Shown here: positions 1 to 64,000 of the stretch, one piece after another
How the letters are laid out: every line of letters begins with the position of its first letter
How positions within the stretch are numbered: position 1 is the stretch's first letter
From: Acinetobacter sp. NCu2D-2
GTDB lineage: Bacteria > Pseudomonadota > Gammaproteobacteria > Pseudomonadales > Moraxellaceae
Assembly: GCF_001647675.1 (NCBI RefSeq)
Contig: NZ_CP015595.1
Location: 186,001 to 250,000, forward strand
Direction of reading: 5' to 3'
DNA: 64,000 nt
Made by a program: the position numbers and the translations under genes
Notes under the pieces: generated by a model
Seen by the model: the letters and a program-made list of their open reading frames with translations, nothing else
The model's database searches: none
Told to the model about the DNA's origin: nothing

Positions 1-286
1 TAGAGATCATTTCAGTTTTTGCATGAAAACCTTGGGTTTTCATATATCCATTAAAGTTATCTATAGAAGTTGGATAATATTGAATTTTTTTATTGCTCAC
101 GAACCAACCGACATTTTGAACTTTGTAAATTTTGTCATCTGCTCTCAGTTGGTCGTAAGCTTTTCGTACAGTTTCACGCGAACAATTAAATTTTAGGGCC
201 AAATAACGTTCTGATGGAATCATTTGATTGGGGCTGTATTTTTTCAACTCAGCATCAATCAAATCTCTGATTTCCATATACTTCAT
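1..286 (-). CDS. GntR-family transcriptional regulator, 3' part outside the window
   Basis: The minus strand reads from an ATG at 286 into the window edge, giving about 95 residues. The N-terminal part is a GntR winged helix-turn-helix: the SERYLALKFNCSRETVRKAY stretch is the typical recognition-helix region. It is followed by a basic turn (KVQNVGWFVSN) and the start of a ligand-binding domain that resembles the UTRA type of the PhnF/HutC group. An AGGA-like site lies about 9 bases before the ATG. The family represses neighbouring transport or catabolic genes until a small effector binds, but the target genes lie beyond the left edge, so the ligand cannot be named. It is divergent from nothing obvious: 760 bases without a clear gene follow. 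Confidence 0.8.
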   Translation of the reverse strand, partial: MKYMEIRDLIDAELKKYSPNQMIPSERYLALKFNCSRETVRKAYDQLRADDKIYKVQNVGWFVSNKKIQYYPTSIDNFNGYMKTQGFHAKTEMIS

Positions 287-506
287 TCGAATACCCAGTC
301 CTTTTAGTTCAATGCTATAGATACTACTAAATTAAGACTACAAGGCAAATAAAAATATACTCGGCTTTATCCGATTTAATCCACTCACCATGATCACACC
401 TACGTCAAATATAGACATAAAATGATTAAAGGTGACCCTCTACTTTGATTAAAAAATAATCTATATTTAATTTTATTCAAAAGAATCAATAATTAAACTA
501 TAAAAT

Positions 507-529
507 TTATCCACATTTACTGTGGATAA
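507..529. promoter_or_regulatory. Inverted pair of DnaA boxes
   Basis: Two perfect DnaA-box sequences, TTATCCACA (507-515) and TGTGGATAA (521-529), face each other across 5 bases. A single box can occur by chance in AT-rich DNA, but a symmetric pair is less likely to. It is far from the iteron origin, so its role is uncertain: DnaA titration, a second origin element, or regulation of the GntR gene. Confidence 0.5.
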
Positions 530-709
530 TTTCACATTCTTGTAAGCTACTGCGTACATCAATTACAGTCATTTGCACCTATTTTTATTTCTGTAGTTTT
601 CATAAGATAGATTCATACAGAGCAGGATGCTCTAAAGTAAAAAAATAAAGATGTAAAACAAGGAATGTACGATCCGACATGATGTTAGATCAAAATAGAT
701 TTGTAGAAA

Positions 710-735
710 GGCTCAACAGGATGTTGGGCCTTTTT
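710..735 (+). terminator. Orphan rho-independent terminator
   Basis: The stem GGCTCAAC/GTTGGGCC with an AGGAT loop is followed by five T. The only ORF in front is a 23-codon run overlapping the hairpin, so the transcript could be a small RNA or a remnant of a lost gene. Confidence 0.6.
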
Positions 736-1001
736 ATTTCATATTTATAAGCAGTCTGGCTCTATCTACTCTAAGTAATGCTTTGATCCATTCATGCACT
801 ACATCATTATTTTTTGATCTTATCTAATTATTTTCTAGATGATTGAATAAAGCTTATATGTGAAATCATTTTTCGCATACACATACTCAATTGTTCATTT
901 GTTATTTGATTTAATATGCGTCATTGTTGATCTAAAGTAGATTATTTCTTAGGCTATCTATGCGTAAATAATGTTTTAAGATCATTCATAATCATAAAAA
1001 A

Positions 1002-1026
1002 ACGCGCTCATATGAGCGCGTTTTTC
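1002..1026. terminator. Palindromic terminator left of the IS605 element
   Basis: The perfect self-complementary stem ACGCGCTCATATGAGCGCGT is flanked by A and T runs and works in both directions. On the minus strand it follows the left junction of the insertion sequence by about 40 bases, so it may be the original terminator of the interrupted gene. Confidence 0.75.
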
Positions 1027-1060
1027 AATTTTAAAATTAGGCTGGATTGACACACTCCCA

Positions 1061-1083
1061 CCACTTTCGACTAGCTCAAGTGG
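1061..1083. repeat. IS605 end hairpin (tnpB side)
   Basis: The stem CCACTT (1061-1066) pairs with AAGTGG (1078-1083) across an 11-base loop, just after the tnpB stop. In this family such hairpins are the TnpA recognition sites. On this side the 3' end of tnpB plus the element end is expected to form the guide (omega/re) RNA. Confidence 0.6.
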
Positions 1084-1105
1084 AGGATTCTAAAAGCAAA
1101 AGCTC

Positions 1106-2410
1106 TTAGGCGACTCCCTCACGGATTTCGCTTGCTTTCTGCTTCACAAGGCGACCTTTACCGCATCCACCCTCCACAGACAAAACGGTGTGTCCCACCG
1201 CCAAAATATTGCGAGAAGCATTTATATCCGCATTCTCGCTAAAACCACACTCAATACAGTTAAAGTTTGCCTGAGTGAGCCTATTTTCTTTTGCAACATG
1301 ACCACATGAACTACAAGTCTGACTTGTATATTTAGGGTCAACTTTAACAAGTAAGCCACCTCGCCATTGTTGCTTATACTCCAACATATCAACAAGCATT
1401 GACCACCCTTGATCTAGGATTGATTTGTTTAAGCCTGATTTGGCTTTAACATTCTTTCCTTTTTTCTCAATTGAGCCTTTTGCAGACTTCGACATATTAG
1501 CTACTTTTAAGTCCTCAACTACGATCATTGCGTGGTTTTTGCTGAGAGTTGTAGTGACTTTGTGCAAGTAGTCATGCCGAATATTGGCAATATGATGATG
1601 TAGTTTGTTAACTTTTAAATTAAGTTTTTTCCAATTTTCACTGAACTTGATTTTCTTTTTCAACTTGCGTTGAAGTCTAGCTAATTTCACTTGATTGGCT
1701 TTAAAACTATTGATCGGGTTGAATACCTGACCATTAGAGGTTGTGACCAATTTCTTGATGCCAAGATCAACACCAATAGCTGATTTAGATGGGTGAATTG
1801 GTGTTTCAATTGTGTTTTCAACACCAAAAGAGATATACCACTTGCCAACATGCTTTGAGATTGTGACGTTCTTAATCTCGCCTAAAATATCTTGTGATTT
1901 TCTAAATTTTACAACGCCAATATCACTAGGCAATTTAACTTGGTTGCCTTTAACCCAACAATACCTATTAAATTGAACAATACGAATTGAATCATAACCA
2001 TCTGATTTTTTCTTGAATCGTGGCATGAGTGGTCTAAGTTGAATTTCATTACCATCGGGTAATTTAAAAAATTTTGGCTTCTTAGCTTTGAATGGTTTTT
2101 GCTTTAGCTTGGCTTGTTCTTTTTTATCGAAGAATTTACCCCAAGCATCACCAAGATCACGAACTTTTTGTTGAAGTGAGACACCATTTGAACTGTTTTC
2201 TAAAAAAGCACACTCAGGCTTTTTGCGTAATTCAGGGATTTTATTAACTAAATTAACTTTGTTAATTCGCTCATTATTAGCAAGCATCTCGAATGATGCA
2301 GCCAATATCTGATTCCAAACAAAACGTGCAGAACCAAGCAACTTGTTTAAAACAAGCTCCTGTTCTGCATTAGGCTCAAGCCTAAATTTGTACGCTTTGT
2401 TGATTTTCAT
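1106..2410 (-). CDS. tnpB: TnpB, RNA-guided nuclease of an IS605-type element
   Basis: 434 residues, a full-length TnpB. The N-terminal helix-turn-helix/WED-type part (1-200) is followed by a RuvC-like nuclease split over three motifs, all with their acidic residues: D215 (GVDLGIKK), E299 (IVVEDLK) and D394 (ENADINASRN). A zinc ribbon with C366, C369, C385 and C388 sits between motifs II and III. TnpB proteins cut DNA using a guide RNA made from the element end, which helps the element persist at a site. All catalytic residues are present, so it is probably active. It is divergent from tnpA with 58 bases between the two starts. The start is the first ATG of the conserved MKINKAYKFRLEPN opening. 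Confidence 0.93.
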   Translation of the reverse strand: MKINKAYKFRLEPNAEQELVLNKLLGSARFVWNQILAASFEMLANNERINKVNLVNKIPELRKKPECAFLENSSNGVSLQQKVRDLGDAWGKFFDKKEQAKLKQKPFKAKKPKFFKLPDGNEIQLRPLMPRFKKKSDGYDSIRIVQFNRYCWVKGNQVKLPSDIGVVKFRKSQDILGEIKNVTISKHVGKWYISFGVENTIETPIHPSKSAIGVDLGIKKLVTTSNGQVFNPINSFKANQVKLARLQRKLKKKIKFSENWKKLNLKVNKLHHHIANIRHDYLHKVTTTLSKNHAMIVVEDLKVANMSKSAKGSIEKKGKNVKAKSGLNKSILDQGWSMLVDMLEYKQQWRGGLLVKVDPKYTSQTCSSCGHVAKENRLTQANFNCIECGFSENADINASRNILAVGHTVLSVEGGCGKGRLVKQKASEIREGVA

Positions 2411-2468
2411 AAATGAGTGTGTATGTGTTCATATGTATAAATACTACCACTAATTAAGCCATTCACCA

Positions 2469-2867
2469 ATGACAGAAATATATAAAAACCGACATTCAGC
2501 CTTTAATTTGCATGTACATTTAGTGTTTATTACTAAGTACAGAAAGAAAATTCTAGGTGAGTTGCATCATAAGTATTTTATTGAGTGTGCATCTGAAATC
2601 TGCAAAGAGTTTGATGCGGAATTAAAGGAGTGTAATGGTGAAGCTGACCATGTTCACATGCTTATTCAGTACCCACCGACAGTTCAACTCAGTAAATTGG
2701 TAAATAACTTAAAATCAGTAACAAGCAGAAGAATGAGAAATGAGTTTTTGGATTTACGTGGTAGTTATGCAAAACCTGTTTTGTGGTCACGCTCATATTT
2801 TGCAGGGTCTTGTGGTGGCGCACCTTTGGATATTATTAAAAAATACATTGAAAACCAACAAGGTTAA
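2469..2867 (+). CDS. tnpA: TnpA, Y1 (HUH) transposase of an IS200/IS605 element
   Basis: 132 residues, normal length for this family. The HUH metal-binding motif is H61-V-H63 (EADHVHMLIQYPP) and the nucleophilic tyrosine is Y126 (IIKKYIENQ). These enzymes cut one strand at the end hairpins, form a covalent 5'-phosphotyrosine link and move the element as a single-stranded circle. The gene is complete with no frameshift. Divergent transcription from tnpB with a short shared promoter region is the IS605-type arrangement. Confidence 0.93.
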   Translation: MTEIYKNRHSAFNLHVHLVFITKYRKKILGELHHKYFIECASEICKEFDAELKECNGEADHVHMLIQYPPTVQLSKLVNNLKSVTSRRMRNEFLDLRGSYAKPVLWSRSYFAGSCGGAPLDIIKKYIENQQG

Positions 2868-2885
2868 AATCCTTGAAATTCACCT

Positions 2886-2905
2886 CCACCCTGACTGTCG
2901 GGTGG
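2886..2905. repeat. IS605 end hairpin (tnpA side)
   Basis: The stem CCACCC (2886-2891) pairs with GGGTGG (2900-2905) across an 8-base loop, 18 bases after the tnpA stop. It matches the position and flanks of the opposite-end hairpin. Confidence 0.6.
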
Positions 2906-2925
2906 AATCCTCTTTCACTTTAAGA

Positions 2926-3116
2926 TAGAGTTGAACCACGTACGCCCGACTTTAAACTATTTTGGTTATCGGAAATTTTGACACCCTGATTGGTCGTAAG
3001 GGCTTGCTCGGTTGCATCCGTCCGGTAATCATCTAACTGATTATTTTTAACATTCTGATTGTTTAAATCCGTGCGATCTGACCTGCAAGTTGGCTATTTG
3101 ATACTGGCTTTTTCAT
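2926..3116 (-). pseudogene. katE: 5' fragment of a katE-type (HPII) catalase gene, frameshifted and cut off by the IS605 element
   Basis: On the minus strand an ATG at 3116 with a GGAAAG site opens MKKPVSNSQLAGQIAR and then hits a stop near 3067. In the neighbouring frame the sequence goes on as NNQNVKNNQL and then TTNQGVKISDNQNSLKSGVRG. That resembles the conserved N-terminal block of large-subunit catalases (TTNQG...DNQNSLKAG.RGPTLLEDF). The match ends at the TL of that block, where the insertion sequence begins. So the gene has both a frameshift and an IS-proximal truncation. The remaining roughly 650 codons are not on the other side of the element, so a deletion came with or after the insertion. 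The assignment rests on recall of the family motif. Confidence 0.7.
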
Positions 3117-3492
3117 ATTCTTTCCTATTTACAGTTATTTGTGTAGACAGGCACCTTAGGCTGTCTCGAAGTCATTTTTATAAATGGTAAAGATTGTGAC
3201 TCATTTTCTAAAAATAAGATGCCTTCAAAAAATCAGTCATTAACTAAGGTACACCTCTAATTCAAAGAGGTTGTTCGACTTTGTAGAAACTCTGTATAGA
3301 AGCGTTATTTTTCTATTTTTTATGCATCCTCTTATAGATCAGAAATTTTCCTGATTTAATTGTTATGATGAGTCAAAGCTATTCACTTTATTGATTGAAA
3401 ATTAGCTTAAGGCGATTCTGTATGCTTTTGGCATCTATTTTGCTTAACAGTATTACGTTTTGAAAATTATGTAATATTGGGGCAATGTAGGT
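3117..3492. other. Intergenic region ahead of the ABC transporter operon
   Basis: There is no coding region. The only clear signal is the -24/-12 promoter match at 3428-3444. No guanidine riboswitch hairpins with ACGR loops are seen in this stretch. Confidence 0.6.
3428..3444 (+). promoter_or_regulatory. Sigma-54 promoter ahead of the ABC transporter genes
   Basis: TTGGCATCTATTTTGCT has GG at -24 and GC at -12 separated by the required 10 bases, in the TGGCAY-N5-TTGCW form. Transcription should start near 3455, giving a leader of about 38 bases. Very similar matches head the other two units of this locus, which strengthens the call. Confidence 0.72.
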
Positions 3493-4437
3493 ATGGGATA
3501 TGTCGCACGTGAACTGACACCTCGAAATAAACTACTGTTCGGATTGGGTTCATTTCTGATTCCAATTTTAATTTGGTGTGCTGTTAGCTATTTACCATTT
3601 GTATGGCATCCACAAGTACAGATTACTCATGCAGGGAGTGTGACCTATCTTCAAGAAGGTAGTCGTATAGATAAGCATACTTACTATGAGGCTGCGCAAA
3701 ATGCAGTAGATACAGGGGTAGCTCCACCTGAAGGTAAACTCGTCAATCCTATTTATTTACCTGCACCGCATGAAGTTGCAAAAGCACTGGTGACCGCGTT
3801 TACTACACCGCCTATGCAAGCCAATGCGCCCTGGTTTCACCAAAGTTTATGGCATAGTATTCAACTCGTTTTTACTGCATTCTTCATTTCGTCTTTAATT
3901 GGATTACCTTTAGGTATTCTATGCGGATTTTCTAATCGTATCTCTCAGCTGACCGAGCCTTTTGTTGAGTTCTTCCGTTATTTACCAGCGCCTGCTTTTG
4001 GTGCACTTGCGGTCGCCATTCTCGGGATTAACGATGCACCTAAAGTCGCTATCATTGTCATCGGCACTTTATTTCAACAAATTTTAATCATTGCCAATAC
4101 CACACGATTGGTCGATCGCAGTTTAATTGAAGCAGGTTTCACTTTAGGCACAAATAAAATTAAAAGCCTATTTAACGTGGTTATTCCTGCTGCCTTACCC
4201 GAAATTTACCGTAATTTACGAGTCTTATTAGGCTGGGCATGGACGTATTTGATCGTTGCTGAATTGATCGGGAGTACCTCGGGTATTACTTGGTTTATTA
4301 CACAACAGGCACGTTATCAAAACTTCGATAATGTATTTGCAGCGATTTTAATTATTGGTGTCATTGGTTTGCTCTGTGACGTCATTTTAATGAAATTAGG
4401 CCAACATCTCTTTAAATGGAAAGCAGGAGCAAATTAA
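3493..4437 (+). CDS. ABC transporter permease, nitrate/sulfonate/taurine type (urea-carboxylase-linked)
   Basis: 314 residues with about six membrane segments, the first at 14-32, followed by a long outside loop (about 35-115). The cytoplasmic EAA-type coupling loop is EAGFTLGTNKIKSLFNVVIPAALPEI (near 216-241), the BPD_transp_1 signature of SsuC/TauC permeases. It works with the ATPase that starts on its last base and, by inference, with the lipoprotein encoded at 7669-8691. Because the locus carries guanidine riboswitches and a carboxylase operon, the cargo is probably guanidine, urea or a guanidino compound. The family itself also covers sulfonates and nitrate. Translation begins at an ATG with only a weak ribosome site. 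Confidence 0.85.
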   Translation: MGYVARELTPRNKLLFGLGSFLIPILIWCAVSYLPFVWHPQVQITHAGSVTYLQEGSRIDKHTYYEAAQNAVDTGVAPPEGKLVNPIYLPAPHEVAKALVTAFTTPPMQANAPWFHQSLWHSIQLVFTAFFISSLIGLPLGILCGFSNRISQLTEPFVEFFRYLPAPAFGALAVAILGINDAPKVAIIVIGTLFQQILIIANTTRLVDRSLIEAGFTLGTNKIKSLFNVVIPAALPEIYRNLRVLLGWAWTYLIVAELIGSTSGITWFITQQARYQNFDNVFAAILIIGVIGLLCDVILMKLGQHLFKWKAGAN

Positions 4438-5318
4438 TGAGCACAGTAGAATTTAACGCTCGCGAATACTTCGACAAAATTTATAGTCGCCCTGTTATTC
4501 TTGAAGCGAAAAAACTCACACAAAGTTTTAAACATGGTCGTAATGAAAGAACGATTCTCAATGCGCTAGATCTAAAAATTCATAAACGAGAATTTATCTG
4601 TGTGATTGGACCTTCAGGCTGTGGTAAATCAACATTCAGTCGTGTTGTTGCCGGCCTTGATCCTTATACTTCGGGTGAAATCCTAGTCGATGGAGAAGCC
4701 ATTACTGGTCCAAGCCCGGAACGTGGAATGGTATTTCAGGGCTATACTCTTTTTCCATGGAAAACCGTCAAAGAAAATGTCATGTTCGGTCCAAAAATGA
4801 AGGGTCAAAGTAATGCGACTGCTGAAACTCAAGCACGCGAATGGATTAATATCATTGGATTAGAAAAATACGAAAATCAATATCCGCATGAACTGTCTGG
4901 GGGCATGAAGCAACGTGTTGCAATTGCACGTGCATTGGTCAATGAACCTAAAATTTTACTCATGGATGAACCTTTTGGTGCACTGGACCCGCATACTCGG
5001 CAAAAGATGCAGCGTCATTTAATGGATTTATGGCAAAACATTGATATCACAATTATTTTTGTCACGCATGATATGGATGAAGCGATTTTACTTGCGGATC
5101 GCATTGTTGCACTTAAAGCTAATCCTGGTGAAATTAAAGAAATTATTGAAGTTGATCTACCACGCCCACGAGATCCTGATGTAATGCTCACACCAGAATT
5201 TAAAAAACTTCGCCAACGTGTCGATCAACTGGTTCACGCAGAAGAAGATGAACTCGATCCAGCATTGGCCGATTTACCTGAAATTCCACGTATGACCAAA
5301 GTTAGTCATCAAAAATAA
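4437..5318 (+). CDS. ABC transporter ATPase, SsuB/TauB type
   Basis: About 293 residues. Walker A is GPSGCGKST, the signature motif LSGGMKQRV, Walker B ILLMDEP and the switch histidine is in FVTHD. It energises the permease encoded just upstream. The ATG at 4437 is chosen because AGGAG lies 8 bases ahead and the codon overlaps the permease stop (TAATG), a sign of translational coupling. A longer in-frame start at 4416 would lie inside the permease gene. The C-terminal 35 residues are acidic ([18 protein letters not shown]), a tail beyond the core domain. The next gene follows after a riboswitch-like gap of about 80 bases. Confidence 0.9.
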
Positions 5319-5332
5319 TCTCCTATTCCTAG

Positions 5333-5381
5333 ACCTTTAGGACGACCTAAAGGTTTATATCGCTGTGTTGGACGACCAACA
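5333..5381 (+). ncRNA. Guanidine-II riboswitch (mini-ykkC)
   Basis: Two hairpins stand side by side, each closed by G-C pairs and capped by an ACGA loop. The first has a 9-bp stem (5333-5341 with 5346-5354, loop 5342-5345). The second has a 6-bp stem (5366-5371 with 5376-5381, loop 5372-5375). The linker is 11 bases. Tandem hairpins with ACGR loops just before a ribosome site are the definition of the mini-ykkC class, which binds guanidinium. The AAGG site at 5385-5388 abuts the second hairpin, so control of translation of the following oxygenase gene is likely. Confidence 0.88.
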
Positions 5382-5396
5382 GTTAAGGTGACAATT

Positions 5397-6407
5397 ATGA
5401 CAGACCAATATGTACTCCCACTGGTCGATATTTCCAAGCTACAAAGTCCATTACTCACTGATCGATTAGAGGTTGCGGCTGCACTTGATCGTGCTTGTCA
5501 GGAGGTTGGATTTTTATATTTAACAGGTTCGCAATTCAATTTTGAATATGCTAAGAAGTTGATTGACATCACCAAAGCATATTTCAATCAAAATTTAAGC
5601 GATAAAATGAAACACTATATTGGGCTATCTCAAAATCATAGTGGTTATGTTCCGATTGGTGAGGAACAATTTGCCAGTCAAAGCTATGATCTAAAAGAAG
5701 CTTACGATGTGAATTATGATTATCAAGGTGCAATTAGCGATTATCCGTTATTGGGTCGAACACAATGGCCTGACTTCCCTGAATTTAAGACGGTGGTGAG
5801 TCAATATTATGAGCATTTACGGCAAATCAGTCGCGATATTTTTTCTACCTTCGCACTGGCATTAAATGTTAAAGAAGATTATTTTGCCGATAAAATTACT
5901 CATGCACCTAGTCAGCTCCGACTAATTCATTATCCTTTTAATCCTGAGATTCAAGATGCTGAAGGCATCGGTGCACATACAGACTATGAGTGTTTCACTT
6001 TATTATTGCCTACTGCACCAGGACTACAAGTTCTCAATAAAAAAGGACAGTGGATTGATATTCCATTAATTGAAAATACACTGGTCATGAATATTGGCGA
6101 CATGATGGAAATTCTCTCTAATGGCAAATATTTAGCTACTAAACATCGGGTCAAGAAAGTTGCCGAAGAGCGATATTCTTTCCCACTTTTTTGTGCCTGT
6201 AATTATGACACTGTGATTGAGCCAATTGTGAAAGATGAAACACCCCAATATGCTGCATTGATTGGTGGCGAACACTTATTTAACCAAACTGCTCAGACGT
6301 TCCAGTATTTAAAAAAACGTATTGCTTCAGGTGAATTGGTTTTGAAAAATGCTGTCCCCCTCTCCTCTTTCGGCCTTTCTGAAAAAAGTGAGGAAACAGT
6401 GCAATGA
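5397..6407 (+). CDS. Fe(II)/2-oxoglutarate-dependent oxygenase of the isopenicillin-N-synthase/ethylene-forming-enzyme superfamily
   Basis: 336 residues in the two-part layout of this family: an N-terminal DIOX_N region (1-120) and a C-terminal double-stranded beta-helix. The iron triad is visible as H194 and D196 (GAHTDYE) and H250 (TKHRV). The 2-oxoglutarate-binding arginine is in the RYSFP stretch shortly after. The gene sits directly behind a guanidine-II riboswitch and overlaps the next gene by 4 bases. Some relatives (ethylene-forming enzyme, plant homoarginine hydroxylases) release guanidine by hydroxylating a guanidino compound. A similar reaction on an alkylguanidine is inferred here; the substrate cannot be read from the sequence. 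The ATG at 5397 is preferred over a GTG at 5388 that lies in the ribosome site. Confidence 0.85.
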   Translation: MTDQYVLPLVDISKLQSPLLTDRLEVAAALDRACQEVGFLYLTGSQFNFEYAKKLIDITKAYFNQNLSDKMKHYIGLSQNHSGYVPIGEEQFASQSYDLKEAYDVNYDYQGAISDYPLLGRTQWPDFPEFKTVVSQYYEHLRQISRDIFSTFALALNVKEDYFADKITHAPSQLRLIHYPFNPEIQDAEGIGAHTDYECFTLLLPTAPGLQVLNKKGQWIDIPLIENTLVMNIGDMMEILSNGKYLATKHRVKKVAEERYSFPLFCACNYDTVIEPIVKDETPQYAALIGGEHLFNQTAQTFQYLKKRIASGELVLKNAVPLSSFGLSEKSEETVQ

Positions 6408-7285
6408 ATTTATTTGATACCTTAAAACACATTCCTCATAAGAGCAGCCAAGATAGTAGAGTGCCCCACTATTTATATGGAGCCTTCCGGCGTAAAAGTA
6501 TTAGTTTTCATAACGGGCTTACAGATGAAAAAACCATTGTTTATTGGTTCCAATCCAAATCATTTACGATTGATTTGCGTCTAAAAACTGTCACTGATAC
6601 TGCTATTACCGAACGACAAGGTTGGATTGGCGACACACTCTGGGACAAATCATCACAATTATTATCTTGGGAGGTAAAGCCCTATGCTAATTATCAAAAC
6701 CATGTGCAATGGCCTGAACCTGCAAAATTACATGTCATTGGAAACAGTATCCTAGAATTTTCTCCCAGCAATGTGTATGTAGAAGATTGGAGACAACAAG
6801 CCACTGATGGATTATTCCTTGGATTAAGGTTAAAAGAATGTATTGATCAAAGTACAGGTGAACATCTCACGATGGATGGTGGCTTGATTATTTGTGGAAG
6901 TTATATCGCGTTCGCTTTAAGTCGTATACCAGAAATCCAACAGAAGGTGGCATCTCTTGATTTCCATTCATGTGAAGATCAGGCTCTTAGTGCTATTGAG
7001 AGTTTTGAAGTTTCTATCTCAACCAATGGTCAGACGAAACAATTCACCACCTCTGAAAAGTGCTATCAAACTGCATTCAACTTTGACGGCTTTACTATTT
7101 TAGAAGATGGATCTTTAGCTCAAGATATACAGCAAGATGACAAACAGCTAAAGTTGATTTTTGAAGTCGATGTTTTTGAGCCAAGTTATCAATTCTCTAC
7201 AAGCACGGTTACACTTCCTGCTGCACAAGATTGGCTCAAACAAGAACAAGATCATTTGATGCATCATGCCGAAATGGTTTTATAA
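6404..7285 (+). CDS. Uncharacterised 293-residue protein of the guanidine locus
   Basis: I do not recognise this family. The protein is soluble, with no signal peptide or membrane segment. It looks beta-rich, with repeated short hydrophobic strands, tryptophans (GWIGDTLWD, LLSWEV, WPEPAK, VEDWRQQ) and a Gly-rich turn (TMDGGLIICGSY near 158-169). The start ATG overlaps the oxygenase stop (ATGA), and the SMR exporter follows after 8 bases. It is therefore co-translated with two genes that lie behind a guanidine-II riboswitch. A role in processing the oxygenase product or in sensing or binding the substrate is possible. Nothing in the sequence identifies catalytic residues. Confidence 0.7.
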   Translation: MNLFDTLKHIPHKSSQDSRVPHYLYGAFRRKSISFHNGLTDEKTIVYWFQSKSFTIDLRLKTVTDTAITERQGWIGDTLWDKSSQLLSWEVKPYANYQNHVQWPEPAKLHVIGNSILEFSPSNVYVEDWRQQATDGLFLGLRLKECIDQSTGEHLTMDGGLIICGSYIAFALSRIPEIQQKVASLDFHSCEDQALSAIESFEVSISTNGQTKQFTTSEKCYQTAFNFDGFTILEDGSLAQDIQQDDKQLKLIFEVDVFEPSYQFSTSTVTLPAAQDWLKQEQDHLMHHAEMVL

Positions 7286-7293
7286 GGAGCAAT

Positions 7294-7623
7294 ATGTCTT
7301 TTATCTACCTCGCCATTGCGATTGTTGCAGAGGTTATAGCGACTTCTGCACTAAAAGCATCTGAAGGATTCAGTATGCTGTGGCCATCGGTGATCACCAT
7401 TATCGGTTATGCAATTGCCCTGTTTTTTTTATCTTTAACATTAAAAACGATACCGATGGGCATTGCTTATGCTATTTGGTCTGGAGCAGGTATCATTCTG
7501 ATTTCTGCGGTTGGACTGATCGTTTATAAACAACAACTCGATCTGGCTGCACTGATTGGTTTATCTTTCATGATCATAGGTATTGTGGTCATAAATGTTT
7601 TTTCGAAAAGTACGCAACTTTGA
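7294..7623 (+). CDS. Small multidrug resistance (SMR) exporter, EmrE-like
   Basis: 109 residues with four membrane helices. The essential membrane-embedded glutamate is in the first helix (IVAEVIATS). The TIPMGIAYAIWSGAGIILIS block of helix 3 is closer to EmrE/Qac proteins than to the SugE/Gdx guanidinium exporters. The family works as an antiparallel dimer that exchanges cations for protons. Behind a guanidine riboswitch its natural role is probably export of guanidinium or a related cation, although the sequence subtype points to broader cations. AAGGAG at 7284-7289 fixes the ATG at 7294. It is followed by a strong terminator. Confidence 0.88.
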   Translation: MSFIYLAIAIVAEVIATSALKASEGFSMLWPSVITIIGYAIALFFLSLTLKTIPMGIAYAIWSGAGIILISAVGLIVYKQQLDLAALIGLSFMIIGIVVINVFSKSTQL

Positions 7624-7631
7624 GCGAACTA

Positions 7632-7656
7632 AAAAATCCCCGCTTGCGGGGATTTT
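7632..7656. terminator. Bidirectional terminator between the SMR gene and the binding-protein gene
   Basis: The stem TCCCCGC/GCGGGGA with a three-base loop is flanked by A and T runs. It lies between two convergent genes and can end both transcripts. Confidence 0.9.
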
Positions 7657-7668
7657 TGTTGTCGATGA

Positions 7669-8691
7669 TTAAGGTAATTCTTGCAACACAGATGCATCGA
7701 TCACGCTGTCTATATCGACTTCTTGTGCATAAATACCATTGCTCACATTGAATTTGTTAACGTGGTAGCTTGATCCATAAATCGAATCGAACCCTGTTCC
7801 TTTATTAAAGACTTTTTTGTTTGCATCTATATCAAGCAAATGTGTGCCATCAATAAACTGCATATATTTCTTCGCATCTACACCGACCCGCTTTGACATA
7901 ATACTCGCGGCTTCTTCACGAGTTGCAGGATCATTAATATATTTAACTGTTTTATCCCAGACTTGAATAATCTTTTTCCATTGCTCTTTATTCGCCTGAA
8001 GATGCGATGGGTTTACGGTTAATGTGTCATAAATCAGACCTGGTTTATCCTTCGAGGTGAAGATAATTTTAGATCCAGCAACTGATGACAATGCTTGGTT
8101 GGCCACAGGTTGCCATACTGCAATCGCATCGATATCTGCTGTAGCGAACACTTGTGGTAACTCATTGGTCATCGTATTTACAAGTTTTACATCGTTCAAA
8201 CTAATTTTGGCATCATCCAATGCAGTAGAAAGTAAAAGATGATCGACTAGGCCTTTTTCAGTGGCAATGGTTTTGCCTTTAAGATCCTCAATACGCTCAA
8301 TTCCATTTTTCGCAATAATGACATCATTTCCCGCTGAGTAATCTGTTGCCATGATCATAACCCCTTTGGTACCGCCTGATCCGGTCACGAGGTTATCACC
8401 ATTGGTTACTAAAACTGCATCAAGCTGATTTGCTGCAAAAGCTGAAAGTGAAGCTGAATAATCAAACCATTTAAACTCAGCATTGACGCCTGCTTCCTTT
8501 AACCAACCTTTATCAATAGCCACTTGCCAAGCAACAAAACCTGGCCAGTCACTATAACCAATGGTAATGACATTGGCAGCTTGAGTACTTTTCGCATTTG
8601 CAGATGGTTCAGGAATTTTAGCTGTATTATCACAGCCAACCATAAATAAACTGCCACTCACTGCAACAGCTAAAGTTAATTTTTTGATCAT
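7669..8691 (-). CDS. ABC transporter substrate-binding lipoprotein, TauA/NrtA type
   Basis: About 340 residues. The signal peptide ends in a lipobox, LFMVGC, with the acylated cysteine at position 20, so the protein is anchored to the membrane. The mature part has the two-lobe fold of the nitrate/sulfonate/taurine binding proteins (ITIGYSDWPGFVAWQVAIDKGW near the start). The ATG at 8691 overlaps the stop of the allophanate hydrolase gene (ATGA), so the two are coupled. It probably delivers substrate to the permease and ATPase encoded at 3493-5318, which lack a binding protein of their own. Putting the hydrolase and binding-protein genes in one unit suggests a nitrogen compound as cargo. Confidence 0.88.
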   Translation of the reverse strand: MIKKLTLAVAVSGSLFMVGCDNTAKIPEPSANAKSTQAANVITIGYSDWPGFVAWQVAIDKGWLKEAGVNAEFKWFDYSASLSAFAANQLDAVLVTNGDNLVTGSGGTKGVMIMATDYSAGNDVIIAKNGIERIEDLKGKTIATEKGLVDHLLLSTALDDAKISLNDVKLVNTMTNELPQVFATADIDAIAVWQPVANQALSSVAGSKIIFTSKDKPGLIYDTLTVNPSHLQANKEQWKKIIQVWDKTVKYINDPATREEAASIMSKRVGVDAKKYMQFIDGTHLLDIDANKKVFNKGTGFDSIYGSSYHVNKFNVSNGIYAQEVDIDSVIDASVLQELP

Positions 8692-10496
8692 TGCGCAACT
8701 TCCCCTATGCATTCGCATCTAAATTTTGTGTTGGATAAATTTTTTGAGTAAATATAGTCACGCCAGCCACCAAAATGACTGACATCAGTTGCATCACCTA
8801 ATGCATAGTGTTCACAAATAAACCCTTTAACCCACTGCCCATCTATCAGTTTTAGATTTCCAATCCCTAAAGGTGCAGGGACTTCCGCCACAATTTCGCC
8901 AAATCGTGCAAATGGAATTTCCCAGATTTCAACTTCAATAGAATGACCTGTTGCCCCATAACTCAAAGCTGGTTTTGCTGGGGTGGTATTTTTCAGTGCA
9001 TATAGATGGTAATTCGGGGCTGTTTTTGTTTTTTTCAGCAATGTACCACCACGCGTGGTGAGCTGAAAATTCAGCGGCATACCCGATAAATGTGCACCGA
9101 CCACAGCCAACTGAACCGTGTGTGCAGAATCAATTTTGATATTTTTCTGATAACGTTGTTGAGATGTGCCTAGAGTTAAACCCGTTGCCTGTTGCCAAAT
9201 TTGTCCGAAGTTGGCTAATGCCTGATCCATCCATGCCTGTGCAATAAAGGTCACACCAGTCGGTAAACCATCTGCACGAATTGTATTAGGTAGTGCTAAT
9301 GCCGACAAATCAGCAAAATTCACAAAGTTGGTATATGCCCCCATATGGCTATTTTTCACAATTGGGTCAGCTTCAACCTCATCAATTTTATAAATCGTCG
9401 GTGCTGTCGGTACCATCAAAGCATCAAATGGTTCTAATGCGATATTAATTTTTCGAGCCAATTGAGCACGTTCATATTCAGCTTCGATCATATCCACTGC
9501 AGTGAATTGATCGGCTTGTGCAATAATTTGTGCAATAACAGGATGTGCTTGTTCTCTTGTGACATGTTTTGCCACTGCACTGGTACGCTCAGAAACCCAA
9601 GCTTTGTTATAAAGTGCTGAGGCCAACTGATTAAAGACATCAAAATCAATCTCTTCTACGCAATATCCTAATGATTTCACACGTTCAATGGCGTGATCAA
9701 AGGCTTTTGCAGATTCTCTATCGCAATAGAATTCAAGCTGTGCAGGAATTGCAATTTTGCCTTTTGAAAATTGGCTTGGCACATTGGCTGGGTGCCGACG
9801 AGAAAATTCATCTGTTTCATCATACCCTTGCATCACTTGTGCAACCGTCCATGCATCGTCTACGGTATGTGCAAAAATTGAGATTACATCAATCGTACGA
9901 CACGCTGGCACGAGACCCGTACTCGAAAACCATCCCTTGGTTGGCTTTAGACCAACAATATTATTATGTCCTGCAGGGACACGACCAGAGCCAGCAGTGT
10001 CCGTACCTAAACTGAAAGGTACCTGTCCATTTGCCACCGCTACACTTGAGCCTGAGCTTGAACCACCGCTGATATATTCAGGATTAAAACTGTTTTTAAC
10101 TGCTCCGAATGGTGAACGTACACCGACTAAACCTGTTGCAAATTGATCGAGGTTCGTTTTACCGATCACAATTGCACCTGCTGCTTTTAATTTCGCAACT
10201 ACAGTCGCATCATTCTCGGCGATATAGCTCGCTTCTTTACAGGCTGCTGTGGTTTCAAAACCGGCAACATCTATATTGTCCTTCACTGCAAAAGGAATAC
10301 CGTATAGAGGTAAATCCGCTTTGGCTTGCAATACTAATTGATCGATTTGAGCTTTGAGCTGTGCTGCCGTAGCAATTGAGATCCAAGCATGGCCCTCATT
10401 GGTGATTTGCGCTACATATGTATATAAGTCATTCAGTTGAATACGCTGTTCTGCGTAGGCGGTTTGCCAATCTTGAATTGTCCATAATGAATTCAT
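8688..10496 (-). CDS. atzF: Allophanate hydrolase
   Basis: 602 residues, the usual length for the stand-alone enzyme. The amidase-signature domain (1-440) carries the Ser-cisSer-Lys triad region (GGSSSGSSVAVANGQVPFSLG with the lysine in AVKDN). The C-terminal domain (about 470-595) is the second domain found in AtzF-type enzymes. It hydrolyses allophanate to ammonia and CO2, the last step of urea or guanidine carboxylation. It lies in an operon after a NikR-like regulator (11 bases apart) and before the binding lipoprotein (4-base overlap). The carboxylase that makes its substrate is encoded about 5 kb away in a separate operon on the same strand. Confidence 0.93.
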   Translation of the reverse strand: MNSLWTIQDWQTAYAEQRIQLNDLYTYVAQITNEGHAWISIATAAQLKAQIDQLVLQAKADLPLYGIPFAVKDNIDVAGFETTAACKEASYIAENDATVVAKLKAAGAIVIGKTNLDQFATGLVGVRSPFGAVKNSFNPEYISGGSSSGSSVAVANGQVPFSLGTDTAGSGRVPAGHNNIVGLKPTKGWFSSTGLVPACRTIDVISIFAHTVDDAWTVAQVMQGYDETDEFSRRHPANVPSQFSKGKIAIPAQLEFYCDRESAKAFDHAIERVKSLGYCVEEIDFDVFNQLASALYNKAWVSERTSAVAKHVTREQAHPVIAQIIAQADQFTAVDMIEAEYERAQLARKINIALEPFDALMVPTAPTIYKIDEVEADPIVKNSHMGAYTNFVNFADLSALALPNTIRADGLPTGVTFIAQAWMDQALANFGQIWQQATGLTLGTSQQRYQKNIKIDSAHTVQLAVVGAHLSGMPLNFQLTTRGGTLLKKTKTAPNYHLYALKNTTPAKPALSYGATGHSIEVEIWEIPFARFGEIVAEVPAPLGIGNLKLIDGQWVKGFICEHYALGDATDVSHFGGWRDYIYSKNLSNTKFRCECIGEVAQ

Positions 10497-10507
10497 GGCG
10501 AAACTCC

Positions 10508-10948
10508 TTATTCTGTTTCATTTTGAGGAATGGGAGGCATGACGGCATCCATCATTTCAAGATGCCCTTTAATCACCCCTTTTAAGGCAATAAATTTCTG
10601 GCTAATTTTGACAAGATCACTACTCTTGCCTTGTAAAAGCATGACTTCCAAAACTTTTTGGTCATCGAGTTGGATATGATGTGAGCTGATGACTTGGGTA
10701 AGATATTGCTGTTGAAGTTCAAACAATTGGCTCCGGCAGGTTTTTGAACTTACGTCGTACAATAATGTAAATGTCCCGACCATGACCTCATTATGCTCAG
10801 CATGATCTGCGATAAGATGTTGATTAATCATGTCTACAATCGCTTGTGAGCGACTTTCGTAATGCTGATTCACAATTTTTTCATCGAGCGCATTTAAGGT
10901 TTTTTCTGGAACAGTGACACTGATTCGTGCCAATTTAGCTTTCGGCAC
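10508..10948 (-). CDS. NikR-like ribbon-helix-helix metal-responsive regulator
   Basis: 146 residues. The N-terminal ribbon-helix-helix (ARISVTVPEKTLNALDEKI...SRSQAIVDMI, residues 7-45) is typical of CopG/NikR. The C-terminal ACT-like part (55-135) has the NikR layout, including the HH pair near position 95 and the final beta strand. NikR proteins are tetramers that repress transcription when nickel is bound. Here the gene precedes allophanate hydrolase, so it probably controls this operon. The ligand could be nickel (urease or guanidine-hydrolase balance) or something else. It starts with GTG and AAGGA is upstream. A 37-residue ORF ends 5 bases before it. Confidence 0.75.
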   Translation of the reverse strand: MPKAKLARISVTVPEKTLNALDEKIVNQHYESRSQAIVDMINQHLIADHAEHNEVMVGTFTLLYDVSSKTCRSQLFELQQQYLTQVISSHHIQLDDQKVLEVMLLQGKSSDLVKISQKFIALKGVIKGHLEMMDAVMPPIPQNETE

Positions 10949-10953
10949 GGGGC

Positions 10954-11067
10954 TTATTCCTTAATTTTTTGAAGTTGTTGAAGATGAAATCCAGCGCGTG
11001 CTGTAAAAATTTCGGCTAACACACGTAGCCATGGATGCTTGGTTTTTTTTGCTTTTGATAAATCCAT
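10954..11067 (-). CDS. Small 37-residue ORF leading the NikR-like/allophanate hydrolase operon
   Basis: The ATG at 11067 has an AGGAG ribosome site with a 6-base gap, and the stop is 5 bases before the NikR-like GTG start, so the two are likely coupled. The peptide is basic (MDLSKAKKTKHPWLRVLAEI at the start, QQLQKIKE at the end) and has no membrane segment. I do not recognise it. It may be a real small protein, a leader peptide, or a degraded gene. Good ribosome site, tight spacing and the upstream sigma-54 promoter favour real translation. Confidence 0.6.
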   Translation of the reverse strand: MDLSKAKKTKHPWLRVLAEIFTARAGFHLQQLQKIKE

Positions 11068-11085
11068 GTGCATCTCCTGTCTTTA

Positions 11086-11113
11086 GTATTACAAATAAAA
11101 TATTTCGTATTAC
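11086..11113. promoter_or_regulatory. Candidate operator of the NikR-like regulator
   Basis: Two copies of GTATTAC (11086-11092 and 11107-11113) lie 21 bases apart, two turns of the helix, around the predicted transcription start. Ribbon-helix-helix tetramers such as NikR bind two half-sites at this kind of distance. The halves here are direct rather than inverted, so the assignment is tentative. Confidence 0.4.
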
Positions 11114-11118
11114 TAAAA

Positions 11119-11135
11119 TGCAGAAAGCGTGCCAA
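11119..11135 (-). promoter_or_regulatory. Sigma-54 promoter of the small ORF / NikR-like / atzF operon
   Basis: On the minus strand TTGGCACGCTTTCTGCA matches the -24 (TGGCAC) and -12 (TGC) elements with correct 10-base spacing. The start should be near 11107, about 40 bases before the small ORF. It is the closest of the three matches to the -24 consensus. Confidence 0.78.
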
Positions 11136-11293
11136 AACAGGTAAACGACTGTTATATAAATATTTTCATTAAAATTTAAGTTTTAATCGCTATTTTGGGG
11201 ATGTAGCAATTCAATACGATTTACTGAAATGGTGCTGAACGTATTTTTTTTGCACTAAGTTGGTTATAGATGCTGGGGGATTATTTAGATCAT

Positions 11294-11321
11294 AAAAAAG
11301 ACCGCATCTAGCGGTCTTTTT
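11294..11321. terminator. Terminator after the relE-type gene
   Basis: The stem GACCGC/GCGGTC with an ATCTA loop is flanked by A and T runs. On the minus strand it ends the toxin transcript right at its stop codon and separates it from the NikR-like operon. Confidence 0.88.
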
Positions 11322-11586
11322 ACATCTTTTTATAAATCGTATCTCTACGATCCACGTCAAGTACAAGAACGACAATTTTTGAATCAATGACTTGGTAAAC
11401 CAAACGATAGCCTGCCGATCTCAATTTCACTTTGTATAAATCGACTGAGCCACTCAGTTTGTTTTTCGGGATTTTGGGATTGCCTAAAACTGTCTCGAGC
11501 TTGCGAATAAACTGTTCCGCAATTTGCGGATTGAGTTTATCGAACTTTTTAAGCGCGGTTTTTGTGAACTCGAGCTCGTAGGTCAT
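11320..11586 (-). CDS. RelE/ParE-superfamily toxin
   Basis: 88 residues. The pattern MTYELEFTKTALKKFDKL, then KLSGSVDLYKVKLRSAGYRLVYQV and a final VLDVDRRD strand is that of RelE-type toxins, which cut mRNA in the ribosome. The basic residues of the active surface (K, R and the GYRLVY strand) are present. The gene overlaps its antitoxin gene by 38 bases, the usual tight coupling. It lies between a candidate defence gene and the NikR operon, so it may help hold this inserted block. Confidence 0.88.
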   Translation of the reverse strand: MTYELEFTKTALKKFDKLNPQIAEQFIRKLETVLGNPKIPKNKLSGSVDLYKVKLRSAGYRLVYQVIDSKIVVLVLDVDRRDTIYKKM

Positions 11587-11824
11587 TTAGGCTTACCTTT
11601 ACGGTTTCTTCTGTTTGTGCTTCTTCAGCAAGTTTAAGCAGTTCTTTGTCTTCAATTAAATCCATCAAGCGTTCATACATGTCCGCAGGAACACAATAGA
11701 ATGCTGGATTGTTACGGTTGAGGATTGCTACTGCTTCACCAAAGCCATTGTTTACGACTTCCATTGGGTTCTTCTTAAGCTCTGAAACACTTGCGACAAA
11801 ACGTGAATGAATAATATTGTTCAT
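11549..11824 (-). CDS. Antitoxin, Phd/YefM (StbD-like) type
   Basis: 91 residues from the ATG at 11824. The N-terminal fold SRFVASVSELKKNPMEVVNNGFGEAVAILNRNNPAFYCVP is the Phd/YefM DNA-binding domain. The acidic helix that follows (LIEDKELLKLAEEAQ) is the part expected to wrap the toxin. The shorter start is preferred because MNNIIHSRF is the normal opening and the preceding 12 residues of the longer frame do not fit. It represses its own operon in known cases. The C-terminal 12 residues overlap the toxin start. Confidence 0.85.
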   Translation of the reverse strand: MNNIIHSRFVASVSELKKNPMEVVNNGFGEAVAILNRNNPAFYCVPADMYERLMDLIEDKELLKLAEEAQTEETVKVSLNDLRARVHKNRA

Positions 11825-11912
11825 ATTGGTCGATTTCCTAGATATGCAAACAATAGTCAAATGATAACCAATTTAAAGATCATTTAAAAGACCTGTTATT
11901 TGGTCTTTAAAC

Positions 11913-14900
11913 TCATTCAATCGTTCTTAAATAAATTGCCCAATAGGTTCTCTCTAATATTTCTTGTATATGTTGATTTACACCTTTTATTTCACATAAG
12001 TCATTCAATCTTAAAAAATGTTGTCTCAAACCTGTGTACTCAAGATTAGATACAACAATATCTACCGCTAAATCACAATAATTGGTATCAAGCCAAGATA
12101 TTAAGACTTCAAATGCTTCAACAATACTCCATCCTTGATCAACACAATCATGAAGCCATCTATCTGACCAAATAATTTTGCCTTCTTGAAGTTCTTCACT
12201 AAGCCTTTTAGTACTTATTTTTAAGGAATATTGGCTATCATCAGCAATTAGAGGTTCTATAATTTCTTGTGCAAAATTTTTCCACCCATTTTTAATACAA
12301 ATTTGGTACAAATTCATTTTAGCTAGATCATCAAAATATTGAATATATGGCTTTATTGCTAGAATTTGTTGATCACGATAGATTCCTTTACGACCTTCAG
12401 TTTTAAAGCCCCAATGATGATTAAAGTATTTAAAAACTTCTTGTAAATTTCTCTCTTGGATTGAGTTATGCACTAACGAACATAATTTATCAGTACCAAC
12501 TAAAAGTGCTAGCTGAATAAAAATATTATATTGATTGAGCTTATCCCAATGTTTTTCTAATAAAGTTTCTGCTTTCTCTATAGAGAATTTTTCGAATATT
12601 TCAAATAGCATCCAATAATTATCATCATTGATGGTCAACATATGATCTTCAAAGATTTGTTCAAATTTGTCATGCCACATATAGCGAGTTGCTTGCCACC
12701 AATATGTGGAATCATTATTTTTAATTTTATCTATTAACTGATCGACTATACTCAAATCCCTATATGTTGCTTTTGCCATTAAAACTCTATCATATATTTC
12801 ATCTTTACTTAAAATGGTTTGAAGTGTAGGTAGATCCCCCTCACTAGGACTGCTAATCCATATAGCTAAAGCATGTTTACGAGCACAAGAATCATTTTGA
12901 TTATTTATAAATATTTCTTTAAGTCTATCCTTTGAAGGCTTAGATAATAATTGACCTTCTTTAAAAGCACGACTCACATCGTCAGCTATCTGTCCCCATG
13001 TATGAAATCCTCTTCTATCCCAATCTGCTAATTTTTTAACTTGGGCTTCTAATACATCAGGATGATCAACTAATCTCAATAAATACAAAATATAATTTTT
13101 TAAACCACTCGTCTGAGCCCAATTTAGTAAATAATGGATAGTAGACTCTGTTGGTAAATAATTTTTAAATTTAAAGTCCAAAGAGTACATTGTGAATGAA
13201 TTTTTAGGTGATCTCTGATACTGATCTTGCTCTTCTGATAAGTTATTCCAATAGTTTAAAACTGAATCTAGTAAATATACTGATTTTTCATCACAGATTC
13301 TTGATAGCACCCAAAATATAAGAAGGTAATCTTTTTCTTCATCTTTAATGTTGTCTATAGCAATCGTTACCGAATCTAAATACTCTACATCTCCAATGTA
13401 TCCTATGATTATAAATAGCGAATGAAGAGTTGAAACTTTAGTATTTTGATCTTTAAGAATTTCAAATAACTTATTTTTTAAGCCATTTTTATATTTTTTT
13501 ACTATGAAATTTATAACCAAATGAATCTGCGGATAGTTTATTTCAAAAGGGAACAATCTTATCCAATGAATACCATCACTTAAATTTCCATTTTTAAAGC
13601 CACATTCATAATACAAATCATGACGATCTTTTTTAGGATAAAGTTTAAGCAATTCTAGAATTGAGGGGTGTACCAATTCATTTAGAACCGTAAGTGATTT
13701 ATAACGTAATGTACTCTTCGATAGCTTATGATTTTCTTGATTATTTAACCAATTTGAAATAACTTTTATGCAAGTATCAATATATTTAGAATTGTCTTTG
13801 ATAGCATAATAGTAAGCATATATTCCTATTAAAAAATTATGCTGAGTAAGTAATTCAAGTCTTTCAATGTTTAATAAGGATAAATAACAGGATAGTCCCA
13901 ATGCTTCTGAGAAATAGGGATCAGTCAAAAATTCTAAATATTCATCTTTTTCTAAAAAATCCTGTATAGCTTGAGCCATGAGCAGAAATTTAATCTTGTC
14001 ATGACGAAAGATAATAATATTTTGTTCATCAAGTCTTATAATTTGTCCATCATCGAGTATATTCCGTAGATCTGACCTTTCCTCACGATCTAAAAATCCA
14101 GATAATTGAATTATATTGATTTTATCAATCTTATTTAAAACCAAATATGAAATACTTTTTGAAAGAGTTATTTCAAGATCATTACAAAATTTTTCTTTTG
14201 CATATGCAATATTTTCTAGTGTTGTTGAAATAAATTTTTCAATAATTTTATCATTTTTTTTAGTTTCCTTAAAATCAACTAAAGCCAAAAGCAAGGGATC
14301 ATTGCCAACGTTCCTTGCAATACTTTTTAATGTCAACTCATCAATATTTAGGTTTTCTGATTTACATCTTTTTTGTAATGCCTCTAATGCTTGCTCATCT
14401 GTGTAATTATCTAAATAAATATATGAAAATCCGTTTTTAGATAATTCTTCTTTGAGCTTGAGTGAAAGTATGCTTAGTTTTTGATACCAAACAGGACACA
14501 AGATATTTATTCTTTTTTCATTGCTTGCCCATGAGCTAATTTTTTCAATTAGTTGTTCGGTATTATTTATATTGTTAATATCCTCAATTAAAATGATTAA
14601 AGGGTTTTCCACAGAACATAAATCTAAAGCCTTTCTACCACATCCTTTAATTAAGCGACCTGAATATCTTTGTAGCTCTTTTTCAATAGCTTCATCTAAG
14701 TTTAAAGAATTTTGTATGTTTTCTTCCCTCAATACTAAAATCGAATGCCCTTTATCTAACTTTTTTAGAATAAAGTTCGTACAAATAGTAGTTTTACCTG
14801 AACCAGAGGTTCCAATTACTAAATTCAAATTTTGAAATTTTATGTCATCACGTTCAACGAATAAGTCTTGTTTAAAATTAAGATGTACAGTACTTAAAGT

Positions 14901-15488
14901 GCCTATTCTTAAGAGTTCTTCATGAGATAGAACAGTAGGCAAAACACCAAAATATTTATGACGAATTGTTTGACCATTCGGATCAATATCTAAAAATGAA
15001 GAAATTCTAGAGTTTGACCATATTTCTAATTCAATATCATGTTGTGAAGCAAGCTGATGTGCTTTTATACGTATTTCTTGAGGCTCAACACTATTACACA
15101 TCAAGGCTAACCTTGCTTTTAAATCAGGATTTCCTTGCCTAATTTTAACTAACTCTTTAATTGCTTTTACTAAGTCACCATCACTTCCTGTGGGTTTACT
15201 ACCTTTTTTTCTCGGTGTAACTGTGTCTAAATCTCTCAACCATTTGGTTTCTAAATCATTACGTGATGTTGTTGTATGTGCTACTGCAACAACCTTTGCT
15301 TCGCCGTTGACATAACACCAACCTACATTATCCAATGGTGCTTTAATTGTTTTACCTTGCGGATTCATACCCTGATGAGAAATACTCTTATAAATCTCAG
15401 GTTCAGCAAATCTAAGCACATCAGATGCTAATCTTTCGAATAATCCTGCATCAGTAATATTTGCTAGAGCACTATTGGTTTCATTCAT
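11913..15488 (-). CDS. Large STAND-type P-loop NTPase with nuclease-like N-terminus, candidate antiphage protein
   Basis: 1191 residues. The N-terminal 180 residues look like a restriction-endonuclease-type fold (core strands around D52 in PLDNVGW and AKVVAVAHTTTSR at 64-76), although the usual E-x-K is not clear. A P-loop NTPase follows: Walker A GTSGSGKTT (226-234) and Walker B LIILIEDI (297-304). From about 450 the protein is helical with many Leu and Trp repeats, like the sensor repeats of STAND/Avs proteins. Such proteins bind phage products and then cleave nucleic acid or otherwise stop the cell. It stands alone with its own start, at about 29% GC, in the middle of the guanidine locus, which suggests later insertion. 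The exact defence family is not known to me. Confidence 0.65.
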   Translation of the reverse strand: MNETNSALANITDAGLFERLASDVLRFAEPEIYKSISHQGMNPQGKTIKAPLDNVGWCYVNGEAKVVAVAHTTTSRNDLETKWLRDLDTVTPRKKGSKPTGSDGDLVKAIKELVKIRQGNPDLKARLALMCNSVEPQEIRIKAHQLASQHDIELEIWSNSRISSFLDIDPNGQTIRHKYFGVLPTVLSHEELLRIGTLSTVHLNFKQDLFVERDDIKFQNLNLVIGTSGSGKTTICTNFILKKLDKGHSILVLREENIQNSLNLDEAIEKELQRYSGRLIKGCGRKALDLCSVENPLIILIEDINNINNTEQLIEKISSWASNEKRINILCPVWYQKLSILSLKLKEELSKNGFSYIYLDNYTDEQALEALQKRCKSENLNIDELTLKSIARNVGNDPLLLALVDFKETKKNDKIIEKFISTTLENIAYAKEKFCNDLEITLSKSISYLVLNKIDKINIIQLSGFLDREERSDLRNILDDGQIIRLDEQNIIIFRHDKIKFLLMAQAIQDFLEKDEYLEFLTDPYFSEALGLSCYLSLLNIERLELLTQHNFLIGIYAYYYAIKDNSKYIDTCIKVISNWLNNQENHKLSKSTLRYKSLTVLNELVHPSILELLKLYPKKDRHDLYYECGFKNGNLSDGIHWIRLFPFEINYPQIHLVINFIVKKYKNGLKNKLFEILKDQNTKVSTLHSLFIIIGYIGDVEYLDSVTIAIDNIKDEEKDYLLIFWVLSRICDEKSVYLLDSVLNYWNNLSEEQDQYQRSPKNSFTMYSLDFKFKNYLPTESTIHYLLNWAQTSGLKNYILYLLRLVDHPDVLEAQVKKLADWDRRGFHTWGQIADDVSRAFKEGQLLSKPSKDRLKEIFINNQNDSCARKHALAIWISSPSEGDLPTLQTILSKDEIYDRVLMAKATYRDLSIVDQLIDKIKNNDSTYWWQATRYMWHDKFEQIFEDHMLTINDDNYWMLFEIFEKFSIEKAETLLEKHWDKLNQYNIFIQLALLVGTDKLCSLVHNSIQERNLQEVFKYFNHHWGFKTEGRKGIYRDQQILAIKPYIQYFDDLAKMNLYQICIKNGWKNFAQEIIEPLIADDSQYSLKISTKRLSEELQEGKIIWSDRWLHDCVDQGWSIVEAFEVLISWLDTNYCDLAVDIVVSNLEYTGLRQHFLRLNDLCEIKGVNQHIQEILERTYWAIYLRTIE

Positions 15489-15530
15489 AGTCTAGATTTG
15501 AATAATTCATATATTTTTCATTAGTATAAT

Positions 15531-15558
15531 AAAAAACCGCCCTTACGGACGGTCTTTT
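15531..15558. terminator. Terminator after the carboxylase operon
   Basis: The stem CCGCCC/GGACGG with loop TTAC is flanked by A6 and T6. On the minus strand it closes the DUF1989/carboxylase operon before the STAND gene. Confidence 0.85.
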
Positions 15559-15572
15559 TTATATCTATCTCA

Positions 15573-18500
15573 TCAAGCTACCGGCGCCAATGTAAACAAT
15601 ACCTGCCCCGTTTTCACCGTTTGCCCTTTTTCAATGGTAATCGCTTCAACCTTCATACGCTCAGGCGCAATAATTGGAATCTCGATTTTCATCGCTTCAA
15701 TCACGGCAAGCGTTGCGCCTTCTTCCACAATATCACCTGACTGACATTCAATTTTCCAAATTGAACCCGGCATATGCGACTCCACTGCACAGCCACCATC
15801 AGGCACTTCTACCCCTTCACCATCATCCACAGCATCTAAACTTTCAGACACATATTCTGCAAGCCCTGCTTCATGCCAACGACGACGTTCTGCATCAAAA
15901 TTAGCTTGTTGCACTGACTTAAATGCTGAAATGGATGCTTGGTTTTCAGTTAAGAAGTCGTTGTACTCTTTTAAGTTTAATACACCTTCTTCAATACGCA
16001 ATTTTAAGCGACCTGCTTTAAAGTCCTCACGCATTTGCATGAGTTCAGTTTCAGAAACTTCATAGAATTTAATTTGGTCAAAGAAGCGTAGTAACCACGG
16101 CATACCTTTTTCAAAATCAGGATTCCTACGGTAGCGAGACCACATTTGCGTGGTACGACCAACAAATTGATAGCCCCCCGGACCTTCCATACCGTATACG
16201 CACATATACGCACCGCCAATACCCACGGCATTTTCAGGCGTCCATGTACGAGCAGGGTTATATTTGGTGGTCACTAAACGTTGACGTGGATCAAGTGGCG
16301 TGGCCACAGGTGCACCGAGGTAGACATCACCCAATCCCATCACCAAATAACTCGCGTTATAGACCACATCTTTCACGGCTTGTTTGTCTTTTAAGCCATT
16401 AATACGACGGATAAATTCGATATTGTCCGGACACCATGGCGCATCAGGACGCACAGTTTGCATATAACGTTCAGTCGCAAGTTGGGTTTGTGAATCTTCC
16501 CACGCGAGCGGTAAATACACCGTACGTGATGGCACTTGTATTTCCGTCACATCTGGCAGCTGTTCTTCCGCTACTTGAAGTAGACGCAATAAATCAATTT
16601 GATCAAGTTTGATTGAATCAAAATGGATTTGTAGCGAACGAATCCCCGGTGTCAGGTCGATAATGCCCTGAATATTTTGCTTTTGAACCCATTGCATCAG
16701 CGCATGAATACGGAAACGTAAGTTCAGATCTAGCACCAACTCGCCATATTCCACCAATATGTAATTATTGCCAGCAGGACGATACACCACATCAGGTGCA
16801 CCATTTTCACCTTTTAAGGTATCGAGGACGGCATTTTTTAATGTCGAAAGTTCAGGATAGAACGATTCATCAAATGCCACCGCTTGTGTATCTGAAGCTT
16901 CTAATTGCGCTTGATATTTTTCATTTAAAAGTTTGGCTTGGTGATAGCTCACAGGGACAAATTTCACTTTGTCACCGGCTTTAAGCTGACCGAGTTTCCA
17001 CAGCTCAGAATTAATCAACACCGCAGGACAGACGAAACCACCAAGACTTGGACCATCTGGCCCAAGAATAATTGGCATATCCCCAGTGAAATCGATCGCA
17101 CCAATGGCATAAGCATTGTCATGAATATTGGATGGATGCAGACCAGCTTCACCACCATCTTCACGTGCCCATTCCGGTTTTGGCCCGATTAAACGAATAC
17201 CGGTACGGCTTGAGTTAAAGTGGATCTCAAAGGTATTAGCAAAGAAAGTATCAATATCATTTTTGGTAAAGAAATCAGGTGCACCATGCGGGCCATACAT
17301 CACCGCAATTTCCCATTCATGACTAAATGATGGCACTTGCTCAGGTGCAAGGCTTTTCACTTCATCACTTGTGAATGCCGTAATTGGCAACATATCGCCA
17401 ATCAATAAGTTACGCCCTGCATGACCACCAAATTGACCTAAGGTAAAGGTCGCTTGTGAGCCGAGGTATTTAGGTACATTCAAACCACCTTTAATGCCGA
17501 TATAGGTACGGCAACCTGTCGCGATTTTGCCACATTTGAGAATCTGACCTTTACGCACATTCACGGTTTGCCACATCGGAACTTGAACGCCATCTAGTGT
17601 TGATGGCATATCACCACCGGCCAGTACGATTTGGCTATCACAATGGAATTTTAGAGTTGGACCTTGTAGCGTACATTCGAGTCCTGCAGTGTTATAGGCA
17701 TTGCCAAGCAACTGGTTTGCGACATTCAGTGACAATGGATCAATCGCACCTGATGGTGGCACACCCACATCCCAATAGCCCAAACGTCCTGTGACATCTT
17801 GTACAGCAGTTTGAATACCGGCTTGTAATACTTCAATCTTTTGAGTTTTCCATTCAAAGGTATTTAAGAAACGTGTGGTTTGTGTGCCAGCTTTAAATAC
17901 CTCACAGTAGATGATGTTTTGTAGATATTCAAGATTGGTTTCAATCCCTGCAACTGAAGTTTTCGCCAAAGTATCAGTCATGGCTTGAATCGCAGAAGCA
18001 CGATCGTTTGCTGTGACAATGATTTTAGCAATCATCGGGTCATAGAATGATGATACATTTGAACCTGTTTCGACCCATGTTTCATTACGGGCATTAGAAT
18101 CAAACTCAACATGTGTCAGTAAACCGGCACTTGGTTGGAAGTTTTTGATTGGGTCTTCAGCATATAAACGCACTTGAATCGAATGACCTTTCGATTCAAT
18201 TTTTTCTGTTGGTGCAGTCCAATCACCACTAGCCAAGGTGACCATCCATTCCACCAAGTCCACACCAAAGACTTGCTCGGTCACGCCATGTTCCACTTGT
18301 AGACGGGTATTCACCTCCAAGAAATAGAATTCTTGGGTGTCGGTATCCATCACAAATTCAACTGTACCGGCAGAACGGTAATTCACTGACTGCATCAGTT
18401 GAATGGCAACATTTTGAATATAGGCACGCTGTTCGTCATTGATATGCGGTGCCGGTGTTTCCTCAATCACTTTTTGGTTGCGACGCTGTACCGAACAATC

Positions 18501-19178
18501 ACGCTCTCCCAGTGCAATCACTTGACCTTGACCATCACCAAAAATTTGCACTTCAATATGACGGGCATTTTGCACGAATTTTTCAAGGTACAAACCGGCA
18601 TCTTTAAAGTTGGCTTGGGCTAAATAAGACACCGTTGCATAAGCATCTTTCAGTTCTGCTTCGTTCCAGACCAAACGCATGCCGATCCCACCACCACCGG
18701 CAGTACTTTTCAGCATCACAGGATAACCAATACGATTTGCTTCCATTAAAGCTTCAGCTTCATCCGCCAATAACTGACTACCCGGCAATAACGGTACACT
18801 GGCTTGAATCGCAAGTTCACGTGCAGTGTGTTTAAGACCAAAGGCTCGCATCTGTGCAGAGTTTGGCCCAATAAAAGCAATACCTTGTGATTCACACAAG
18901 TCACAGAATTCAGCATTTTCGGACAAGAAGCCATAACCCGGATGAATCGCTTGTGCGCCGGTTTGTTTGGCAACCTCTAAAATTTTATCGACATTTAAAT
19001 AGCTTTGGCTGGCAGGTGCTTCACCGATATAAACGGCTTCATCGGCCAAAGTCACATGGAGTGAATCACGATCGGCTTCCGAATAGACTGCAACAGATTG
19101 GATACCTAATTTTTTAAGGGTACGAATGACACGACACGCAATTGCACCACGGTTGGCGATTAAAACTTTATTAAACAT
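15573..19178 (-). CDS. Biotin-dependent urea/guanidine carboxylase
   Basis: About 1201 residues in the standard order: biotin carboxylase with ATP-grasp (1-450, KVLIANRGAIACRV at the start and the glycine loop STAGGGGIGMR), the KipA/KipI-like carboxyltransferase domains (about 480-1080), and a C-terminal biotinyl domain with the biotinylated lysine in EAMKIE. It carboxylates urea or guanidine with ATP and bicarbonate. With two DUF1989 partners and a guanidine-I riboswitch ahead of the operon, guanidine is the more likely substrate, giving carboxyguanidine. The ATG at 19178 is one base past the preceding stop and has GAGGA upstream; longer starts would overlap that gene. The product route ends with the allophanate hydrolase encoded at 8688-10496. 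Confidence 0.9.
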   Translation of the reverse strand: MFNKVLIANRGAIACRVIRTLKKLGIQSVAVYSEADRDSLHVTLADEAVYIGEAPASQSYLNVDKILEVAKQTGAQAIHPGYGFLSENAEFCDLCESQGIAFIGPNSAQMRAFGLKHTARELAIQASVPLLPGSQLLADEAEALMEANRIGYPVMLKSTAGGGGIGMRLVWNEAELKDAYATVSYLAQANFKDAGLYLEKFVQNARHIEVQIFGDGQGQVIALGERDCSVQRRNQKVIEETPAPHINDEQRAYIQNVAIQLMQSVNYRSAGTVEFVMDTDTQEFYFLEVNTRLQVEHGVTEQVFGVDLVEWMVTLASGDWTAPTEKIESKGHSIQVRLYAEDPIKNFQPSAGLLTHVEFDSNARNETWVETGSNVSSFYDPMIAKIIVTANDRASAIQAMTDTLAKTSVAGIETNLEYLQNIIYCEVFKAGTQTTRFLNTFEWKTQKIEVLQAGIQTAVQDVTGRLGYWDVGVPPSGAIDPLSLNVANQLLGNAYNTAGLECTLQGPTLKFHCDSQIVLAGGDMPSTLDGVQVPMWQTVNVRKGQILKCGKIATGCRTYIGIKGGLNVPKYLGSQATFTLGQFGGHAGRNLLIGDMLPITAFTSDEVKSLAPEQVPSFSHEWEIAVMYGPHGAPDFFTKNDIDTFFANTFEIHFNSSRTGIRLIGPKPEWAREDGGEAGLHPSNIHDNAYAIGAIDFTGDMPIILGPDGPSLGGFVCPAVLINSELWKLGQLKAGDKVKFVPVSYHQAKLLNEKYQAQLEASDTQAVAFDESFYPELSTLKNAVLDTLKGENGAPDVVYRPAGNNYILVEYGELVLDLNLRFRIHALMQWVQKQNIQGIIDLTPGIRSLQIHFDSIKLDQIDLLRLLQVAEEQLPDVTEIQVPSRTVYLPLAWEDSQTQLATERYMQTVRPDAPWCPDNIEFIRRINGLKDKQAVKDVVYNASYLVMGLGDVYLGAPVATPLDPRQRLVTTKYNPARTWTPENAVGIGGAYMCVYGMEGPGGYQFVGRTTQMWSRYRRNPDFEKGMPWLLRFFDQIKFYEVSETELMQMREDFKAGRLKLRIEEGVLNLKEYNDFLTENQASISAFKSVQQANFDAERRRWHEAGLAEYVSESLDAVDDGEGVEVPDGGCAVESHMPGSIWKIECQSGDIVEEGATLAVIEAMKIEIPIIAPERMKVEAITIEKGQTVKTGQVLFTLAPVA

Positions 19179-19179
19179 A

Positions 19180-19833
19180 TTATGCGTCCTCGCCTTCACG
19201 GATGATCAATTGAATTTTAGTTGGGTTGTAAGCATTACAAGGGTTATTCAGTTGTGGGCAGTTAGAGATCAGCACGATCAAATCCATTTCCGCTTTAATT
19301 TCCACATATTTACCCGGTGCCGAAATACCATCATCAAACTTTAGATGTCCCTCACTTGTGACGGGTACATTCATAAAGAAGTTAATATTTGGACCGATGT
19401 GACGCACATTTAAGCCGTGTTTTTTGGCAATTGGATGCTGAGACAGCGCAATCATGAAATTGTTACGGCAACTGTGCATTGGATATGTGTCATGTGCATA
19501 ACGAACCGTGTTACTTTCACATGAACATGCCCCGCCTAAGGTGTCATGGCGACCGCAGTTATCATCATGGATGGTGGCAATTTTGTTGCCAAAGTTGGTG
19601 TATAGCGCTGCGCCTTTTTCTAAATAGATCTGTTGATTGATGGCTAAGGTATCAGTTGCGCTATAACGCTCTTCAGGGTTAGAAGCCGAGATAAACAGCG
19701 TATCTACCGCTTGGTTGCCTTCTAAATCCACGATACGGAAATATTGCCCTTTTTTGACTTCGCACATCCATGCTTCACCGGCTGGACAAATTTCACTTAA
19801 AACTGATTTTTCTAATTTTACGAGTGCAGTCAT
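19180..19833 (-). CDS. DUF1989 protein, urea-amidolyase-associated protein 2 / carboxyguanidine deiminase subunit
   Basis: 217 residues of the DUF1989 family. Conserved features are VKKGQYFRIVDLEGNQAVDTL, the HDDNCGRHDTLGGACSCE metal-site-like block with clustered His and Cys, and NFFMNVPVTSEG. Work on Pseudomonas showed that two such proteins form the carboxyguanidine deiminase that turns carboxyguanidine into allophanate. That function is inferred here from the gene order (subunit, subunit, carboxylase) and the riboswitch. It is co-transcribed: 12 bases separate it from the upstream partner and one base from the carboxylase. Confidence 0.88.
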   Translation of the reverse strand: MTALVKLEKSVLSEICPAGEAWMCEVKKGQYFRIVDLEGNQAVDTLFISASNPEERYSATDTLAINQQIYLEKGAALYTNFGNKIATIHDDNCGRHDTLGGACSCESNTVRYAHDTYPMHSCRNNFMIALSQHPIAKKHGLNVRHIGPNINFFMNVPVTSEGHLKFDDGISAPGKYVEIKAEMDLIVLISNCPQLNNPCNAYNPTKIQLIIREGEDA

Positions 19834-19845
19834 GATCTGTTCCCC

Positions 19846-20583
19846 TTAAGCAGTTAATGCGTAGTAGCGATTATTGTTTTGAAATGCACGCTGATTTTGC
19901 GGGCATGAATCACGACATACATCGCTGTCACCTAAAGGAAGTGCTTTGTATAAAGACAATTGAACATCGGCAGGCGCATATTCCGTGCTGTTATCTAAAG
20001 CATGCGGTGCGGATGATAAGAACACCAAGCAATCCATTTCAAAGCGCAGTTCAATCACTTGATTCGTATTGTCAGATGCTACATAGCTGAGATTGCCATG
20101 GTCATCCGGTTGAACTTTAGAAAACAGATTTAAAGTACTGCTCAAATCCGTTGCAGATAATCCAAACTTGGTCATCTCAAGCAGTAACGAATCTTTGCCG
20201 TTACGGTACATGTCGTTGCGTGCATCTTGGAAGGTTTTTGAACCAAATTGTTGTTCAATTTGTTGTGCAGTGCTTGGTGCACAGAACGCATCATTCCAAC
20301 CGTGGTCATCTTTGACGATGGAAATCATCGCGCGACCCAGGTCAGATGCAAGGATATGTCCTGTACTTAAAAATGCCGTATGTTGCCCTTTTAAGCTGTC
20401 TGGCATGTTATAGCGTTCGAGCTTGTCTTCGCTATTGACGCAATACAGTGCCACATTGGCATTTTTGCCTAAGGATTGAAGTTGTAATACTGCGCCACGC
20501 TGAATACGTGCTGACCAGTGGTGTCCACCCGGTAAACGTTCCGTCCAAAGGACTTGATCTTCGTGATAAGTTATTGTGCTCAT
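19846..20583 (-). CDS. DUF1989 protein, urea-amidolyase-associated protein 1 / carboxyguanidine deiminase subunit
   Basis: About 245 residues from the ATG at 20583 (MSTITYHEDQVLWTERLPGGHHWSARIQRG). An open frame runs 141 bases further upstream, but that stretch is the guanidine-I riboswitch and so is not protein. ATG codons at 20589 and 20583 are both possible. The family block DDHGWNDAFCAPSTA and the C-terminal CRDSCPQ are seen, matching the partner subunit of the deiminase. It is the first gene of the carboxylase operon, so its translation is the one most directly exposed to the riboswitch. Confidence 0.86.
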   Translation of the reverse strand: MSTITYHEDQVLWTERLPGGHHWSARIQRGAVLQLQSLGKNANVALYCVNSEDKLERYNMPDSLKGQHTAFLSTGHILASDLGRAMISIVKDDHGWNDAFCAPSTAQQIEQQFGSKTFQDARNDMYRNGKDSLLLEMTKFGLSATDLSSTLNLFSKVQPDDHGNLSYVASDNTNQVIELRFEMDCLVFLSSAPHALDNSTEYAPADVQLSLYKALPLGDSDVCRDSCPQNQRAFQNNNRYYALTA

Positions 20584-20611
20584 ATGCATCCATCCCAATC
20601 TTCTACGGTTT

Positions 20612-20715
20612 ACCTCCCGGGCTTTTATCCCTCCGTGTAGCTTGAGCTTGCAACTTAAGCCGTGAACTCTCGGTCGCAGACATACTTGAAACTTCATGTA
20701 TCGGAACCCTAGATC
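20612..20715 (-). ncRNA. Guanidine-I riboswitch (ykkC)
   Basis: Read on the minus strand, the leader has the conserved blocks of the ykkC class in order: CTAGGGTTCCG (20712-20702), ACCGAGAG (near 20673), ACGGCTTAAG, then ACGGAGGGATAAAAGCCC with GGGAGGT after it (ending near 20612). These blocks are close to invariant in the family, so the call does not need a covariance search. It binds guanidinium and turns the gene on. It lies between the sigma-54 promoter at 20738-20754 and the first DUF1989 start. Confidence 0.95.
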
Positions 20716-20737
20716 ACTTTTCATCTAAGTATATGAA

Positions 20738-20754
20738 TGCAAATGGCATGCCAA
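20738..20754 (-). promoter_or_regulatory. Sigma-54 promoter of the carboxylase operon
   Basis: On the minus strand TTGGCATGCCATTTGCA has GG and GC elements 10 bases apart with a TTGCA -12 box. The expected start near 20727 is about 15 bases ahead of the riboswitch, so the two signals fit as one leader. Confidence 0.78.
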
Positions 20755-21257
20755 GCTAGTATTACGTTTTTTAGTTTTTATCATACTATTTTTGCTCAAT
20801 CATGATGCAAAAATCCTAACTCACTCTAGATTGCACCATTTTAGTTATTTCCATTACACTTTATATTTATGAATCAGTTCCTGAATTTTATTTTTTCATA
20901 GATGTCTTAACTCAATTACACGTCGAGCTAAATGATGACATCCAGTTTTACAATTAAGCTCATTTACACTAACCAAATGTCATTAATTTTAAAAACTGAA
21001 ACGATCCTTCCTAATGTCTCAGAAAAGTGTAGCAACTTGCTACACATTGCGATTGAGTGGTTAGTATTTACAAGATCTGAATCACCTAGCTATTAACACC
21101 ATTTAAATTAATAAGCTTAAAATTTTGCTCCGTTTAAATTTATCCTCAATCAAGTTTTTTCATAACCTTTAAGGCTATACCTAGTAGCAATGTAAATTTG
21201 TACATAAGCGTTCGAAACTTTTCAGAGATTAATGTGCTTAATTAAATTTTATAAATA
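20755..21257. other. Intergenic region between the carboxylase operon and the IS5-type element
   Basis: There is no coding region. The only distinct signal is the palindrome at 21027-21045. An enhancer site for an NtrC-type activator might lie here but I cannot point to one. Confidence 0.6.
21027..21045. promoter_or_regulatory. Palindrome copy 1 (candidate ParB/partition site)
   Basis: GTGTAGCAACTTGCTACAC is a 19-bp palindrome around a central C. The 17-bp core recurs just ahead of parA (25152-25168) and at the end of parB (26907-26927). No T run follows this copy, so it is not a terminator. Confidence 0.55.
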
Positions 21258-22125
21258 GACCTCTTGCGAAAGTAAAAAATTGTTTATACTAGTCCCATGA
21301 AATATGAAAATTTAACTAGATTTAATGATGGGGAATTTAAACGACTTGTTGGCGTTCCTCGTCCATTATTCTTAAAAATGGTATCAGTGTTACAACACGC
21401 TGAACTTGCCAAGAAAAAATCTGGAAGACCTCATTCGTTGTGTTTAGAGGATCAATTGTTGTTAACTTTAAATTACTTACGCTGTTATAGAACTCAAATT
21501 GAGTTATCCGCCGACTATAACCTAGCTGAAAGTAATGTGAATCGTACGATTCAGAAAGTTGAAAAGGCTCTGATTCAATCACGGATTTTCGCATTGCCTA
21601 AAAGGAATCAAAAGTTTAGTGAGGAGGATTATGTAATCGTTGATGTCACTGAGTCACAGATTGAGCGTCCCAAAAAAACAAAGAAAATTCTATAGCGGTA
21701 AAAAGAAGAAACATACGCTAAAAACACAGGTCATTTTTAACCCAAAATTAAAGCAAATTGTAAGTATACAGATTGAAGATGGCAGAAAACACGATCTGAC
21801 GATTGCGCGTAAGTATTTGAAGGAGATGGTCATTTATCCTTGTATCATGGCAGATTTAGCCTATAAAGGATTTCATCAGATTAAGAGTAAGTTACTCATT
21901 CCCATCAAGAAACCTAAGAATTTATCATTACCCCAAATAGCAAAACAGATCAACCAAGAAATCAGTCGGCGTAGGATCACAATTGAACATATCAACGGCA
22001 AACTTAAACATTTTCGGATATTAACAGAACGCTATAGAAATAGACGGAAACGCTTTGGTCTAAGAATGAATTTAATTGCTGGAATGGTGAATTGGATGCT
22101 CTTAAATTAACTTTCGCAAGAGATC
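21258..22125. mobile_element. IS5-family insertion sequence, 868 bp
   Basis: The ends read GACCTCTTGCGAAAGT (21258) and, in reverse complement, GATCTCTTGCGAAAGT (22125), inverted repeats with one mismatch over 16 bases. TA lies on both sides (21256-21257 and 22126-22127), consistent with a two-base target duplication. The inside holds a transposase in two overlapping frames. It separates the carboxylase promoter region from the replication genes. Confidence 0.85.
21297..22110 (+). CDS. IS5-family DDE transposase in two frames
   Basis: The first frame (21297-21695, 132 residues) has the helix-turn-helix part with LLLTLNYLRCYRTQIELSADYNLAESNV and the first catalytic Asp (IVDVTES). The second frame (21640-22110) continues the same protein after the overlap with the second Asp (MADLAYKGF) and the Glu (ITIEHINGKLKHFRI). 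The frames join at an A7 run (21671-21677 region, CCCAAAAAAACAAAG). A full product needs a shift into the +1 frame or correction of a one-base error in the A run. Two-frame transposases are common in this family, but the +1 direction leaves open that this copy is broken. Confidence 0.85.
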
Positions 22126-22475
22126 TAATATATAGGTATATCGACCAAATTTAGTCTTAAACAGAATTTTAAAATTCAGCATTAATGATTGAGCTATAAT
22201 TACAGCTGTTTAAAGAACTTTGAGATTCATTATCTTTGTTAAGGGCGAATTCTAATATCAAAAATTAGAGAATACATTTAGCTGACTTAAATTTTTCATG
22301 ATTTTGCTTAAAAAAGTTATATCTTAGATAAGCGTCTGAACCAATTTCAGAAGAATGTAGACCCAAATTAATTGAGGTAAATTAATTCTACAGCTGAGAT
22401 TTAATTATTTAATAAAAAACTCGGACCAAAAGTCCGAGTCAATACAATAGATCAGGAAGTTCAAGTTTGGGTAAA
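22126..22475. other. Intergenic region between IS5 and rep
   Basis: There is no coding region. It ends with the rep terminator at 22413-22439. Otherwise AT-rich with no clear signal. Confidence 0.55.
22413..22439 (-). terminator. Terminator after rep
   Basis: The stem ACTCGGAC/GTCCGAGT with a CAAAA loop is followed on the minus strand by six T. It lies 37 bases after the rep stop. Confidence 0.88.
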
Positions 22476-23654
22476 TTAAATCACTTCTTTACCAAAGATT
22501 TCATTTAGCCGCTCACGTATGCTCTTCACAAATTCACTATCTGTTTTTAGTTTTTGCTTCATTGAACGTTTAAAATCATTCAAACTCATTCCGACGGTTG
22601 CAAACTCCATTTGGAACAAGGTGTCGTTAATAACCACATTAGCCTGTGAATCAGTTAAACAACCTTCTTTTTTGAACCATTTTTTAAATTTTGGGTAATT
22701 TATATCATCAGAATAGATATGCCATGAACGTACATTCATATCAAATTTAGCGCCTAAATCTTTGACCAGTGCATTGTCTTCAAAGGGAACATCTAAATAT
22801 ATTTTTTCTCTTTCTTTTGTCGGGATTTCAATTTTTTCTTTTTCAAATCCACGATGATTTAATTTAAAGTTTACACCAACAATAGGTCTACCTTTTTTAA
22901 TCGTCTCGTATTCCAAATGTAGATCTGTGTTTTCATTAATTTCAGCAACTATTTTATCTAAAACGTAGCGTCTAAAATCAACCCAACGATCATATTTAGT
23001 TTCATTGATATCAATTAACGCTTTTAGGTTTTCAAGCATTAATGGAATTTCGTATGTCTCTTGATTATTAAACTTGAACTCATTCTTAATAAAGTAGGTA
23101 TAGAGACTCATACTCGCGACAGAATCTAAGGCAAAAAGATGCTTAAGCTGATATGTTGTAAAATTGCCTCCCGCCAGCTGAGTGAAGTAAGGAAGCACTT
23201 CGCTGGTAAAGCGAATTTGAATTGCATTCTTTAAATCATCTTCCCAACGTAATTCGCGAATAATAGGTACTACAGAATGTACTTTTTTGGTTTTTTTCTT
23301 TGAATCAACAGTAGGCTCTTCAATAATGAAATGCGCAACCCTTGATGACAACTCTTTATAAATACGATCAATTGCCACATTAATCGAATTACGTTTACTT
23401 AGCCCAAGTAATTCTGCTAGATCATCTTTATACAAATAAATATAAGTTTGCTCGGTGATTTCTTTATCCTGATTAACTTTCTCACCTAAATTTGCAACAG
23501 CCATTGCATACAGTAACGCTTTATATTCATTGGCAGATAATTCAATGGGGCGTATTAAGCGGTTACTCGTACTTACAACGCCATTGTGCCTAATGTTACC
23601 AATACAGTATGGAATATAATCGTTCTCTTCAGATATTGAATTGTTGTCAGTCAT
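22476..23654 (-). CDS. rep: Rep_3-family plasmid replication initiator with extra C-terminal domain
   Basis: 392 residues. Residues 20-270 carry the two winged-helix domains of Rep_3 initiators (NRLIRPIELSANEYKALLYAMAV, then FTSEVLPYFTQL, FALDSVASMSLYTYF). These bind iterons and open the origin. Residues about 280-345 resemble the DUF5710 type (YLDVPFEDNALVKDLGAKFDMNVRSW, then FKKWF), a small domain more common in primases and DNA-processing proteins. The gene is transcribed away from the iteron field at 23697-24990, and iteron copies in inverse orientation lie next to its start, which suits self-repression by the initiator. It lies about 1.5 kb from parA/parB. Confidence 0.9.
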   Translation of the reverse strand: MTDNNSISEENDYIPYCIGNIRHNGVVSTSNRLIRPIELSANEYKALLYAMAVANLGEKVNQDKEITEQTYIYLYKDDLAELLGLSKRNSINVAIDRIYKELSSRVAHFIIEEPTVDSKKKTKKVHSVVPIIRELRWEDDLKNAIQIRFTSEVLPYFTQLAGGNFTTYQLKHLFALDSVASMSLYTYFIKNEFKFNNQETYEIPLMLENLKALIDINETKYDRWVDFRRYVLDKIVAEINENTDLHLEYETIKKGRPIVGVNFKLNHRGFEKEKIEIPTKEREKIYLDVPFEDNALVKDLGAKFDMNVRSWHIYSDDINYPKFKKWFKKEGCLTDSQANVVINDTLFQMEFATVGMSLNDFKRSMKQKLKTDSEFVKSIRERLNEIFGKEVI

Positions 23655-23983
23655 GTCGGTGAGTTTTTAAAATGTTCTATAGTTTTATATATAAAAGTGG
23701 AAAAACTTTCAATAGTTTCACCACAAAATCTAAGAGTGGAAGGTTTGTCACTCTAAATTTTAAAAAAATCATTAGAGTGGAAAACATAAATTTATATTCC
23801 ACCAATAAGTGACAAACATTCCACTTTAAGCGAAATCTACCAATTCTTTTTGAATAGTAAAAATACAACTTCTATAAATTAAAAATAGTTTGACTATTTT
23901 TTGTTTAAAGCTGTGACAAAGCTTCCACTCATAAAAATCTTAGATTTGAACCTCACTAAGTTGAAATTTACTTAATGATCAAT

Positions 23984-23992
23984 TTATCCACA
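23984..23992 (+). promoter_or_regulatory. DnaA box in oriV
   Basis: TTATCCACA, a perfect match, lies between the second and third forward iterons. Confidence 0.65.
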
Positions 23993-24776
23993 ATTTCGTG
24001 TTTTATTAGTGACAAACTTTCCACCTTTAAGATTTTTGATTTTTTTATCACATACAAAAAATACAATATTGAAAATGACATCTAAAAATTTGCTGATTTT
24101 AGCCTGAGTAAGTGACAAGATTTCCACCAATGGCAATGATGTATCATTGTTTTAATTTATTGAACTTAATATTTAGGTAAACACATATACAGATAGTAGT
24201 GACAAACTTTCCACCTTTTTACATACATTCAAAAATTTGCATACTTCATATACAAGTTGCAATGATACTATCCCTTCTAAGATGTTTTCTTAGGGTGATA
24301 TGACAAGCCTTCCACTTTAAATATTACTATCAAGTCATGTGGCTATTTATAATTATAAGATATCCACAACTTCCAGATGCGTGAGTGACAAGCCTTCCAC
24401 TTTTACTTTATGACATGTACTCTCATTAAAATATCAGACCATTAGATACATTTAACCTGATAGGCTACACAGAAGAAATTTAATTAATCTTTTTTGTACT
24501 TCATCGTTGTATTTTGATGTCGAAATAATCAAATCTTAATCCTCAACTTCAACATATATCAGTGACAAGCTTTCCACTTTTATGTGGAGCCACGACTCCT
24601 AATCAAAAAGGAATAAACCCTTAGCCAGTGCAGTGATCCCATAATTCGATGTTTAAAAGGAATTGTTATGCGTACGACCAATAGATCAGGTGAATAAAGG
24701 TGATGAAAAAAAATTACCCACAGATATAAAATCTATGATGACAAACCTTCCACTCTTACGCCTATAATTTTAATTC

Positions 24777-24785
24777 TTATCCACA
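24777..24785 (+). promoter_or_regulatory. DnaA box next to the tandem iterons
   Basis: TTATCCACA lies 60 bases before the seven-copy array, a usual place for host DnaA binding in iteron origins. Confidence 0.7.
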
Positions 24786-24844
24786 AAATAAAGTATTGTT
24801 TTTAAACTTTATTATTCTAGATTTAATGTATAATTATAACGTAA

Positions 24845-24990
24845 GTGACAAACTTTCCACCTTAATGACATATCTTCCACTTTAAAATGACAAACCTTCC
24901 ACTTTTGAGTGACACCCATTGCACCTTTAAGTGACAAGTATTCCACTTTTCTATGACAAACCTTCCACTTTTTTGTGACAAGCCTTCCAC
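24845..24990 (+). repeat. Tandem iteron array, seven copies
   Basis: Copies start at 24845, 24865, 24887, 24909, 24931, 24953 and 24975, so the step is 20 and then five times 22 bases, two helical turns. The 24909 copy is the most diverged (GTGACACCCATTGCAC). An AT-only stretch of about 130 bases (25010-25140), suitable for strand opening, follows directly. Confidence 0.92.
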
Positions 24991-25151
24991 CTTTAAAATT
25001 CTAAGTATATGTTTTAAAAAAAGAAAAAACTCTCTAATTATTAATTACTAATTAACTAAATATATATTAATTATTTAATTAAGCTAGCTATATTTTTTAA
25101 ATTCATTATTTGTTTCTCATATAATCAAATGAACATTTTAAATTTAAAATA

Positions 25152-25168
25152 TGTAGCAAGTTGCTACA
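25152..25168. promoter_or_regulatory. Palindrome copy 2, ahead of parA
   Basis: TGTAGCAAGTTGCTACA, centred 47 bases before the parA start codon, is where an operator or centromere of the ParA/ParB system is expected. It differs from copies 1 and 3 only in the central base. Confidence 0.65.
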
Positions 25169-25206
25169 AACTTATTTATATTAGTTTCATTCAATTATGG
25201 AATTAG

Positions 25207-25989
25207 ATGACAAGCATGTCTGCTAAAATCATTGCTGTAGCAAATCATAAAGGTGGCTGTGGTAAAACAACAACCGTAGTTCATCTTGCATCAGAACTCG
25301 CTAATCTTGGTAACAAAGTTTTAGTTATCGATTTAGATCCTCAAGCTAACGCAAGTCTACATATTGGAACCAAACATCCAAGTGAAGTACCTGTTACAAC
25401 AGCTGAACTTCTTGTGGGTGATATTTCCTTATTAGCTGACGCATTAGATGAAACAACAAATTTTGAAAACGTATCATTAATTTACGGTTCTCTAAACTTG
25501 GGTAAAACAGAAGATCAATTAAAAGATGATGCACCGAGACCTTCTGAAGAACTAACGACAAAAATCGAACTGTTACGCGATATTTATGATTATATCTTAA
25601 TTGATTGCCCGCCAAGTTTAAAATTATTGACGAGTAATGCATTAGCATCTTCAACGCATGTCATTATTCCAATTGAGTCAGGTTCACAATATGGGCTATA
25701 TGGTGTAACAGATTTATTGAATCATTTAGAGAAAATACGTCGTATAAATCCAGATTTAAAATTGTTGGGTGCATTACTCATCAAACATGATGAGCGCCAA
25801 AATGTTTGTAAACTTATAAAAGAAGAAGCATTAAAACAAGTTGGTGTAATTCTGGAGAATTCAATTCCCCAAAGTACAAAGGTAAATCAAGCAGCGATTA
25901 TGCAACAACCTCTTCTCAAACTTGAAAAAAGCTCGAAAGTACGTAAAGCATTCCAAATGCTTGCCGCAGAAGTTATAGAAAAAGTTTAA
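25207..25989 (+). CDS. parA: ParA partition ATPase
   Basis: 260 residues. The deviant Walker A motif KGGCGKTTT near residue 16, the VIDLDPQANAS strand (Walker A') and the DCPPSLKLL Walker B region define the ParA/MinD family. There is no N-terminal helix-turn-helix, so it is a short (type Ib/chromosome-like) ParA. It moves plasmid copies with ParB. It lies 12 bases before parB in the same operon. ATG codons at 25207 and 25216 are both possible; the first has a GGA site at about the right distance. Confidence 0.93.
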   Translation: MTSMSAKIIAVANHKGGCGKTTTVVHLASELANLGNKVLVIDLDPQANASLHIGTKHPSEVPVTTAELLVGDISLLADALDETTNFENVSLIYGSLNLGKTEDQLKDDAPRPSEELTTKIELLRDIYDYILIDCPPSLKLLTSNALASSTHVIIPIESGSQYGLYGVTDLLNHLEKIRRINPDLKLLGALLIKHDERQNVCKLIKEEALKQVGVILENSIPQSTKVNQAAIMQQPLLKLEKSSKVRKAFQMLAAEVIEKV

Positions 25990-26001
25990 AAGGATTGATG
26001 T

Positions 26002-26913
26002 ATGGCTAGCGCTAAAGAATTACTTGCACAACGATTGAAGCAAAATACTGAAAAGCATCAACAAGCACAGCAAGAGACAATTAAGGATCAAAAAGAGTTC
26101 CGACGCAATGTCAGTATTTCTGATATTACAAAGAGTCCTAATCAACCGCGTAAAATTTTTAATCAAACTGAGTTACAAGAGCTAGCAGATTCGATTTCAG
26201 AAGTAGGTCTTTTGCAACCTATCACTGTTCGTAAGTTAGGGAACTCCAAATTTGAATTGATCGCAGGTGAACGTCGTCTTAGAGCACATCAGTTACTCAA
26301 TAAGAATACGATAGAAGTCATTATTATTGATGCAAATGATGAAGAGGCCTCTTTACTTACTCTTGCTGAAAATTTAAAGAGACAAGATTTAAGTGATTAC
26401 GAAATCTTCTTAGGATTAGATGCTTTACATGAGGATTTGAAGAAGAATAAACAAAAATTAGCGAAATCATTAGGTTTAAATCGTGAAGATATGTATAAAT
26501 ACTTATCTTTTGAGAAACTTCCACCAGTAATACTTGGTGATTTGAATACGATGCCTAACTTATTAGGTCGTAGTGCGGCTACCGCATTTAAGAAGTTTTT
26601 ATCTGATCATTCTGAAGATTTAGATGTCGCTGTAAAGGCTCTACTAGGTGCTTGGGAACAAGTTAAAGCTAAGAAGCTAGAGCAAAGTAAAGCTGTAACA
26701 TATGCTACGAAGCTGTTGACCGAAAAAAATTCGAAAGTTCCATCGACCTCACTTGTTCGAAAAATACAATTTGAAGGTAAGGTTGCAGGTAACATAAAAA
26801 TGGATACTAAACAGCTAAAAGTATCATTAAACGTTTCAGAAATTGATGAAGAAGATTTAGAAAGTTTAGAAAATCTGCTGAAAAAAATCATAGAGAAAAA
26901 TAAAAAGGTGTAG
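26002..26913 (+). CDS. parB: ParB centromere-binding protein
   Basis: 303 residues. The ParB/Srx nucleotide-binding domain is clear (NQPRKIFNQTELQELADSI, LLQPITVRKL, ELIAGERRLRAHQ). A helix-turn-helix region follows (YEIFLGLDALHEDLKKNKQKLAKSLGLNRE, about 135-165) and the end is a charged dimer region. It binds centromere sites, spreads and is moved by ParA. The gene ends inside a copy of the 17-bp palindrome, which also acts as terminator stem. Confidence 0.93.
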   Translation: MASAKELLAQRLKQNTEKHQQAQQETIKDQKEFRRNVSISDITKSPNQPRKIFNQTELQELADSISEVGLLQPITVRKLGNSKFELIAGERRLRAHQLLNKNTIEVIIIDANDEEASLLTLAENLKRQDLSDYEIFLGLDALHEDLKKNKQKLAKSLGLNREDMYKYLSFEKLPPVILGDLNTMPNLLGRSAATAFKKFLSDHSEDLDVAVKALLGAWEQVKAKKLEQSKAVTYATKLLTEKNSKVPSTSLVRKIQFEGKVAGNIKMDTKQLKVSLNVSEIDEEDLESLENLLKKIIEKNKKV

Positions 26914-26935
26914 CAACTTGCTACACCTTTTTTTT
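26902..26935 (+). terminator. Palindrome copy 3 and terminator of parAB
   Basis: The 21-bp palindrome at 26907-26927 includes the parB stop codon and contains the same 17-bp core as copies 1 and 2. It is flanked by A and T runs, so it can also end transcription in both directions. Confidence 0.7.
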
Positions 26936-28671
26936 AAAAGATAAAACAAGTAAATATTGGAAGACCTCGATCAATATCCAATGTAGCTACTGCTCTGTGG
27001 CTTGCGCTCTAAGCGCTTGTTTGAAGCGCGATATAGGGATGTATGTAATTTGGTGTGGGAGTTGATTTGGTGGCTTCTATGCGTATATATGGTGTTTTGA
27101 AAGGATAATCTGAATTTTATTCAAAAGGTTTATTTACTTCAAAAATCCAGTTAGAAGTAGAAATTTTATCCCACAAAATTTAAACTGATTATTGATTACG
27201 GAATTTATTTTAATTTAACGTTTTATTTCTAGTAGTGAATGATCTTACATTTTAAATGCTCACTGCTCGTAATATGACACAAGCATATTCCGGAACTTTT
27301 GAATGAAAAAAATTGATACCCAATAAATAATACATAATGTGATGAAAGCTTATTTCATACCAAAAAAATTAGTTAGTAATGAATTTACGTAAAGGTAAAA
27401 TGTAAGTAGCATTAAGCTATGGACATCCAAAACCGTGAGCAAATTTCGAGTTGTATAAAATTTAATTTTTATCATACATAGTAGATAAGAACCTCAATCG
27501 ATCTCTTGAAAAAAAATCTATCTGTTAGATTAGGTCGCCATTACGCCAATTCTCAATAGTAATTTCTGTGAAAATTAAGTCATAAAAGTATATTTTAAGA
27601 GACAGGCCACTAAGCACAATTAAATAAAAAACAACTCAAGTCCATAAAGCATTTTTTCAAATTTTTGGTCAATCATTATTGAATGTTTAAACCTTCATTT
27701 TATTCATCAAATTTTAATTTGCTGTCCATTTATAAGTTTGTACAAATTTAAGAGTCTTACACTATTGTATCAAATTCATATTATTCTGATGTGAAGAGTA
27801 TATGAAACAGAAATCAACAAGAGTAATTAGCCTATTGAAATTGTGTTTTTCTAGAATTGTAAAAGAAATTTTTAAAAGGTATATAGAAATTTACCAATAG
27901 AACTAGATGCAAATTATTGAACACAAAAAAGCTAATTTTTTAAACCAACAACAAACTTTAAATTGTATAGATAAAACTCGCCTTAGGATAAAGAACATTA
28001 AAGTGAATTCTTATATTGACATAAAATTGTTGAAATGTTTTTGATAATCAAAATAACGCTAAATAAAAATATATTCATATTTCAATATTTTAAGAGAATT
28101 ATTTTGAGGTTTAAATAATTATCCCTAGAGTTGTCCGCAGCTTTTGTGGATAAATTATAGGCTAAGAACCCTAGCGGGAATAGAGAAAGGGATGTATTGG
28201 TTAATAAATATGCAAATTAAACTAAATAAACGTGAAAAATCATCTTTAATAAGATTACACATTAGCGAAAAAATGCCTCTAATCGATTGATCTGCAATAC
28301 CTCTAAATAAATTTTAGTAAAATCCAAATTATTAATATGTAAGATAAGTATTTCGGTAACAATTAGAAATTAAATAATAGCCTAAGCAAAGTAGGAATTT
28401 AAATCTCAAAAGTGCTTAAATATTTACAATATGATATTTTTATCTTAGATTAATATTTGTTTAATAAATAAATATATAAGAAAACTTGATAATTTGATGT
28501 ATACCTGTCATAGTACTTATGACTAGAAAAAGTCTAGTTTGTATAATTTTTTAATCATCGTTGCTTATTTATAATTCTTCGTTTTTTAGATTACAAATAC
28601 TATTCTTTATTATTTTTCAAAGTTATATCTCGCCATGCAATTGGCTCACAAATATTAAAATAGGTTTTATT
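26936..28671. other. Gene-poor 1.7-kb stretch after parB
   Basis: AT-rich, with no ORF that has both a ribosome site and a plausible protein. One DnaA box (TGTGGATAA, 28145-28153) is seen near 28130-28200 beside a short GC-richer patch. The last 100 bases are probably the long 5' leader of the cold-shock gene. Nothing else is recognised. Confidence 0.6.
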
Positions 28672-28887
28672 ATGTCAAATTCAAACGTAGTTAAAGGTAC
28701 TGTAAAGTGGTTCAATGAAGCAAAAGGCTTTGGCTTCATTCAAACCCAAGAAGGACCAGATGTTTTTGCTCATTTCAGTGAAATTGCGAGCTCAGGCTTC
28801 CGTACATTATTTGAGGGTCAACAAGTAGAGTTCAGTATTGCACAGGGACAGAAAGGTCCTAATGCCGTAAATATTGTAGCAATCTAA
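28672..28887 (+). CDS. CspA-type cold-shock protein
   Basis: 71 residues, normal length. The two RNA-binding motifs are KGFGFI and VFAHFS, after [11 protein letters not shown]. These proteins are single-stranded nucleic-acid chaperones. The ATG at 28672 is used because [15 protein letters not shown] is the usual opening; a longer frame from 28561 would cover the leader, which in this family is a long regulated 5' UTR. Plasmid copies of csp genes are frequent in Acinetobacter. Confidence 0.95.
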
Positions 28888-28946
28888 ATGTGTTGATCAT
28901 AAAAATGATAAGTGATCATAAATAAGTATTAATTTTAGGATAAAAG

Positions 28947-29174
28947 TTGTTAATAAAAGAAAATTTAGTTGCAAAGTCAATCAATGGTACAGAAATTTTA
29001 GTATCACTGATTCCTCATAATAAACTTCAGAATACTCGTCAGGGCTTAAAACCAGTCGAAGTAGGTAAAAGAGTTCGTTTGGCTTCAGGTATTGAAGTGG
29101 ATTTAAATCTCGATGGTCGTAGTTTTTATGCCGCATTGAACCAGCTATTTAGATTGGAACAGAAAGTGAGTTAA
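28947..29174 (+). CDS. Small uncharacterised protein, 75 residues
   Basis: The TTG start at 28947 has an AGGAT site 5 to 6 bases ahead. The protein (MLIKENLVAKSINGTEILVS at the start) is soluble with no motif that I recognise; beta strands with a positively charged middle (GKRVRLASGIEVDLNLDGR) suggest a small barrel. It is read in the same direction as the cold-shock gene before it and the small gene after it, so the three may form a unit. Confidence 0.6.
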   Translation: MLIKENLVAKSINGTEILVSLIPHNKLQNTRQGLKPVEVGKRVRLASGIEVDLNLDGRSFYAALNQLFRLEQKVS

Positions 29175-29222
29175 AAAGAATCCAATTAGAGCAAACCATT
29201 TTAATTAATTTCAGGTAAATCA

Positions 29223-29468
29223 ATGTATATAGAAAATATTAAAGTCACAGATCAGTTTGGTGCAATGTATGCAATTAAAGCGACTGTAGAAAGACATTTC
29301 TTAGAAAGCAAATCAGCCTCACATATCCAATATATTACAGTGGATGGTGAAGATATTCGTCCAAGTTTTGAGATGTGTTTTCAAAGTAGATCGAGTGGAA
29401 AAATTTTCAAAGTCATTAAAAATGGCGGATTCAAACGGCAAGTGCAACAGTATAAAAACCAGCCATAA
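29223..29468 (+). CDS. Small uncharacterised protein whose end was replaced by an IS30-family insertion
   Basis: 81 residues as read now. The last 13 (from G69) come from the IS30 end. When the element and one GCG repeat are removed, the frame goes NGELKC and stops at 30509-30511, giving 72 residues. The protein (MYIENIKVTDQFGAMYAIKA) is acidic and beta-rich, with no known domain. It has no signal peptide. Only the extreme C-terminus changed, so it may still work. Confidence 0.6.
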   Translation: MYIENIKVTDQFGAMYAIKATVERHFLESKSASHIQYITVDGEDIRPSFEMCFQSRSSGKIFKVIKNGGFKRQVQQYKNQP

Positions 29469-30494
29469 CTTCACTCGGTGTATACCAACCTAGTGTTTTT
29501 CTAGGACGATGGTTGAGTGCAAATTCTATCTGCTCTATTTGTTCGTTTGACACATCATCAAACGATGATGATTTTGGCAGATATTGACGGATTAAACCAT
29601 TCGTATTTTCATTTCTAGCTCGCTGAATAGACTTGTAAGGATCAGCAAAATACGTCTCTATCCCAGCATCAGTAATTCTTTTGTGTTCGGAAAATTCTTT
29701 GCCATTATTAAATGTCACACTATAAGCATGGCTCATTTGTAAACGATCTAATGCACAAGTAATCGTTTGAGAGGATGCTCTCGTTGGCCCTAAATGAACA
29801 ATATGTACATACAGGCTCTTTCGATCAACGAGTGTCAATAAAGCACCTTTATGATGTTTACCAATCACCGTGTCACCTTCGAAATCTCCTAAACGTTGTC
29901 GTTGATCAATGACCTGGTCTCTGCAGTGAATACTTGTTTTATCAATGATTTGCCCCCTACGATCCGTGTTTTTGTAACCGCGTTTTCGATATTTCTTCTG
30001 ATGCCTTAAGTGTAGATGGAGTTTACCTCCTTGTGATTTATCTTGATAAATGTACTGGTAAATCCACTCATGTGAAGGTACATCCAGCCAACCGCGTTGT
30101 GTTAAAGCACCTGAAATTTGTTCTGGTGACCAGTCCAAACCAATCAAATAATCAATATAAGCGAAGGCAAATGCTGTCATTGATGATGAAGGACGGTACC
30201 GTCTTTGACTTGCAAATTTAGCTGCCTGTTGAGCTCTATATCCACGTTGCCCAGTATTTCTTTTTATTTCACGGTAGATGGTTGATCGTGAACGTCCTAA
30301 CTCCCGAGCAAGGGTAGCGATTGAACTTTTACTTTTCAAAGTAGCATAAATTTCGTATCTTTCATCTTGAGAAAGTTGGGTGTATTTCTTCATTGTGTGC
30401 TTTCCAATTGCGAGTTGAAAAAGTCTAATGATTCTATGAATACACCTAACTTTTTCAACTAACTACAAATGTGTTGCACTTGGGATTTGAATCT
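29428..30494. mobile_element. IS30-family insertion sequence (ISAba125-like)
   Basis: About 1067 bp. The ends share GATTCAAA and CAAGTGCAACA as inverted repeats with two or three mismatches between the blocks. GCG lies on both sides (29425-29427 and 30495-30497), fitting a 3-base target duplication. The precise right end may be one base different. It carries one transposase gene. Confidence 0.8.
29431..30393 (-). CDS. IS30-family DDE transposase
   Basis: 320 residues, full length. The N-terminal helix-turn-helix (LSQDERYEIYATL...IATLARELGRSRSTIYREI) is followed by the DDE core: DFEGDTVIG (first Asp), VTFNNGKEF (an N where a D is common in this strand) and RARNENTNGLIRQ (the Glu). The NENTNG block is diagnostic for IS30. 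Whether the FNNGKEF change affects activity is uncertain. Confidence 0.92.
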   Translation of the reverse strand: MKKYTQLSQDERYEIYATLKSKSSIATLARELGRSRSTIYREIKRNTGQRGYRAQQAAKFASQRRYRPSSSMTAFAFAYIDYLIGLDWSPEQISGALTQRGWLDVPSHEWIYQYIYQDKSQGGKLHLHLRHQKKYRKRGYKNTDRRGQIIDKTSIHCRDQVIDQRQRLGDFEGDTVIGKHHKGALLTLVDRKSLYVHIVHLGPTRASSQTITCALDRLQMSHAYSVTFNNGKEFSEHKRITDAGIETYFADPYKSIQRARNENTNGLIRQYLPKSSSFDDVSNEQIEQIEFALNHRPRKTLGWYTPSEVMAGFYTVALAV

Positions 30495-30515
30495 GCGAAT
30501 TAAAATGTTGATAGA

Positions 30516-30551
30516 AAAATAGAAAAAATGTGTAAACATTTTTTCTATTTT
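30516..30551. terminator. AT-rich terminator after catD
   Basis: A perfect 16-bp stem (30516-30531 with 30536-30551) encloses a 4-base loop. It follows the catD stop by 10 bases on the minus strand and has T-rich sides. Confidence 0.75.
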
Positions 30552-30560
30552 ATCAAAATC

Positions 30561-31337
30561 TTATACTATAAATTTTTGGATAGCACGATTGAAGTCATCT
30601 GCTTTTTCAAGATTGGAAATATGTGATGCATTAATCTCAAACAATTGGCTGCCAGGGATGTTATGTTGCATATATAAACCATCTTCTACAGTCGTCACCG
30701 GATCCTGTTGACCTGCAATGATAAGCACTGGAATACGAATTTTAGATAAATCCTCCCGGACATCCGCTTTAGCCAAAGCTTCACAACAACTCGCATAACC
30801 TTCTGGGCTGCCAGCTCCAAGGTCGTTTGAAAGTTTAGCAACAATTGTTGGGTTACTTTGGATAAAGGGATCTGTGAACCAACGCCCGGCAGCAGTGGAG
30901 GCGATAGGTAAAAGTCCTTGCTCGCGAACTAAATTTGCACGATCTAGCCAAGTATTTTCTGAACCGATTTTAGCAGCGGTATTACATACAATCACATAGT
31001 TGAAACGATCAGGATAATGCTGTGCAAGCCACTGACCTGTAATCCCCCCCATAGAAATTCCACAAAAAATTGCTTTGGAAATTTCTAAATGATTCAGTAA
31101 ATTTATAACATCTTCACCCAATAACTCTAGATTATAAGGACCTTGTGGTGCTGTAGACTTCCCATGACCACGGGTATCGTAGCAAATTATAAAATAGTTA
31201 CTCTTAAAGAACTCAATCTGTGGTTGCCACATACTGTAGTTCGTACCTAATGAATTTGAGAAGATAATGGCTGGATTCGATTGATCACCAAAGGTCTGAA
31301 AATTAATCTGAGCAGTATTAGATGTAAATGTCGGCAT
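30561..31337 (-). CDS. catD: 3-oxoadipate enol-lactonase
   Basis: 258 residues, the full length of the family. An alpha/beta hydrolase with nucleophile elbow GISMGG, the acid in the IIAGQQDPVT strand and the histidine in NASHISNLE. It opens 3-oxoadipate enol-lactone to 3-oxoadipate. It is the last gene of the cat operon (48 bases after catF), and the catalytic triad is complete. PcaD, the isoenzyme of the protocatechuate branch, is nearly identical in role, but the gene order here is that of the cat operon. Confidence 0.92.
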   Translation of the reverse strand: MPTFTSNTAQINFQTFGDQSNPAIIFSNSLGTNYSMWQPQIEFFKSNYFIICYDTRGHGKSTAPQGPYNLELLGEDVINLLNHLEISKAIFCGISMGGITGQWLAQHYPDRFNYVIVCNTAAKIGSENTWLDRANLVREQGLLPIASTAAGRWFTDPFIQSNPTIVAKLSNDLGAGSPEGYASCCEALAKADVREDLSKIRIPVLIIAGQQDPVTTVEDGLYMQHNIPGSQLFEINASHISNLEKADDFNRAIQKFIV

Positions 31338-31350
31338 AGATTCCTCTCAA

Positions 31351-31371
31351 CCTCCCTTGATTAAAGGGAGG
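31351..31371. repeat. Short palindromic intergenic repeat between catF and catD
   Basis: The hairpin CTCCCTT/AAAGGGAG with a 4-base loop shares its AGGGAGG motif with the longer hairpin between catJ and catF. Confidence 0.5.
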
Positions 31372-31385
31372 GGAATTTTAAATAG

Positions 31386-32591
31386 TTATACGCGTTCGAT
31401 AATCAAAGCGATGCCTTGACCAACACCGATACACATTGAACAGAGTGCATATTTCCCGTCAGTTTGTTCAAGTTGATTCAGTGCGGTTGTAACTAATCGG
31501 GCACCTGAAGCACCTAATGGATGACCGATTGCAATTGCACCACCGTTTGGATTCACACGTGCATCATCATCCGCCAAACCTAAGTCACGTGTTACAGCGA
31601 GGGCTTGTGCTGCAAATGCCTCATTGAGCTCAATTACGTCCATCTGTTCAAGACTTAAATCTGTTTGAGCCAACAATTTCTTAATTGCAGGTGCAGGGCC
31701 ATAACCCATAATTCTGGGCTCCACGCCAACAACAGTTGCACCAATAATTTTCGCACGAGGTTGAAGTGCGTATTTTTCTACTGCTTCTTCCGATGCAATA
31801 AGTAGTGCAGCGGCCCCATCATTAATGCCTGAAGCATTTCCCGCAGTCACGGTCCCGTCTGATTTCACAACTGGTTTAAGTTTAGTTAAGCCTTCAAGGG
31901 TAGTAGAAGCACGTGGATGTTCATCCTGAGCAATCACGACAGGCTCACCTTTACGTTGAGGTATGGTGACAGGGATGATTTCCTTATCAAAAAAGCCTTT
32001 AGCTTGTGCTACAGCTGTTTTTTGCTGACTGCCTAATGCAAACTGATCTTGATCTGCACGGTTAATATTAAATTGTTCCGCAACATTTTCTGCAGTTTGC
32101 GGCATGGTTTCAACGCCATATAGTTCTTTTAATTTTGGATTGATGAAACGCCAGCCCATGGTGGTATCTTCAATCTTTTGCGAACGGCCGTATGCTGTTT
32201 CAGGTTTACCCATAACAAAAGGTGCACGAGACATTGACTCAACACCACCTGCAATGATCAGATCTGCTTCACCTGATTTAATTGCTCGTGCAGCCATAGC
32301 AACTGCATCAAGCGATGAACCACACAAGCGATTGACAGTGGTAGCTGGAACTTGATAGGGAAGGCCAGCAAGCAATGCGGACATACGGCCTACATTACGA
32401 TTATCTTCACCTGCCTGATTGGCACAGCCATAAATCACATCATCAACTTGGTTCCATTCCACACTCGGATTTCGTTCAATTAATGCTTTAATGGGCAAAG
32501 CGCCTAAGTCATCTGTACGTACGGGTGCGAGTCCACCTGCATAACGGCCAAAAGGTATACGAATAGCATCAATGATATATGCGTTTTTCAT
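31386..32591 (-). CDS. catF: 3-oxoadipyl-CoA thiolase
   Basis: About 401 residues. The catalytic cysteine ([14 protein letters not shown]), the His of [16 protein letters not shown] and the second cysteine in [11 protein letters not shown] are all present. It splits 3-oxoadipyl-CoA into succinyl-CoA and acetyl-CoA, the last step of catechol breakdown. The ATG at 32591 ([20 protein letters not shown]) is chosen because the residues before it are not conserved in thiolases. Confidence 0.93.
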
Positions 32592-32613
32592 TATATAAAT
32601 CCTTGGAATATAG

Positions 32614-32709
32614 CTCCTCACTTTCTTGAAGGGAGGATAGGAGGGATTTAAAGGAAGTTAATTTTTAATATTAATACTTCCTAAATCCCTCCTTTAATAA
32701 AAAGGGGAC
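32614..32709. repeat. Hairpin repeat block between catJ and catF
   Basis: The stretch holds AAGGGAGGA and AGGAGGGATTTA, then the reverse complement TAAATCCCTCCT after an AT loop (stem about 32638-32657 with 32677-32694, a two-base bulge). Similar CCCTCC/GGGAGG blocks occur between catF and catD. It resembles the short interspersed palindromes known in Acinetobacter genomes and could also lower expression of distal genes. Confidence 0.55.
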
Positions 32710-32717
32710 TTTTCGTT

Positions 32718-33368
32718 CTAAGCAGTCGCATCAATCAGTTTTGCACCAGTCATTGCTTGTAGTTCTTCGAATGACAAACCTTCCACTTTTTCAATAACCT
32801 TCATTCCTTCTGCTGTGACATCAATAACACAGAGGTCTGTATAGATACGATCGACACACTTAAGTCCTGTCGCAGGATACGTCAGTTCTGCCACAATTTT
32901 AGGTTCACCTTTTTTGGTTACATGATCAGTCGTAATAAATACTTTTTTGGCACCAACGGCTAAATCCATTGCTCCACCAACAGCTGGAATTGCATCAGGG
33001 GCACCCGTATGCCAGTTGGCAAGGTCGCCATTTTCAGCAACTTGAAATGCGCCGAGTACAGCAATATCTAAATGTCCACCACGCATCATGGCAAATGAAT
33101 CGCCATGGTGGAAAAAAGCACCGCCTGTAAGCATTGTGACAAATTCTTTACCAGCATTAATCAGTTCAGGATCACGATCTTCTTCGAGAGGGGGAGGACC
33201 AAATGCCAATAAGCCATTTTCAGAGTGTAGGAATACATCTTTATCTGAAGGTAAATAGCTAGAGATTTTAGTGGGAAGGCCAATACCTAAATTGACGTAT
33301 GAACCATCAGGAATATCCTGCGCAACACGTTCAGCAATTTGATCACGGGTTAATTTGGTATAGCTCAT
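32718..33368 (-). CDS. catJ: 3-oxoadipate CoA-transferase, beta subunit
   Basis: About 216 residues. The CoA-transferase type-I beta fold with the catalytic glutamate in SENGLLAFGPPP and the glycine loop NLGIGLPTKIS. With CatI it transfers CoA from succinyl-CoA to 3-oxoadipate. The ATG at 33368 is used (MSYTKLTRDQIAERV) since a longer frame would overlap catI. It lies 22 bases after the catI stop. Confidence 0.92.
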   Translation of the reverse strand: MSYTKLTRDQIAERVAQDIPDGSYVNLGIGLPTKISSYLPSDKDVFLHSENGLLAFGPPPLEEDRDPELINAGKEFVTMLTGGAFFHHGDSFAMMRGGHLDIAVLGAFQVAENGDLANWHTGAPDAIPAVGGAMDLAVGAKKVFITTDHVTKKGEPKIVAELTYPATGLKCVDRIYTDLCVIDVTAEGMKVIEKVEGLSFEELQAMTGAKLIDATA

Positions 33369-33390
33369 GAATTCTCTCCTTAATCCGTGA

Positions 33391-34059
33391 TTATTGTGCA
33401 GGTTGAACTTGAACAACGTGTTGAACAAAAATGCCAGGTGTGATGATATGTTCAGGATCAAGCTCACCTAATTCAACAATTTCTGCAACCTGTGCAATAG
33501 TAATATCAGCTGCCATCGCCATGATTGGACCAAAGTTACGTGCCGATTTGCGATAAATCAGATTGCCCCAGCGGTCACCTTTTGATGCTTTGATCAAAGC
33601 AAAGTCCGCTTTAATTGGATTTTCTAAAACGTAATCTTTACCTTCATAATTCAGAGTCGGTTTACCTTCAGCCAGCAATGTTCCAAAACCTGTTGGTGTG
33701 TAAATTGGACCTAAACCCATACCTGCAGCTTGTATGCGGCAGGCTAAATTCCCTTGCGGTACAAGCTCTAACTCAATTTTTCCAGCGCGGTACAGTTCAT
33801 CAAACACCCAAGAATCTGATTGGCGTGGGAAAGAACAAATAATTTTACGTACAGCACCAGTTTTAAGCAGCTTTGCTAAGCCATAATCGCCATTACCTGC
33901 ATTGTTATTGACGATGACCAAGTCTTTAATACCCAGTTCGATTAAGCCATCGATTAATTCAGCTGGCTGACCCGCGGTACCGAAACCGCCAATCATAATG
34001 GTCGAACCGTCCTTAATTTGGGAAAGCGCTGTTTGTAAGGATGCTGATTTATCAATCAT
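33391..34059 (-). CDS. catI: 3-oxoadipate CoA-transferase, alpha subunit
   Basis: About 222 residues. The alpha-subunit signature MIGGFGTAGQPAELIDGL is clear and the length is normal. It pairs with CatJ. The ATG at 34059 has GAGTGA ahead; another ATG 9 bases upstream is possible. It is the fourth gene of the operon, after catA. Confidence 0.92.
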   Translation of the reverse strand: MIDKSASLQTALSQIKDGSTIMIGGFGTAGQPAELIDGLIELGIKDLVIVNNNAGNGDYGLAKLLKTGAVRKIICSFPRQSDSWVFDELYRAGKIELELVPQGNLACRIQAAGMGLGPIYTPTGFGTLLAEGKPTLNYEGKDYVLENPIKADFALIKASKGDRWGNLIYRKSARNFGPIMAMAADITIAQVAEIVELGELDPEHIITPGIFVQHVVQVQPAQ

Positions 34060-34190
34060 AAAAATCACTCAAACTAATATTAATTTGTATTTAAACCATT
34101 ATTAATCAGTATCTTATAAATATTGATTAGTAATAATTCAATGAAGAAGGGAAAGAATGGATAGAGAGGGCTATCCATTCTTTGATCAAA

Positions 34191-35111
34191 TTAAGCGCTT
34201 ACGCGGCGACGCTCAATTTCTGTAGTCGGTGCTGATTCAGTTTCTTTCACAAGTTCAACGTTGAATTGGATAAACTTAAACGGTTTATCAACACCACGAC
34301 GTGCGATTTCTGCTTCATCAGTAACATCAACAGCAGTAGCAACTAAGCCATCACGTGTTGCAAATGCAAAGTCATCCCAAAGGTATTCATCACCTTCAAT
34401 ATTGAATTGAGTTGTTAATTTGCGATAACCAGGTGCAGATACAAAGTAATGTACATGTGAAGGACGATTACCATGACGACCAAGTTTATTCAGAACGAAC
34501 TGAGTCGTACCTTCAGGTGGGCAGCCGTAACCTACAGGCATTGTAGTCTGAGCGACATACTTACCATCCTGATTGGTAAAGATCGTACGGCGGAGGTTAA
34601 AGTCTGACTGTGACTTATCAAAGAAAGAATAATTTCCTAAGCTATTGGCATGCCAAACTTCAACTTTAGCACCTTCAATCACTTTGCCATCAGCATCGGT
34701 CACTGTGCCTTCGATAAATAAAGTATCAACCGTATCAGATTCTGAACCATCATCCATGCGTGCAAAACCGACAGATTCAGGTGCACCTGCTACATAAAGT
34801 GGACCCTCGATCGTACGTGGTGTACCACCGGTAATTCCCGCTTTTGCATCAGCTTCATCTGCACGAAGGTCTAGGAAATGTTCCAAGCCTAATCCAGCTG
34901 CAAGAAGTCCAAGTTCATTCGCTTGACCTGCATCAGTGAAATATTCAAGACCTTTCCAAACTTCTGATTGCGTGAGATCTAAATCTTCAATCGCTTTGAA
35001 CAGGTCTGAAACAAGACGAACAACTACCTGCTGAACGCGAGCATCGACAGGCCCACTTGCAGTATCTACGTTCATTTTTTTTACTAATGCATCGATTTCT
35101 TGATGATTCAT
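34191..35111 (-). CDS. catA: Catechol 1,2-dioxygenase
   Basis: 306 residues. An intradiol dioxygenase: the N-terminal helical dimer part (1-100) followed by the beta-sandwich with iron ligands in the segments PLYVAG, KVEVWHANSLGNYSFFD, and RPSHVHYFVSAPGYRKLTTQFN (two tyrosines and two histidines). It cuts catechol to cis,cis-muconate. Its place between catC and catI differs from ADP1, where catA is outside the catBCIJFD operon. Confidence 0.95.
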   Translation of the reverse strand: MNHQEIDALVKKMNVDTASGPVDARVQQVVVRLVSDLFKAIEDLDLTQSEVWKGLEYFTDAGQANELGLLAAGLGLEHFLDLRADEADAKAGITGGTPRTIEGPLYVAGAPESVGFARMDDGSESDTVDTLFIEGTVTDADGKVIEGAKVEVWHANSLGNYSFFDKSQSDFNLRRTIFTNQDGKYVAQTTMPVGYGCPPEGTTQFVLNKLGRHGNRPSHVHYFVSAPGYRKLTTQFNIEGDEYLWDDFAFATRDGLVATAVDVTDEAEIARRGVDKPFKFIQFNVELVKETESAPTTEIERRRVSA

Positions 35112-35225
35112 GTTACTTACTCCTTAAGTATTTTTTGTTGATTTGGTCAATATTTTTAAAAATTGACCTGGTCCTTGTTACCCAATATTTTTCGTGTTTA
35201 TAAATGTGAGATTCAATCGAATGAT

Positions 35226-35516
35226 TTAATGATCATCATCCCGGATTGAAGAAGGATGACGATTTAAAGCCATCACTTCAATTTTCATAAATGGATAGAG
35301 AGGTAATCCTTGTAAAAGATTATGTAATTCCTCATTACTTTCTACATCGAAAATGCTGATATTCGAATATTGTCCGGTAATACGCCAAATATGACGCCAT
35401 TTACCTTGACGCTGTAATTCCTGTGAATACGCTTTTTCGACAGCTTTAATCTCGTTAACTTGTGTCTCTGGTAAGTCTCGAGGAATATTGACATCCATTC
35501 GTACATGAAACAGCAT
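35226..35516 (-). CDS. catC: Muconolactone delta-isomerase
   Basis: 96 residues, the exact usual size. MLFHVRMDVNIPRDLPE at the start and WRHIWRITGQYSNISIFDV in the middle are typical. It moves the double bond of muconolactone to give the enol-lactone. The ATG at 35516 is chosen over an upstream one because MLFHV is the conserved start. Confidence 0.95.
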   Translation of the reverse strand: MLFHVRMDVNIPRDLPETQVNEIKAVEKAYSQELQRQGKWRHIWRITGQYSNISIFDVESNEELHNLLQGLPLYPFMKIEVMALNRHPSSIRDDDH

Positions 35517-35545
35517 GGCTTCACTCCTTAATAGCAATTTTGAAA

Positions 35546-36655
35546 TTATTTTCGTCGAAGCTGATCTAATTTATTTTCATCGATTTCAATACCCAGCCCA
35601 TTTCCTTGCGGTAGGTGCAACTCAAAGTTCTCGTATTGAAGCGGTGTTTTTAAAATCTCTTGAGTTAAAAGCAGAGGTCCAAATAGTTCAGTTCCGTAAG
35701 CTAAATTTTTAAATGTTGAGAATAGATGCGCAGAAGCAATTGTGCCGACTGAACCTTCAAGCATCGTGCCACCATACAAGTCAATTCCTGCAAGATGAGC
35801 AACTGTAGCAACATCACGACCTTCTAAAAGACCACCTGATTGCGCAACTTTGACAGCAAACACGGATGCAGCATTCGTCTTAGCCAGTCGATATGCTGAA
35901 GAAGGTCCCATCAGGGATTCATCTGCCATAATCGCAATATCAAATCGGCGGGTTAATCGTTCCATTGCATCAATATTGTCAATGGCACAAGGTTGTTCAA
36001 TAAGGTCTACACCACCATCTTGAAGCAATTGAATGCCTTTAATGGCTTCAAGTTCAGACCATGCTCGATTGACATCAACACGTATTGAAACCTCTGGACC
36101 TAGTGCTTTCTTAATCGCTAAAACATGTTCTACATCTGCTTCAACTGGGCGTGAACCAATTTTCAGTTTAAAGAAATTATGGCGTTTAGCAGCAAGCATT
36201 TTCTGCGCTTCAGCGATATCTTTGTCTGTGTCACCTGATGCCAGTACCCATAGAACTGGGACACTATCACGTAGACGTCCACCAAGTAATTCAGATAACG
36301 GTAAACCTAAACGCTGTGCTTGAATATCAAGTAATGCAGTCTGAATTGCACATTTTGCAAAGCGGTTACCATTGATATTTTTTTGAATAATTTGCAATGT
36401 CTGTGCAACATTCAAATGTGATAAAGTCTTCAACAGAGGTGCGAAATAAGTATCAACGTTAACTTTAATGCTTTCTGGGCTTTCTTCACCGTAGCCTAGA
36501 CCGCCAATCGTCGTTGCTTCACCCCAACCTACAAATCCATCATCAGTCTCAATTTTTATTAAGACCAGTGTTTGGGTTTGCATCGTTGCAACGGCCATCT
36601 TGTGAGGGCGAATCGTTGGTATTTCAGCGAGTATCGTTTCTATGTTCTTGTACAT
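35546..36655 (-). CDS. catB: Muconate cycloisomerase
   Basis: 369 residues. An enolase-superfamily enzyme: the KLKIGS lysine (near 165), metal acids D194, E220-type and D245-type in the strands VDVNRAW, DLIEQPC and IMADESL, and the second lysine in AVKVAQSGG. It closes cis,cis-muconate to muconolactone. It is the first gene of the operon and divergent from the LysR regulator gene across a 113-bp region that carries binding sites. Confidence 0.94.
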   Translation of the reverse strand: MYKNIETILAEIPTIRPHKMAVATMQTQTLVLIKIETDDGFVGWGEATTIGGLGYGEESPESIKVNVDTYFAPLLKTLSHLNVAQTLQIIQKNINGNRFAKCAIQTALLDIQAQRLGLPLSELLGGRLRDSVPVLWVLASGDTDKDIAEAQKMLAAKRHNFFKLKIGSRPVEADVEHVLAIKKALGPEVSIRVDVNRAWSELEAIKGIQLLQDGGVDLIEQPCAIDNIDAMERLTRRFDIAIMADESLMGPSSAYRLAKTNAASVFAVKVAQSGGLLEGRDVATVAHLAGIDLYGGTMLEGSVGTIASAHLFSTFKNLAYGTELFGPLLLTQEILKTPLQYENFELHLPQGNGLGIEIDENKLDQLRRK

Positions 36656-36726
36656 ATAGCGTTATAATCCATATATTGCTGTAAATACCTTAATTGATAT
36701 TTTTCTTTTTAAATAGAAATGAATTA

Positions 36727-36751
36727 GTATTTTAAAATACTTAAAAGGTAT
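36727..36751. promoter_or_regulatory. CatM/BenM-type binding site ahead of catB
   Basis: ATAC-N7-GTAT at 36737-36751 is the exact CatM/BenM site form. The overlapping palindrome GTATTTTAAAATAC at 36727-36740 adds a second half-site arrangement. A weaker ATAC half is at 36685. The sites sit between the divergent genes, as expected for muconate-responsive control. Confidence 0.7.
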
Positions 36752-36768
36752 ATTAGTAGGAATTTTCA

Positions 36769-37665
36769 ATGGAATTGAGAAGTTTAAAATACTTTGTTGC
36801 GGTAGTAGAGGAAAAAAGTATTACCAAGGCAGCAGCACGATTATGTATTGCGCAGCCGCCTTTAACACGACAAATTAAGAATCTAGAAGATGAGCTTGGC
36901 GTGACCTTATTTGAAAGAGGTACGCGTCCCATCAAGACCAGTGAAGTGGGTGAGTATTTCTATCAATATGCCGTACAGATCCTGACACTGACTGCTCATG
37001 CAAAGACCATGGTTGGCCGATATAAAATTAAAAATACGGCCATTCGGATTGGCTATGTCGGTTCACTTTTCTATTGGAAACTTCCTGAAATTATCGATCA
37101 TTTAAGAAAAAATATTAGTGGTATTAAAATTGAACTGGTTGAATGTGGCACTAGGGACCAAGTTGAAGCTTTAAAAATTGGTAAAATTGATATGGGGTTT
37201 GGACGACTGGGTATTAGTGATCCGTCTATACGCCGCACTATCTTAGAAAGAGAAAAATTATTACTTGCTGTGCATAGAGACCATCCGCTTACAAAATATC
37301 AGAAAGAGGGGATTTATCTATCACAAGTACTCAATGAAATTATTTATATATATCCAAATGCACCTAAGCCCAGTTTCTCAACTTTTATTCAAGGACTATT
37401 TTCTGAATTGGATTTAATTCCACAGAATCTTAAGGAAGTGCGGGAAATTCATATGGCACTCGGGTTAGTGTCATCTGGGGAAGGAATTTGTATTATTCCG
37501 GCAAGTGCAAGTGCAATCGGTATGCGTAATTTGCAATATATTTCGATCTTGGACAATGAAGCTTATAGTCCAATTTCGATTGCATACAGAAGTATTGATG
37601 ACAATGCTTATATTTCACAAATTTTGGATTTTATGAATCAATTACCTGATGCAAATAGACTTTAA
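36769..37665 (+). CDS. catM: LysR-type regulator of catechol genes
   Basis: 298 residues. The N-terminal winged helix (MELRSLKYFVAVVEEKSITKAAARLCIAQPPLTRQI) matches CatM/BenM, and the C-terminal effector domain has the usual two lobes. CatM activates the cat operon with muconate. It is divergent from catB with ATAC-N7-GTAT sites between. Whether it is CatM or BenM cannot be fully told; the position favours CatM. Confidence 0.9.
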   Translation: MELRSLKYFVAVVEEKSITKAAARLCIAQPPLTRQIKNLEDELGVTLFERGTRPIKTSEVGEYFYQYAVQILTLTAHAKTMVGRYKIKNTAIRIGYVGSLFYWKLPEIIDHLRKNISGIKIELVECGTRDQVEALKIGKIDMGFGRLGISDPSIRRTILEREKLLLAVHRDHPLTKYQKEGIYLSQVLNEIIYIYPNAPKPSFSTFIQGLFSELDLIPQNLKEVREIHMALGLVSSGEGICIIPASASAIGMRNLQYISILDNEAYSPISIAYRSIDDNAYISQILDFMNQLPDANRL

Positions 37666-37745
37666 AATTATTTTTATATTTAAATTATTATTTTTAATTG
37701 CCTGAGCAAAGCTGCTCAAGCAATTTTTCATCGTATAGGAAACGA

Positions 37746-38213
37746 TTAACGAGTCGGCATTAGGTCGAAGATTTTTTTCAACTGTGTATTAAGTTCTAAA
37801 AGTTCTTCTTCTTCAAAAGAATTTAAAATACCGGCCAATGTCACTTTATTGATTTGGTTAATTTGTTCGACCAAATCGTAGCCCTTATCGGTTAATTTCA
37901 CCATCGAAATACGCTCATCGAAAGGCGATGAGAAGATTGTCACAATGTCTTCATCGACTAAACGATAAATGGCTTTAGTTGCTGTAGTCAGTTTAATCGT
38001 TGAAAGATTTGAAATTTCAGTAATATTAGCTTCGCTAAGCGCATTTAAGCTGAGAATGATTTTTCTCTTTGTGTTGTCTAATCCGATCTTTTTTAAAGAT
38101 TTATCAATAAGTTGGGAATATTTACCATTGACCTGAGAGATCCAAAAGAAAGGGAACTTCTCTAGGCTTTTGGGGTCCTTATTGGGTAAGAAACTCTCAA
38201 AATCTTTTAGCAT
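37746..38213 (-). CDS. iacR: MarR-family repressor of the iac operon
   Basis: 155 residues with the MarR winged helix in the middle (ITEISNLSTIKLTTATKAIYRLVDEDIVT, then FDERISMVKLTDKGYDL). In iac clusters of Acinetobacter and Pseudomonas a MarR protein gene divergent from iacH/iacA represses until an indole-acetate compound is present. It is divergent from iacH, and a perfect 16-bp palindrome lies between. Confidence 0.85.
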   Translation of the reverse strand: MLKDFESFLPNKDPKSLEKFPFFWISQVNGKYSQLIDKSLKKIGLDNTKRKIILSLNALSEANITEISNLSTIKLTTATKAIYRLVDEDIVTIFSSPFDERISMVKLTDKGYDLVEQINQINKVTLAGILNSFEEEELLELNTQLKKIFDLMPTR

Positions 38214-38256
38214 AATCGTGCACTAACAATTTGAATTAAATCTAATTATACAAGTA

Positions 38257-38272
38257 TACGTAATATTACGTA
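38257..38272. promoter_or_regulatory. Candidate IacR operator
   Basis: TACGTAATATTACGTA is a perfect 16-bp palindrome between the divergent iacR and iacH genes, the size and position expected for a MarR dimer. It overlaps the likely iacR promoter and lies about 20 bases before the iacH -35. Confidence 0.7.
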
Positions 38273-38292
38273 GAAATAAATAACTTATTTAC

Positions 38293-38321
38293 TTGACAAT
38301 TACATTGAATTTTCAGATATT
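38293..38321 (+). promoter_or_regulatory. Sigma-70 type promoter of the iac operon
   Basis: TTGACA (38293-38298), a 17-base spacer and GATATT (38316-38321). The start would be near 38328, about 28 bases before the iacH TTG. Confidence 0.55.
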
Positions 38322-38355
38322 CAAATGAACAGGTAAAATTACATGGAAAAGTGAA

Positions 38356-39489
38356 TTGAATAGTGTATATAAAACGATACTAATCGGTTCAGGCCGAAAT
38401 CGTGTAGTCATTAAAGATTCTATTGATATTGAGGGGTTACAAACAACTTTGGGGAGTTGTTCGTTACTTGATGTGGCACCAGCTACTGAAAATGCAGAAG
38501 TGATAACACATCTACTTCAACATGATTGTCAAATTGTGGGTAAAGCGGTCATGCATGAACTTGCCTACGGAATCACAGGAATCAATCAGCATTTCGGAAC
38601 ACCGACTAACCCTAAATATCCGGAGCTTATTCCAGGTGGATCATCAAGTGGTTCTGCAACAGCAGTCGCTGAGAATATAGCTGATTTTAGTTTAGGAACA
38701 GATACCGGTGGATCGGTTCGTATGCCTGCTGCTTGTTGTGGTGTATTTGGGCTAAAACCAAGTTTTGGGCGTGTAAGTCGCATCGGTGTACATCCTCGAG
38801 ATACTTCACTGGATTGCGTGGGTCCGTTTGCTAACTCTGTTGAAAAAATTGAGTTGGCGATGCAGTGCATTGATCCGAGTTTTACGCCTGTAAGTACACC
38901 TGATCATGGACCTCGCTTAGCGATGCTAAATGTTGATGCTGAAGCAGTTGTTATATCGACGTTGGAAGCAATCTTACAAGATGCAGAAATTCAATATGAA
39001 GTCGTTGATGCACCTTCGCTTAAAGACGCTTTCGATGCAGGGATGCATGTTATTAATTATGAAACATGGCAAGCCTTTGGTCATTTAACCGAGACAGGAA
39101 AAATTGCGGATGATGTTCAACAGCGTCTGCTCAAAGCATCACAGACAACTTCAGATCAAGTGGAAAAAGCCAATCTGGTTCGTGAAAAATTTCGAAAAGA
39201 GATTGATGACCTGCTTAATCAATTTGATGCCATTTGCTTACCGACATTACCTCAAATTCCACCGAAAGTGGTTGATGCTGCCAATACCGTTGCATTCTTG
39301 AATTTAACGGCATTGGTTCGCCCATTTAATTTATCTGGTCATCCTGCAATCACCATTCCATATGAAACAGCGCAGGGGTTACCTGTGGGATTGCAATTAG
39401 TGACGAAACACAACGCAGATGAACAACTCTGTGCAATTGCAAAATATATATCAGATGCGACTAAATCCGCACAAGGAGCTAGATCATGA
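38356..39489 (+). CDS. iacH: Amidase-signature protein of the iac cluster
   Basis: 377 residues. The amidase signature PGGSSSGSATAVAENIADFSLGTDTGGSVRMPAACCG is present with its Ser residues and the upstream lysine (VGKAVMHELAYG). IacH occupies the first position of iac operons; its exact reaction is unclear and it is not essential for all strains. It starts with TTG at 38356; no ATG is found nearby in frame. It overlaps iacA by 4 bases. Confidence 0.85.
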   Translation: MNSVYKTILIGSGRNRVVIKDSIDIEGLQTTLGSCSLLDVAPATENAEVITHLLQHDCQIVGKAVMHELAYGITGINQHFGTPTNPKYPELIPGGSSSGSATAVAENIADFSLGTDTGGSVRMPAACCGVFGLKPSFGRVSRIGVHPRDTSLDCVGPFANSVEKIELAMQCIDPSFTPVSTPDHGPRLAMLNVDAEAVVISTLEAILQDAEIQYEVVDAPSLKDAFDAGMHVINYETWQAFGHLTETGKIADDVQQRLLKASQTTSDQVEKANLVREKFRKEIDDLLNQFDAICLPTLPQIPPKVVDAANTVAFLNLTALVRPFNLSGHPAITIPYETAQGLPVGLQLVTKHNADEQLCAIAKYISDATKSAQGARS

Positions 39490-40646
39490 ACTCTTTAGCT
39501 GTCAAAAAACCAAAAATAGAAACGACTGATATGACAGCGTTATGTCAGGAGATTAAAACTCGTGCATGTACTGGAGAGTTTGATAATCAAGGCTTTGTTT
39601 CTCAAGATATTATTGAAAAATTGAGAGCAGCTGGAATTTATCGTGCACTGGTCCCAGCACGTTTTGGTGGCGATGAATGTTCTCCAAAACAGTTCTGTGA
39701 ATGTATCGAACGTTTATCGATGGCAGATGGATCAGTAGGTTGGGTCGCAAGTTTTGGTATGAGTCCAGCATATTTAGGCTGTTTACCAGAATCAACCTTA
39801 GAAAAAATTTATGAAAATGGACCAGATATCGTTTTTGCAGCGGGCATATTTCCACCGCAACCTGCAGAAGTGACAGAACAAGGTTTTAAAGTCAAAGGTC
39901 GTTGGAAGTTTTCAAGTGGCTGTTTAGGTGCAGACATTATTGGGGTTGGTATCGCACCCAAAAAAATCAATGAGGCATCTGGATTACCACGTATTGCTGT
40001 TATGCCTTCAAACCAATTGAAAATTGAAATGACTTGGGACACTGTCGGTTTAAAGGGTACAGGTAGTCATGATCTTATTGTTGACAATGTTGAAGTAAGC
40101 GAAGACTGGACATTTGTCCGAGGTGTGGCTTCATCTTTGCCTGAGCCTTTTTTTAAATATCCTTCTCTATCGTTCGCAACACAAGTCCTTACTGTTGTAG
40201 GCATTGGTGTTGCTGCAGCAGCTCTTGAGGAATTTAAGCTTTTAGCACCTGGTAAAGCATCTATTACTGGTGGTTCTGAAATTGCCAATCGTCCCGTCAC
40301 TCAGTATGAATTCGCACAAGCTGAAGCTGAGTTTCAAGCTGCCCGTTCTTGGTTCTACCAAACTATGGACAGTGCATGGGCAACCATCTTGAATGGTGAA
40401 AAACCAAGTCCTGAACAAGTAAGTAATATGCGTCTTGCATGTACGCATGCTGCTCGGACCAGTGCAGAAGTTGCTCGAAAAATGCAGATGCTTGCCGGCA
40501 TGACCGCGATTTATACAAACAACCCATTTAGTCGATATGTTAACGACGCCAATGTCGTGACACAGCATGCATTTATGGGGGATGCAACGTTATTAAATGC
40601 AGGTGCGATGAGCTTTGGTCTACCACCTACACCTGGTTATCTGTAA
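39486..40646 (+). CDS. iacA: Indole-3-acetate hydroxylase, acyl-CoA-dehydrogenase-like flavin monooxygenase
   Basis: 386 residues. The acyl-CoA dehydrogenase fold of group D flavin monooxygenases: FSSGCLGADIIGVG substrate/flavin loop, DTVGLKGTGSHDLIVDNVEV strand and the C-terminal helices with HAFMGDATLLNAGAMSFG. It hydroxylates indole-3-acetate with reduced flavin supplied by IacG. The ATG overlaps the iacH stop. It is the first committed enzyme of the route. Confidence 0.9.
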   Translation: MNSLAVKKPKIETTDMTALCQEIKTRACTGEFDNQGFVSQDIIEKLRAAGIYRALVPARFGGDECSPKQFCECIERLSMADGSVGWVASFGMSPAYLGCLPESTLEKIYENGPDIVFAAGIFPPQPAEVTEQGFKVKGRWKFSSGCLGADIIGVGIAPKKINEASGLPRIAVMPSNQLKIEMTWDTVGLKGTGSHDLIVDNVEVSEDWTFVRGVASSLPEPFFKYPSLSFATQVLTVVGIGVAAAALEEFKLLAPGKASITGGSEIANRPVTQYEFAQAEAEFQAARSWFYQTMDSAWATILNGEKPSPEQVSNMRLACTHAARTSAEVARKMQMLAGMTAIYTNNPFSRYVNDANVVTQHAFMGDATLLNAGAMSFGLPPTPGYL

Positions 40647-40694
40647 TTCAACACACTCAATCAAATTTAAAATGAACTAAAAAGGAAAAATCTC

Positions 40695-41054
40695 ATGGAA
40701 AAAAAATCACCTTTACGCGTTTTGTTCTGCATGGGTATTAATCAAAACTTTTTCGATGCAGTACCAGAAGAAGCGAAAGCAGTATGGGCTGCATTTGGGG
40801 AAATGTGGAATGGTATCCATGATTTACCAGGTGTGCACGTTTACGGCAACCTTGACGATGACCAAAGTATGGTAGGACCTAGTACAGGATTCCCTTGGAC
40901 AACGTATTTACTTGCAGATGTTCCAGATATTGAGACTGTACATGCTGCTTGCAATTTGATGCGTACCACAGTTGTCGGTGAAGGACCTTATAAACTTTGG
41001 AAATACTGCAAAATCGAAGCACGCGTGGGTCGTGAATTGATCATTCAACGTTAA
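40695..41054 (+). CDS. iacB: IacB, small protein of indole-acetate breakdown
   Basis: 119 residues with an Hsp/YciI-like look (FCMGINQNFFDAVPEEAKAVWAAFGEMWNGI). It is always next to iacA in iac clusters, and its function is not settled; it is thought to help the second hydroxylation step. AAAGGA lies before the start. No cofactor motif is seen. Confidence 0.82.
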   Translation: MEKKSPLRVLFCMGINQNFFDAVPEEAKAVWAAFGEMWNGIHDLPGVHVYGNLDDDQSMVGPSTGFPWTTYLLADVPDIETVHAACNLMRTTVVGEGPYKLWKYCKIEARVGRELIIQR

Positions 41055-41080
41055 GTTCAAGCTGTTTGAAGGTGAATAGA

Positions 41081-41641
41081 ATGGATGTCAGTAAGCAAGA
41101 ACTCACACAGTTAATTCAACGTTTAGAAGAACTTGAAGCTGTGAATGCAATTCGAAATTGTATAAATCGCTATATGGAGATTTGTGACCATTTAGACGCA
41201 AATACCAATCTTGATGAACTGATGTCGCTTTTTGATGCTGACAGTATCTGGGAAGGAATTGGCGAGAAATATAGTCAAAGTTTTGGGCGTTATACAACAT
41301 GGCAATCGATTTACGACATGTTTAAAAGCTATACGCAAAAAAAATCACACTTTGTCATGAATGCCCATTTTGTGAGTTCTGAACAGATCTATGTTGAAGG
41401 CTCAACTGCTAAGGGGAGTTGGTTGATGCTTCAGACGTCAACGTTCCAGCATCAGCAAAGCCATCTTACTGCTGCCAAATTGACTATTGATTTCTGTAAA
41501 GATGCCAATGGTCAATGGAAGATCAAACACTTTCAAACAGAAAATATTTTTAGTCGTCCCGTAGATTACTGGAACAGCACTGCTGAATTGCCTGTACCTG
41601 AAGCCAAAAGTGCAGAAGTAAACGCTCAGGACGCAAAGTAA
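41081..41641 (+). CDS. iacI: IacI, SnoaL-like protein of the iac cluster
   Basis: About 186 residues. The cone fold of SnoaL/ring-dioxygenase-beta type is suggested by INRYMEICDHLDA and SLFDADSIWEGIGEKY. Its role in the iac pathway is not well known. The ATG at 41081 is preferred because AAGG lies at the right distance; a TTG at 41066 would also be in frame. Confidence 0.82.
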   Translation: MDVSKQELTQLIQRLEELEAVNAIRNCINRYMEICDHLDANTNLDELMSLFDADSIWEGIGEKYSQSFGRYTTWQSIYDMFKSYTQKKSHFVMNAHFVSSEQIYVEGSTAKGSWLMLQTSTFQHQQSHLTAAKLTIDFCKDANGQWKIKHFQTENIFSRPVDYWNSTAELPVPEAKSAEVNAQDAK

Positions 41642-41654
41642 ATAGGAAATAGAT

Positions 41655-42932
41655 ATGAATAGCCTGATTCCAACACAAAATATCGAAATTGATTACAACG
41701 AACTTGTTCAAAGTGACCGTGTACATACGTCACTGTATAAAGATCCAGCCATTTTTGAAGAAGAAATGGAAAAAATCTTTTACAACACTTGGGTATGGGT
41801 TGCACATGCCAGTGAACTTCCTGAAGCAGGAAGCTATAAAACGATTAATGTAGGTTTACAGCCTGTTGTCGTTGTACGTGACCGTAAGAAAAAAGTTCAT
41901 GTACTTTTAAACCGTTGCCGTCACCGTGCCGCGACAGTATGTGAACATAAAAAAGGTAAAACCAATAGTTTCGTTTGTCCTTATCATGGTTGGAGCTATG
42001 CATTAGATGGCACATTACGTGGCGTACCATCTCCGGAAAGTTATGGCGAATGCTTAGACAAATCTGAACTCCCTATGGTGAGTTTACGTGTCGAAGAATA
42101 TAACGGCATGATCTTCGCTACATTTAAACAAGACATTGAGCCGCTTGTAGATTTCCTTGGTCCTGCTAAAAAGTGGATTGATCTGTTCATGAAACAGGGT
42201 GCAGGCTACCCAGTCAAAGTCTTGGGCGAACATCGCTTTACCTTCCCTGGTAACTGGAAGATTCAGTTAGAAAATACAACGGATGCTTACCATTTCCCAT
42301 TGGTACACAAATCATTCCTGAGCTCTGTTGACGAAAAAACTGAAGAACTTTTCAACTTCGAAAATCAGCCTGGTTATGTTGAAGATCTTGGAAATGGTCA
42401 CAGTGTCATGGTCATGATTCCTGAACTGATTGATCTCGAAGAAGAACTAATGGAACGCCCAATTCAAGAGCGTTTCGAAGAGCTGGCACAAGCACTTCGT
42501 GATGAAGGACATGAAGAACTTGAAGTACGACGTATCTGCCGAGCTGTAGGTGGTACGGGCTTCAACCTGAACATCTTCCCGAATATCGCATGTTCAATGG
42601 CATTTTTCCGTGTTATGCAGCCTTTAGCAGTCGATAAAACTGAAATTCATCACTCTGTTATTACGATGGATGGTGGACCTCAAATTGCCAACCAATATCG
42701 CTTACGTCTACACGAACACTTCCAAGGACCGTTTGGCTTTGGTACGCCAGATGATGCCGAGGCTTGGGAACGCGTACAAAAAGGCTCAAATGCAGGCAAT
42801 GATCTTTGGATCATGCTACATCGCGGATTACCCGGTGAAGTTAAAACTGAAGATGGTCTGAAAAGTGATGTAAGTGCTGAAACAGGTATGCGCGCTGCTT
42901 ATCAGCAGTGGAAAAAGATTATGACGGCTTAA
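41655..42932 (+). CDS. iacC: Rieske aromatic-ring dioxygenase, alpha subunit
   Basis: 425 residues. The Rieske cluster ligands are C and H in CRHRAATVCEH and C and H in CPYHGWSY. The mononuclear iron site is in the NTTDAYHFPLVHKSF region (His, His and a later Asp). With IacD it acts late in the route to catechol. The full-length alpha subunit lies 10 bases before iacD. Confidence 0.92.
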   Translation: MNSLIPTQNIEIDYNELVQSDRVHTSLYKDPAIFEEEMEKIFYNTWVWVAHASELPEAGSYKTINVGLQPVVVVRDRKKKVHVLLNRCRHRAATVCEHKKGKTNSFVCPYHGWSYALDGTLRGVPSPESYGECLDKSELPMVSLRVEEYNGMIFATFKQDIEPLVDFLGPAKKWIDLFMKQGAGYPVKVLGEHRFTFPGNWKIQLENTTDAYHFPLVHKSFLSSVDEKTEELFNFENQPGYVEDLGNGHSVMVMIPELIDLEEELMERPIQERFEELAQALRDEGHEELEVRRICRAVGGTGFNLNIFPNIACSMAFFRVMQPLAVDKTEIHHSVITMDGGPQIANQYRLRLHEHFQGPFGFGTPDDAEAWERVQKGSNAGNDLWIMLHRGLPGEVKTEDGLKSDVSAETGMRAAYQQWKKIMTA

Positions 42933-42942
42933 GGGGAATGCA

Positions 42943-43428
42943 ATGAAAATCGACGTAAATTTAGTAAATGAAGTAACCGCATTTATCTGGGCAGAAGCGG
43001 ATATGCTCGACCATTCGGATTACCAAACTTGGTTAGCATTATGGGAAGAGCAAGGTCAGTATATTATTCCAATCGACCCAGCCTTAACCGATTATGAAAA
43101 CCATCTGAACTATGCATATGACAATCATCATATGCGTCAACTACGTGTTGAACGTTTAGAAAATGGTGAAGCGATTTCGACATCTCCAAAAGCGAATACA
43201 GTGCGTAGTTTATCGCGTGTACGCATTCTTCAAGAACAAGATGGTGAGATTATCTTACGCTGTGCACAAAACTTGCGAGAATTCCGTAAAGAAAACTTGC
43301 GTCATTACACAGCAGATGTGATTTACCACTTGGTACGTGATGAAGAATATGGTTTCAAGATTCGTCGCAAGGTGATTAACCTCATTAACTCAACCGATAC
43401 CCTAGCGGGTATCAGTTACATCTTGTAA
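42943..43428 (+). CDS. iacD: Aromatic-ring dioxygenase, beta subunit
   Basis: 161 residues, the usual size. The beta-subunit fold is indicated by ADMLDHSDYQTWLALWEEQGQYIIPIDP and the conserved terminal IRRKVINLINSTDTLAGISYIL. It supports the IacC hexamer; no cofactor is expected. Confidence 0.92.
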   Translation: MKIDVNLVNEVTAFIWAEADMLDHSDYQTWLALWEEQGQYIIPIDPALTDYENHLNYAYDNHHMRQLRVERLENGEAISTSPKANTVRSLSRVRILQEQDGEIILRCAQNLREFRKENLRHYTADVIYHLVRDEEYGFKIRRKVINLINSTDTLAGISYIL

Positions 43429-43438
43429 TGGAGTGAAT

Positions 43439-44176
43439 ATGAAAAAAGTCGCTTTAGTTACAGGTGCAGCTTCAGGTTTAGGTTGGACCATTGCAGAACA
43501 TCTTGCATCACTTGATTATCAAGTCATTGTTTCAGACGTAAATCCTAATCTTGCTCAACAAAACATTGCAAGTAGTCAGTTTTCAGAAAATATGTCTGCG
43601 TTAAAGCTCGATATTTCTGTACGTGAAGATTTTGAAAACGCGGTCAATTATGTAGAGCAAAATTTTCAGCAATTAGATGTTGTTGTCAATAATGCAGCTG
43701 TGACAAAAGCGACACCTGTACTTGAAATCACTGCTGAAGAATTCGACTGGGTATGTCAGGTGAATCAGCGAGGAACTTTCACTGCTTGCCAAGTCTTTGG
43801 TCAATATATGGCGAGCAAAGGTTATGGCCGTATGATTAACCTGTCTTCCCTTGCAGGTCAAAATGGTGGGACAGCAACAGGTGCACACTATGCAGCGTCT
43901 AAGGGTGCAATCACCACTTTAACCAAAATTTTTGCCAAACAATTTGCTGCACAAGGTGTGACCGTTAATGCAATTGCACCGGGTCCAATGGATTCACCTA
44001 TGGTTCGCCAGGTAGTCGGTGAAGAAAATATTGAAAAATTTGTAACCAATATCCCCGTACAGCAACTCGGTTCTATGCAGTTTATTGCACAAACAATTGC
44101 ACTATTGGCTCAGCCTGAAGCAGCGTTTGTAACTGGTGCGACTTGGGATATTAACGGGGGCTTGTTTATGCGCTAA
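43439..44176 (+). CDS. iacE: Short-chain dehydrogenase of the iac cluster
   Basis: 245 residues. The nucleotide motif TGAASGLG, NNAA, and the catalytic S/Y/K (INLSSLAG, HYAASKGAI) are present. It oxidises an intermediate of indole-acetate breakdown with NAD(P). The ATG at 43439 has GGAG ahead; a GTG six bases before is also in frame. Confidence 0.9.
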   Translation: MKKVALVTGAASGLGWTIAEHLASLDYQVIVSDVNPNLAQQNIASSQFSENMSALKLDISVREDFENAVNYVEQNFQQLDVVVNNAAVTKATPVLEITAEEFDWVCQVNQRGTFTACQVFGQYMASKGYGRMINLSSLAGQNGGTATGAHYAASKGAITTLTKIFAKQFAAQGVTVNAIAPGPMDSPMVRQVVGEENIEKFVTNIPVQQLGSMQFIAQTIALLAQPEAAFVTGATWDINGGLFMR

Positions 44177-44196
44177 CAGCGTATAAGGAGATAAAT

Positions 44197-45150
44197 ATGA
44201 CGGATTTATTTGATGTAGTACTCCAAAGCCGCCGTGTAGAAGGTGGCACAATCGCAGTACTGGAATTGGCATCTGCGAATGAAAATACACTCCCTGAAAT
44301 CGAAGCAGGTGCACATATTGATGTGCATTTGCCGAATGGTCTAATACGCCAATATTCACTTTGCCAAGATCCTAAACAAGTCGGCATTTTTCGACTCGGT
44401 ATTTTGAAAGACCCTCAGTCACGTGGTGGTTCAACATGTGCATTTGAGCAACTGACACCAGGTATGCAGTTGCAGGTGAGTGCACCAAGAAACTTATTCC
44501 CATTGGTTGATGCTTCCCACTCAGTGTTGATCGGTGGCGGTATTGGCATTACACCACTCATTACCATGGCATATGAGCTACTGGCTCAGGGCAAATCCTT
44601 TGAATTACATTATTGTGGCAGTAGTCGTGATCGCTGTGCTTTCGTCGAAGAAATAGAACAGGGATCACTTGCACCATTTACAACCTTCCACTTTAAAGCA
44701 GAAGGTTCAAGTCATCGCGAATATCTTAACCAGCATATTAAGCAATTAGATGCTCAATCTCATATCTATACATGTGGCCCGAATGGCTTTATGGATTGGG
44801 TTATTGATTTGGCTAAATCGAATCACTTTGCGGATCAGCAGATCCACAAAGAATATTTTAACGTCGAAACAGATGTCACAGGCGATAGCTTTGAAGTCGT
44901 TGCACAGCGCAGTAATAAAATTATCACAGTTGCAGCGGATGAAAGTCTGATCGATGCGTTAGCGAGAGAAGGCATCAAGATTGAGAAATCATGTGAACAA
45001 GGTGTGTGTGGTACATGTTTGTGTGATGTATTAGAAGGTGAGCCTGACCACCGTGATGTGTATTTAACGGATGAAGAAAAAGAAGAGAATGACCAAATTT
45101 TAGTATGTTGCTCTCGTTCTAAATCTGCTCGTCTCGTCTTAGATATTTAA
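44197..45150 (+). CDS. iacF: Ferredoxin-NAD(P)H reductase component, phthalate-dioxygenase-reductase type
   Basis: 317 residues. An FMN/FAD-binding barrel (RQYSLCQDP), the NAD site (GGGIGITPLITMA) and a C-terminal plant-type 2Fe-2S domain with CEQGVCGTC and a distal Cys. It passes electrons from NAD(P)H to the IacCD oxygenase. Confidence 0.92.
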   Translation: MTDLFDVVLQSRRVEGGTIAVLELASANENTLPEIEAGAHIDVHLPNGLIRQYSLCQDPKQVGIFRLGILKDPQSRGGSTCAFEQLTPGMQLQVSAPRNLFPLVDASHSVLIGGGIGITPLITMAYELLAQGKSFELHYCGSSRDRCAFVEEIEQGSLAPFTTFHFKAEGSSHREYLNQHIKQLDAQSHIYTCGPNGFMDWVIDLAKSNHFADQQIHKEYFNVETDVTGDSFEVVAQRSNKIITVAADESLIDALAREGIKIEKSCEQGVCGTCLCDVLEGEPDHRDVYLTDEEKEENDQILVCCSRSKSARLVLDI

Positions 45151-45162
45151 GACTAGGCATAA

Positions 45163-46140
<978 letters not shown>

Positions 46141-46484
46141 AATCCCTTAAAAACACCAAATAAGTCAGTGATATTTATATAAAAAAAAACAGATATTTAT
46201 ATCGCTGGCTTAATAACAATAAAATTCACATAAAATAATAAATTTTGGCACGGAATTCGCTTAAGTTAATCATTGCAAATTACATTGAATATTCTCTATT
46301 TTAGGTATTTTAATATACTTATAAGATAATTGAATTTTCTATGGAATTATAAAAGAATCGAAGTGCATCATTAAGTATTACAACTTAAAAATGCGAAGAG
46401 TTCTGCAATAAAAATATTCCTCGCCAGCCATTCCAAATATGCCAGCGAGACTTAAAAATTAATTTGATAAGAAGGTCAATAAAG
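46141..46484. other. Intergenic region before the porin gene
   Basis: There is no gene. It contains the sigma-54 match at 46245-46261 and a leader of roughly 210 bases before the porin ATG, which may hold an untested control element. Confidence 0.6.
46245..46261 (+). promoter_or_regulatory. Sigma-54 promoter ahead of the porin/uptake cluster
   Basis: TTGGCACGGAATTCGCT has the -24 GG and -12 GC at the correct distance, with TGGCACGG perfectly matching the -24 element. The -13 T of the -12 element is a C, so it is a little weaker. Confidence 0.65.
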
Positions 46485-47756
46485 ATGGATTTAGCAGTCA
46501 AAAAGGGGAACCAGCACCGTCTAAAATACTTGCCAGCCTATACGTTATTGGCATTGTGTTGTAGCAGCGCTGTATATGCTGATTTTGTCAAAGATAGTGA
46601 AACATCATTAAACTTTAGAAATTTTTATTTAGAACGTGACTTCGATGGAGCTGCGCCAGATATTGGTAGCTGGTCACAAGCTGCAGGCGTAAAATTTTCA
46701 TCAGGCTATACAGATACGCCACTTCAAGTGGGTTTAGATCTCACTGCAAATTATGCACTTCGCCTATCAGATAAAAATGAAGAGCGCCCAGACACTGTTT
46801 TACCTTTTGAAGATGGCAAACAAGTCCGTGATTATTACAAATTAGGTGCAACGCTTAAACTGAAATATCAAGACTCAGAACTACGCATTGGTGAGTTGAT
46901 GCCACGTAGTCCAGTCGCTTTCATCGATGACTCGCGCCAACTCGTGACAACCTATGCAGGTGTAGCTTTTGAAACCAAGGCGATTGATAACTTAAAACTT
47001 TCTCTTGGACGCATTACTCATATTAATGCGCGTAATGAAGATTCTTTCGAAAAATTAAGTTTATTTGTGCCGAATGGTCCACGTTTTGAAAGTGATGGTC
47101 TGAATTATGTAGGACTAGATTATAACTTTAGTCCGAGTGTGACCGGCGCATATTGGTATGGTCAACTTGAAGATATTTACCAGCAGCATTATTTAAATGC
47201 AGCTTATAGTACTCAAGTTGGCAGTAGTAAGCTGAAATTAGATGCTCGTTACTTCAATAACAGTGAAGCAGGTGATGCTTACTACGGTAAAATTGACAGT
47301 CAAACCTTTGGTGTCCAAGCCAATATCAATAACGGACCACATACCATCACTGCTGGTGTGCAAAAAAATAAAGGTGATAGCTCATTCCCAACATTTGCAG
47401 GCTATGCACCTCAGCCATATCTACATACTTGGTCGTTACTGGGATTCATCAAACCTGAAGAATTAACTTACCACATACTTTATTCATTTGATTTTAAAGA
47501 GTTGGGTGCGCCTGGCTTACGTGCTACAGCACGCTACTTACATGGTAGTGATATTTCACGCCCTGGCTTAAAAGATAACCAAGAAACTGAAACCAACTTT
47601 GTTCTTGGTTACACCGTTCCTGAAGGCAAACTCAAAGGTCTTGGTCTGGAATGGCGTTATATCGATACAACGACAAAATATGCAAATGGAGCGAATACGG
47701 CAGGCACCGATTTTGTTGAGAACCGTATCATCACGACTTACACCTACAAATTCTAA
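46485..47756 (+). CDS. Outer-membrane porin, OprD family
   Basis: About 423 residues. The signal peptide runs to about position 33 (LLALCCSSAVYA). The mature part starts DFVKDSETSLNFRNFYLERDF, a standard OprD opening, and ends with YTYKF, the aromatic closing residue of outer-membrane barrels. OprD porins admit small aromatic or amino acids. It heads a cluster that imports and breaks down an unknown compound. GAAGG at 46471-46475 favours the ATG at 46485. Confidence 0.88.
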   Translation: MDLAVKKGNQHRLKYLPAYTLLALCCSSAVYADFVKDSETSLNFRNFYLERDFDGAAPDIGSWSQAAGVKFSSGYTDTPLQVGLDLTANYALRLSDKNEERPDTVLPFEDGKQVRDYYKLGATLKLKYQDSELRIGELMPRSPVAFIDDSRQLVTTYAGVAFETKAIDNLKLSLGRITHINARNEDSFEKLSLFVPNGPRFESDGLNYVGLDYNFSPSVTGAYWYGQLEDIYQQHYLNAAYSTQVGSSKLKLDARYFNNSEAGDAYYGKIDSQTFGVQANINNGPHTITAGVQKNKGDSSFPTFAGYAPQPYLHTWSLLGFIKPEELTYHILYSFDFKELGAPGLRATARYLHGSDISRPGLKDNQETETNFVLGYTVPEGKLKGLGLEWRYIDTTTKYANGANTAGTDFVENRIITTYTYKF

Positions 47757-47794
47757 GTAGTAAACGACAAAAAATCCAAATCATGGAGATACAG

Positions 47795-48937
47795 ATGAAT
47801 TTAAAAAAACTATTAATGGCAAGCTGTGTTTTAGCTGCTGCAGGTTCAACTCAAGCTGATATTACCATTGGCGTTGTTACATCATCATCTGGCCCAGTTG
47901 CTATGGTGGGAATTCCACAAAAAAACAGTATTGCGCTACTGCCTAAGAAAATTGCTGGCGAGAATGTACGTTATATTTCCCTAGATGATGCCAGTGATCC
48001 TACAGCATCAGTCAAAGCCGTTGAAAAACTGATTAAAGAAAATAAAGTAGATGCGATTATTGGTCCATCAGGTTCGCCAAATGCAACTGCTGTCATTGGA
48101 ACGATTGCAAAGGCACAAGTGCCACTTTTAGCACCTGTTGGTACATCATCGATTGTTCAGCCAATGACTGAACAAAAGAAATGGGTATTTAAAACGACTC
48201 AAAACGACGAGATTATTGCTGAAGCCCTAGTTCAGGACATGGTAAAACGTAAAATTAAAACTTTAGGTTTTATTGGCACGGCTGACCCATATGGTGAAAA
48301 CTGGGGCAAAGTTCTTACAGCATTAGCCACTCAACACGGTATTAAAATTGTCGCGAAAGAATCTTTCCAACGTCAAGATACTTCATTGACAGGTCAAGCC
48401 CTCAAACTCATTAGTCAGAAACCACAAGCGATTTTAGTTGCTGCTCCAGGTAGCTCAGCGGTACCGCCACAAGCAGCGCTTTATGATCGTGGATATCGTG
48501 GCCAAGTTTACCAAACTCACGGTGCTGCATTGGATCAGTACTTGAAACTTGGTGGTAAGAAAGTCGAGAACACGATTTTGGCAGCCAGCTTAATGTTGGT
48601 CATTAATGAAGTATCTAACAGTCATCCATCTAAAAAGGTTGCGGTGAAATATATCAATGACTACAAAGCGAAGTACAAAGAAGTTCCTGCGACATTTGGC
48701 GCTAACGTGTACGACGCAGGATTGTTACTTGAAAAAGCAATTCCTACCGCATTGAAAAAAGCCAAACCTGGTACTGTTCAATTCCGAACAGAATTAAGAC
48801 AAGCACTTGAAAATACAAAAGAAGTTGCAGGAACTCAAGGCGTTTATAACATGAATGCCAAAGATCACAGTGGTTTTGATAAACGTGGTCGTGAATTGAT
48901 TATTGTCAAAAATGGTCAATGGAAACTTCTTAAGTAA
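47795..48937 (+). CDS. ABC transporter substrate-binding protein, branched-chain (LivJ) type
   Basis: About 380 residues with a normal signal peptide (MNLKKLLMASCVLAAAGSTQA). The fold is the leucine/isoleucine/valine-binding type: ITIGVVTSSSGPVAMVG at the start, DDASDPTASVKAVEKLI, and VDAIIGPSGSPN. Such proteins also bind aromatic acids and amides. GGAGA precedes the ATG. It precedes the permease genes by about 100 bases with a hairpin between them. Confidence 0.9.
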   Translation: MNLKKLLMASCVLAAAGSTQADITIGVVTSSSGPVAMVGIPQKNSIALLPKKIAGENVRYISLDDASDPTASVKAVEKLIKENKVDAIIGPSGSPNATAVIGTIAKAQVPLLAPVGTSSIVQPMTEQKKWVFKTTQNDEIIAEALVQDMVKRKIKTLGFIGTADPYGENWGKVLTALATQHGIKIVAKESFQRQDTSLTGQALKLISQKPQAILVAAPGSSAVPPQAALYDRGYRGQVYQTHGAALDQYLKLGGKKVENTILAASLMLVINEVSNSHPSKKVAVKYINDYKAKYKEVPATFGANVYDAGLLLEKAIPTALKKAKPGTVQFRTELRQALENTKEVAGTQGVYNMNAKDHSGFDKRGRELIIVKNGQWKLLK

Positions 48938-48971
48938 TTCCTCTTTTTTTAGTTTTTATTCAATCAGCCCA

Positions 48972-49003
48972 CCGAAAAGTGATGATCCATTCATCACTTT
49001 CGG
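48972..49003. promoter_or_regulatory. Hairpin between the binding-protein gene and the permease genes
   Basis: A 13-bp stem (48972-48985 with 48991-49003, one extra A) has no T run after it. Such a hairpin often protects the upstream transcript end and lowers the downstream one, fitting high binding-protein and low permease levels. Confidence 0.5.
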
Positions 49004-49038
49004 GATGTTTCATCCGCGGGAATGGTTAGGAAGAAGTT

Positions 49039-50076
49039 ATGGATTTGAATATCGCATTAATTCTCGGACAGGATGGTATTACCAGTGGTGCAATTTATGC
49101 ATTATTGGCTTTATGCATTATCCTTGTCTTTACAGTCACACGTATTTTATTAATTCCTTTAGGTGAGTTTTCAGTTTTTGGCGCATTAACTTTAGCTTCC
49201 ATTCAAGCAGGTCAACCGAGCTTAATTGTATGGCTAGTTGCCTTACTCTTCTGCATCAATACCGTCTTGGATCTTTATGCAAAATTCAAACATAACGCAA
49301 TCTTTAATCATAAAGTCACATTATTGAGTGCGGTTTATATCGGGCTTGTTATTGCTGCAATGTATAACTTGCCGTTAGCAGAGCTTTCAATGTGGTGGCA
49401 AGTTCTTTTAACACTCGCAGTCATTACGCCATTAGGGCCACAGCTTTATCGTACTTTCTTCCAACCGCTCGTTGCTGCTAAACCGCTTGTTCTCCTCATT
49501 GTATCTATTGCTGTCCATGTTGTACTCGTTGGTATTGGGCTACTTATTTTTGGACCCAATGGTGCGCAAACCCGCCCATTCAGTGATGCGTCATTTGAAT
49601 TGGGTAGCTTAATGGTCAATAGCCAAACTTTAGTGATCATTGCAGCATTCTTTATCCTGATATTTTTATTGTGGTATTTCTTCGAAAAAACTTTATACGG
49701 TAAAGCACTTCACGCAACAGCGGTAAACCGTATTGGTGCTCAGCTCATGGGTATTTCACCGATTTTTGCCGGTAAATTGACGTTTGTTTTGGCTGCGTTT
49801 ATTGGTGCACTCTCTGGAATTTTAATTGCACCAATTACAACACTGTATTACGACTCGGGTTTTGTCATTAGCTTAAAAGGATTCGTGGGTGCAATCATTG
49901 GTGGTTTGATCAGTTTCCCTGTTGCAGCAATTGGTTCACTTGTAGTGGGACTCATCGAAGCATTTTCTATGTTCTGGGCAAGTGACTACAAAGAAATTAT
50001 TGTCTTCACACTTATTATTCCTTTCTTATTATGGAAATCTTTGACTGCTCGTCACGTCGAGGAGGATGAAGAATGA
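49039..50076 (+). CDS. ABC transporter permease, LivH type
   Basis: 345 residues, about eight membrane segments. ALILGQDGITSGAIYALLALCIILVFTVTR at the start and the glycine-rich FVGAIIGGLISFPVAAIGSLVVGL near the end are typical. It overlaps the next gene by 4 bases. It pairs with the permease half of the LivM-LivG fusion. Confidence 0.9.
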   Translation: MDLNIALILGQDGITSGAIYALLALCIILVFTVTRILLIPLGEFSVFGALTLASIQAGQPSLIVWLVALLFCINTVLDLYAKFKHNAIFNHKVTLLSAVYIGLVIAAMYNLPLAELSMWWQVLLTLAVITPLGPQLYRTFFQPLVAAKPLVLLIVSIAVHVVLVGIGLLIFGPNGAQTRPFSDASFELGSLMVNSQTLVIIAAFFILIFLLWYFFEKTLYGKALHATAVNRIGAQLMGISPIFAGKLTFVLAAFIGALSGILIAPITTLYYDSGFVISLKGFVGAIIGGLISFPVAAIGSLVVGLIEAFSMFWASDYKEIIVFTLIIPFLLWKSLTARHVEEDEE

Positions 50077-51875
50077 AATCGAAATATTTATTTTTAGCCT
50101 TCGCATTGCTGGTATTTGTTAGTCCATTCTTCTTACCAACTTATCAAGTGACCTTACTCAACTATATTGGTTTAAATGCATTGGTTGTGCTGGGTTTGGT
50201 ACTCCTCACTGGTGTGGGTGGAATGACCAGTTTTGGTCAAGCAGCACTTGTTGGGATTGGTGCATATGCTACGGCATATCTCACTGTGACTGAGCAGCTT
50301 CCATCGTTTCTTGCATGGACTGGTGGTAATCCTTGGCTTGGTTTATTACTCGGGGTTGCGATTACCTTAATATCAGCAATTATCGTTGGCGGTTTAACGC
50401 TTAAATTATCTGGTCATTATTTGCCATTAGGTACGATTGCCTGGGGCATCTCACTTTATTATTTCTTCTCAACTATCGAGTCTTTAGGTGGGCACTCTGG
50501 AATTTCAAATATTCCAAGTATCTCAGTTGCAGGCTTTGCTTTTGACAGCAGCAATAAGATGTACTACCTCATTTGGTTGATCTTATTCCTGGCCATTATT
50601 ATTACCAAAAACTTGCTTAACTCTCGTGAAGGTCGTGCAATTCGTGCCTTGAAAGGTGGACAAGTCATGGCTGAGTCGATGGGTGTAAATACATTCCGCT
50701 CAAAAATGATGGTGTTTATCACAGCATCGTTGTTTGCCTCTGTTTCTGGTTGGCTCTACGCCCATACTCAAAGTTTCATTAATCCGACACCATTTGGTTT
50801 ACAAATGGGGATTGATTACTTGTTTATGGCGCTGTTAGGTGGTGTTGGCAGTATTTGGGGTGCTGTATTAGGTGCAGGTATTTTCACCATGGTACGCCAA
50901 TGGCTTCAAGATATTCTTCCGATCATTTTTGGCAGCGAAGGGCATTATGAAACGATTTTCTTTGGGCTCATTATTATTATCTTGATGCAAAAAGCACCTG
51001 CAGGTTTGTGGGCTTTCATCGTCAAATATACACCGCGTCGTTTTAAACCTGTTGATATCCATCCAACAATTCAGCCGGTTGCAAACTCTCTGAAAGAAAC
51101 TGAAATCCCTGAAAAAGGCACGGTCATCCTTGAAGCAAAAAATATCACCAAAAAATTTGGCGGTTTAGTTGCAAACAATGAAATGAATTTAACGATTCAT
51201 GCGGGTGAAGTCTTGGCACTTATTGGTCCTAATGGTGCGGGTAAAAGTACCATGTTTAATCAAATTTCAGGTGTGGATGTACCGACAAGTGGTGAGGTGA
51301 TTTTCCAAGGTAAAAAGACCAATGGGATGCCATCTCGCGAGATTGCAAAACTGGGTCTAAGCCGCACATTCCAGCACGTTAAAATTTTGCCTGAAATGAC
51401 CGTTTTAGAAAACGTTGCGATTGGTGCACATCTGCGTGGTGATAAAGGTCTTTTATCTTCGATGTTTTATCTAGATCGTGAACAAGAGAATGTGCTCTTG
51501 AACGAAGCAAAGACTCAACTCGAACGTGTGGGCTTAGGTGACTATTTATATGCTGAAGCGGGTAGTTTAGCGCTCGGTCAACAACGTATTTTGGAAATTG
51601 CACGTGCACTTTGTGCCAGTCCAAGTCTATTACTTTTGGATGAACCTGCTGCAGGCTTACGTTTTAAAGAGAAACAAGCTTTGGCTGAATTACTTTCAAA
51701 ATTAAGACAACAAGGCATGGCCATCTTATTGGTTGAGCATGATATGGACTTCGTCATGAACCTTGCAGATCGTATTGTGGTTATGGAATTCGGTCAAAAA
51801 ATTGCTGAAGGTTTACCTGAAGAAATTCAAAAAAATGAAGCTGTTCTCGAGGCATATCTTGGAGGTGTGGCATGA
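50073..51875 (+). CDS. LivM-LivG fusion: ABC permease joined to ATPase
   Basis: 600 residues. Residues 1-320 are a LivM-type permease (VLGLVLLTGVGGMTSFGQAALVGIGAYATAY). Residues 350-600 are a LivG-type ATPase: Walker A GPNGAGKS, signature ALGQQRILEIARAL, Walker B LLLLDEP. The two parts are usually separate proteins, so one chain here spans the membrane and energises it. Such fusions are seen in some aromatic-acid transport systems. It overlaps the LivF-type gene by 4 bases. Confidence 0.9.
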   Translation: MKSKYLFLAFALLVFVSPFFLPTYQVTLLNYIGLNALVVLGLVLLTGVGGMTSFGQAALVGIGAYATAYLTVTEQLPSFLAWTGGNPWLGLLLGVAITLISAIIVGGLTLKLSGHYLPLGTIAWGISLYYFFSTIESLGGHSGISNIPSISVAGFAFDSSNKMYYLIWLILFLAIIITKNLLNSREGRAIRALKGGQVMAESMGVNTFRSKMMVFITASLFASVSGWLYAHTQSFINPTPFGLQMGIDYLFMALLGGVGSIWGAVLGAGIFTMVRQWLQDILPIIFGSEGHYETIFFGLIIIILMQKAPAGLWAFIVKYTPRRFKPVDIHPTIQPVANSLKETEIPEKGTVILEAKNITKKFGGLVANNEMNLTIHAGEVLALIGPNGAGKSTMFNQISGVDVPTSGEVIFQGKKTNGMPSREIAKLGLSRTFQHVKILPEMTVLENVAIGAHLRGDKGLLSSMFYLDREQENVLLNEAKTQLERVGLGDYLYAEAGSLALGQQRILEIARALCASPSLLLLDEPAAGLRFKEKQALAELLSKLRQQGMAILLVEHDMDFVMNLADRIVVMEFGQKIAEGLPEEIQKNEAVLEAYLGGVA

Positions 51876-52651
51876 CACTCATTACGACTAATCAAAACGA
51901 TCAAGGTAAATCTTTACTCGAAGTCAAAAATTTGAGTGTGGCTTATGGCAAAGTCGAAGCCTTGATGAATTTTAATATGCGTGTCAACGAAGGTCAGATT
52001 GTATCCGTGGTTGGCCCAAATGGAGCCGGAAAAACGACATTGTTGTCGGCAATTATGGGTTTATTAGGATCGAAAGGTCAGGTGGATTTTGATGGTCATA
52101 TTGATCAAGGTCCACAAGTTGAAACCATGGTGGTGAGAGGCCTTGGGTTAGTTCCAGAAAAACGGGAACTATTTGGCTCAATGAGTATAGAAGACAATTT
52201 AATGCTCGGTGCATTTCAGCGTTATCGACAGGGCGATCGTTCATTAAAGGATACCTTAGATGAGGTGTATACCATTTTTCCGCGTTTAAAAGAGCGTCGT
52301 GGTCAAGAGGCGGGCACACTGTCAGGGGGAGAGCGTCAAATGCTTGCGGTGGGACGCGCACTGATGGCCAAACCTAAATTATTAATGCTTGACGAACCAA
52401 GCCTTGGTTTAGCCCCCCTGATTACACGTGAAATTTTCAAAGTGATTGATCAGCTACGCGGACAAGGGGTGTCTATCTTGTTGGTTGAACAGAATGCACG
52501 TGCGGCCTTAAAGCTTGCCGATTATGCGTATGTATTAGAAATGGGTGAATTATCGATGCAGGGCAAAGGTAGTGAGCTTGTTGAAGATCCAAGAATCATC
52601 GAAAGCTATCTAGGTATTAATAGCAAACATCAAGATATTCTGGCGGTTTAA
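51872..52651 (+). CDS. ABC transporter ATPase, LivF type
   Basis: 259 residues. Walker A GPNGAGKTT, the signature LSGGERQMLAVGRAL, and Walker B LLMLDEPSLGLAP. It is the second ATPase of the import system. It ends about 30 bases before the next gene, and a hairpin sits there. Confidence 0.93.
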   Translation: MTLITTNQNDQGKSLLEVKNLSVAYGKVEALMNFNMRVNEGQIVSVVGPNGAGKTTLLSAIMGLLGSKGQVDFDGHIDQGPQVETMVVRGLGLVPEKRELFGSMSIEDNLMLGAFQRYRQGDRSLKDTLDEVYTIFPRLKERRGQEAGTLSGGERQMLAVGRALMAKPKLLMLDEPSLGLAPLITREIFKVIDQLRGQGVSILLVEQNARAALKLADYAYVLEMGELSMQGKGSELVEDPRIIESYLGINSKHQDILAV

Positions 52652-52656
52652 TCGCA

Positions 52657-52679
52657 ATTGCTGAGCATTGCTCAGCAAT
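52657..52679 (+). promoter_or_regulatory. Hairpin before the reductase gene
   Basis: The stem ATTGCTGAGC/GCTCAGCAAT with a 3-base loop ends four bases before the GGAGG of the following gene. It has no T run, so it is not an ordinary terminator; it may modulate translation or mRNA decay. Confidence 0.4.
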
Positions 52680-52692
52680 GACGGAGGCGATG

Positions 52693-53700
52693 ATGCAACA
52701 ATCAGTAAAAAAAATTTTGGTTTATGGTGCAGGGGCGATCGGAAGCGTTTTAATTGCACGCTTAACTATGGCGGGTCATCAAGTAAGTGTTATTGCGCGT
52801 GGGGAAACCTTTAATGTGATTTCCCAAGACGGGATTCATCTTGAGGATCTGACGGGTCATCATCATGTACAACCTTATCGGGTTGTACGGGATGTGACAG
52901 AACTTGAAGCGCAGGATTATATTTTTATTGCGACAAAGTTTCATGCACTGTCCGAGATAGCTCCTCAATTAGCAACATTATTGCATGATGATACTGTCGT
53001 GATTCCGCTCATGAATGGCATTCCATTTTGGTATTTCTATGGAATCGAACATTCAGGAGCACAAAGTCATATCAATACTTTGGATCCCGATGGGCAACTA
53101 TCGAAGACTTTTCCTTTAAAGCATCTTATTGGCGCGGTGGTTTTTATTACTGCTCAACTCATTCAGCCTGGAAAAGTCAAATCAATTAATCCGTATTTAT
53201 TAATTTTTGGTGAACCAAGTCATCAAATGAGTGAACGTCTGAAACAACTTGTTGAGTTATTCACTAACACAAATATTGAAGCAAGACCTGTTGAAGCAAT
53301 TCGTGATCAAATTTGGACTAAGGTCATGGCAAACCTGAGTTCAAACCCATTGTCAGTAGTCGCGAATACGAGTCTGGATCAAATTTATTCACATCCACAT
53401 TTACATCCAATTTCACGTGCGATAACCCAAGAAGTGAGACAAGTAGCAGCCTGTTATGGTGCACGCATTTCTATTGATCCCACCACCTTTTTAAAGCTAG
53501 GTGCAGAGATGGGACCTACCTATACATCGATGTGGTATGACTATCAAAAAAAACATCGTTTGGAGTTAGAAAGCATCGCTGATGCCGTTTTTGAGCTTGC
53601 TGAAGCTTATAACTGTGAAATGCCCATGACACGTTGTATCTACGGTCTTACAAAATTTCTTAGCACACAATCTTTAAAGCAAGAAGGAGCTGCATCATGA
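52693..53700 (+). CDS. Ketopantoate-reductase-like (ApbA/PanE family) dehydrogenase
   Basis: About 335 residues. The Rossmann loop KKILVYGAGAIGSVL is at the start, and the C-terminal helical domain carries the lysine of ApbA enzymes (RDQIWTKVMANLSSNPLSVV). It reduces or oxidises a 2-keto/2-hydroxy acid with NADP; in this catabolic cluster pantothenate synthesis is unlikely. GGAGG fixes the start at the second of two ATGs (52693). It overlaps the next gene by 4 bases. Confidence 0.82.
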   Translation: MQQSVKKILVYGAGAIGSVLIARLTMAGHQVSVIARGETFNVISQDGIHLEDLTGHHHVQPYRVVRDVTELEAQDYIFIATKFHALSEIAPQLATLLHDDTVVIPLMNGIPFWYFYGIEHSGAQSHINTLDPDGQLSKTFPLKHLIGAVVFITAQLIQPGKVKSINPYLLIFGEPSHQMSERLKQLVELFTNTNIEARPVEAIRDQIWTKVMANLSSNPLSVVANTSLDQIYSHPHLHPISRAITQEVRQVAACYGARISIDPTTFLKLGAEMGPTYTSMWYDYQKKHRLELESIADAVFELAEAYNCEMPMTRCIYGLTKFLSTQSLKQEGAAS

Positions 53701-54443
53701 ATTCACCTGTAAATCCTTTAAATGTTTCAGAGACGGAGTGGCAACTCCGTGTAAAGCTCGCGCATTGTTATCATCTTATTGATTTTTTTGGTTGGACTGA
53801 GACGATATTCAACCATATTTCTGCGCGGTTACCGGGTGATGAGCATTATTATCTCGTCAATCCGTTTGGATTAAATTACACCGAAATCACGCCTGAAAAT
53901 TTATTAAAAGTCGATCTAAAAGGCAATAAAGTTGTGCCTTCAGAATTCGATGCTAATCCAGCTGGATTTGCTTTGCATAGTGCTGTTCATGGAGCACGTG
54001 ATGACATTCGCTGTGTTATCCATACGCATACGACACCTATCAGCGCCATCGCACAGAAGAAACAGGGATTCAAGTACGATAATTTCTACGGTGCACAACT
54101 CTATGGTCGAGTGGGCTATCACACGTTCGAGGGGATTACACTCTTTGAAGATGAGAAACAGCGCATGATTGAAAGTTTAGGCGATCATCACATTCTTGTT
54201 TTACGCAATCATGGTGTTGCAGTGGGTGAAAGCAGTATTGAAAAAGCCTTTTTCTTACTTTGGACGGTGCAACGTGCTGCGGAAATTCAGTGTCAAGCTG
54301 ATGCGATGCAAGGTGAAGATGTACCACTGACGGAAACAGTACAGCAGAAATGTGCAGATCTGACCCAAATGCTCATTCGTGAAAGTAGTTTCGCCGATAA
54401 ATTTTTTAATGCCATGGTTCGTAAAATGCATGAAAAGCGTTAA
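53697..54443 (+). CDS. Class II aldolase/adducin-family protein
   Basis: 248 residues. The zinc-site histidines are in HTHTTPISAI and LRNHGVAV (HTH near 103 and H near 173), as in fuculose-phosphate-type aldolases and related decarboxylases. It may cleave or decarboxylate a hydroxy-keto acid. It is coupled to the reductase gene upstream and to the TauD-like gene downstream (18 bases). Confidence 0.82.
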   Translation: MNSPVNPLNVSETEWQLRVKLAHCYHLIDFFGWTETIFNHISARLPGDEHYYLVNPFGLNYTEITPENLLKVDLKGNKVVPSEFDANPAGFALHSAVHGARDDIRCVIHTHTTPISAIAQKKQGFKYDNFYGAQLYGRVGYHTFEGITLFEDEKQRMIESLGDHHILVLRNHGVAVGESSIEKAFFLLWTVQRAAEIQCQADAMQGEDVPLTETVQQKCADLTQMLIRESSFADKFFNAMVRKMHEKR

Positions 54444-54461
54444 ATAACAGGAAGAACAATA

Positions 54462-55463
54462 ATGGAAAAGAATTTAAGTAAAAATATAATTTTAACCACG
54501 CCTATTCGCGAAAAAACTGCGTGGATGGGGAAAGAATTAATTCAAAAAGATGATTGGATCTATCATCTATCCCAAGATGTAATAGCAGCATTAGATGCAA
54601 ATTTAGCTGAAATTGAAGCTAAAAAACTCATGTTGAATCAGATTAATCACGGTCACCTTACGATTCAAGATACAAATATTTTAGCTGAATTTTCCAAATG
54701 GGCAGATGAACTTGAAAATGGCTATGGTTTCTTTTTATTAAAAGGCTTAGATGCAGAGCGCTATTCTGAAGATCAAATGGCGACACTCTACTATCTCATT
54801 GGTTTATATATGGGGCAACCCGTGACCCAAAATGCACGTGGTGACTTACTTGGGCGAGTTGAGAATGTGGGGGATCTAAAAAATAAATCCACCCGTGTGT
54901 ATGAGACCAATGCTTATCTTCCTTACCATACCGATTTGTCCGATGTTGTGGGTTTATTGTCTATACGTAAGGCGAAACAGGGGGGCTTAAGCAGTCTAGT
55001 CAGTGCTGCGACGGTATATAACCAAATTTTGGAGCATTATCCTGAATATCTAGGTTATTACTATCACCCAACCTACTGTGATCATTTGGGTGATCCTGAA
55101 CCAAGTTTGACGCCTATCTTTAGCTACTGGGAAGGAAAATTAAGTTGTCGCTATATGCGTGCTTATATTGAATTAGGTCATGAGCGTCGTGGAATTCCAC
55201 TTTCAAGTGTTCAAAAACAAGCTTTTGATATCTTTGATCATTTCATCAATCATCCTGATCTACGAATTGATATGATGCTTGAGCCAGGAGATATGCAGTT
55301 CTGTAATAATTACAGTGTGATGCACTCAAGGACAGCATTTGAAGACTTTGACGAACTAAGCAAACGTCGCAAACTCTTACGCTTATGGCTAAAAATGCCA
55401 AATGCACGTAGCTTGGCGGAAGACTTCCCTGGTCGTAATGGCATTGAAGCCAAGGTCGCTTAA
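54462..55463 (+). CDS. TauD/TfdA-type Fe(II)/2-oxoglutarate dioxygenase
   Basis: 333 residues. The iron site is H156 and D158 (YHTD) with H288 (VMHSRTAF); the 2-oxoglutarate arginine is in RRKLLRLWL. TauD proteins hydroxylate carbon next to a heteroatom and so release sulfite, amines or ether groups. In this cluster it may begin the attack on the imported compound. A terminator-like hairpin follows at 55473-55502. Confidence 0.85.
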   Translation: MEKNLSKNIILTTPIREKTAWMGKELIQKDDWIYHLSQDVIAALDANLAEIEAKKLMLNQINHGHLTIQDTNILAEFSKWADELENGYGFFLLKGLDAERYSEDQMATLYYLIGLYMGQPVTQNARGDLLGRVENVGDLKNKSTRVYETNAYLPYHTDLSDVVGLLSIRKAKQGGLSSLVSAATVYNQILEHYPEYLGYYYHPTYCDHLGDPEPSLTPIFSYWEGKLSCRYMRAYIELGHERRGIPLSSVQKQAFDIFDHFINHPDLRIDMMLEPGDMQFCNNYSVMHSRTAFEDFDELSKRRKLLRLWLKMPNARSLAEDFPGRNGIEAKVA

Positions 55464-55472
55464 TTCATCTTT

Positions 55473-55502
55473 AAGAGCATGCCTTGATGCAAGCATGCTC
55501 TT
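55473..55502. terminator. Hairpin terminator after the TauD-like gene
   Basis: The stem AAGAGCATGC/GCATGCTCTT with a 10-base loop follows the stop by about 10 bases. T-rich sequence follows. Confidence 0.65.
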
Positions 55503-55600
55503 CGTCTTTTGTCTTGATCATAACAATCTAGAAGTCGTATGGCGCGCTTTTTGCTGTGCTCACTCATGTAAATCAAAACTTTATATAAATGTAAGATACG

Positions 55601-56527
55601 ATGAATCATCATGTAAGACCTGAAATAGAAAAATGGAATCGACATATCCAAAAAGTTTGCGGGCATTTTGAAGCTGATTTTAAGGGCACTGGGCAACTAT
55701 TTATTGGTGATGTCGAATCTTATCTACTCGGTAAAACTGAAGTAGCGTTTATCAGAAGTAATGCGGATAAAATTATTCGCTATGCAGATCAACCAGACAG
55801 AGTGAGTCAACGGTTTTGTTTTTTGATTTTGCAGTGGTCTGGCAGAATGATGATCAAATATCAGGATCAGACTTTACAATTGAACGAAGGCGATATTGTA
55901 TTACTGGATCCTGAGCAAGATATCTCGATGTACCCAATAGGGCTCTTCAGTCACCTGTCTATCCACCTTTCACGCGATAAATTATTTGAACAGGGTATTC
56001 ATCAAGAATATTTTGGCAAATTAAATACGCAAAATATGAGTGGGTTTATGCTCAGAAATCTACTTAGTAATATGTCTGTGGAAAATATTCGCCTTTGGTA
56101 TGCGAATCAGGATGGAGAGGCATTCGAAGACGCAATTATTCCACTGATTAAACCTACCATTCATTACCCAGAATCTGCTCATCAAAATCAGCTAAAGCTT
56201 AAAATTGAACGTTTTATCATTGAGCATCTGAGTCATCCAAACCTAGCACCTAAAATGGTTGCTGAACAGATTGGAATATCTTTACGGCATCTTTATCGTT
56301 TATTTGAAGATCAACAATCCGTGCATGCTTATATTCAGCAGAAACGCTTGGAAAAAATCGCATTTGAGTTAAAAGATTATAAAAATAAGCATCTTTCGAT
56401 TACTGAGATTGCAGGCCGCTGGGGATTTCCAGATAGTTCTCATTTTTGCAAAATTTTTAAAAAATATTATCAAGTTACGCCGAAAAAATACCGTGACGAT
56501 TCACTTAAACAGGCATCAATAAAATAG
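55601..56527 (+). CDS. AraC-family transcriptional activator
   Basis: 308 residues. The N-terminal cupin-like part is of the AraC-binding-domain-like type (FLILQWSGRMMIKYQDQTLQLNEGDIVLLDPEQDIS), and the C-terminal double helix-turn-helix (MVAEQIGISLRHLYRLFEDQ, ITEIAGRWGFPDSSHFCKIFKKYYQVTPKKYRD) is standard. It sits inside the catabolic cluster, between the TauD-like and GMC genes, and most likely regulates one or both sides in response to a pathway compound. Confidence 0.9.
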   Translation: MNHHVRPEIEKWNRHIQKVCGHFEADFKGTGQLFIGDVESYLLGKTEVAFIRSNADKIIRYADQPDRVSQRFCFLILQWSGRMMIKYQDQTLQLNEGDIVLLDPEQDISMYPIGLFSHLSIHLSRDKLFEQGIHQEYFGKLNTQNMSGFMLRNLLSNMSVENIRLWYANQDGEAFEDAIIPLIKPTIHYPESAHQNQLKLKIERFIIEHLSHPNLAPKMVAEQIGISLRHLYRLFEDQQSVHAYIQQKRLEKIAFELKDYKNKHLSITEIAGRWGFPDSSHFCKIFKKYYQVTPKKYRDDSLKQASIK

Positions 56528-56634
56528 AGGAAAAATGTCATTTTTGAACCACAAAAATGGCATTTCTAGACAAGTTTTTGTCTGTACGACATGGTGCAAT
56601 CAAGAGAGATTAATTTAATTCTTGAGTGTAAAAA

Positions 56635-58236
56635 ATGGAACAAGTATATGACTATGTCGTCATTGGGGCGGGTTCAGCAGGGTGCGTACTGGCGACTCGA
56701 TTGTTAGAAGCAAAAGCGGGTTCAGTATTATTATTAGAAGCAGGTGAGGTTGATAAAAGTATCTTACATACCATTCCTGCCACTGTTGTTAAGGTTTTTC
56801 AGCAAAAATCCTGGCCGTATATGACTTTGCCACAAAAGCATTGTAATAACCGTGAAATGATTTTGGCCCAAGGTAAGGTGTTGGGTGGTGGTAGTTCTGT
56901 TAACGGTATGATTTATTGCCGTGGTCAACGTCAAGACTATGATCTTTGGGCGTCAGAATGGGGCTGCGACCAATGGTCATATCAAAATGTACTTCCATTC
57001 TTTAAAAAATCAGAAGCCAATGAATCTCTTGGAGATGAATATCATGGGCAGTCAGGCACATTACCTGTAAGCGAAAGTCGCTATCGACATCCATTAACAT
57101 TGGCATGTATCCGTGCTGGTCAAGAAATGGGAATGAAATATGTCAATGATATTAATGGTTATGATCAAGCGGGTGTCGGCTTCTACCAAACCACCACGAA
57201 AAATGGCGAACGTGCAAGTACGTCAAAAACTTTCCTTAAGTCAGTCATCAATCATCCGAACTTAACTTTACTGACAGAAGCATTGGTTCACAAAATTGAG
57301 TTTGAGGGTGATGTTGCAACAGCTGTTCAATTTAGCCAGGCAGGCAAAGATCTACAAACAATTAAAGTTCGCAAAGAAGTGATTGTTTCCGCTGGTGCTA
57401 TAGGTAGTCCTAAAGTATTGCTCCTATCCGGGATTGGCCCTAAACAACATTTAGATGAGGTCGGGATTCCATGTGTCAAAGAGCTACCTGTGGGAGAAAA
57501 CTTCCATGACCATTTGCATATGTCGGTCAATGCTACGGTAACAACCGAAAATAGTTTACTTGGTGAAGATAAAGGACTTAAAGCGATTAAACACGGTTTG
57601 CAATGGTTAACTACACGAAGTGGTTTATTAACCAGTAATATTTTGGAAGGTGCAGGTTTTATTGATACGTCCAACTTTGGCCGTCCGGATGTTCAATTCC
57701 ATTTCTTACCCGTATTAGACAACTTCGACAATACACCTGGTGAAAAAGCGGCTGCAGCAGAACATGGTTTGACCATTAAAGTGGGACATATTCAGCCTAA
57801 AGCACGTGGCACAGTACGTTTAAGCAGTAACAATCCAAACGATCTTCCAACGATTGATCCAAACTATTTAGGCCATGAAGACGACATTGCAGCCAATATA
57901 CGTGCAGTACAGGCAGGACTCCGTTTACTTGAACAGCCTGCATTAAAGAGCATTGTCAAAGAAGTCGTTGAGCCGGCCGGTATCCATGCCGATGATACAG
58001 CTGCGATTGATCGTTGGATGAGACAAAACATTAAAACCGTTTATCACCCTGCAGGAAGTTGCAAAATGGGCAATGACCCTCAACATGCTGTCGTGAGTCA
58101 AGATCTGAAAGTACACGGTTTTAAAAATTTACGCGTTGTAGATTGTTCGATTTGCCCACAAGTTCCAAGTGGGAATACCAATGCTGTCGCAATCATGATT
58201 GGTGAGCGAGGTGCAGATTTTGTACTCAACGCTTAA
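56635..58236 (+). CDS. GMC-family oxidoreductase, choline-dehydrogenase-like
   Basis: 533 residues. The FAD motif VIGAGSAGCVLATRL is at the start, LGGGSSVNGMIYCRGQ and SAGAIGSPKVLLLSGIGP are the two GMC signatures, and the active-site pair is in HPAGSCKMG and GNTNA. It oxidises an alcohol to an aldehyde, membrane- or quinone-linked in relatives. The aldehyde dehydrogenase gene follows. AlkJ/BetA-like enzymes are the nearest, but the alcohol is unknown. Confidence 0.9.
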   Translation: MEQVYDYVVIGAGSAGCVLATRLLEAKAGSVLLLEAGEVDKSILHTIPATVVKVFQQKSWPYMTLPQKHCNNREMILAQGKVLGGGSSVNGMIYCRGQRQDYDLWASEWGCDQWSYQNVLPFFKKSEANESLGDEYHGQSGTLPVSESRYRHPLTLACIRAGQEMGMKYVNDINGYDQAGVGFYQTTTKNGERASTSKTFLKSVINHPNLTLLTEALVHKIEFEGDVATAVQFSQAGKDLQTIKVRKEVIVSAGAIGSPKVLLLSGIGPKQHLDEVGIPCVKELPVGENFHDHLHMSVNATVTTENSLLGEDKGLKAIKHGLQWLTTRSGLLTSNILEGAGFIDTSNFGRPDVQFHFLPVLDNFDNTPGEKAAAAEHGLTIKVGHIQPKARGTVRLSSNNPNDLPTIDPNYLGHEDDIAANIRAVQAGLRLLEQPALKSIVKEVVEPAGIHADDTAAIDRWMRQNIKTVYHPAGSCKMGNDPQHAVVSQDLKVHGFKNLRVVDCSICPQVPSGNTNAVAIMIGERGADFVLNA

Positions 58237-58286
58237 ATTTGAATACGACGAATAATAGTAAATATATTTAATAATTGGATGAAAAA

Positions 58287-59774
58287 ATGAATCAGATTGA
58301 GATTTTAGAACAAGTACAGGAATTTGTTGCACGTCAGCATGGCCACTTTATTAATGGTCAATATTATCTCGATCAAAAAGAGCCCAGAATTGATATTACT
58401 AACCCAGCCACAGAAAAGGTGATTGCAACGATTGCAGATGGTTCAGCAACTTCGGTTGAAATAGCTGCAAAAAATGCACAAGACACTTTTAAAAATGTTT
58501 GGTCGAAAATGAGTCCTTATGAACGGGGTCTAAAACTCAATAAACTGGCGGATTTGATTGAAGTAAATGCAGAGGAATTAGCCCAACTTGAAACACTGAC
58601 TGCAGGTAAACAGATCAATATTTCAAGACATCTTGAAGTGGCCCAAACAGTTATTTTCTTAAGACATTTTGCCAGTAATACAACCAAAATCGAAGGTAAG
58701 ACGATTCAACCTTCACTTCCTTCAATGCAAGGTGAACAATATACAGCATTTACATTACGCCAACCTGTTGGTGTAGTGGCTGGTATTGTGCCTTGGAACT
58801 TCAGTTTAATGATTGGTGCATGGAAGATAGGCTCAGCGCTATCGACGGGCTGTACTATCGTACTCAAACCGAGTGAATTTACGACCTTATCTGTGTTACG
58901 TATCGCGGAACTCGCAATAGAAGCAGGTATTCCTGCGGGTGCAATTAATGTTGTGACAGGTTTAGGTCTAACGGGTCAACATTTAATTGATTCTTCATCT
59001 GTGCAAAAAGTTTCATTTACAGGTTCTGTGCCTACAGGTATTCGTATCGGGCAACAAGCCATGCAAAATGATTTGAAGCGTGTAAGTTTAGAATTGGGTG
59101 GTAAAAATGCAGCTGCTTTATTAGCAGATGTGAATATTGATGAGATTCTTCCTATCCTCATTCAATCGACATTTGTACATCAAGGTCAAGTATGTGCAGC
59201 CCCTGAGCGTATTTTCGTGCATCAGTCTAAGTACCAAGAATTGGTTACTAAAGCTTCAGCTGTTTTAGAAAGCATGCCAATCGGTTCACCTCTAGATCCT
59301 TCTAATGTGTTTGGTCCATTGTCCAATAAACCTCATTATGAGAAAGTAAAATATTATTTAAATTTAGCGAAAGAAAAAGGTCAAATTTTAACTGGCGGAG
59401 AAATTCTTGATGGTGAAGGTTATTACATTACACCTGCGCTAGTTAAAGTTGATGATGTCAATGATCCTTTATTCATTGAGGAAACATTTGGTCCTGTGAT
59501 TTCAGTCATCGCCTTTGAGGATGAAGACCAGCTCATTGATATGATCAATGACTCGCGGTTTGGATTGGCTGCTAGCGTATGGTCAAATGATATGAGTAAA
59601 GTAATGCGTTTAATTCCAAAAATTGAAGCGGGAAGTGTATGGGTGAATATGCACACCTTCCTCGATCCTGCAGTACCCTTTGGTGGAATGAAAGCATCAG
59701 GACTTGGACGCGAGTTCTCAGATGCATATATTGATGATTATACTGAGATCAAGTCAGTGATGATGCGCTTTTAA
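58287..59774 (+). CDS. Aldehyde dehydrogenase
   Basis: About 495 residues. The catalytic residues are the glutamate in LELGGKNA and the cysteine in HQGQVCAAPERI; the NAD site is in VPWNFSLMIG and FTGSVPTGI. It probably oxidises the aldehyde made by the GMC enzyme to an acid. The ATG at 58287 is used because it has GGA about 8 bases ahead. A terminator follows. Confidence 0.93.
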   Translation: MNQIEILEQVQEFVARQHGHFINGQYYLDQKEPRIDITNPATEKVIATIADGSATSVEIAAKNAQDTFKNVWSKMSPYERGLKLNKLADLIEVNAEELAQLETLTAGKQINISRHLEVAQTVIFLRHFASNTTKIEGKTIQPSLPSMQGEQYTAFTLRQPVGVVAGIVPWNFSLMIGAWKIGSALSTGCTIVLKPSEFTTLSVLRIAELAIEAGIPAGAINVVTGLGLTGQHLIDSSSVQKVSFTGSVPTGIRIGQQAMQNDLKRVSLELGGKNAAALLADVNIDEILPILIQSTFVHQGQVCAAPERIFVHQSKYQELVTKASAVLESMPIGSPLDPSNVFGPLSNKPHYEKVKYYLNLAKEKGQILTGGEILDGEGYYITPALVKVDDVNDPLFIEETFGPVISVIAFEDEDQLIDMINDSRFGLAASVWSNDMSKVMRLIPKIEAGSVWVNMHTFLDPAVPFGGMKASGLGREFSDAYIDDYTEIKSVMMRF

Positions 59775-59789
59775 AAATTGCGTTAAAAA

Positions 59790-59812
59790 AGCCTCAAAGA
59801 TTTTTTGAGGCT
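59790..59812. terminator. Bidirectional terminator after the aldehyde dehydrogenase gene
   Basis: The stem AGCCTCAAA/TTTGAGGCT is flanked by A and T runs, between two convergent genes. Confidence 0.88.
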
Positions 59813-59854
59813 TTTTAATGAAAGCGTAATTATTTTCTTACTGAAGACTATATA

Positions 59855-62194
59855 TTAACTTCGTACTCGCGTTCTTTCAGGATCGTAAAATGGAAGGCTT
59901 GTAACCTTGCAACTTAGTCTTTTTTTATGCCCATCAAGTAAACCGACTTCAAGGCAAGTACCAATATTTGCGTATTCTGGTGCTAAACGACACAAAGCGA
60001 TCGGTTTCTTTAAGAGGGGTGATTTGACACAACTTGTCACTACTCCAACAGGGAAACGTCCTGCATAAATTTCATCACCATGATTGACGGACTCATTACC
60101 GTCCAAAATTAATCCCATTAACTTGTGGCGACTCGCAGGATTTTGATTTTGCATGGCTTCCTTGCCAATAAAATCTTCTTCCTTAGTCTTCATAGGTACA
60201 GTAAAACCAATACCAGCTTCGTAAGGATTGATATGTGCATCGAATTCATGATTTGCAAAGATAAGACCTGCTTCGATTCGAAGCATATCTAAGGCATCAA
60301 AGCCCATTGGTGCCAGTCCATAATTTTTACCTGCTTCCCAAATACTATCCCATAGTTGTTCTGCATGGTTAGGGTGACACCATATTTCATAGCCCAATTC
60401 ACCAGTATACCCCGTACGTGACACCATTAGCGGAATGCCCTGAGGCCCGCCAAGTTTAGCCAAAGTGAAATGAAACCATGCAAGGTGTTCAATGTCTGGT
60501 TGATGTTCAGGTGTCCAAATGATTTTTCGTAATAAAGCACGGCTATTTGGGCCTTGGACTGCTAAATTATGAATTTGAGATGTTGCATTTCTAATGCTCA
60601 CCTTAAAGCCCATTTCTAAAGCTTTTTGCTTTAACCAAATACCTGAAAACTCATCTCCACAAACCCAACGGAAATTATGCAATCCCAATTTGAAAATCGT
60701 TCCATCATCAATCATTCCACCAGTTTCTAAACAAGATGCAGAATAAGCGATCTCGCCTATTGCTAATTTGCGTATATTTCGGGTTAACACAGATTGAAGA
60801 AAGGTTTCAGCATCTGGACCTACGATATCAAATTTACGCAGAACACTTAAATCCAACAGTGCGACACGTTCGCGGCAAGCAAAGTATTCTGCTGTGGCGC
60901 CAAATCCATCGTATTCATTTGCAATCCAAAAGCCCTTATATTCGCTAATTCTAGAAGTGAGTGACTTGATACGATTAAAAAATCCTGATGATTGCGTCAT
61001 TCTTGGTTGCTCCTCAGGCAGTAAACGATAGTGCTGAGATCGTTTAAAAGTTTCGGTTTCGGCATAAATGCGAATATGAATATCTGTAGGGATCCAACCA
61101 TTGGATGGATCAATATCATCTGGACAGGCAGAGCTAGCGCAGACTAGGTCACGATTGGCACGCATTAAAATATAGTCGCCCGGTTGCGACCATGGTTCAT
61201 CCATACTGATCGTGCCACAGTGTTCGACCATGGTGTTGTAGAAAAAATTAATCGCAGGCCATGACGTTCGAGGCGCAATGCCATAGTTTTTAAGTATCTG
61301 ATTAAAATTATCACTACAGGAAATGTGACCAAAATATCCAGCATCATTATAAAATTTAGGACTACATGCCGTTAAAAACATGTCATGGCGTCCGACAGTG
61401 TCTTGAACCACTTCTACCATGCTATGTAAGTCTGTGCCGTAAAAGCGTGAATGGAGTCCTGGCTTTGGCGTGGAATGACCCAATACAGTTCGCGTTGCTA
61501 CCGCATCAAGTCCAATTTCTTCTCCACGTGCTAAGGCTTCGGCATCAAAGGCTAAAAAATCTGAACATTGTTTCCCTGCGACATCAATGACTTGAATCCA
61601 TTGACCTTTTTTAACCAAATAGCTTCGAGCAGAAGCACGTGGAATATGAATTTCTTGAATGGGCTTGGCTAGAGGAGGGGGCAAATACTCAAATTTAGGT
61701 TGTGCTTTATGCACCTTAATTTGAATTTCCTCACGCTCATGTGAGCTACAAACATCGAGATCACTACATGTATTCCATACATAAACATTCACAGCCTCAT
61801 GAGCGATTAAGCGGGCTGTGTTTTCAGCTTGGAGTTCGAAAAGTTGATCAATAACTTCTGAACCAAGATCAAATTGAAGCATTTCCTGCTTTAACTGCAC
61901 TGCGCTCAAACTATTTTGCTGAAGCTGTTTTTGTGATTGACCTGAGGGTTTAGAAGTCAGCTCACCATTTAAACATTCAATAGACTTTAATGCAGGTTTA
62001 CTTGTGAAAGAACGAACCCATATTTCTACTGACTGACTTAAAAGTATGAGCTCAATCTGATCTTGTGGCTCAAGACAAACTTCAGTGATATGTTGCAAAT
62101 CTGCACGTAAATGGAGGTTATGAATGGGCTTTTGTAAATTTATAAAGGCTTGGTCTAATACGGTATCACTAGATAAGTCAGCGATATGTCCCAT
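59855..62194 (-). CDS. DUF1989-GcvT fusion protein
   Basis: 779 residues. Residues 1-170 are poorly conserved. Residues 180-400 are a DUF1989 domain (IPRASARSYLVKKGQWIQVIDVAGKQCSDFLAF, then DTVGRHDMF and CPDDI). Residues 420-779 are a GcvT-type aminomethyltransferase (KGFWIANEYDGFGATAEYF, GPNSRALL, TGELGYEIWCHPNHAEQLWD) that binds tetrahydrofolate. GcvT relatives take one-carbon units from N-methyl compounds. The fusion links a family involved in carboxyguanidine deimination to one-carbon transfer, but its own substrate is unknown. It is read towards the aldehyde dehydrogenase gene and divergent from the kinase gene. Confidence 0.85.
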   Translation of the reverse strand: MGHIADLSSDTVLDQAFINLQKPIHNLHLRADLQHITEVCLEPQDQIELILLSQSVEIWVRSFTSKPALKSIECLNGELTSKPSGQSQKQLQQNSLSAVQLKQEMLQFDLGSEVIDQLFELQAENTARLIAHEAVNVYVWNTCSDLDVCSSHEREEIQIKVHKAQPKFEYLPPPLAKPIQEIHIPRASARSYLVKKGQWIQVIDVAGKQCSDFLAFDAEALARGEEIGLDAVATRTVLGHSTPKPGLHSRFYGTDLHSMVEVVQDTVGRHDMFLTACSPKFYNDAGYFGHISCSDNFNQILKNYGIAPRTSWPAINFFYNTMVEHCGTISMDEPWSQPGDYILMRANRDLVCASSACPDDIDPSNGWIPTDIHIRIYAETETFKRSQHYRLLPEEQPRMTQSSGFFNRIKSLTSRISEYKGFWIANEYDGFGATAEYFACRERVALLDLSVLRKFDIVGPDAETFLQSVLTRNIRKLAIGEIAYSASCLETGGMIDDGTIFKLGLHNFRWVCGDEFSGIWLKQKALEMGFKVSIRNATSQIHNLAVQGPNSRALLRKIIWTPEHQPDIEHLAWFHFTLAKLGGPQGIPLMVSRTGYTGELGYEIWCHPNHAEQLWDSIWEAGKNYGLAPMGFDALDMLRIEAGLIFANHEFDAHINPYEAGIGFTVPMKTKEEDFIGKEAMQNQNPASRHKLMGLILDGNESVNHGDEIYAGRFPVGVVTSCVKSPLLKKPIALCRLAPEYANIGTCLEVGLLDGHKKRLSCKVTSLPFYDPERTRVRS

Positions 62195-62294
62195 AATTCA
62201 CCACCAATAGCGTTATTAATTGTGCTGATTTTTACCTGTTTATCAGTCCGGTGCTATTTCTCAGAGGGAATACCTCTGTGGAGATAAGTCGAGA

Positions 62295-62311
62295 TTGGCA
62301 TGATTCATGCT
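62295..62311 (+). promoter_or_regulatory. Sigma-54-like promoter ahead of the sensor kinase gene
   Basis: TTGGCATGATTCATGCT has GG and GC at the correct spacing, but the -12 element is ATGCT instead of TTGCT. Start expected near 62322. Confidence 0.45.
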
Positions 62312-62363
62312 CAAAAAATATAACTACGAAGAATAATGAGCTGGTTTGGTTAAATAGATCGAA

Positions 62364-63548
62364 ATGAGTGCAAAAATGATGGGGTTGAAAGAAAATGCAT
62401 CGTTTGAGCAGGATAAAATAACTACACCTGCACAAGTCGCACAGTTAGAGCAGCAATTGGCGACATATCGATTTGAAGCCTATTGCTTAAGGCTAAAAAA
62501 TCACATTAGTCGTATTCAAGATCTGAATGCAGAATTACCCAAATGTCTTGAATATCTTAAACAGCAACAACCGCTTGGGCATGTGCCTGAATTTGCAGTG
62601 GTTTTGTGTTATCCCTTTACCCAGGAATGTTTTATCTATCATGCTGTAGAGAGTGGCTTAGGCTCGGCGACTATTAGTCAAATCCAGCAAACATTATTGC
62701 CTTTGTCCTCCCACAGTGACTTAGAAAATTGGACAGAAACTGTGCGGATTGCATCGCATTTAGCTGATTTAATCATGGTCGGTCAAGATATGATGGTGTG
62801 GCGCATGTTTTTGAATGTGAATGAAAAACATCAGATTCATCAGCCCTTTCTGCGACAGCTTGATGAAACTATTCAGCAAGGGTTTCAAGAACGCGATCTA
62901 CAAAAACGACATATTCAAGACGTATTGGAACAAGAGCGCAGAGCCTTTTCGGCAGATTTACATGACAGTATTGCGCAAATTCTAGGTTTTTTAAGACTCA
63001 AGTCTGCACAGCTCAGCCAACAATGTAAGCAACTACCAGATATGCAATTGGCCAACCAAGCTGAGGAAATTGCCAGTTATACCCATTACGCCTATCAGCA
63101 AGTGCGTGAGTTAATTACGGCATCACGTTTGGCTTATCAAGAACTTGATTTTATTGTCGCGCTGAAAAAAATCATCACAGAGTTTGAGCAGCAGTCTGGC
63201 ATTGTGTTTGAACTTGATCATCGGGTGCATCATGTCGCTATTCAACCCAAACAATCTGTTCAAGTGCTGTATATCGTGCGTGAAAGCTTAAGCAATGTTG
63301 TCCGTCATGCACATGCTTCTCATGCCAAGATCATGCTAGATGTGGAAGCTGAGCAACTGCATCTTAAAGTTTTAGACAATGGTCAAGGGATTCAACCTGA
63401 CTTAAAACGTAAAGACAGTTTTGGGTTAGAAATCATGCAAGAACGGGCTGGTCGGATTGACGCGCAGCTTCGTATTTATCCAGCAACACCACAAGGCACC
63501 TGTGTGGAATTAAAATTGGCACTGAAAGGGGAGAATGCAGATGTCTAA
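62364..63548 (+). CDS. Cytoplasmic sensor histidine kinase, NarX/HisKA_3 type
   Basis: 394 residues with no membrane segment. Residues 30-170 are a sensing region of unknown fold. The dimerisation and phosphate-accepting helix FSADLHDSIAQILGFLRLK carries H200. The ATPase part has SLSNVVRHAHASH and DNGQGI. It phosphorylates the NarL-type regulator encoded next, with an 8-base overlap. Such soluble kinases in this family often respond to alcohol or quinoprotein pathways, so a link to the nearby GMC/ALDH genes is possible. Confidence 0.88.
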   Translation: MSAKMMGLKENASFEQDKITTPAQVAQLEQQLATYRFEAYCLRLKNHISRIQDLNAELPKCLEYLKQQQPLGHVPEFAVVLCYPFTQECFIYHAVESGLGSATISQIQQTLLPLSSHSDLENWTETVRIASHLADLIMVGQDMMVWRMFLNVNEKHQIHQPFLRQLDETIQQGFQERDLQKRHIQDVLEQERRAFSADLHDSIAQILGFLRLKSAQLSQQCKQLPDMQLANQAEEIASYTHYAYQQVRELITASRLAYQELDFIVALKKIITEFEQQSGIVFELDHRVHHVAIQPKQSVQVLYIVRESLSNVVRHAHASHAKIMLDVEAEQLHLKVLDNGQGIQPDLKRKDSFGLEIMQERAGRIDAQLRIYPATPQGTCVELKLALKGENADV

Positions 63549-64000
63549 AATTCAAGTCAGTATTGTCGATGATCATGCGCTCTTTAGACGAGGTGTCGTG
63601 GATCTTATTTGTCAATCAAGCCACTTCAGTTTGCTACAAGAATATCAGGCCGGTCAGGATTTTTTAAATGAGATGCACGCCCAGTGCCCCGATATTTTAT
63701 TACTTGATATACAAATGCCGACCATGTCAGGTCTAGAGGTGTTAAAGACTTTAAATTCACGGCAACATCCGTTCAAAATTGTCATGCTTACTGCATGTGA
63801 AGATGAACAAGCGTTATTGGATGCATTACGTTATGGTGCACATGGTTTTTTAGCCAAAGATACGTTGCCTGAACTAATTTTAGAGCACTTGCAACAGGTA
63901 TATGTCGGTAAGACTGTCTTACAAGAGCGCTCAATTGACATTTTGGCACAGCAATTTCGATCAAGAGAACATGTAGTGCTCAGTCCACCCGCGCAAAATC
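63541..64000 (+). CDS. NarL/LuxR-type response regulator, cut by the window end
   Basis: At least 153 residues are visible. The receiver domain has DD at 10-11, the phosphate-accepting D56 (LLLDIQMP), T in VMLTAC and K in LAKDT. The LuxR-type DNA-binding domain begins about where the window stops. It is the partner of the kinase encoded just upstream. Confidence 0.9.
   Translation, partial: MSKIQVSIVDDHALFRRGVVDLICQSSHFSLLQEYQAGQDFLNEMHAQCPDILLLDIQMPTMSGLEVLKTLNSRQHPFKIVMLTACEDEQALLDALRYGAHGFLAKDTLPELILEHLQQVYVGKTVLQERSIDILAQQFRSREHVVLSPPAQN

Follow-up and report, generated by a model that had tools for sequence, protein, structure and literature searches.

The closest described system is an enzyme pair of Vreelandella boliviensis LC1 that was described in 2025, in which, according to the available part of the paper, MgdH is a methylguanidine hydroxylase and MgdL is an N-(hydroxymethyl)guanidine lyase that is narrow for this substrate (PMC12508155). 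The same part of the text names the methylguanidine pathway for Vreelandella and Salinisphaera, which are halophiles, and places a guanidine-II riboswitch before the guanidine carboxylase gene (gca), with mgdHL between gca and atzF (PMC12508155). Guanidine-II riboswitches are defined by two hairpins with ACGR loops, and in the accessible description of their structure the ligand lies stacked against the closing G, in contact with the loop (PMC5486947). Guanidine is also released by plant 2-ODD-C23 homoarginine/arginine hydroxylases and by ethylene-forming enzyme, which belong to the same oxygenase superfamily in the portions available of the reports concerned (PMC11018352, PMC12508155).

The window analyzed here (the whole stretch of 64,000 nucleotides of Acinetobacter sp. 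NCu2D-2) resembles the V. boliviensis locus in that an oxygenase gene overlaps the next gene, which encodes a beta-barrel protein with an essential DxR motif, and in that guanidine riboswitches, an ABC importer, and the guanidine carboxylase pathway are linked in both (PMC12508155, available text). It differs in that guanidine-II lies directly before mgdH, in an operon separate from that of gca, that its MgdH belongs to another clade with another motif, and that the third pair of hairpin P2 is U-A rather than G-C. The RNA motif, the gene order, the homology, and the catalytic residues are read directly in the window (Table 1). From these and the comparisons below, positions 5333 to 7285 are probably (at roughly 0.77) a substrate-induced methylguanidine demethylation module that would feed the nearby guanidine carboxylase pathway, and it is the MgdL encoded at 6404 to 7285 that makes the reading specific for methylguanidine. 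A guanidine-II switch, apparently of a distinct U-A subtype, immediately precedes the mgdH ribosome site; as in published guanidine-II work, binding of methylguanidine or guanidine would cause P1 and P2 to kiss, and this would increase translation of mgdH and of the coupled mgdL. By analogy with the V. boliviensis pair, for which both reactions have been shown, MgdH would hydroxylate the methyl group, and MgdL, a predicted lipocalin-like beta-barrel lyase, would split the hemiaminal into guanidine and formaldehyde. The guanidine would then pass to guanidine carboxylase, carboxyguanidine hydrolase, and allophanate hydrolase, which have their own guanidine-I switch.

Table 1. Features in and around the putative methylguanidine module (positions in the window)
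Feature	Position	Strand	Basis or remark
ABC transporter permease	3493-4437	+	PF00528; first gene of + strand cluster; upstream in 50/50 fetched Acinetobacter loci
ABC transporter ATP-binding protein	4416-5318	+	PF00005; in 50/50 fetched Acinetobacter loci
P1 hairpin	5333-5354	+	ACCTTTAGG-ACGA-CCTAAAGGT; ACGA loop; A-U is third pair from loop
P2 hairpin	5366-5381	+	TGTTGG-ACGA-CCAACA; ACGA loop; U-A is third pair
Ribosome-binding site AAGGTG	5385-5390	+	Sequence; 3 bases 3' of P2
mgdH-like Fe(II)/2-oxoglutarate oxygenase, 336 aa	5397-6407	+	PF14226 and PF03171 (DIOX_N, 2OG-FeII_Oxy); ATG at 5397
mgdL-like lyase, 293 aa	6404-7285	+	Start overlaps mgdH stop (ATGA); profile comparison
SMR transporter, Qac/EmrE-like	7294-7623	+	PF00893; in 46/50 orthologue loci
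ABC transporter substrate-binding protein	7669-8688	-	PF09084 NMT1
Allophanate hydrolase (atzF)	8688-10496	-	TIGR02713, 767.7 bits, cut-off 511
NikR-like ribbon-helix-helix regulator	10508-10948	-	PF08753; PF01402 just below cut-off
Guanidine carboxylase (family annotated urea carboxylase)	15573-19199	-	TIGR02712, 1852 bits, cut-off 1304; guanidine role from literature
Carboxyguanidine deiminase/hydrolase subunit (UAAP2)	19180-19833	-	TIGR03424, 306 bits, cut-off 285
Second subunit (UAAP1-like), start approximate	19846-20590	-	ORF list and operon position; tblastn 35-41% in relatives
Guanidine-I riboswitch of carboxylase operon	20612-20723	-	RF00442, 77.6 bits, cut-off 63

The sequence-only reading had proposed that the oxygenase releases guanidine from an alkylguanidine and so supplies the carboxylase pathway encoded nearby. 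A characterized family member does so with methylguanidine (PMC12508155, available text); MgdL, this precedent, and the sub-threshold U-A form of the riboswitch had been missed. The observation is real and is largely explained by the 2025 discovery as far as that text goes (PMC12508155), and the new parts are the divergent clade, the direct gating, the wide spread, and the RNA signature.

The window MgdH contained H194, D196, H250, R259, and S261, the HxD...H and RxS residues, so that the intact H194/D196/H250 triad reported earlier was found again, within the Pfam DIOX_N and 2OG-FeII_Oxy domains; a GTG at 5388 also opens the mgdH frame. The V. boliviensis-type operon was located by means of the four primers given in the paper (PMC12508155, available part; loci L211 and L221), and the window MgdH was 47% identical to the MgdH of this primer locus in a full-length match (343 columns; E = 4e-113). 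In another family, the primer pattern was matched once, with two mismatches, and no Vreelandella was present among the best 80 of 148 matches in the genome contig search. In trees with outgroups, the MgdH family formed one clade (29 rows; support, 100/100), within which the window type (13 rows) was supported as a separate clade at 100/97 and the V. boliviensis type (5 rows) as another at 96/91 when the long-branch row L220 was included. A joint clade of the two types was neither shown nor rejected (p-AU = 0.366; outgroup branches are long). A stretch possibly lining the active site reads NHSGYVPIGEEQF in the window MgdH versus HHRGYVPPGEESPD, and the substrate of the window MgdH could therefore differ; a near-fixed motif reads NHSGYVPxGEE in the window type (with few variants) versus HHRGYVPPGEES in most V. 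boliviensis-type rows.

The gene at 6404 to 7285, whose start lies one base ahead of the mgdH stop codon, encodes a product that was assigned no Pfam family. Window-type and V. boliviensis-type MgdL matched in a profile comparison with a probability of 98.6% (E = 4.9e-16), whereas a profile of Acinetobacter MgdL only reached 34% against the V. boliviensis type; the two proteins are about 18% identical, and their pairwise BLASTP match was not significant (E = 0.046). D57 and R59 of the window protein align with the catalytic D49 and R51, both residues did not vary in any alignment that was built, and the YVExW motif is common to both. When the two MgdL types were modeled, with the L102 protein and not the window's own standing for the window type, both models had the same best fold match, PDB 3rby. 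By profile comparison and predicted structure, window and V. boliviensis MgdL are thus homologous, with the same predicted fold. The 3rby entry is yeast YLR301w, which the PDB title calls uncharacterized, and the MgdL profile matched no PDB sequence up to an E value of 1. One metagenome-assembled genome (L140) encodes both MgdL types, at 9001 to 9969 and at 13147 to 13854, the V. boliviensis-like one at 31%.

The separate, well-supported MgdH clade, the nearly fixed motif difference, the strong divergence of MgdL, and the distinct riboswitch subtype described below would also suit an oxygenase that hydroxylates another N-alkylguanidine (e.g., N,N-dimethyl- or ethylguanidine), with MgdL splitting the matching hemiaminal. 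We regard this as rather unlikely, as the catalytic Asp and Arg and the YVExW motif of the window MgdL match those of V. boliviensis, whose MgdL is narrow for N-(hydroxymethyl)guanidine (PMC12508155, available text). It is very improbable that the enzyme is an arginine- or homoarginine-type hydroxylase that frees guanidine like plant 2-ODD-C23 or ethylene-forming enzyme: these are of the same superfamily, and PDB 9ovh (ethylene/succinate-forming enzyme) was the best PDB sequence match of MgdH (159.7 bits), but the other listed chains so named scored about 42 to 53 bits, and the characterized MgdH is 47% identical over its full length. Plant 2-ODD-C23 and ethylene-forming enzyme act on amino acid substrates, and we know of no lyase partner or riboswitch for either. 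In such a pathway, it is hard to see what the linked MgdL would do, because the hemiaminals of the plant enzymes decay spontaneously (PMC12508155, available text).

Upstream of the oxygenase gene, P1 and P2 have the ACGR tetraloops and GG/CC closure of guanidine-II, and window-type leaders share with RF01068 the two ACGR hairpins, the G-C closure, and the adjoining ribosome site (PMC5486947, accessible part). Judged by sequence, positions 5333 to 5381 are a guanidine-II (mini-ykkC) riboswitch with predicted ligand binding. The two ACGA hairpins noticed earlier were upheld by sequence, covariation, and shuffles, as was their place at the ribosome site of the oxygenase, with P2 ending 3 bases before AAGGTG. 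The covariance search likewise returned guanidine-II, at 5334 to 5380 (RF01068, Rfam model; 30.8 bits; E = 0.0019; 4.5 kb searched), but the earlier wording that the hairpins fit the class exactly was slightly too strong, because this score is below the gathering score of 32 bits, which is a detection cut-off and not a structural feature. The window leader was the sole RF01068 match in the 3.05-Mb genome at an E value of ≤0.001 (E = 3.0e-4), and a gathering-level Rfam scan of the window reported the guanidine-I element at 20612 to 20723 alone. The window has a single copy of the paired loop motif, which none of 100 shuffles contained, and the leader folded at -23.9 kcal/mol (z = -3.44), with equally stable folds in 1 of 200 shuffles.

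Across 43 Acinetobacter leaders, both loops were ACGA or ACGG throughout, the two loop-closing G-C pairs of P1 and P2 were invariant, and outer pairs covaried, with both-side changes at 7 of 9 pairs in P1 and 1 of 6 in P2. The covariation score and the percentage paired were each reached by 0 of 500 shuffles; two of the five shuffle measures were less clear, and the counts of both-side pairs and of pair types were reached by 11 and 58 of 500, respectively. When partners were slid by +1, the covariation score of the 43 leaders was nearly equal (0.195 versus 0.197 for the true partners), and 62.0% versus 85.6% of cells were paired. Pairing of the linker with the ribosome site as the off-state was not supported: expected pairing was 2.65 versus 2.60 for shuffled linkers (higher in 21 of 43 Acinetobacter leaders) and 0.61 versus 0.70 in other leaders (higher in 9 of 50), with 93 of 107 leaders taken and those longer than 110 bases left out. 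In the MFE fold of the window leader, UCGCU pairs with GGUGA.

Among 97 distinct mgdH-linked leaders, 96 had U-A as the third pair of P2 and 1 had U-G, versus G-C in 22 of 23 gca-linked leaders from the same set of loci, which were picked by position; the gca-linked switch of V. boliviensis also has G-C. When the 30 guanidine-II loci with the highest scores in the order were compared, 29 had G-C and 1 had G-U, in a set that is biased to the consensus G-C because it was chosen as best scoring. A role of this pair as a direct ligand contact was not supported, since the structure, in the accessible part of its description, puts the ligand at the closing pair and the loop (PMC5486947). A search with the U-A subtype pattern gave 32 places in 341 genomes, many of which are chance matches because a reversed control matched too. 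Thirty of the 32 were looked at (two had no locus); both stems had at least 5 pairs at 12 of them, 11 of which sit before mgdH-mgdL.

Besides the U-A pair, window-type leaders differ from RF01068 in scoring mostly below the curated cut-off. At Rfam gathering level, no mgdH leader was reported in 7 sources, though gca-linked ones were reported in two. At 17 Acinetobacter loci of relatives, 9 leaders were reported at an E value of ≤1 (24.5 to 32.2 bits; 1 above 32) and 8 went unreported. None of 13 mgdH leaders of the order sample was reported by the Rfam model at an E value of ≤0.01 under stricter filters, although the model found the window's own leader in other runs. This poor performance may be why the riboswitch-mgdH association went unnoticed; our literature search, which left subscription papers mostly outside its reach, found no description of the guanidine-II/mgdH-mgdL arrangement, and the available part of PMC12186494 mentions no Acinetobacter. 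The U-A signature provides a search pattern for guanidine-II members below Rfam's reach, and with a switch wired directly to a demethylase, the evolution of guanidine-II RNAs toward methylguanidine sensing becomes testable. It is a tentative and rather doubtful idea that the mgdH-linked RNAs are a separate subclass, present in many Pseudomonadota and for the most part missed at the Rfam cut-off, whose natural ligand would be methylguanidine or another alkylguanidine rather than guanidine and which would gate its own demethylase.

An MgdH search of 175 Acinetobacter genomes gave matches in 66, comprising 58 with a full-length orthologue (at least 63%; the window's included), one with a fragment, and seven with paralogues only. 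All 50 loci fetched, out of the 57 Acinetobacter orthologues besides the window's, had the order riboswitch-mgdH-mgdL. A search for MgdL (E ≤ 1e-10) across 390 genomes of the order gave 13 carriers, and the same arrangement was present in the 12 others, all of which were fetched. The named loci (79) come from a scan of genome contigs and represent the best 80 of 148 matches; with these added, 121 of 127 distinct clade MgdH proteins had two loop motifs within 220 bases together with an adjacent mgdL, a count that reads loop motifs and not stems, with identical proteins removed. A degenerate, nonresponsive guanidine-II relic before constitutive genes, which the Rfam score below the gathering cut-off might suggest, is extremely unlikely given this recurrence of the two motifs, the retained ACGA/ACGG loops, and the stems that covary in 43 leaders.

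The six other proteins were two from Variovorax, with one canonical and one variant hairpin, and four without the motif. Left out of the 127 were MgdH proteins shorter than 290 aa or lacking the NH[SCT]G motif, which include those of Myxococcota L183 and L184, both mgdL-linked; L137, L144, L157, and L159 (mgdL, with no mgdH match in the scan) and L238 were also outside it. The mgdL-linked members without a paired motif upstream were those four (for L164, mgdL is not the next gene), L183, L184, and the Novosphingobium plasmid L238. Carriers among the best 80 of 148 matches include Acinetobacter, Pseudomonas, Gilvimarinus, Haliea, Colwellia, Variovorax, and others. The pathway, which the available text describes for halophiles (PMC12508155), thus becomes widespread, and this wide spread of mgdH-mgdL points to methylguanidine as a common source of nitrogen in the environment.

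An A. baumannii record with the guanidine cluster had no mgdH, mgdL, SMR gene, or double motif in the fetched stretch, with about 60 bases from atp to sbp, so that the cassette is optional. Among the matches listed, the sphingomonad proteins of L188 (Sphingobium) and L238 (Novosphingobium) were the closest to Acinetobacter MgdH outside Moraxellaceae (59 to 61%). Neither has a paired guanidine-II motif upstream of the MgdH gene, and in L238 a gene for a TetR regulator occupies that place; this similarity without the motif makes gene transfer with changed regulation likely.

Three guanidine-II-linked family members, a lineage of Acinetobacter paralogues, lack an mgdL of their own, namely, the second MgdH-family oxygenases at L093 (10939 to 12015), L097 (8536 on), and L098 (8626 on), which are 42 to 44% identical to the window's. 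Each has its own guanidine-II switch, also with U-A as the third pair of P2, and adjoins another substrate-binding protein; they possibly act on another guanidino compound, and such relatives point to further guanidine-releasing oxygenases. On a Paraburkholderia plasmid (L231, 4081 to 6020) and a Kozakia plasmid (L233, 4120 to 6002), MgdH-family genes directly follow a gene annotated as xylose isomerase or sugar phosphate isomerase/epimerase, perhaps another partner that replaces MgdL; in L231, the UAAP1, UAAP2, and urea carboxylase genes come after the MgdH-family gene.

Neighbors of stand-alone modules were of little use as a substrate clue: among 20 neighboring proteins from seven such loci, NMT1-type binding proteins alone recurred, in four loci. 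In the window, the SMR protein scored 131 bits as Qac/EmrE-like versus 60 bits as SugE-like (NCBIfam), all below the cut-offs. SugE/Gdx guanidine exporters are the usual partners of guanidine riboswitches. The NikR-like gene inside the guanidine cluster was found in 44 of 50 Acinetobacter loci, and we know of no nickel need of the carboxylase pathway. The gap between gca and this gene is 4.6 kb in the window versus about 1.4 kb in the A. baumannii record L239; the segment from 11549 to 15488, which encodes a 1,191-aa P-loop protein (STAND-like, below the cut-off) and a Phd/YefM-like antitoxin, is therefore a likely insertion. The cluster is flanked (1047 to 2928, 21255 to 22129, and 22873 to 23606) by a TnpB/IS200 unit and an IS5 element by a plasmid-replication-like stretch, and on the basis of these elements and of its position on a 310-kb contig of a two-contig genome, it is probably plasmid-borne.
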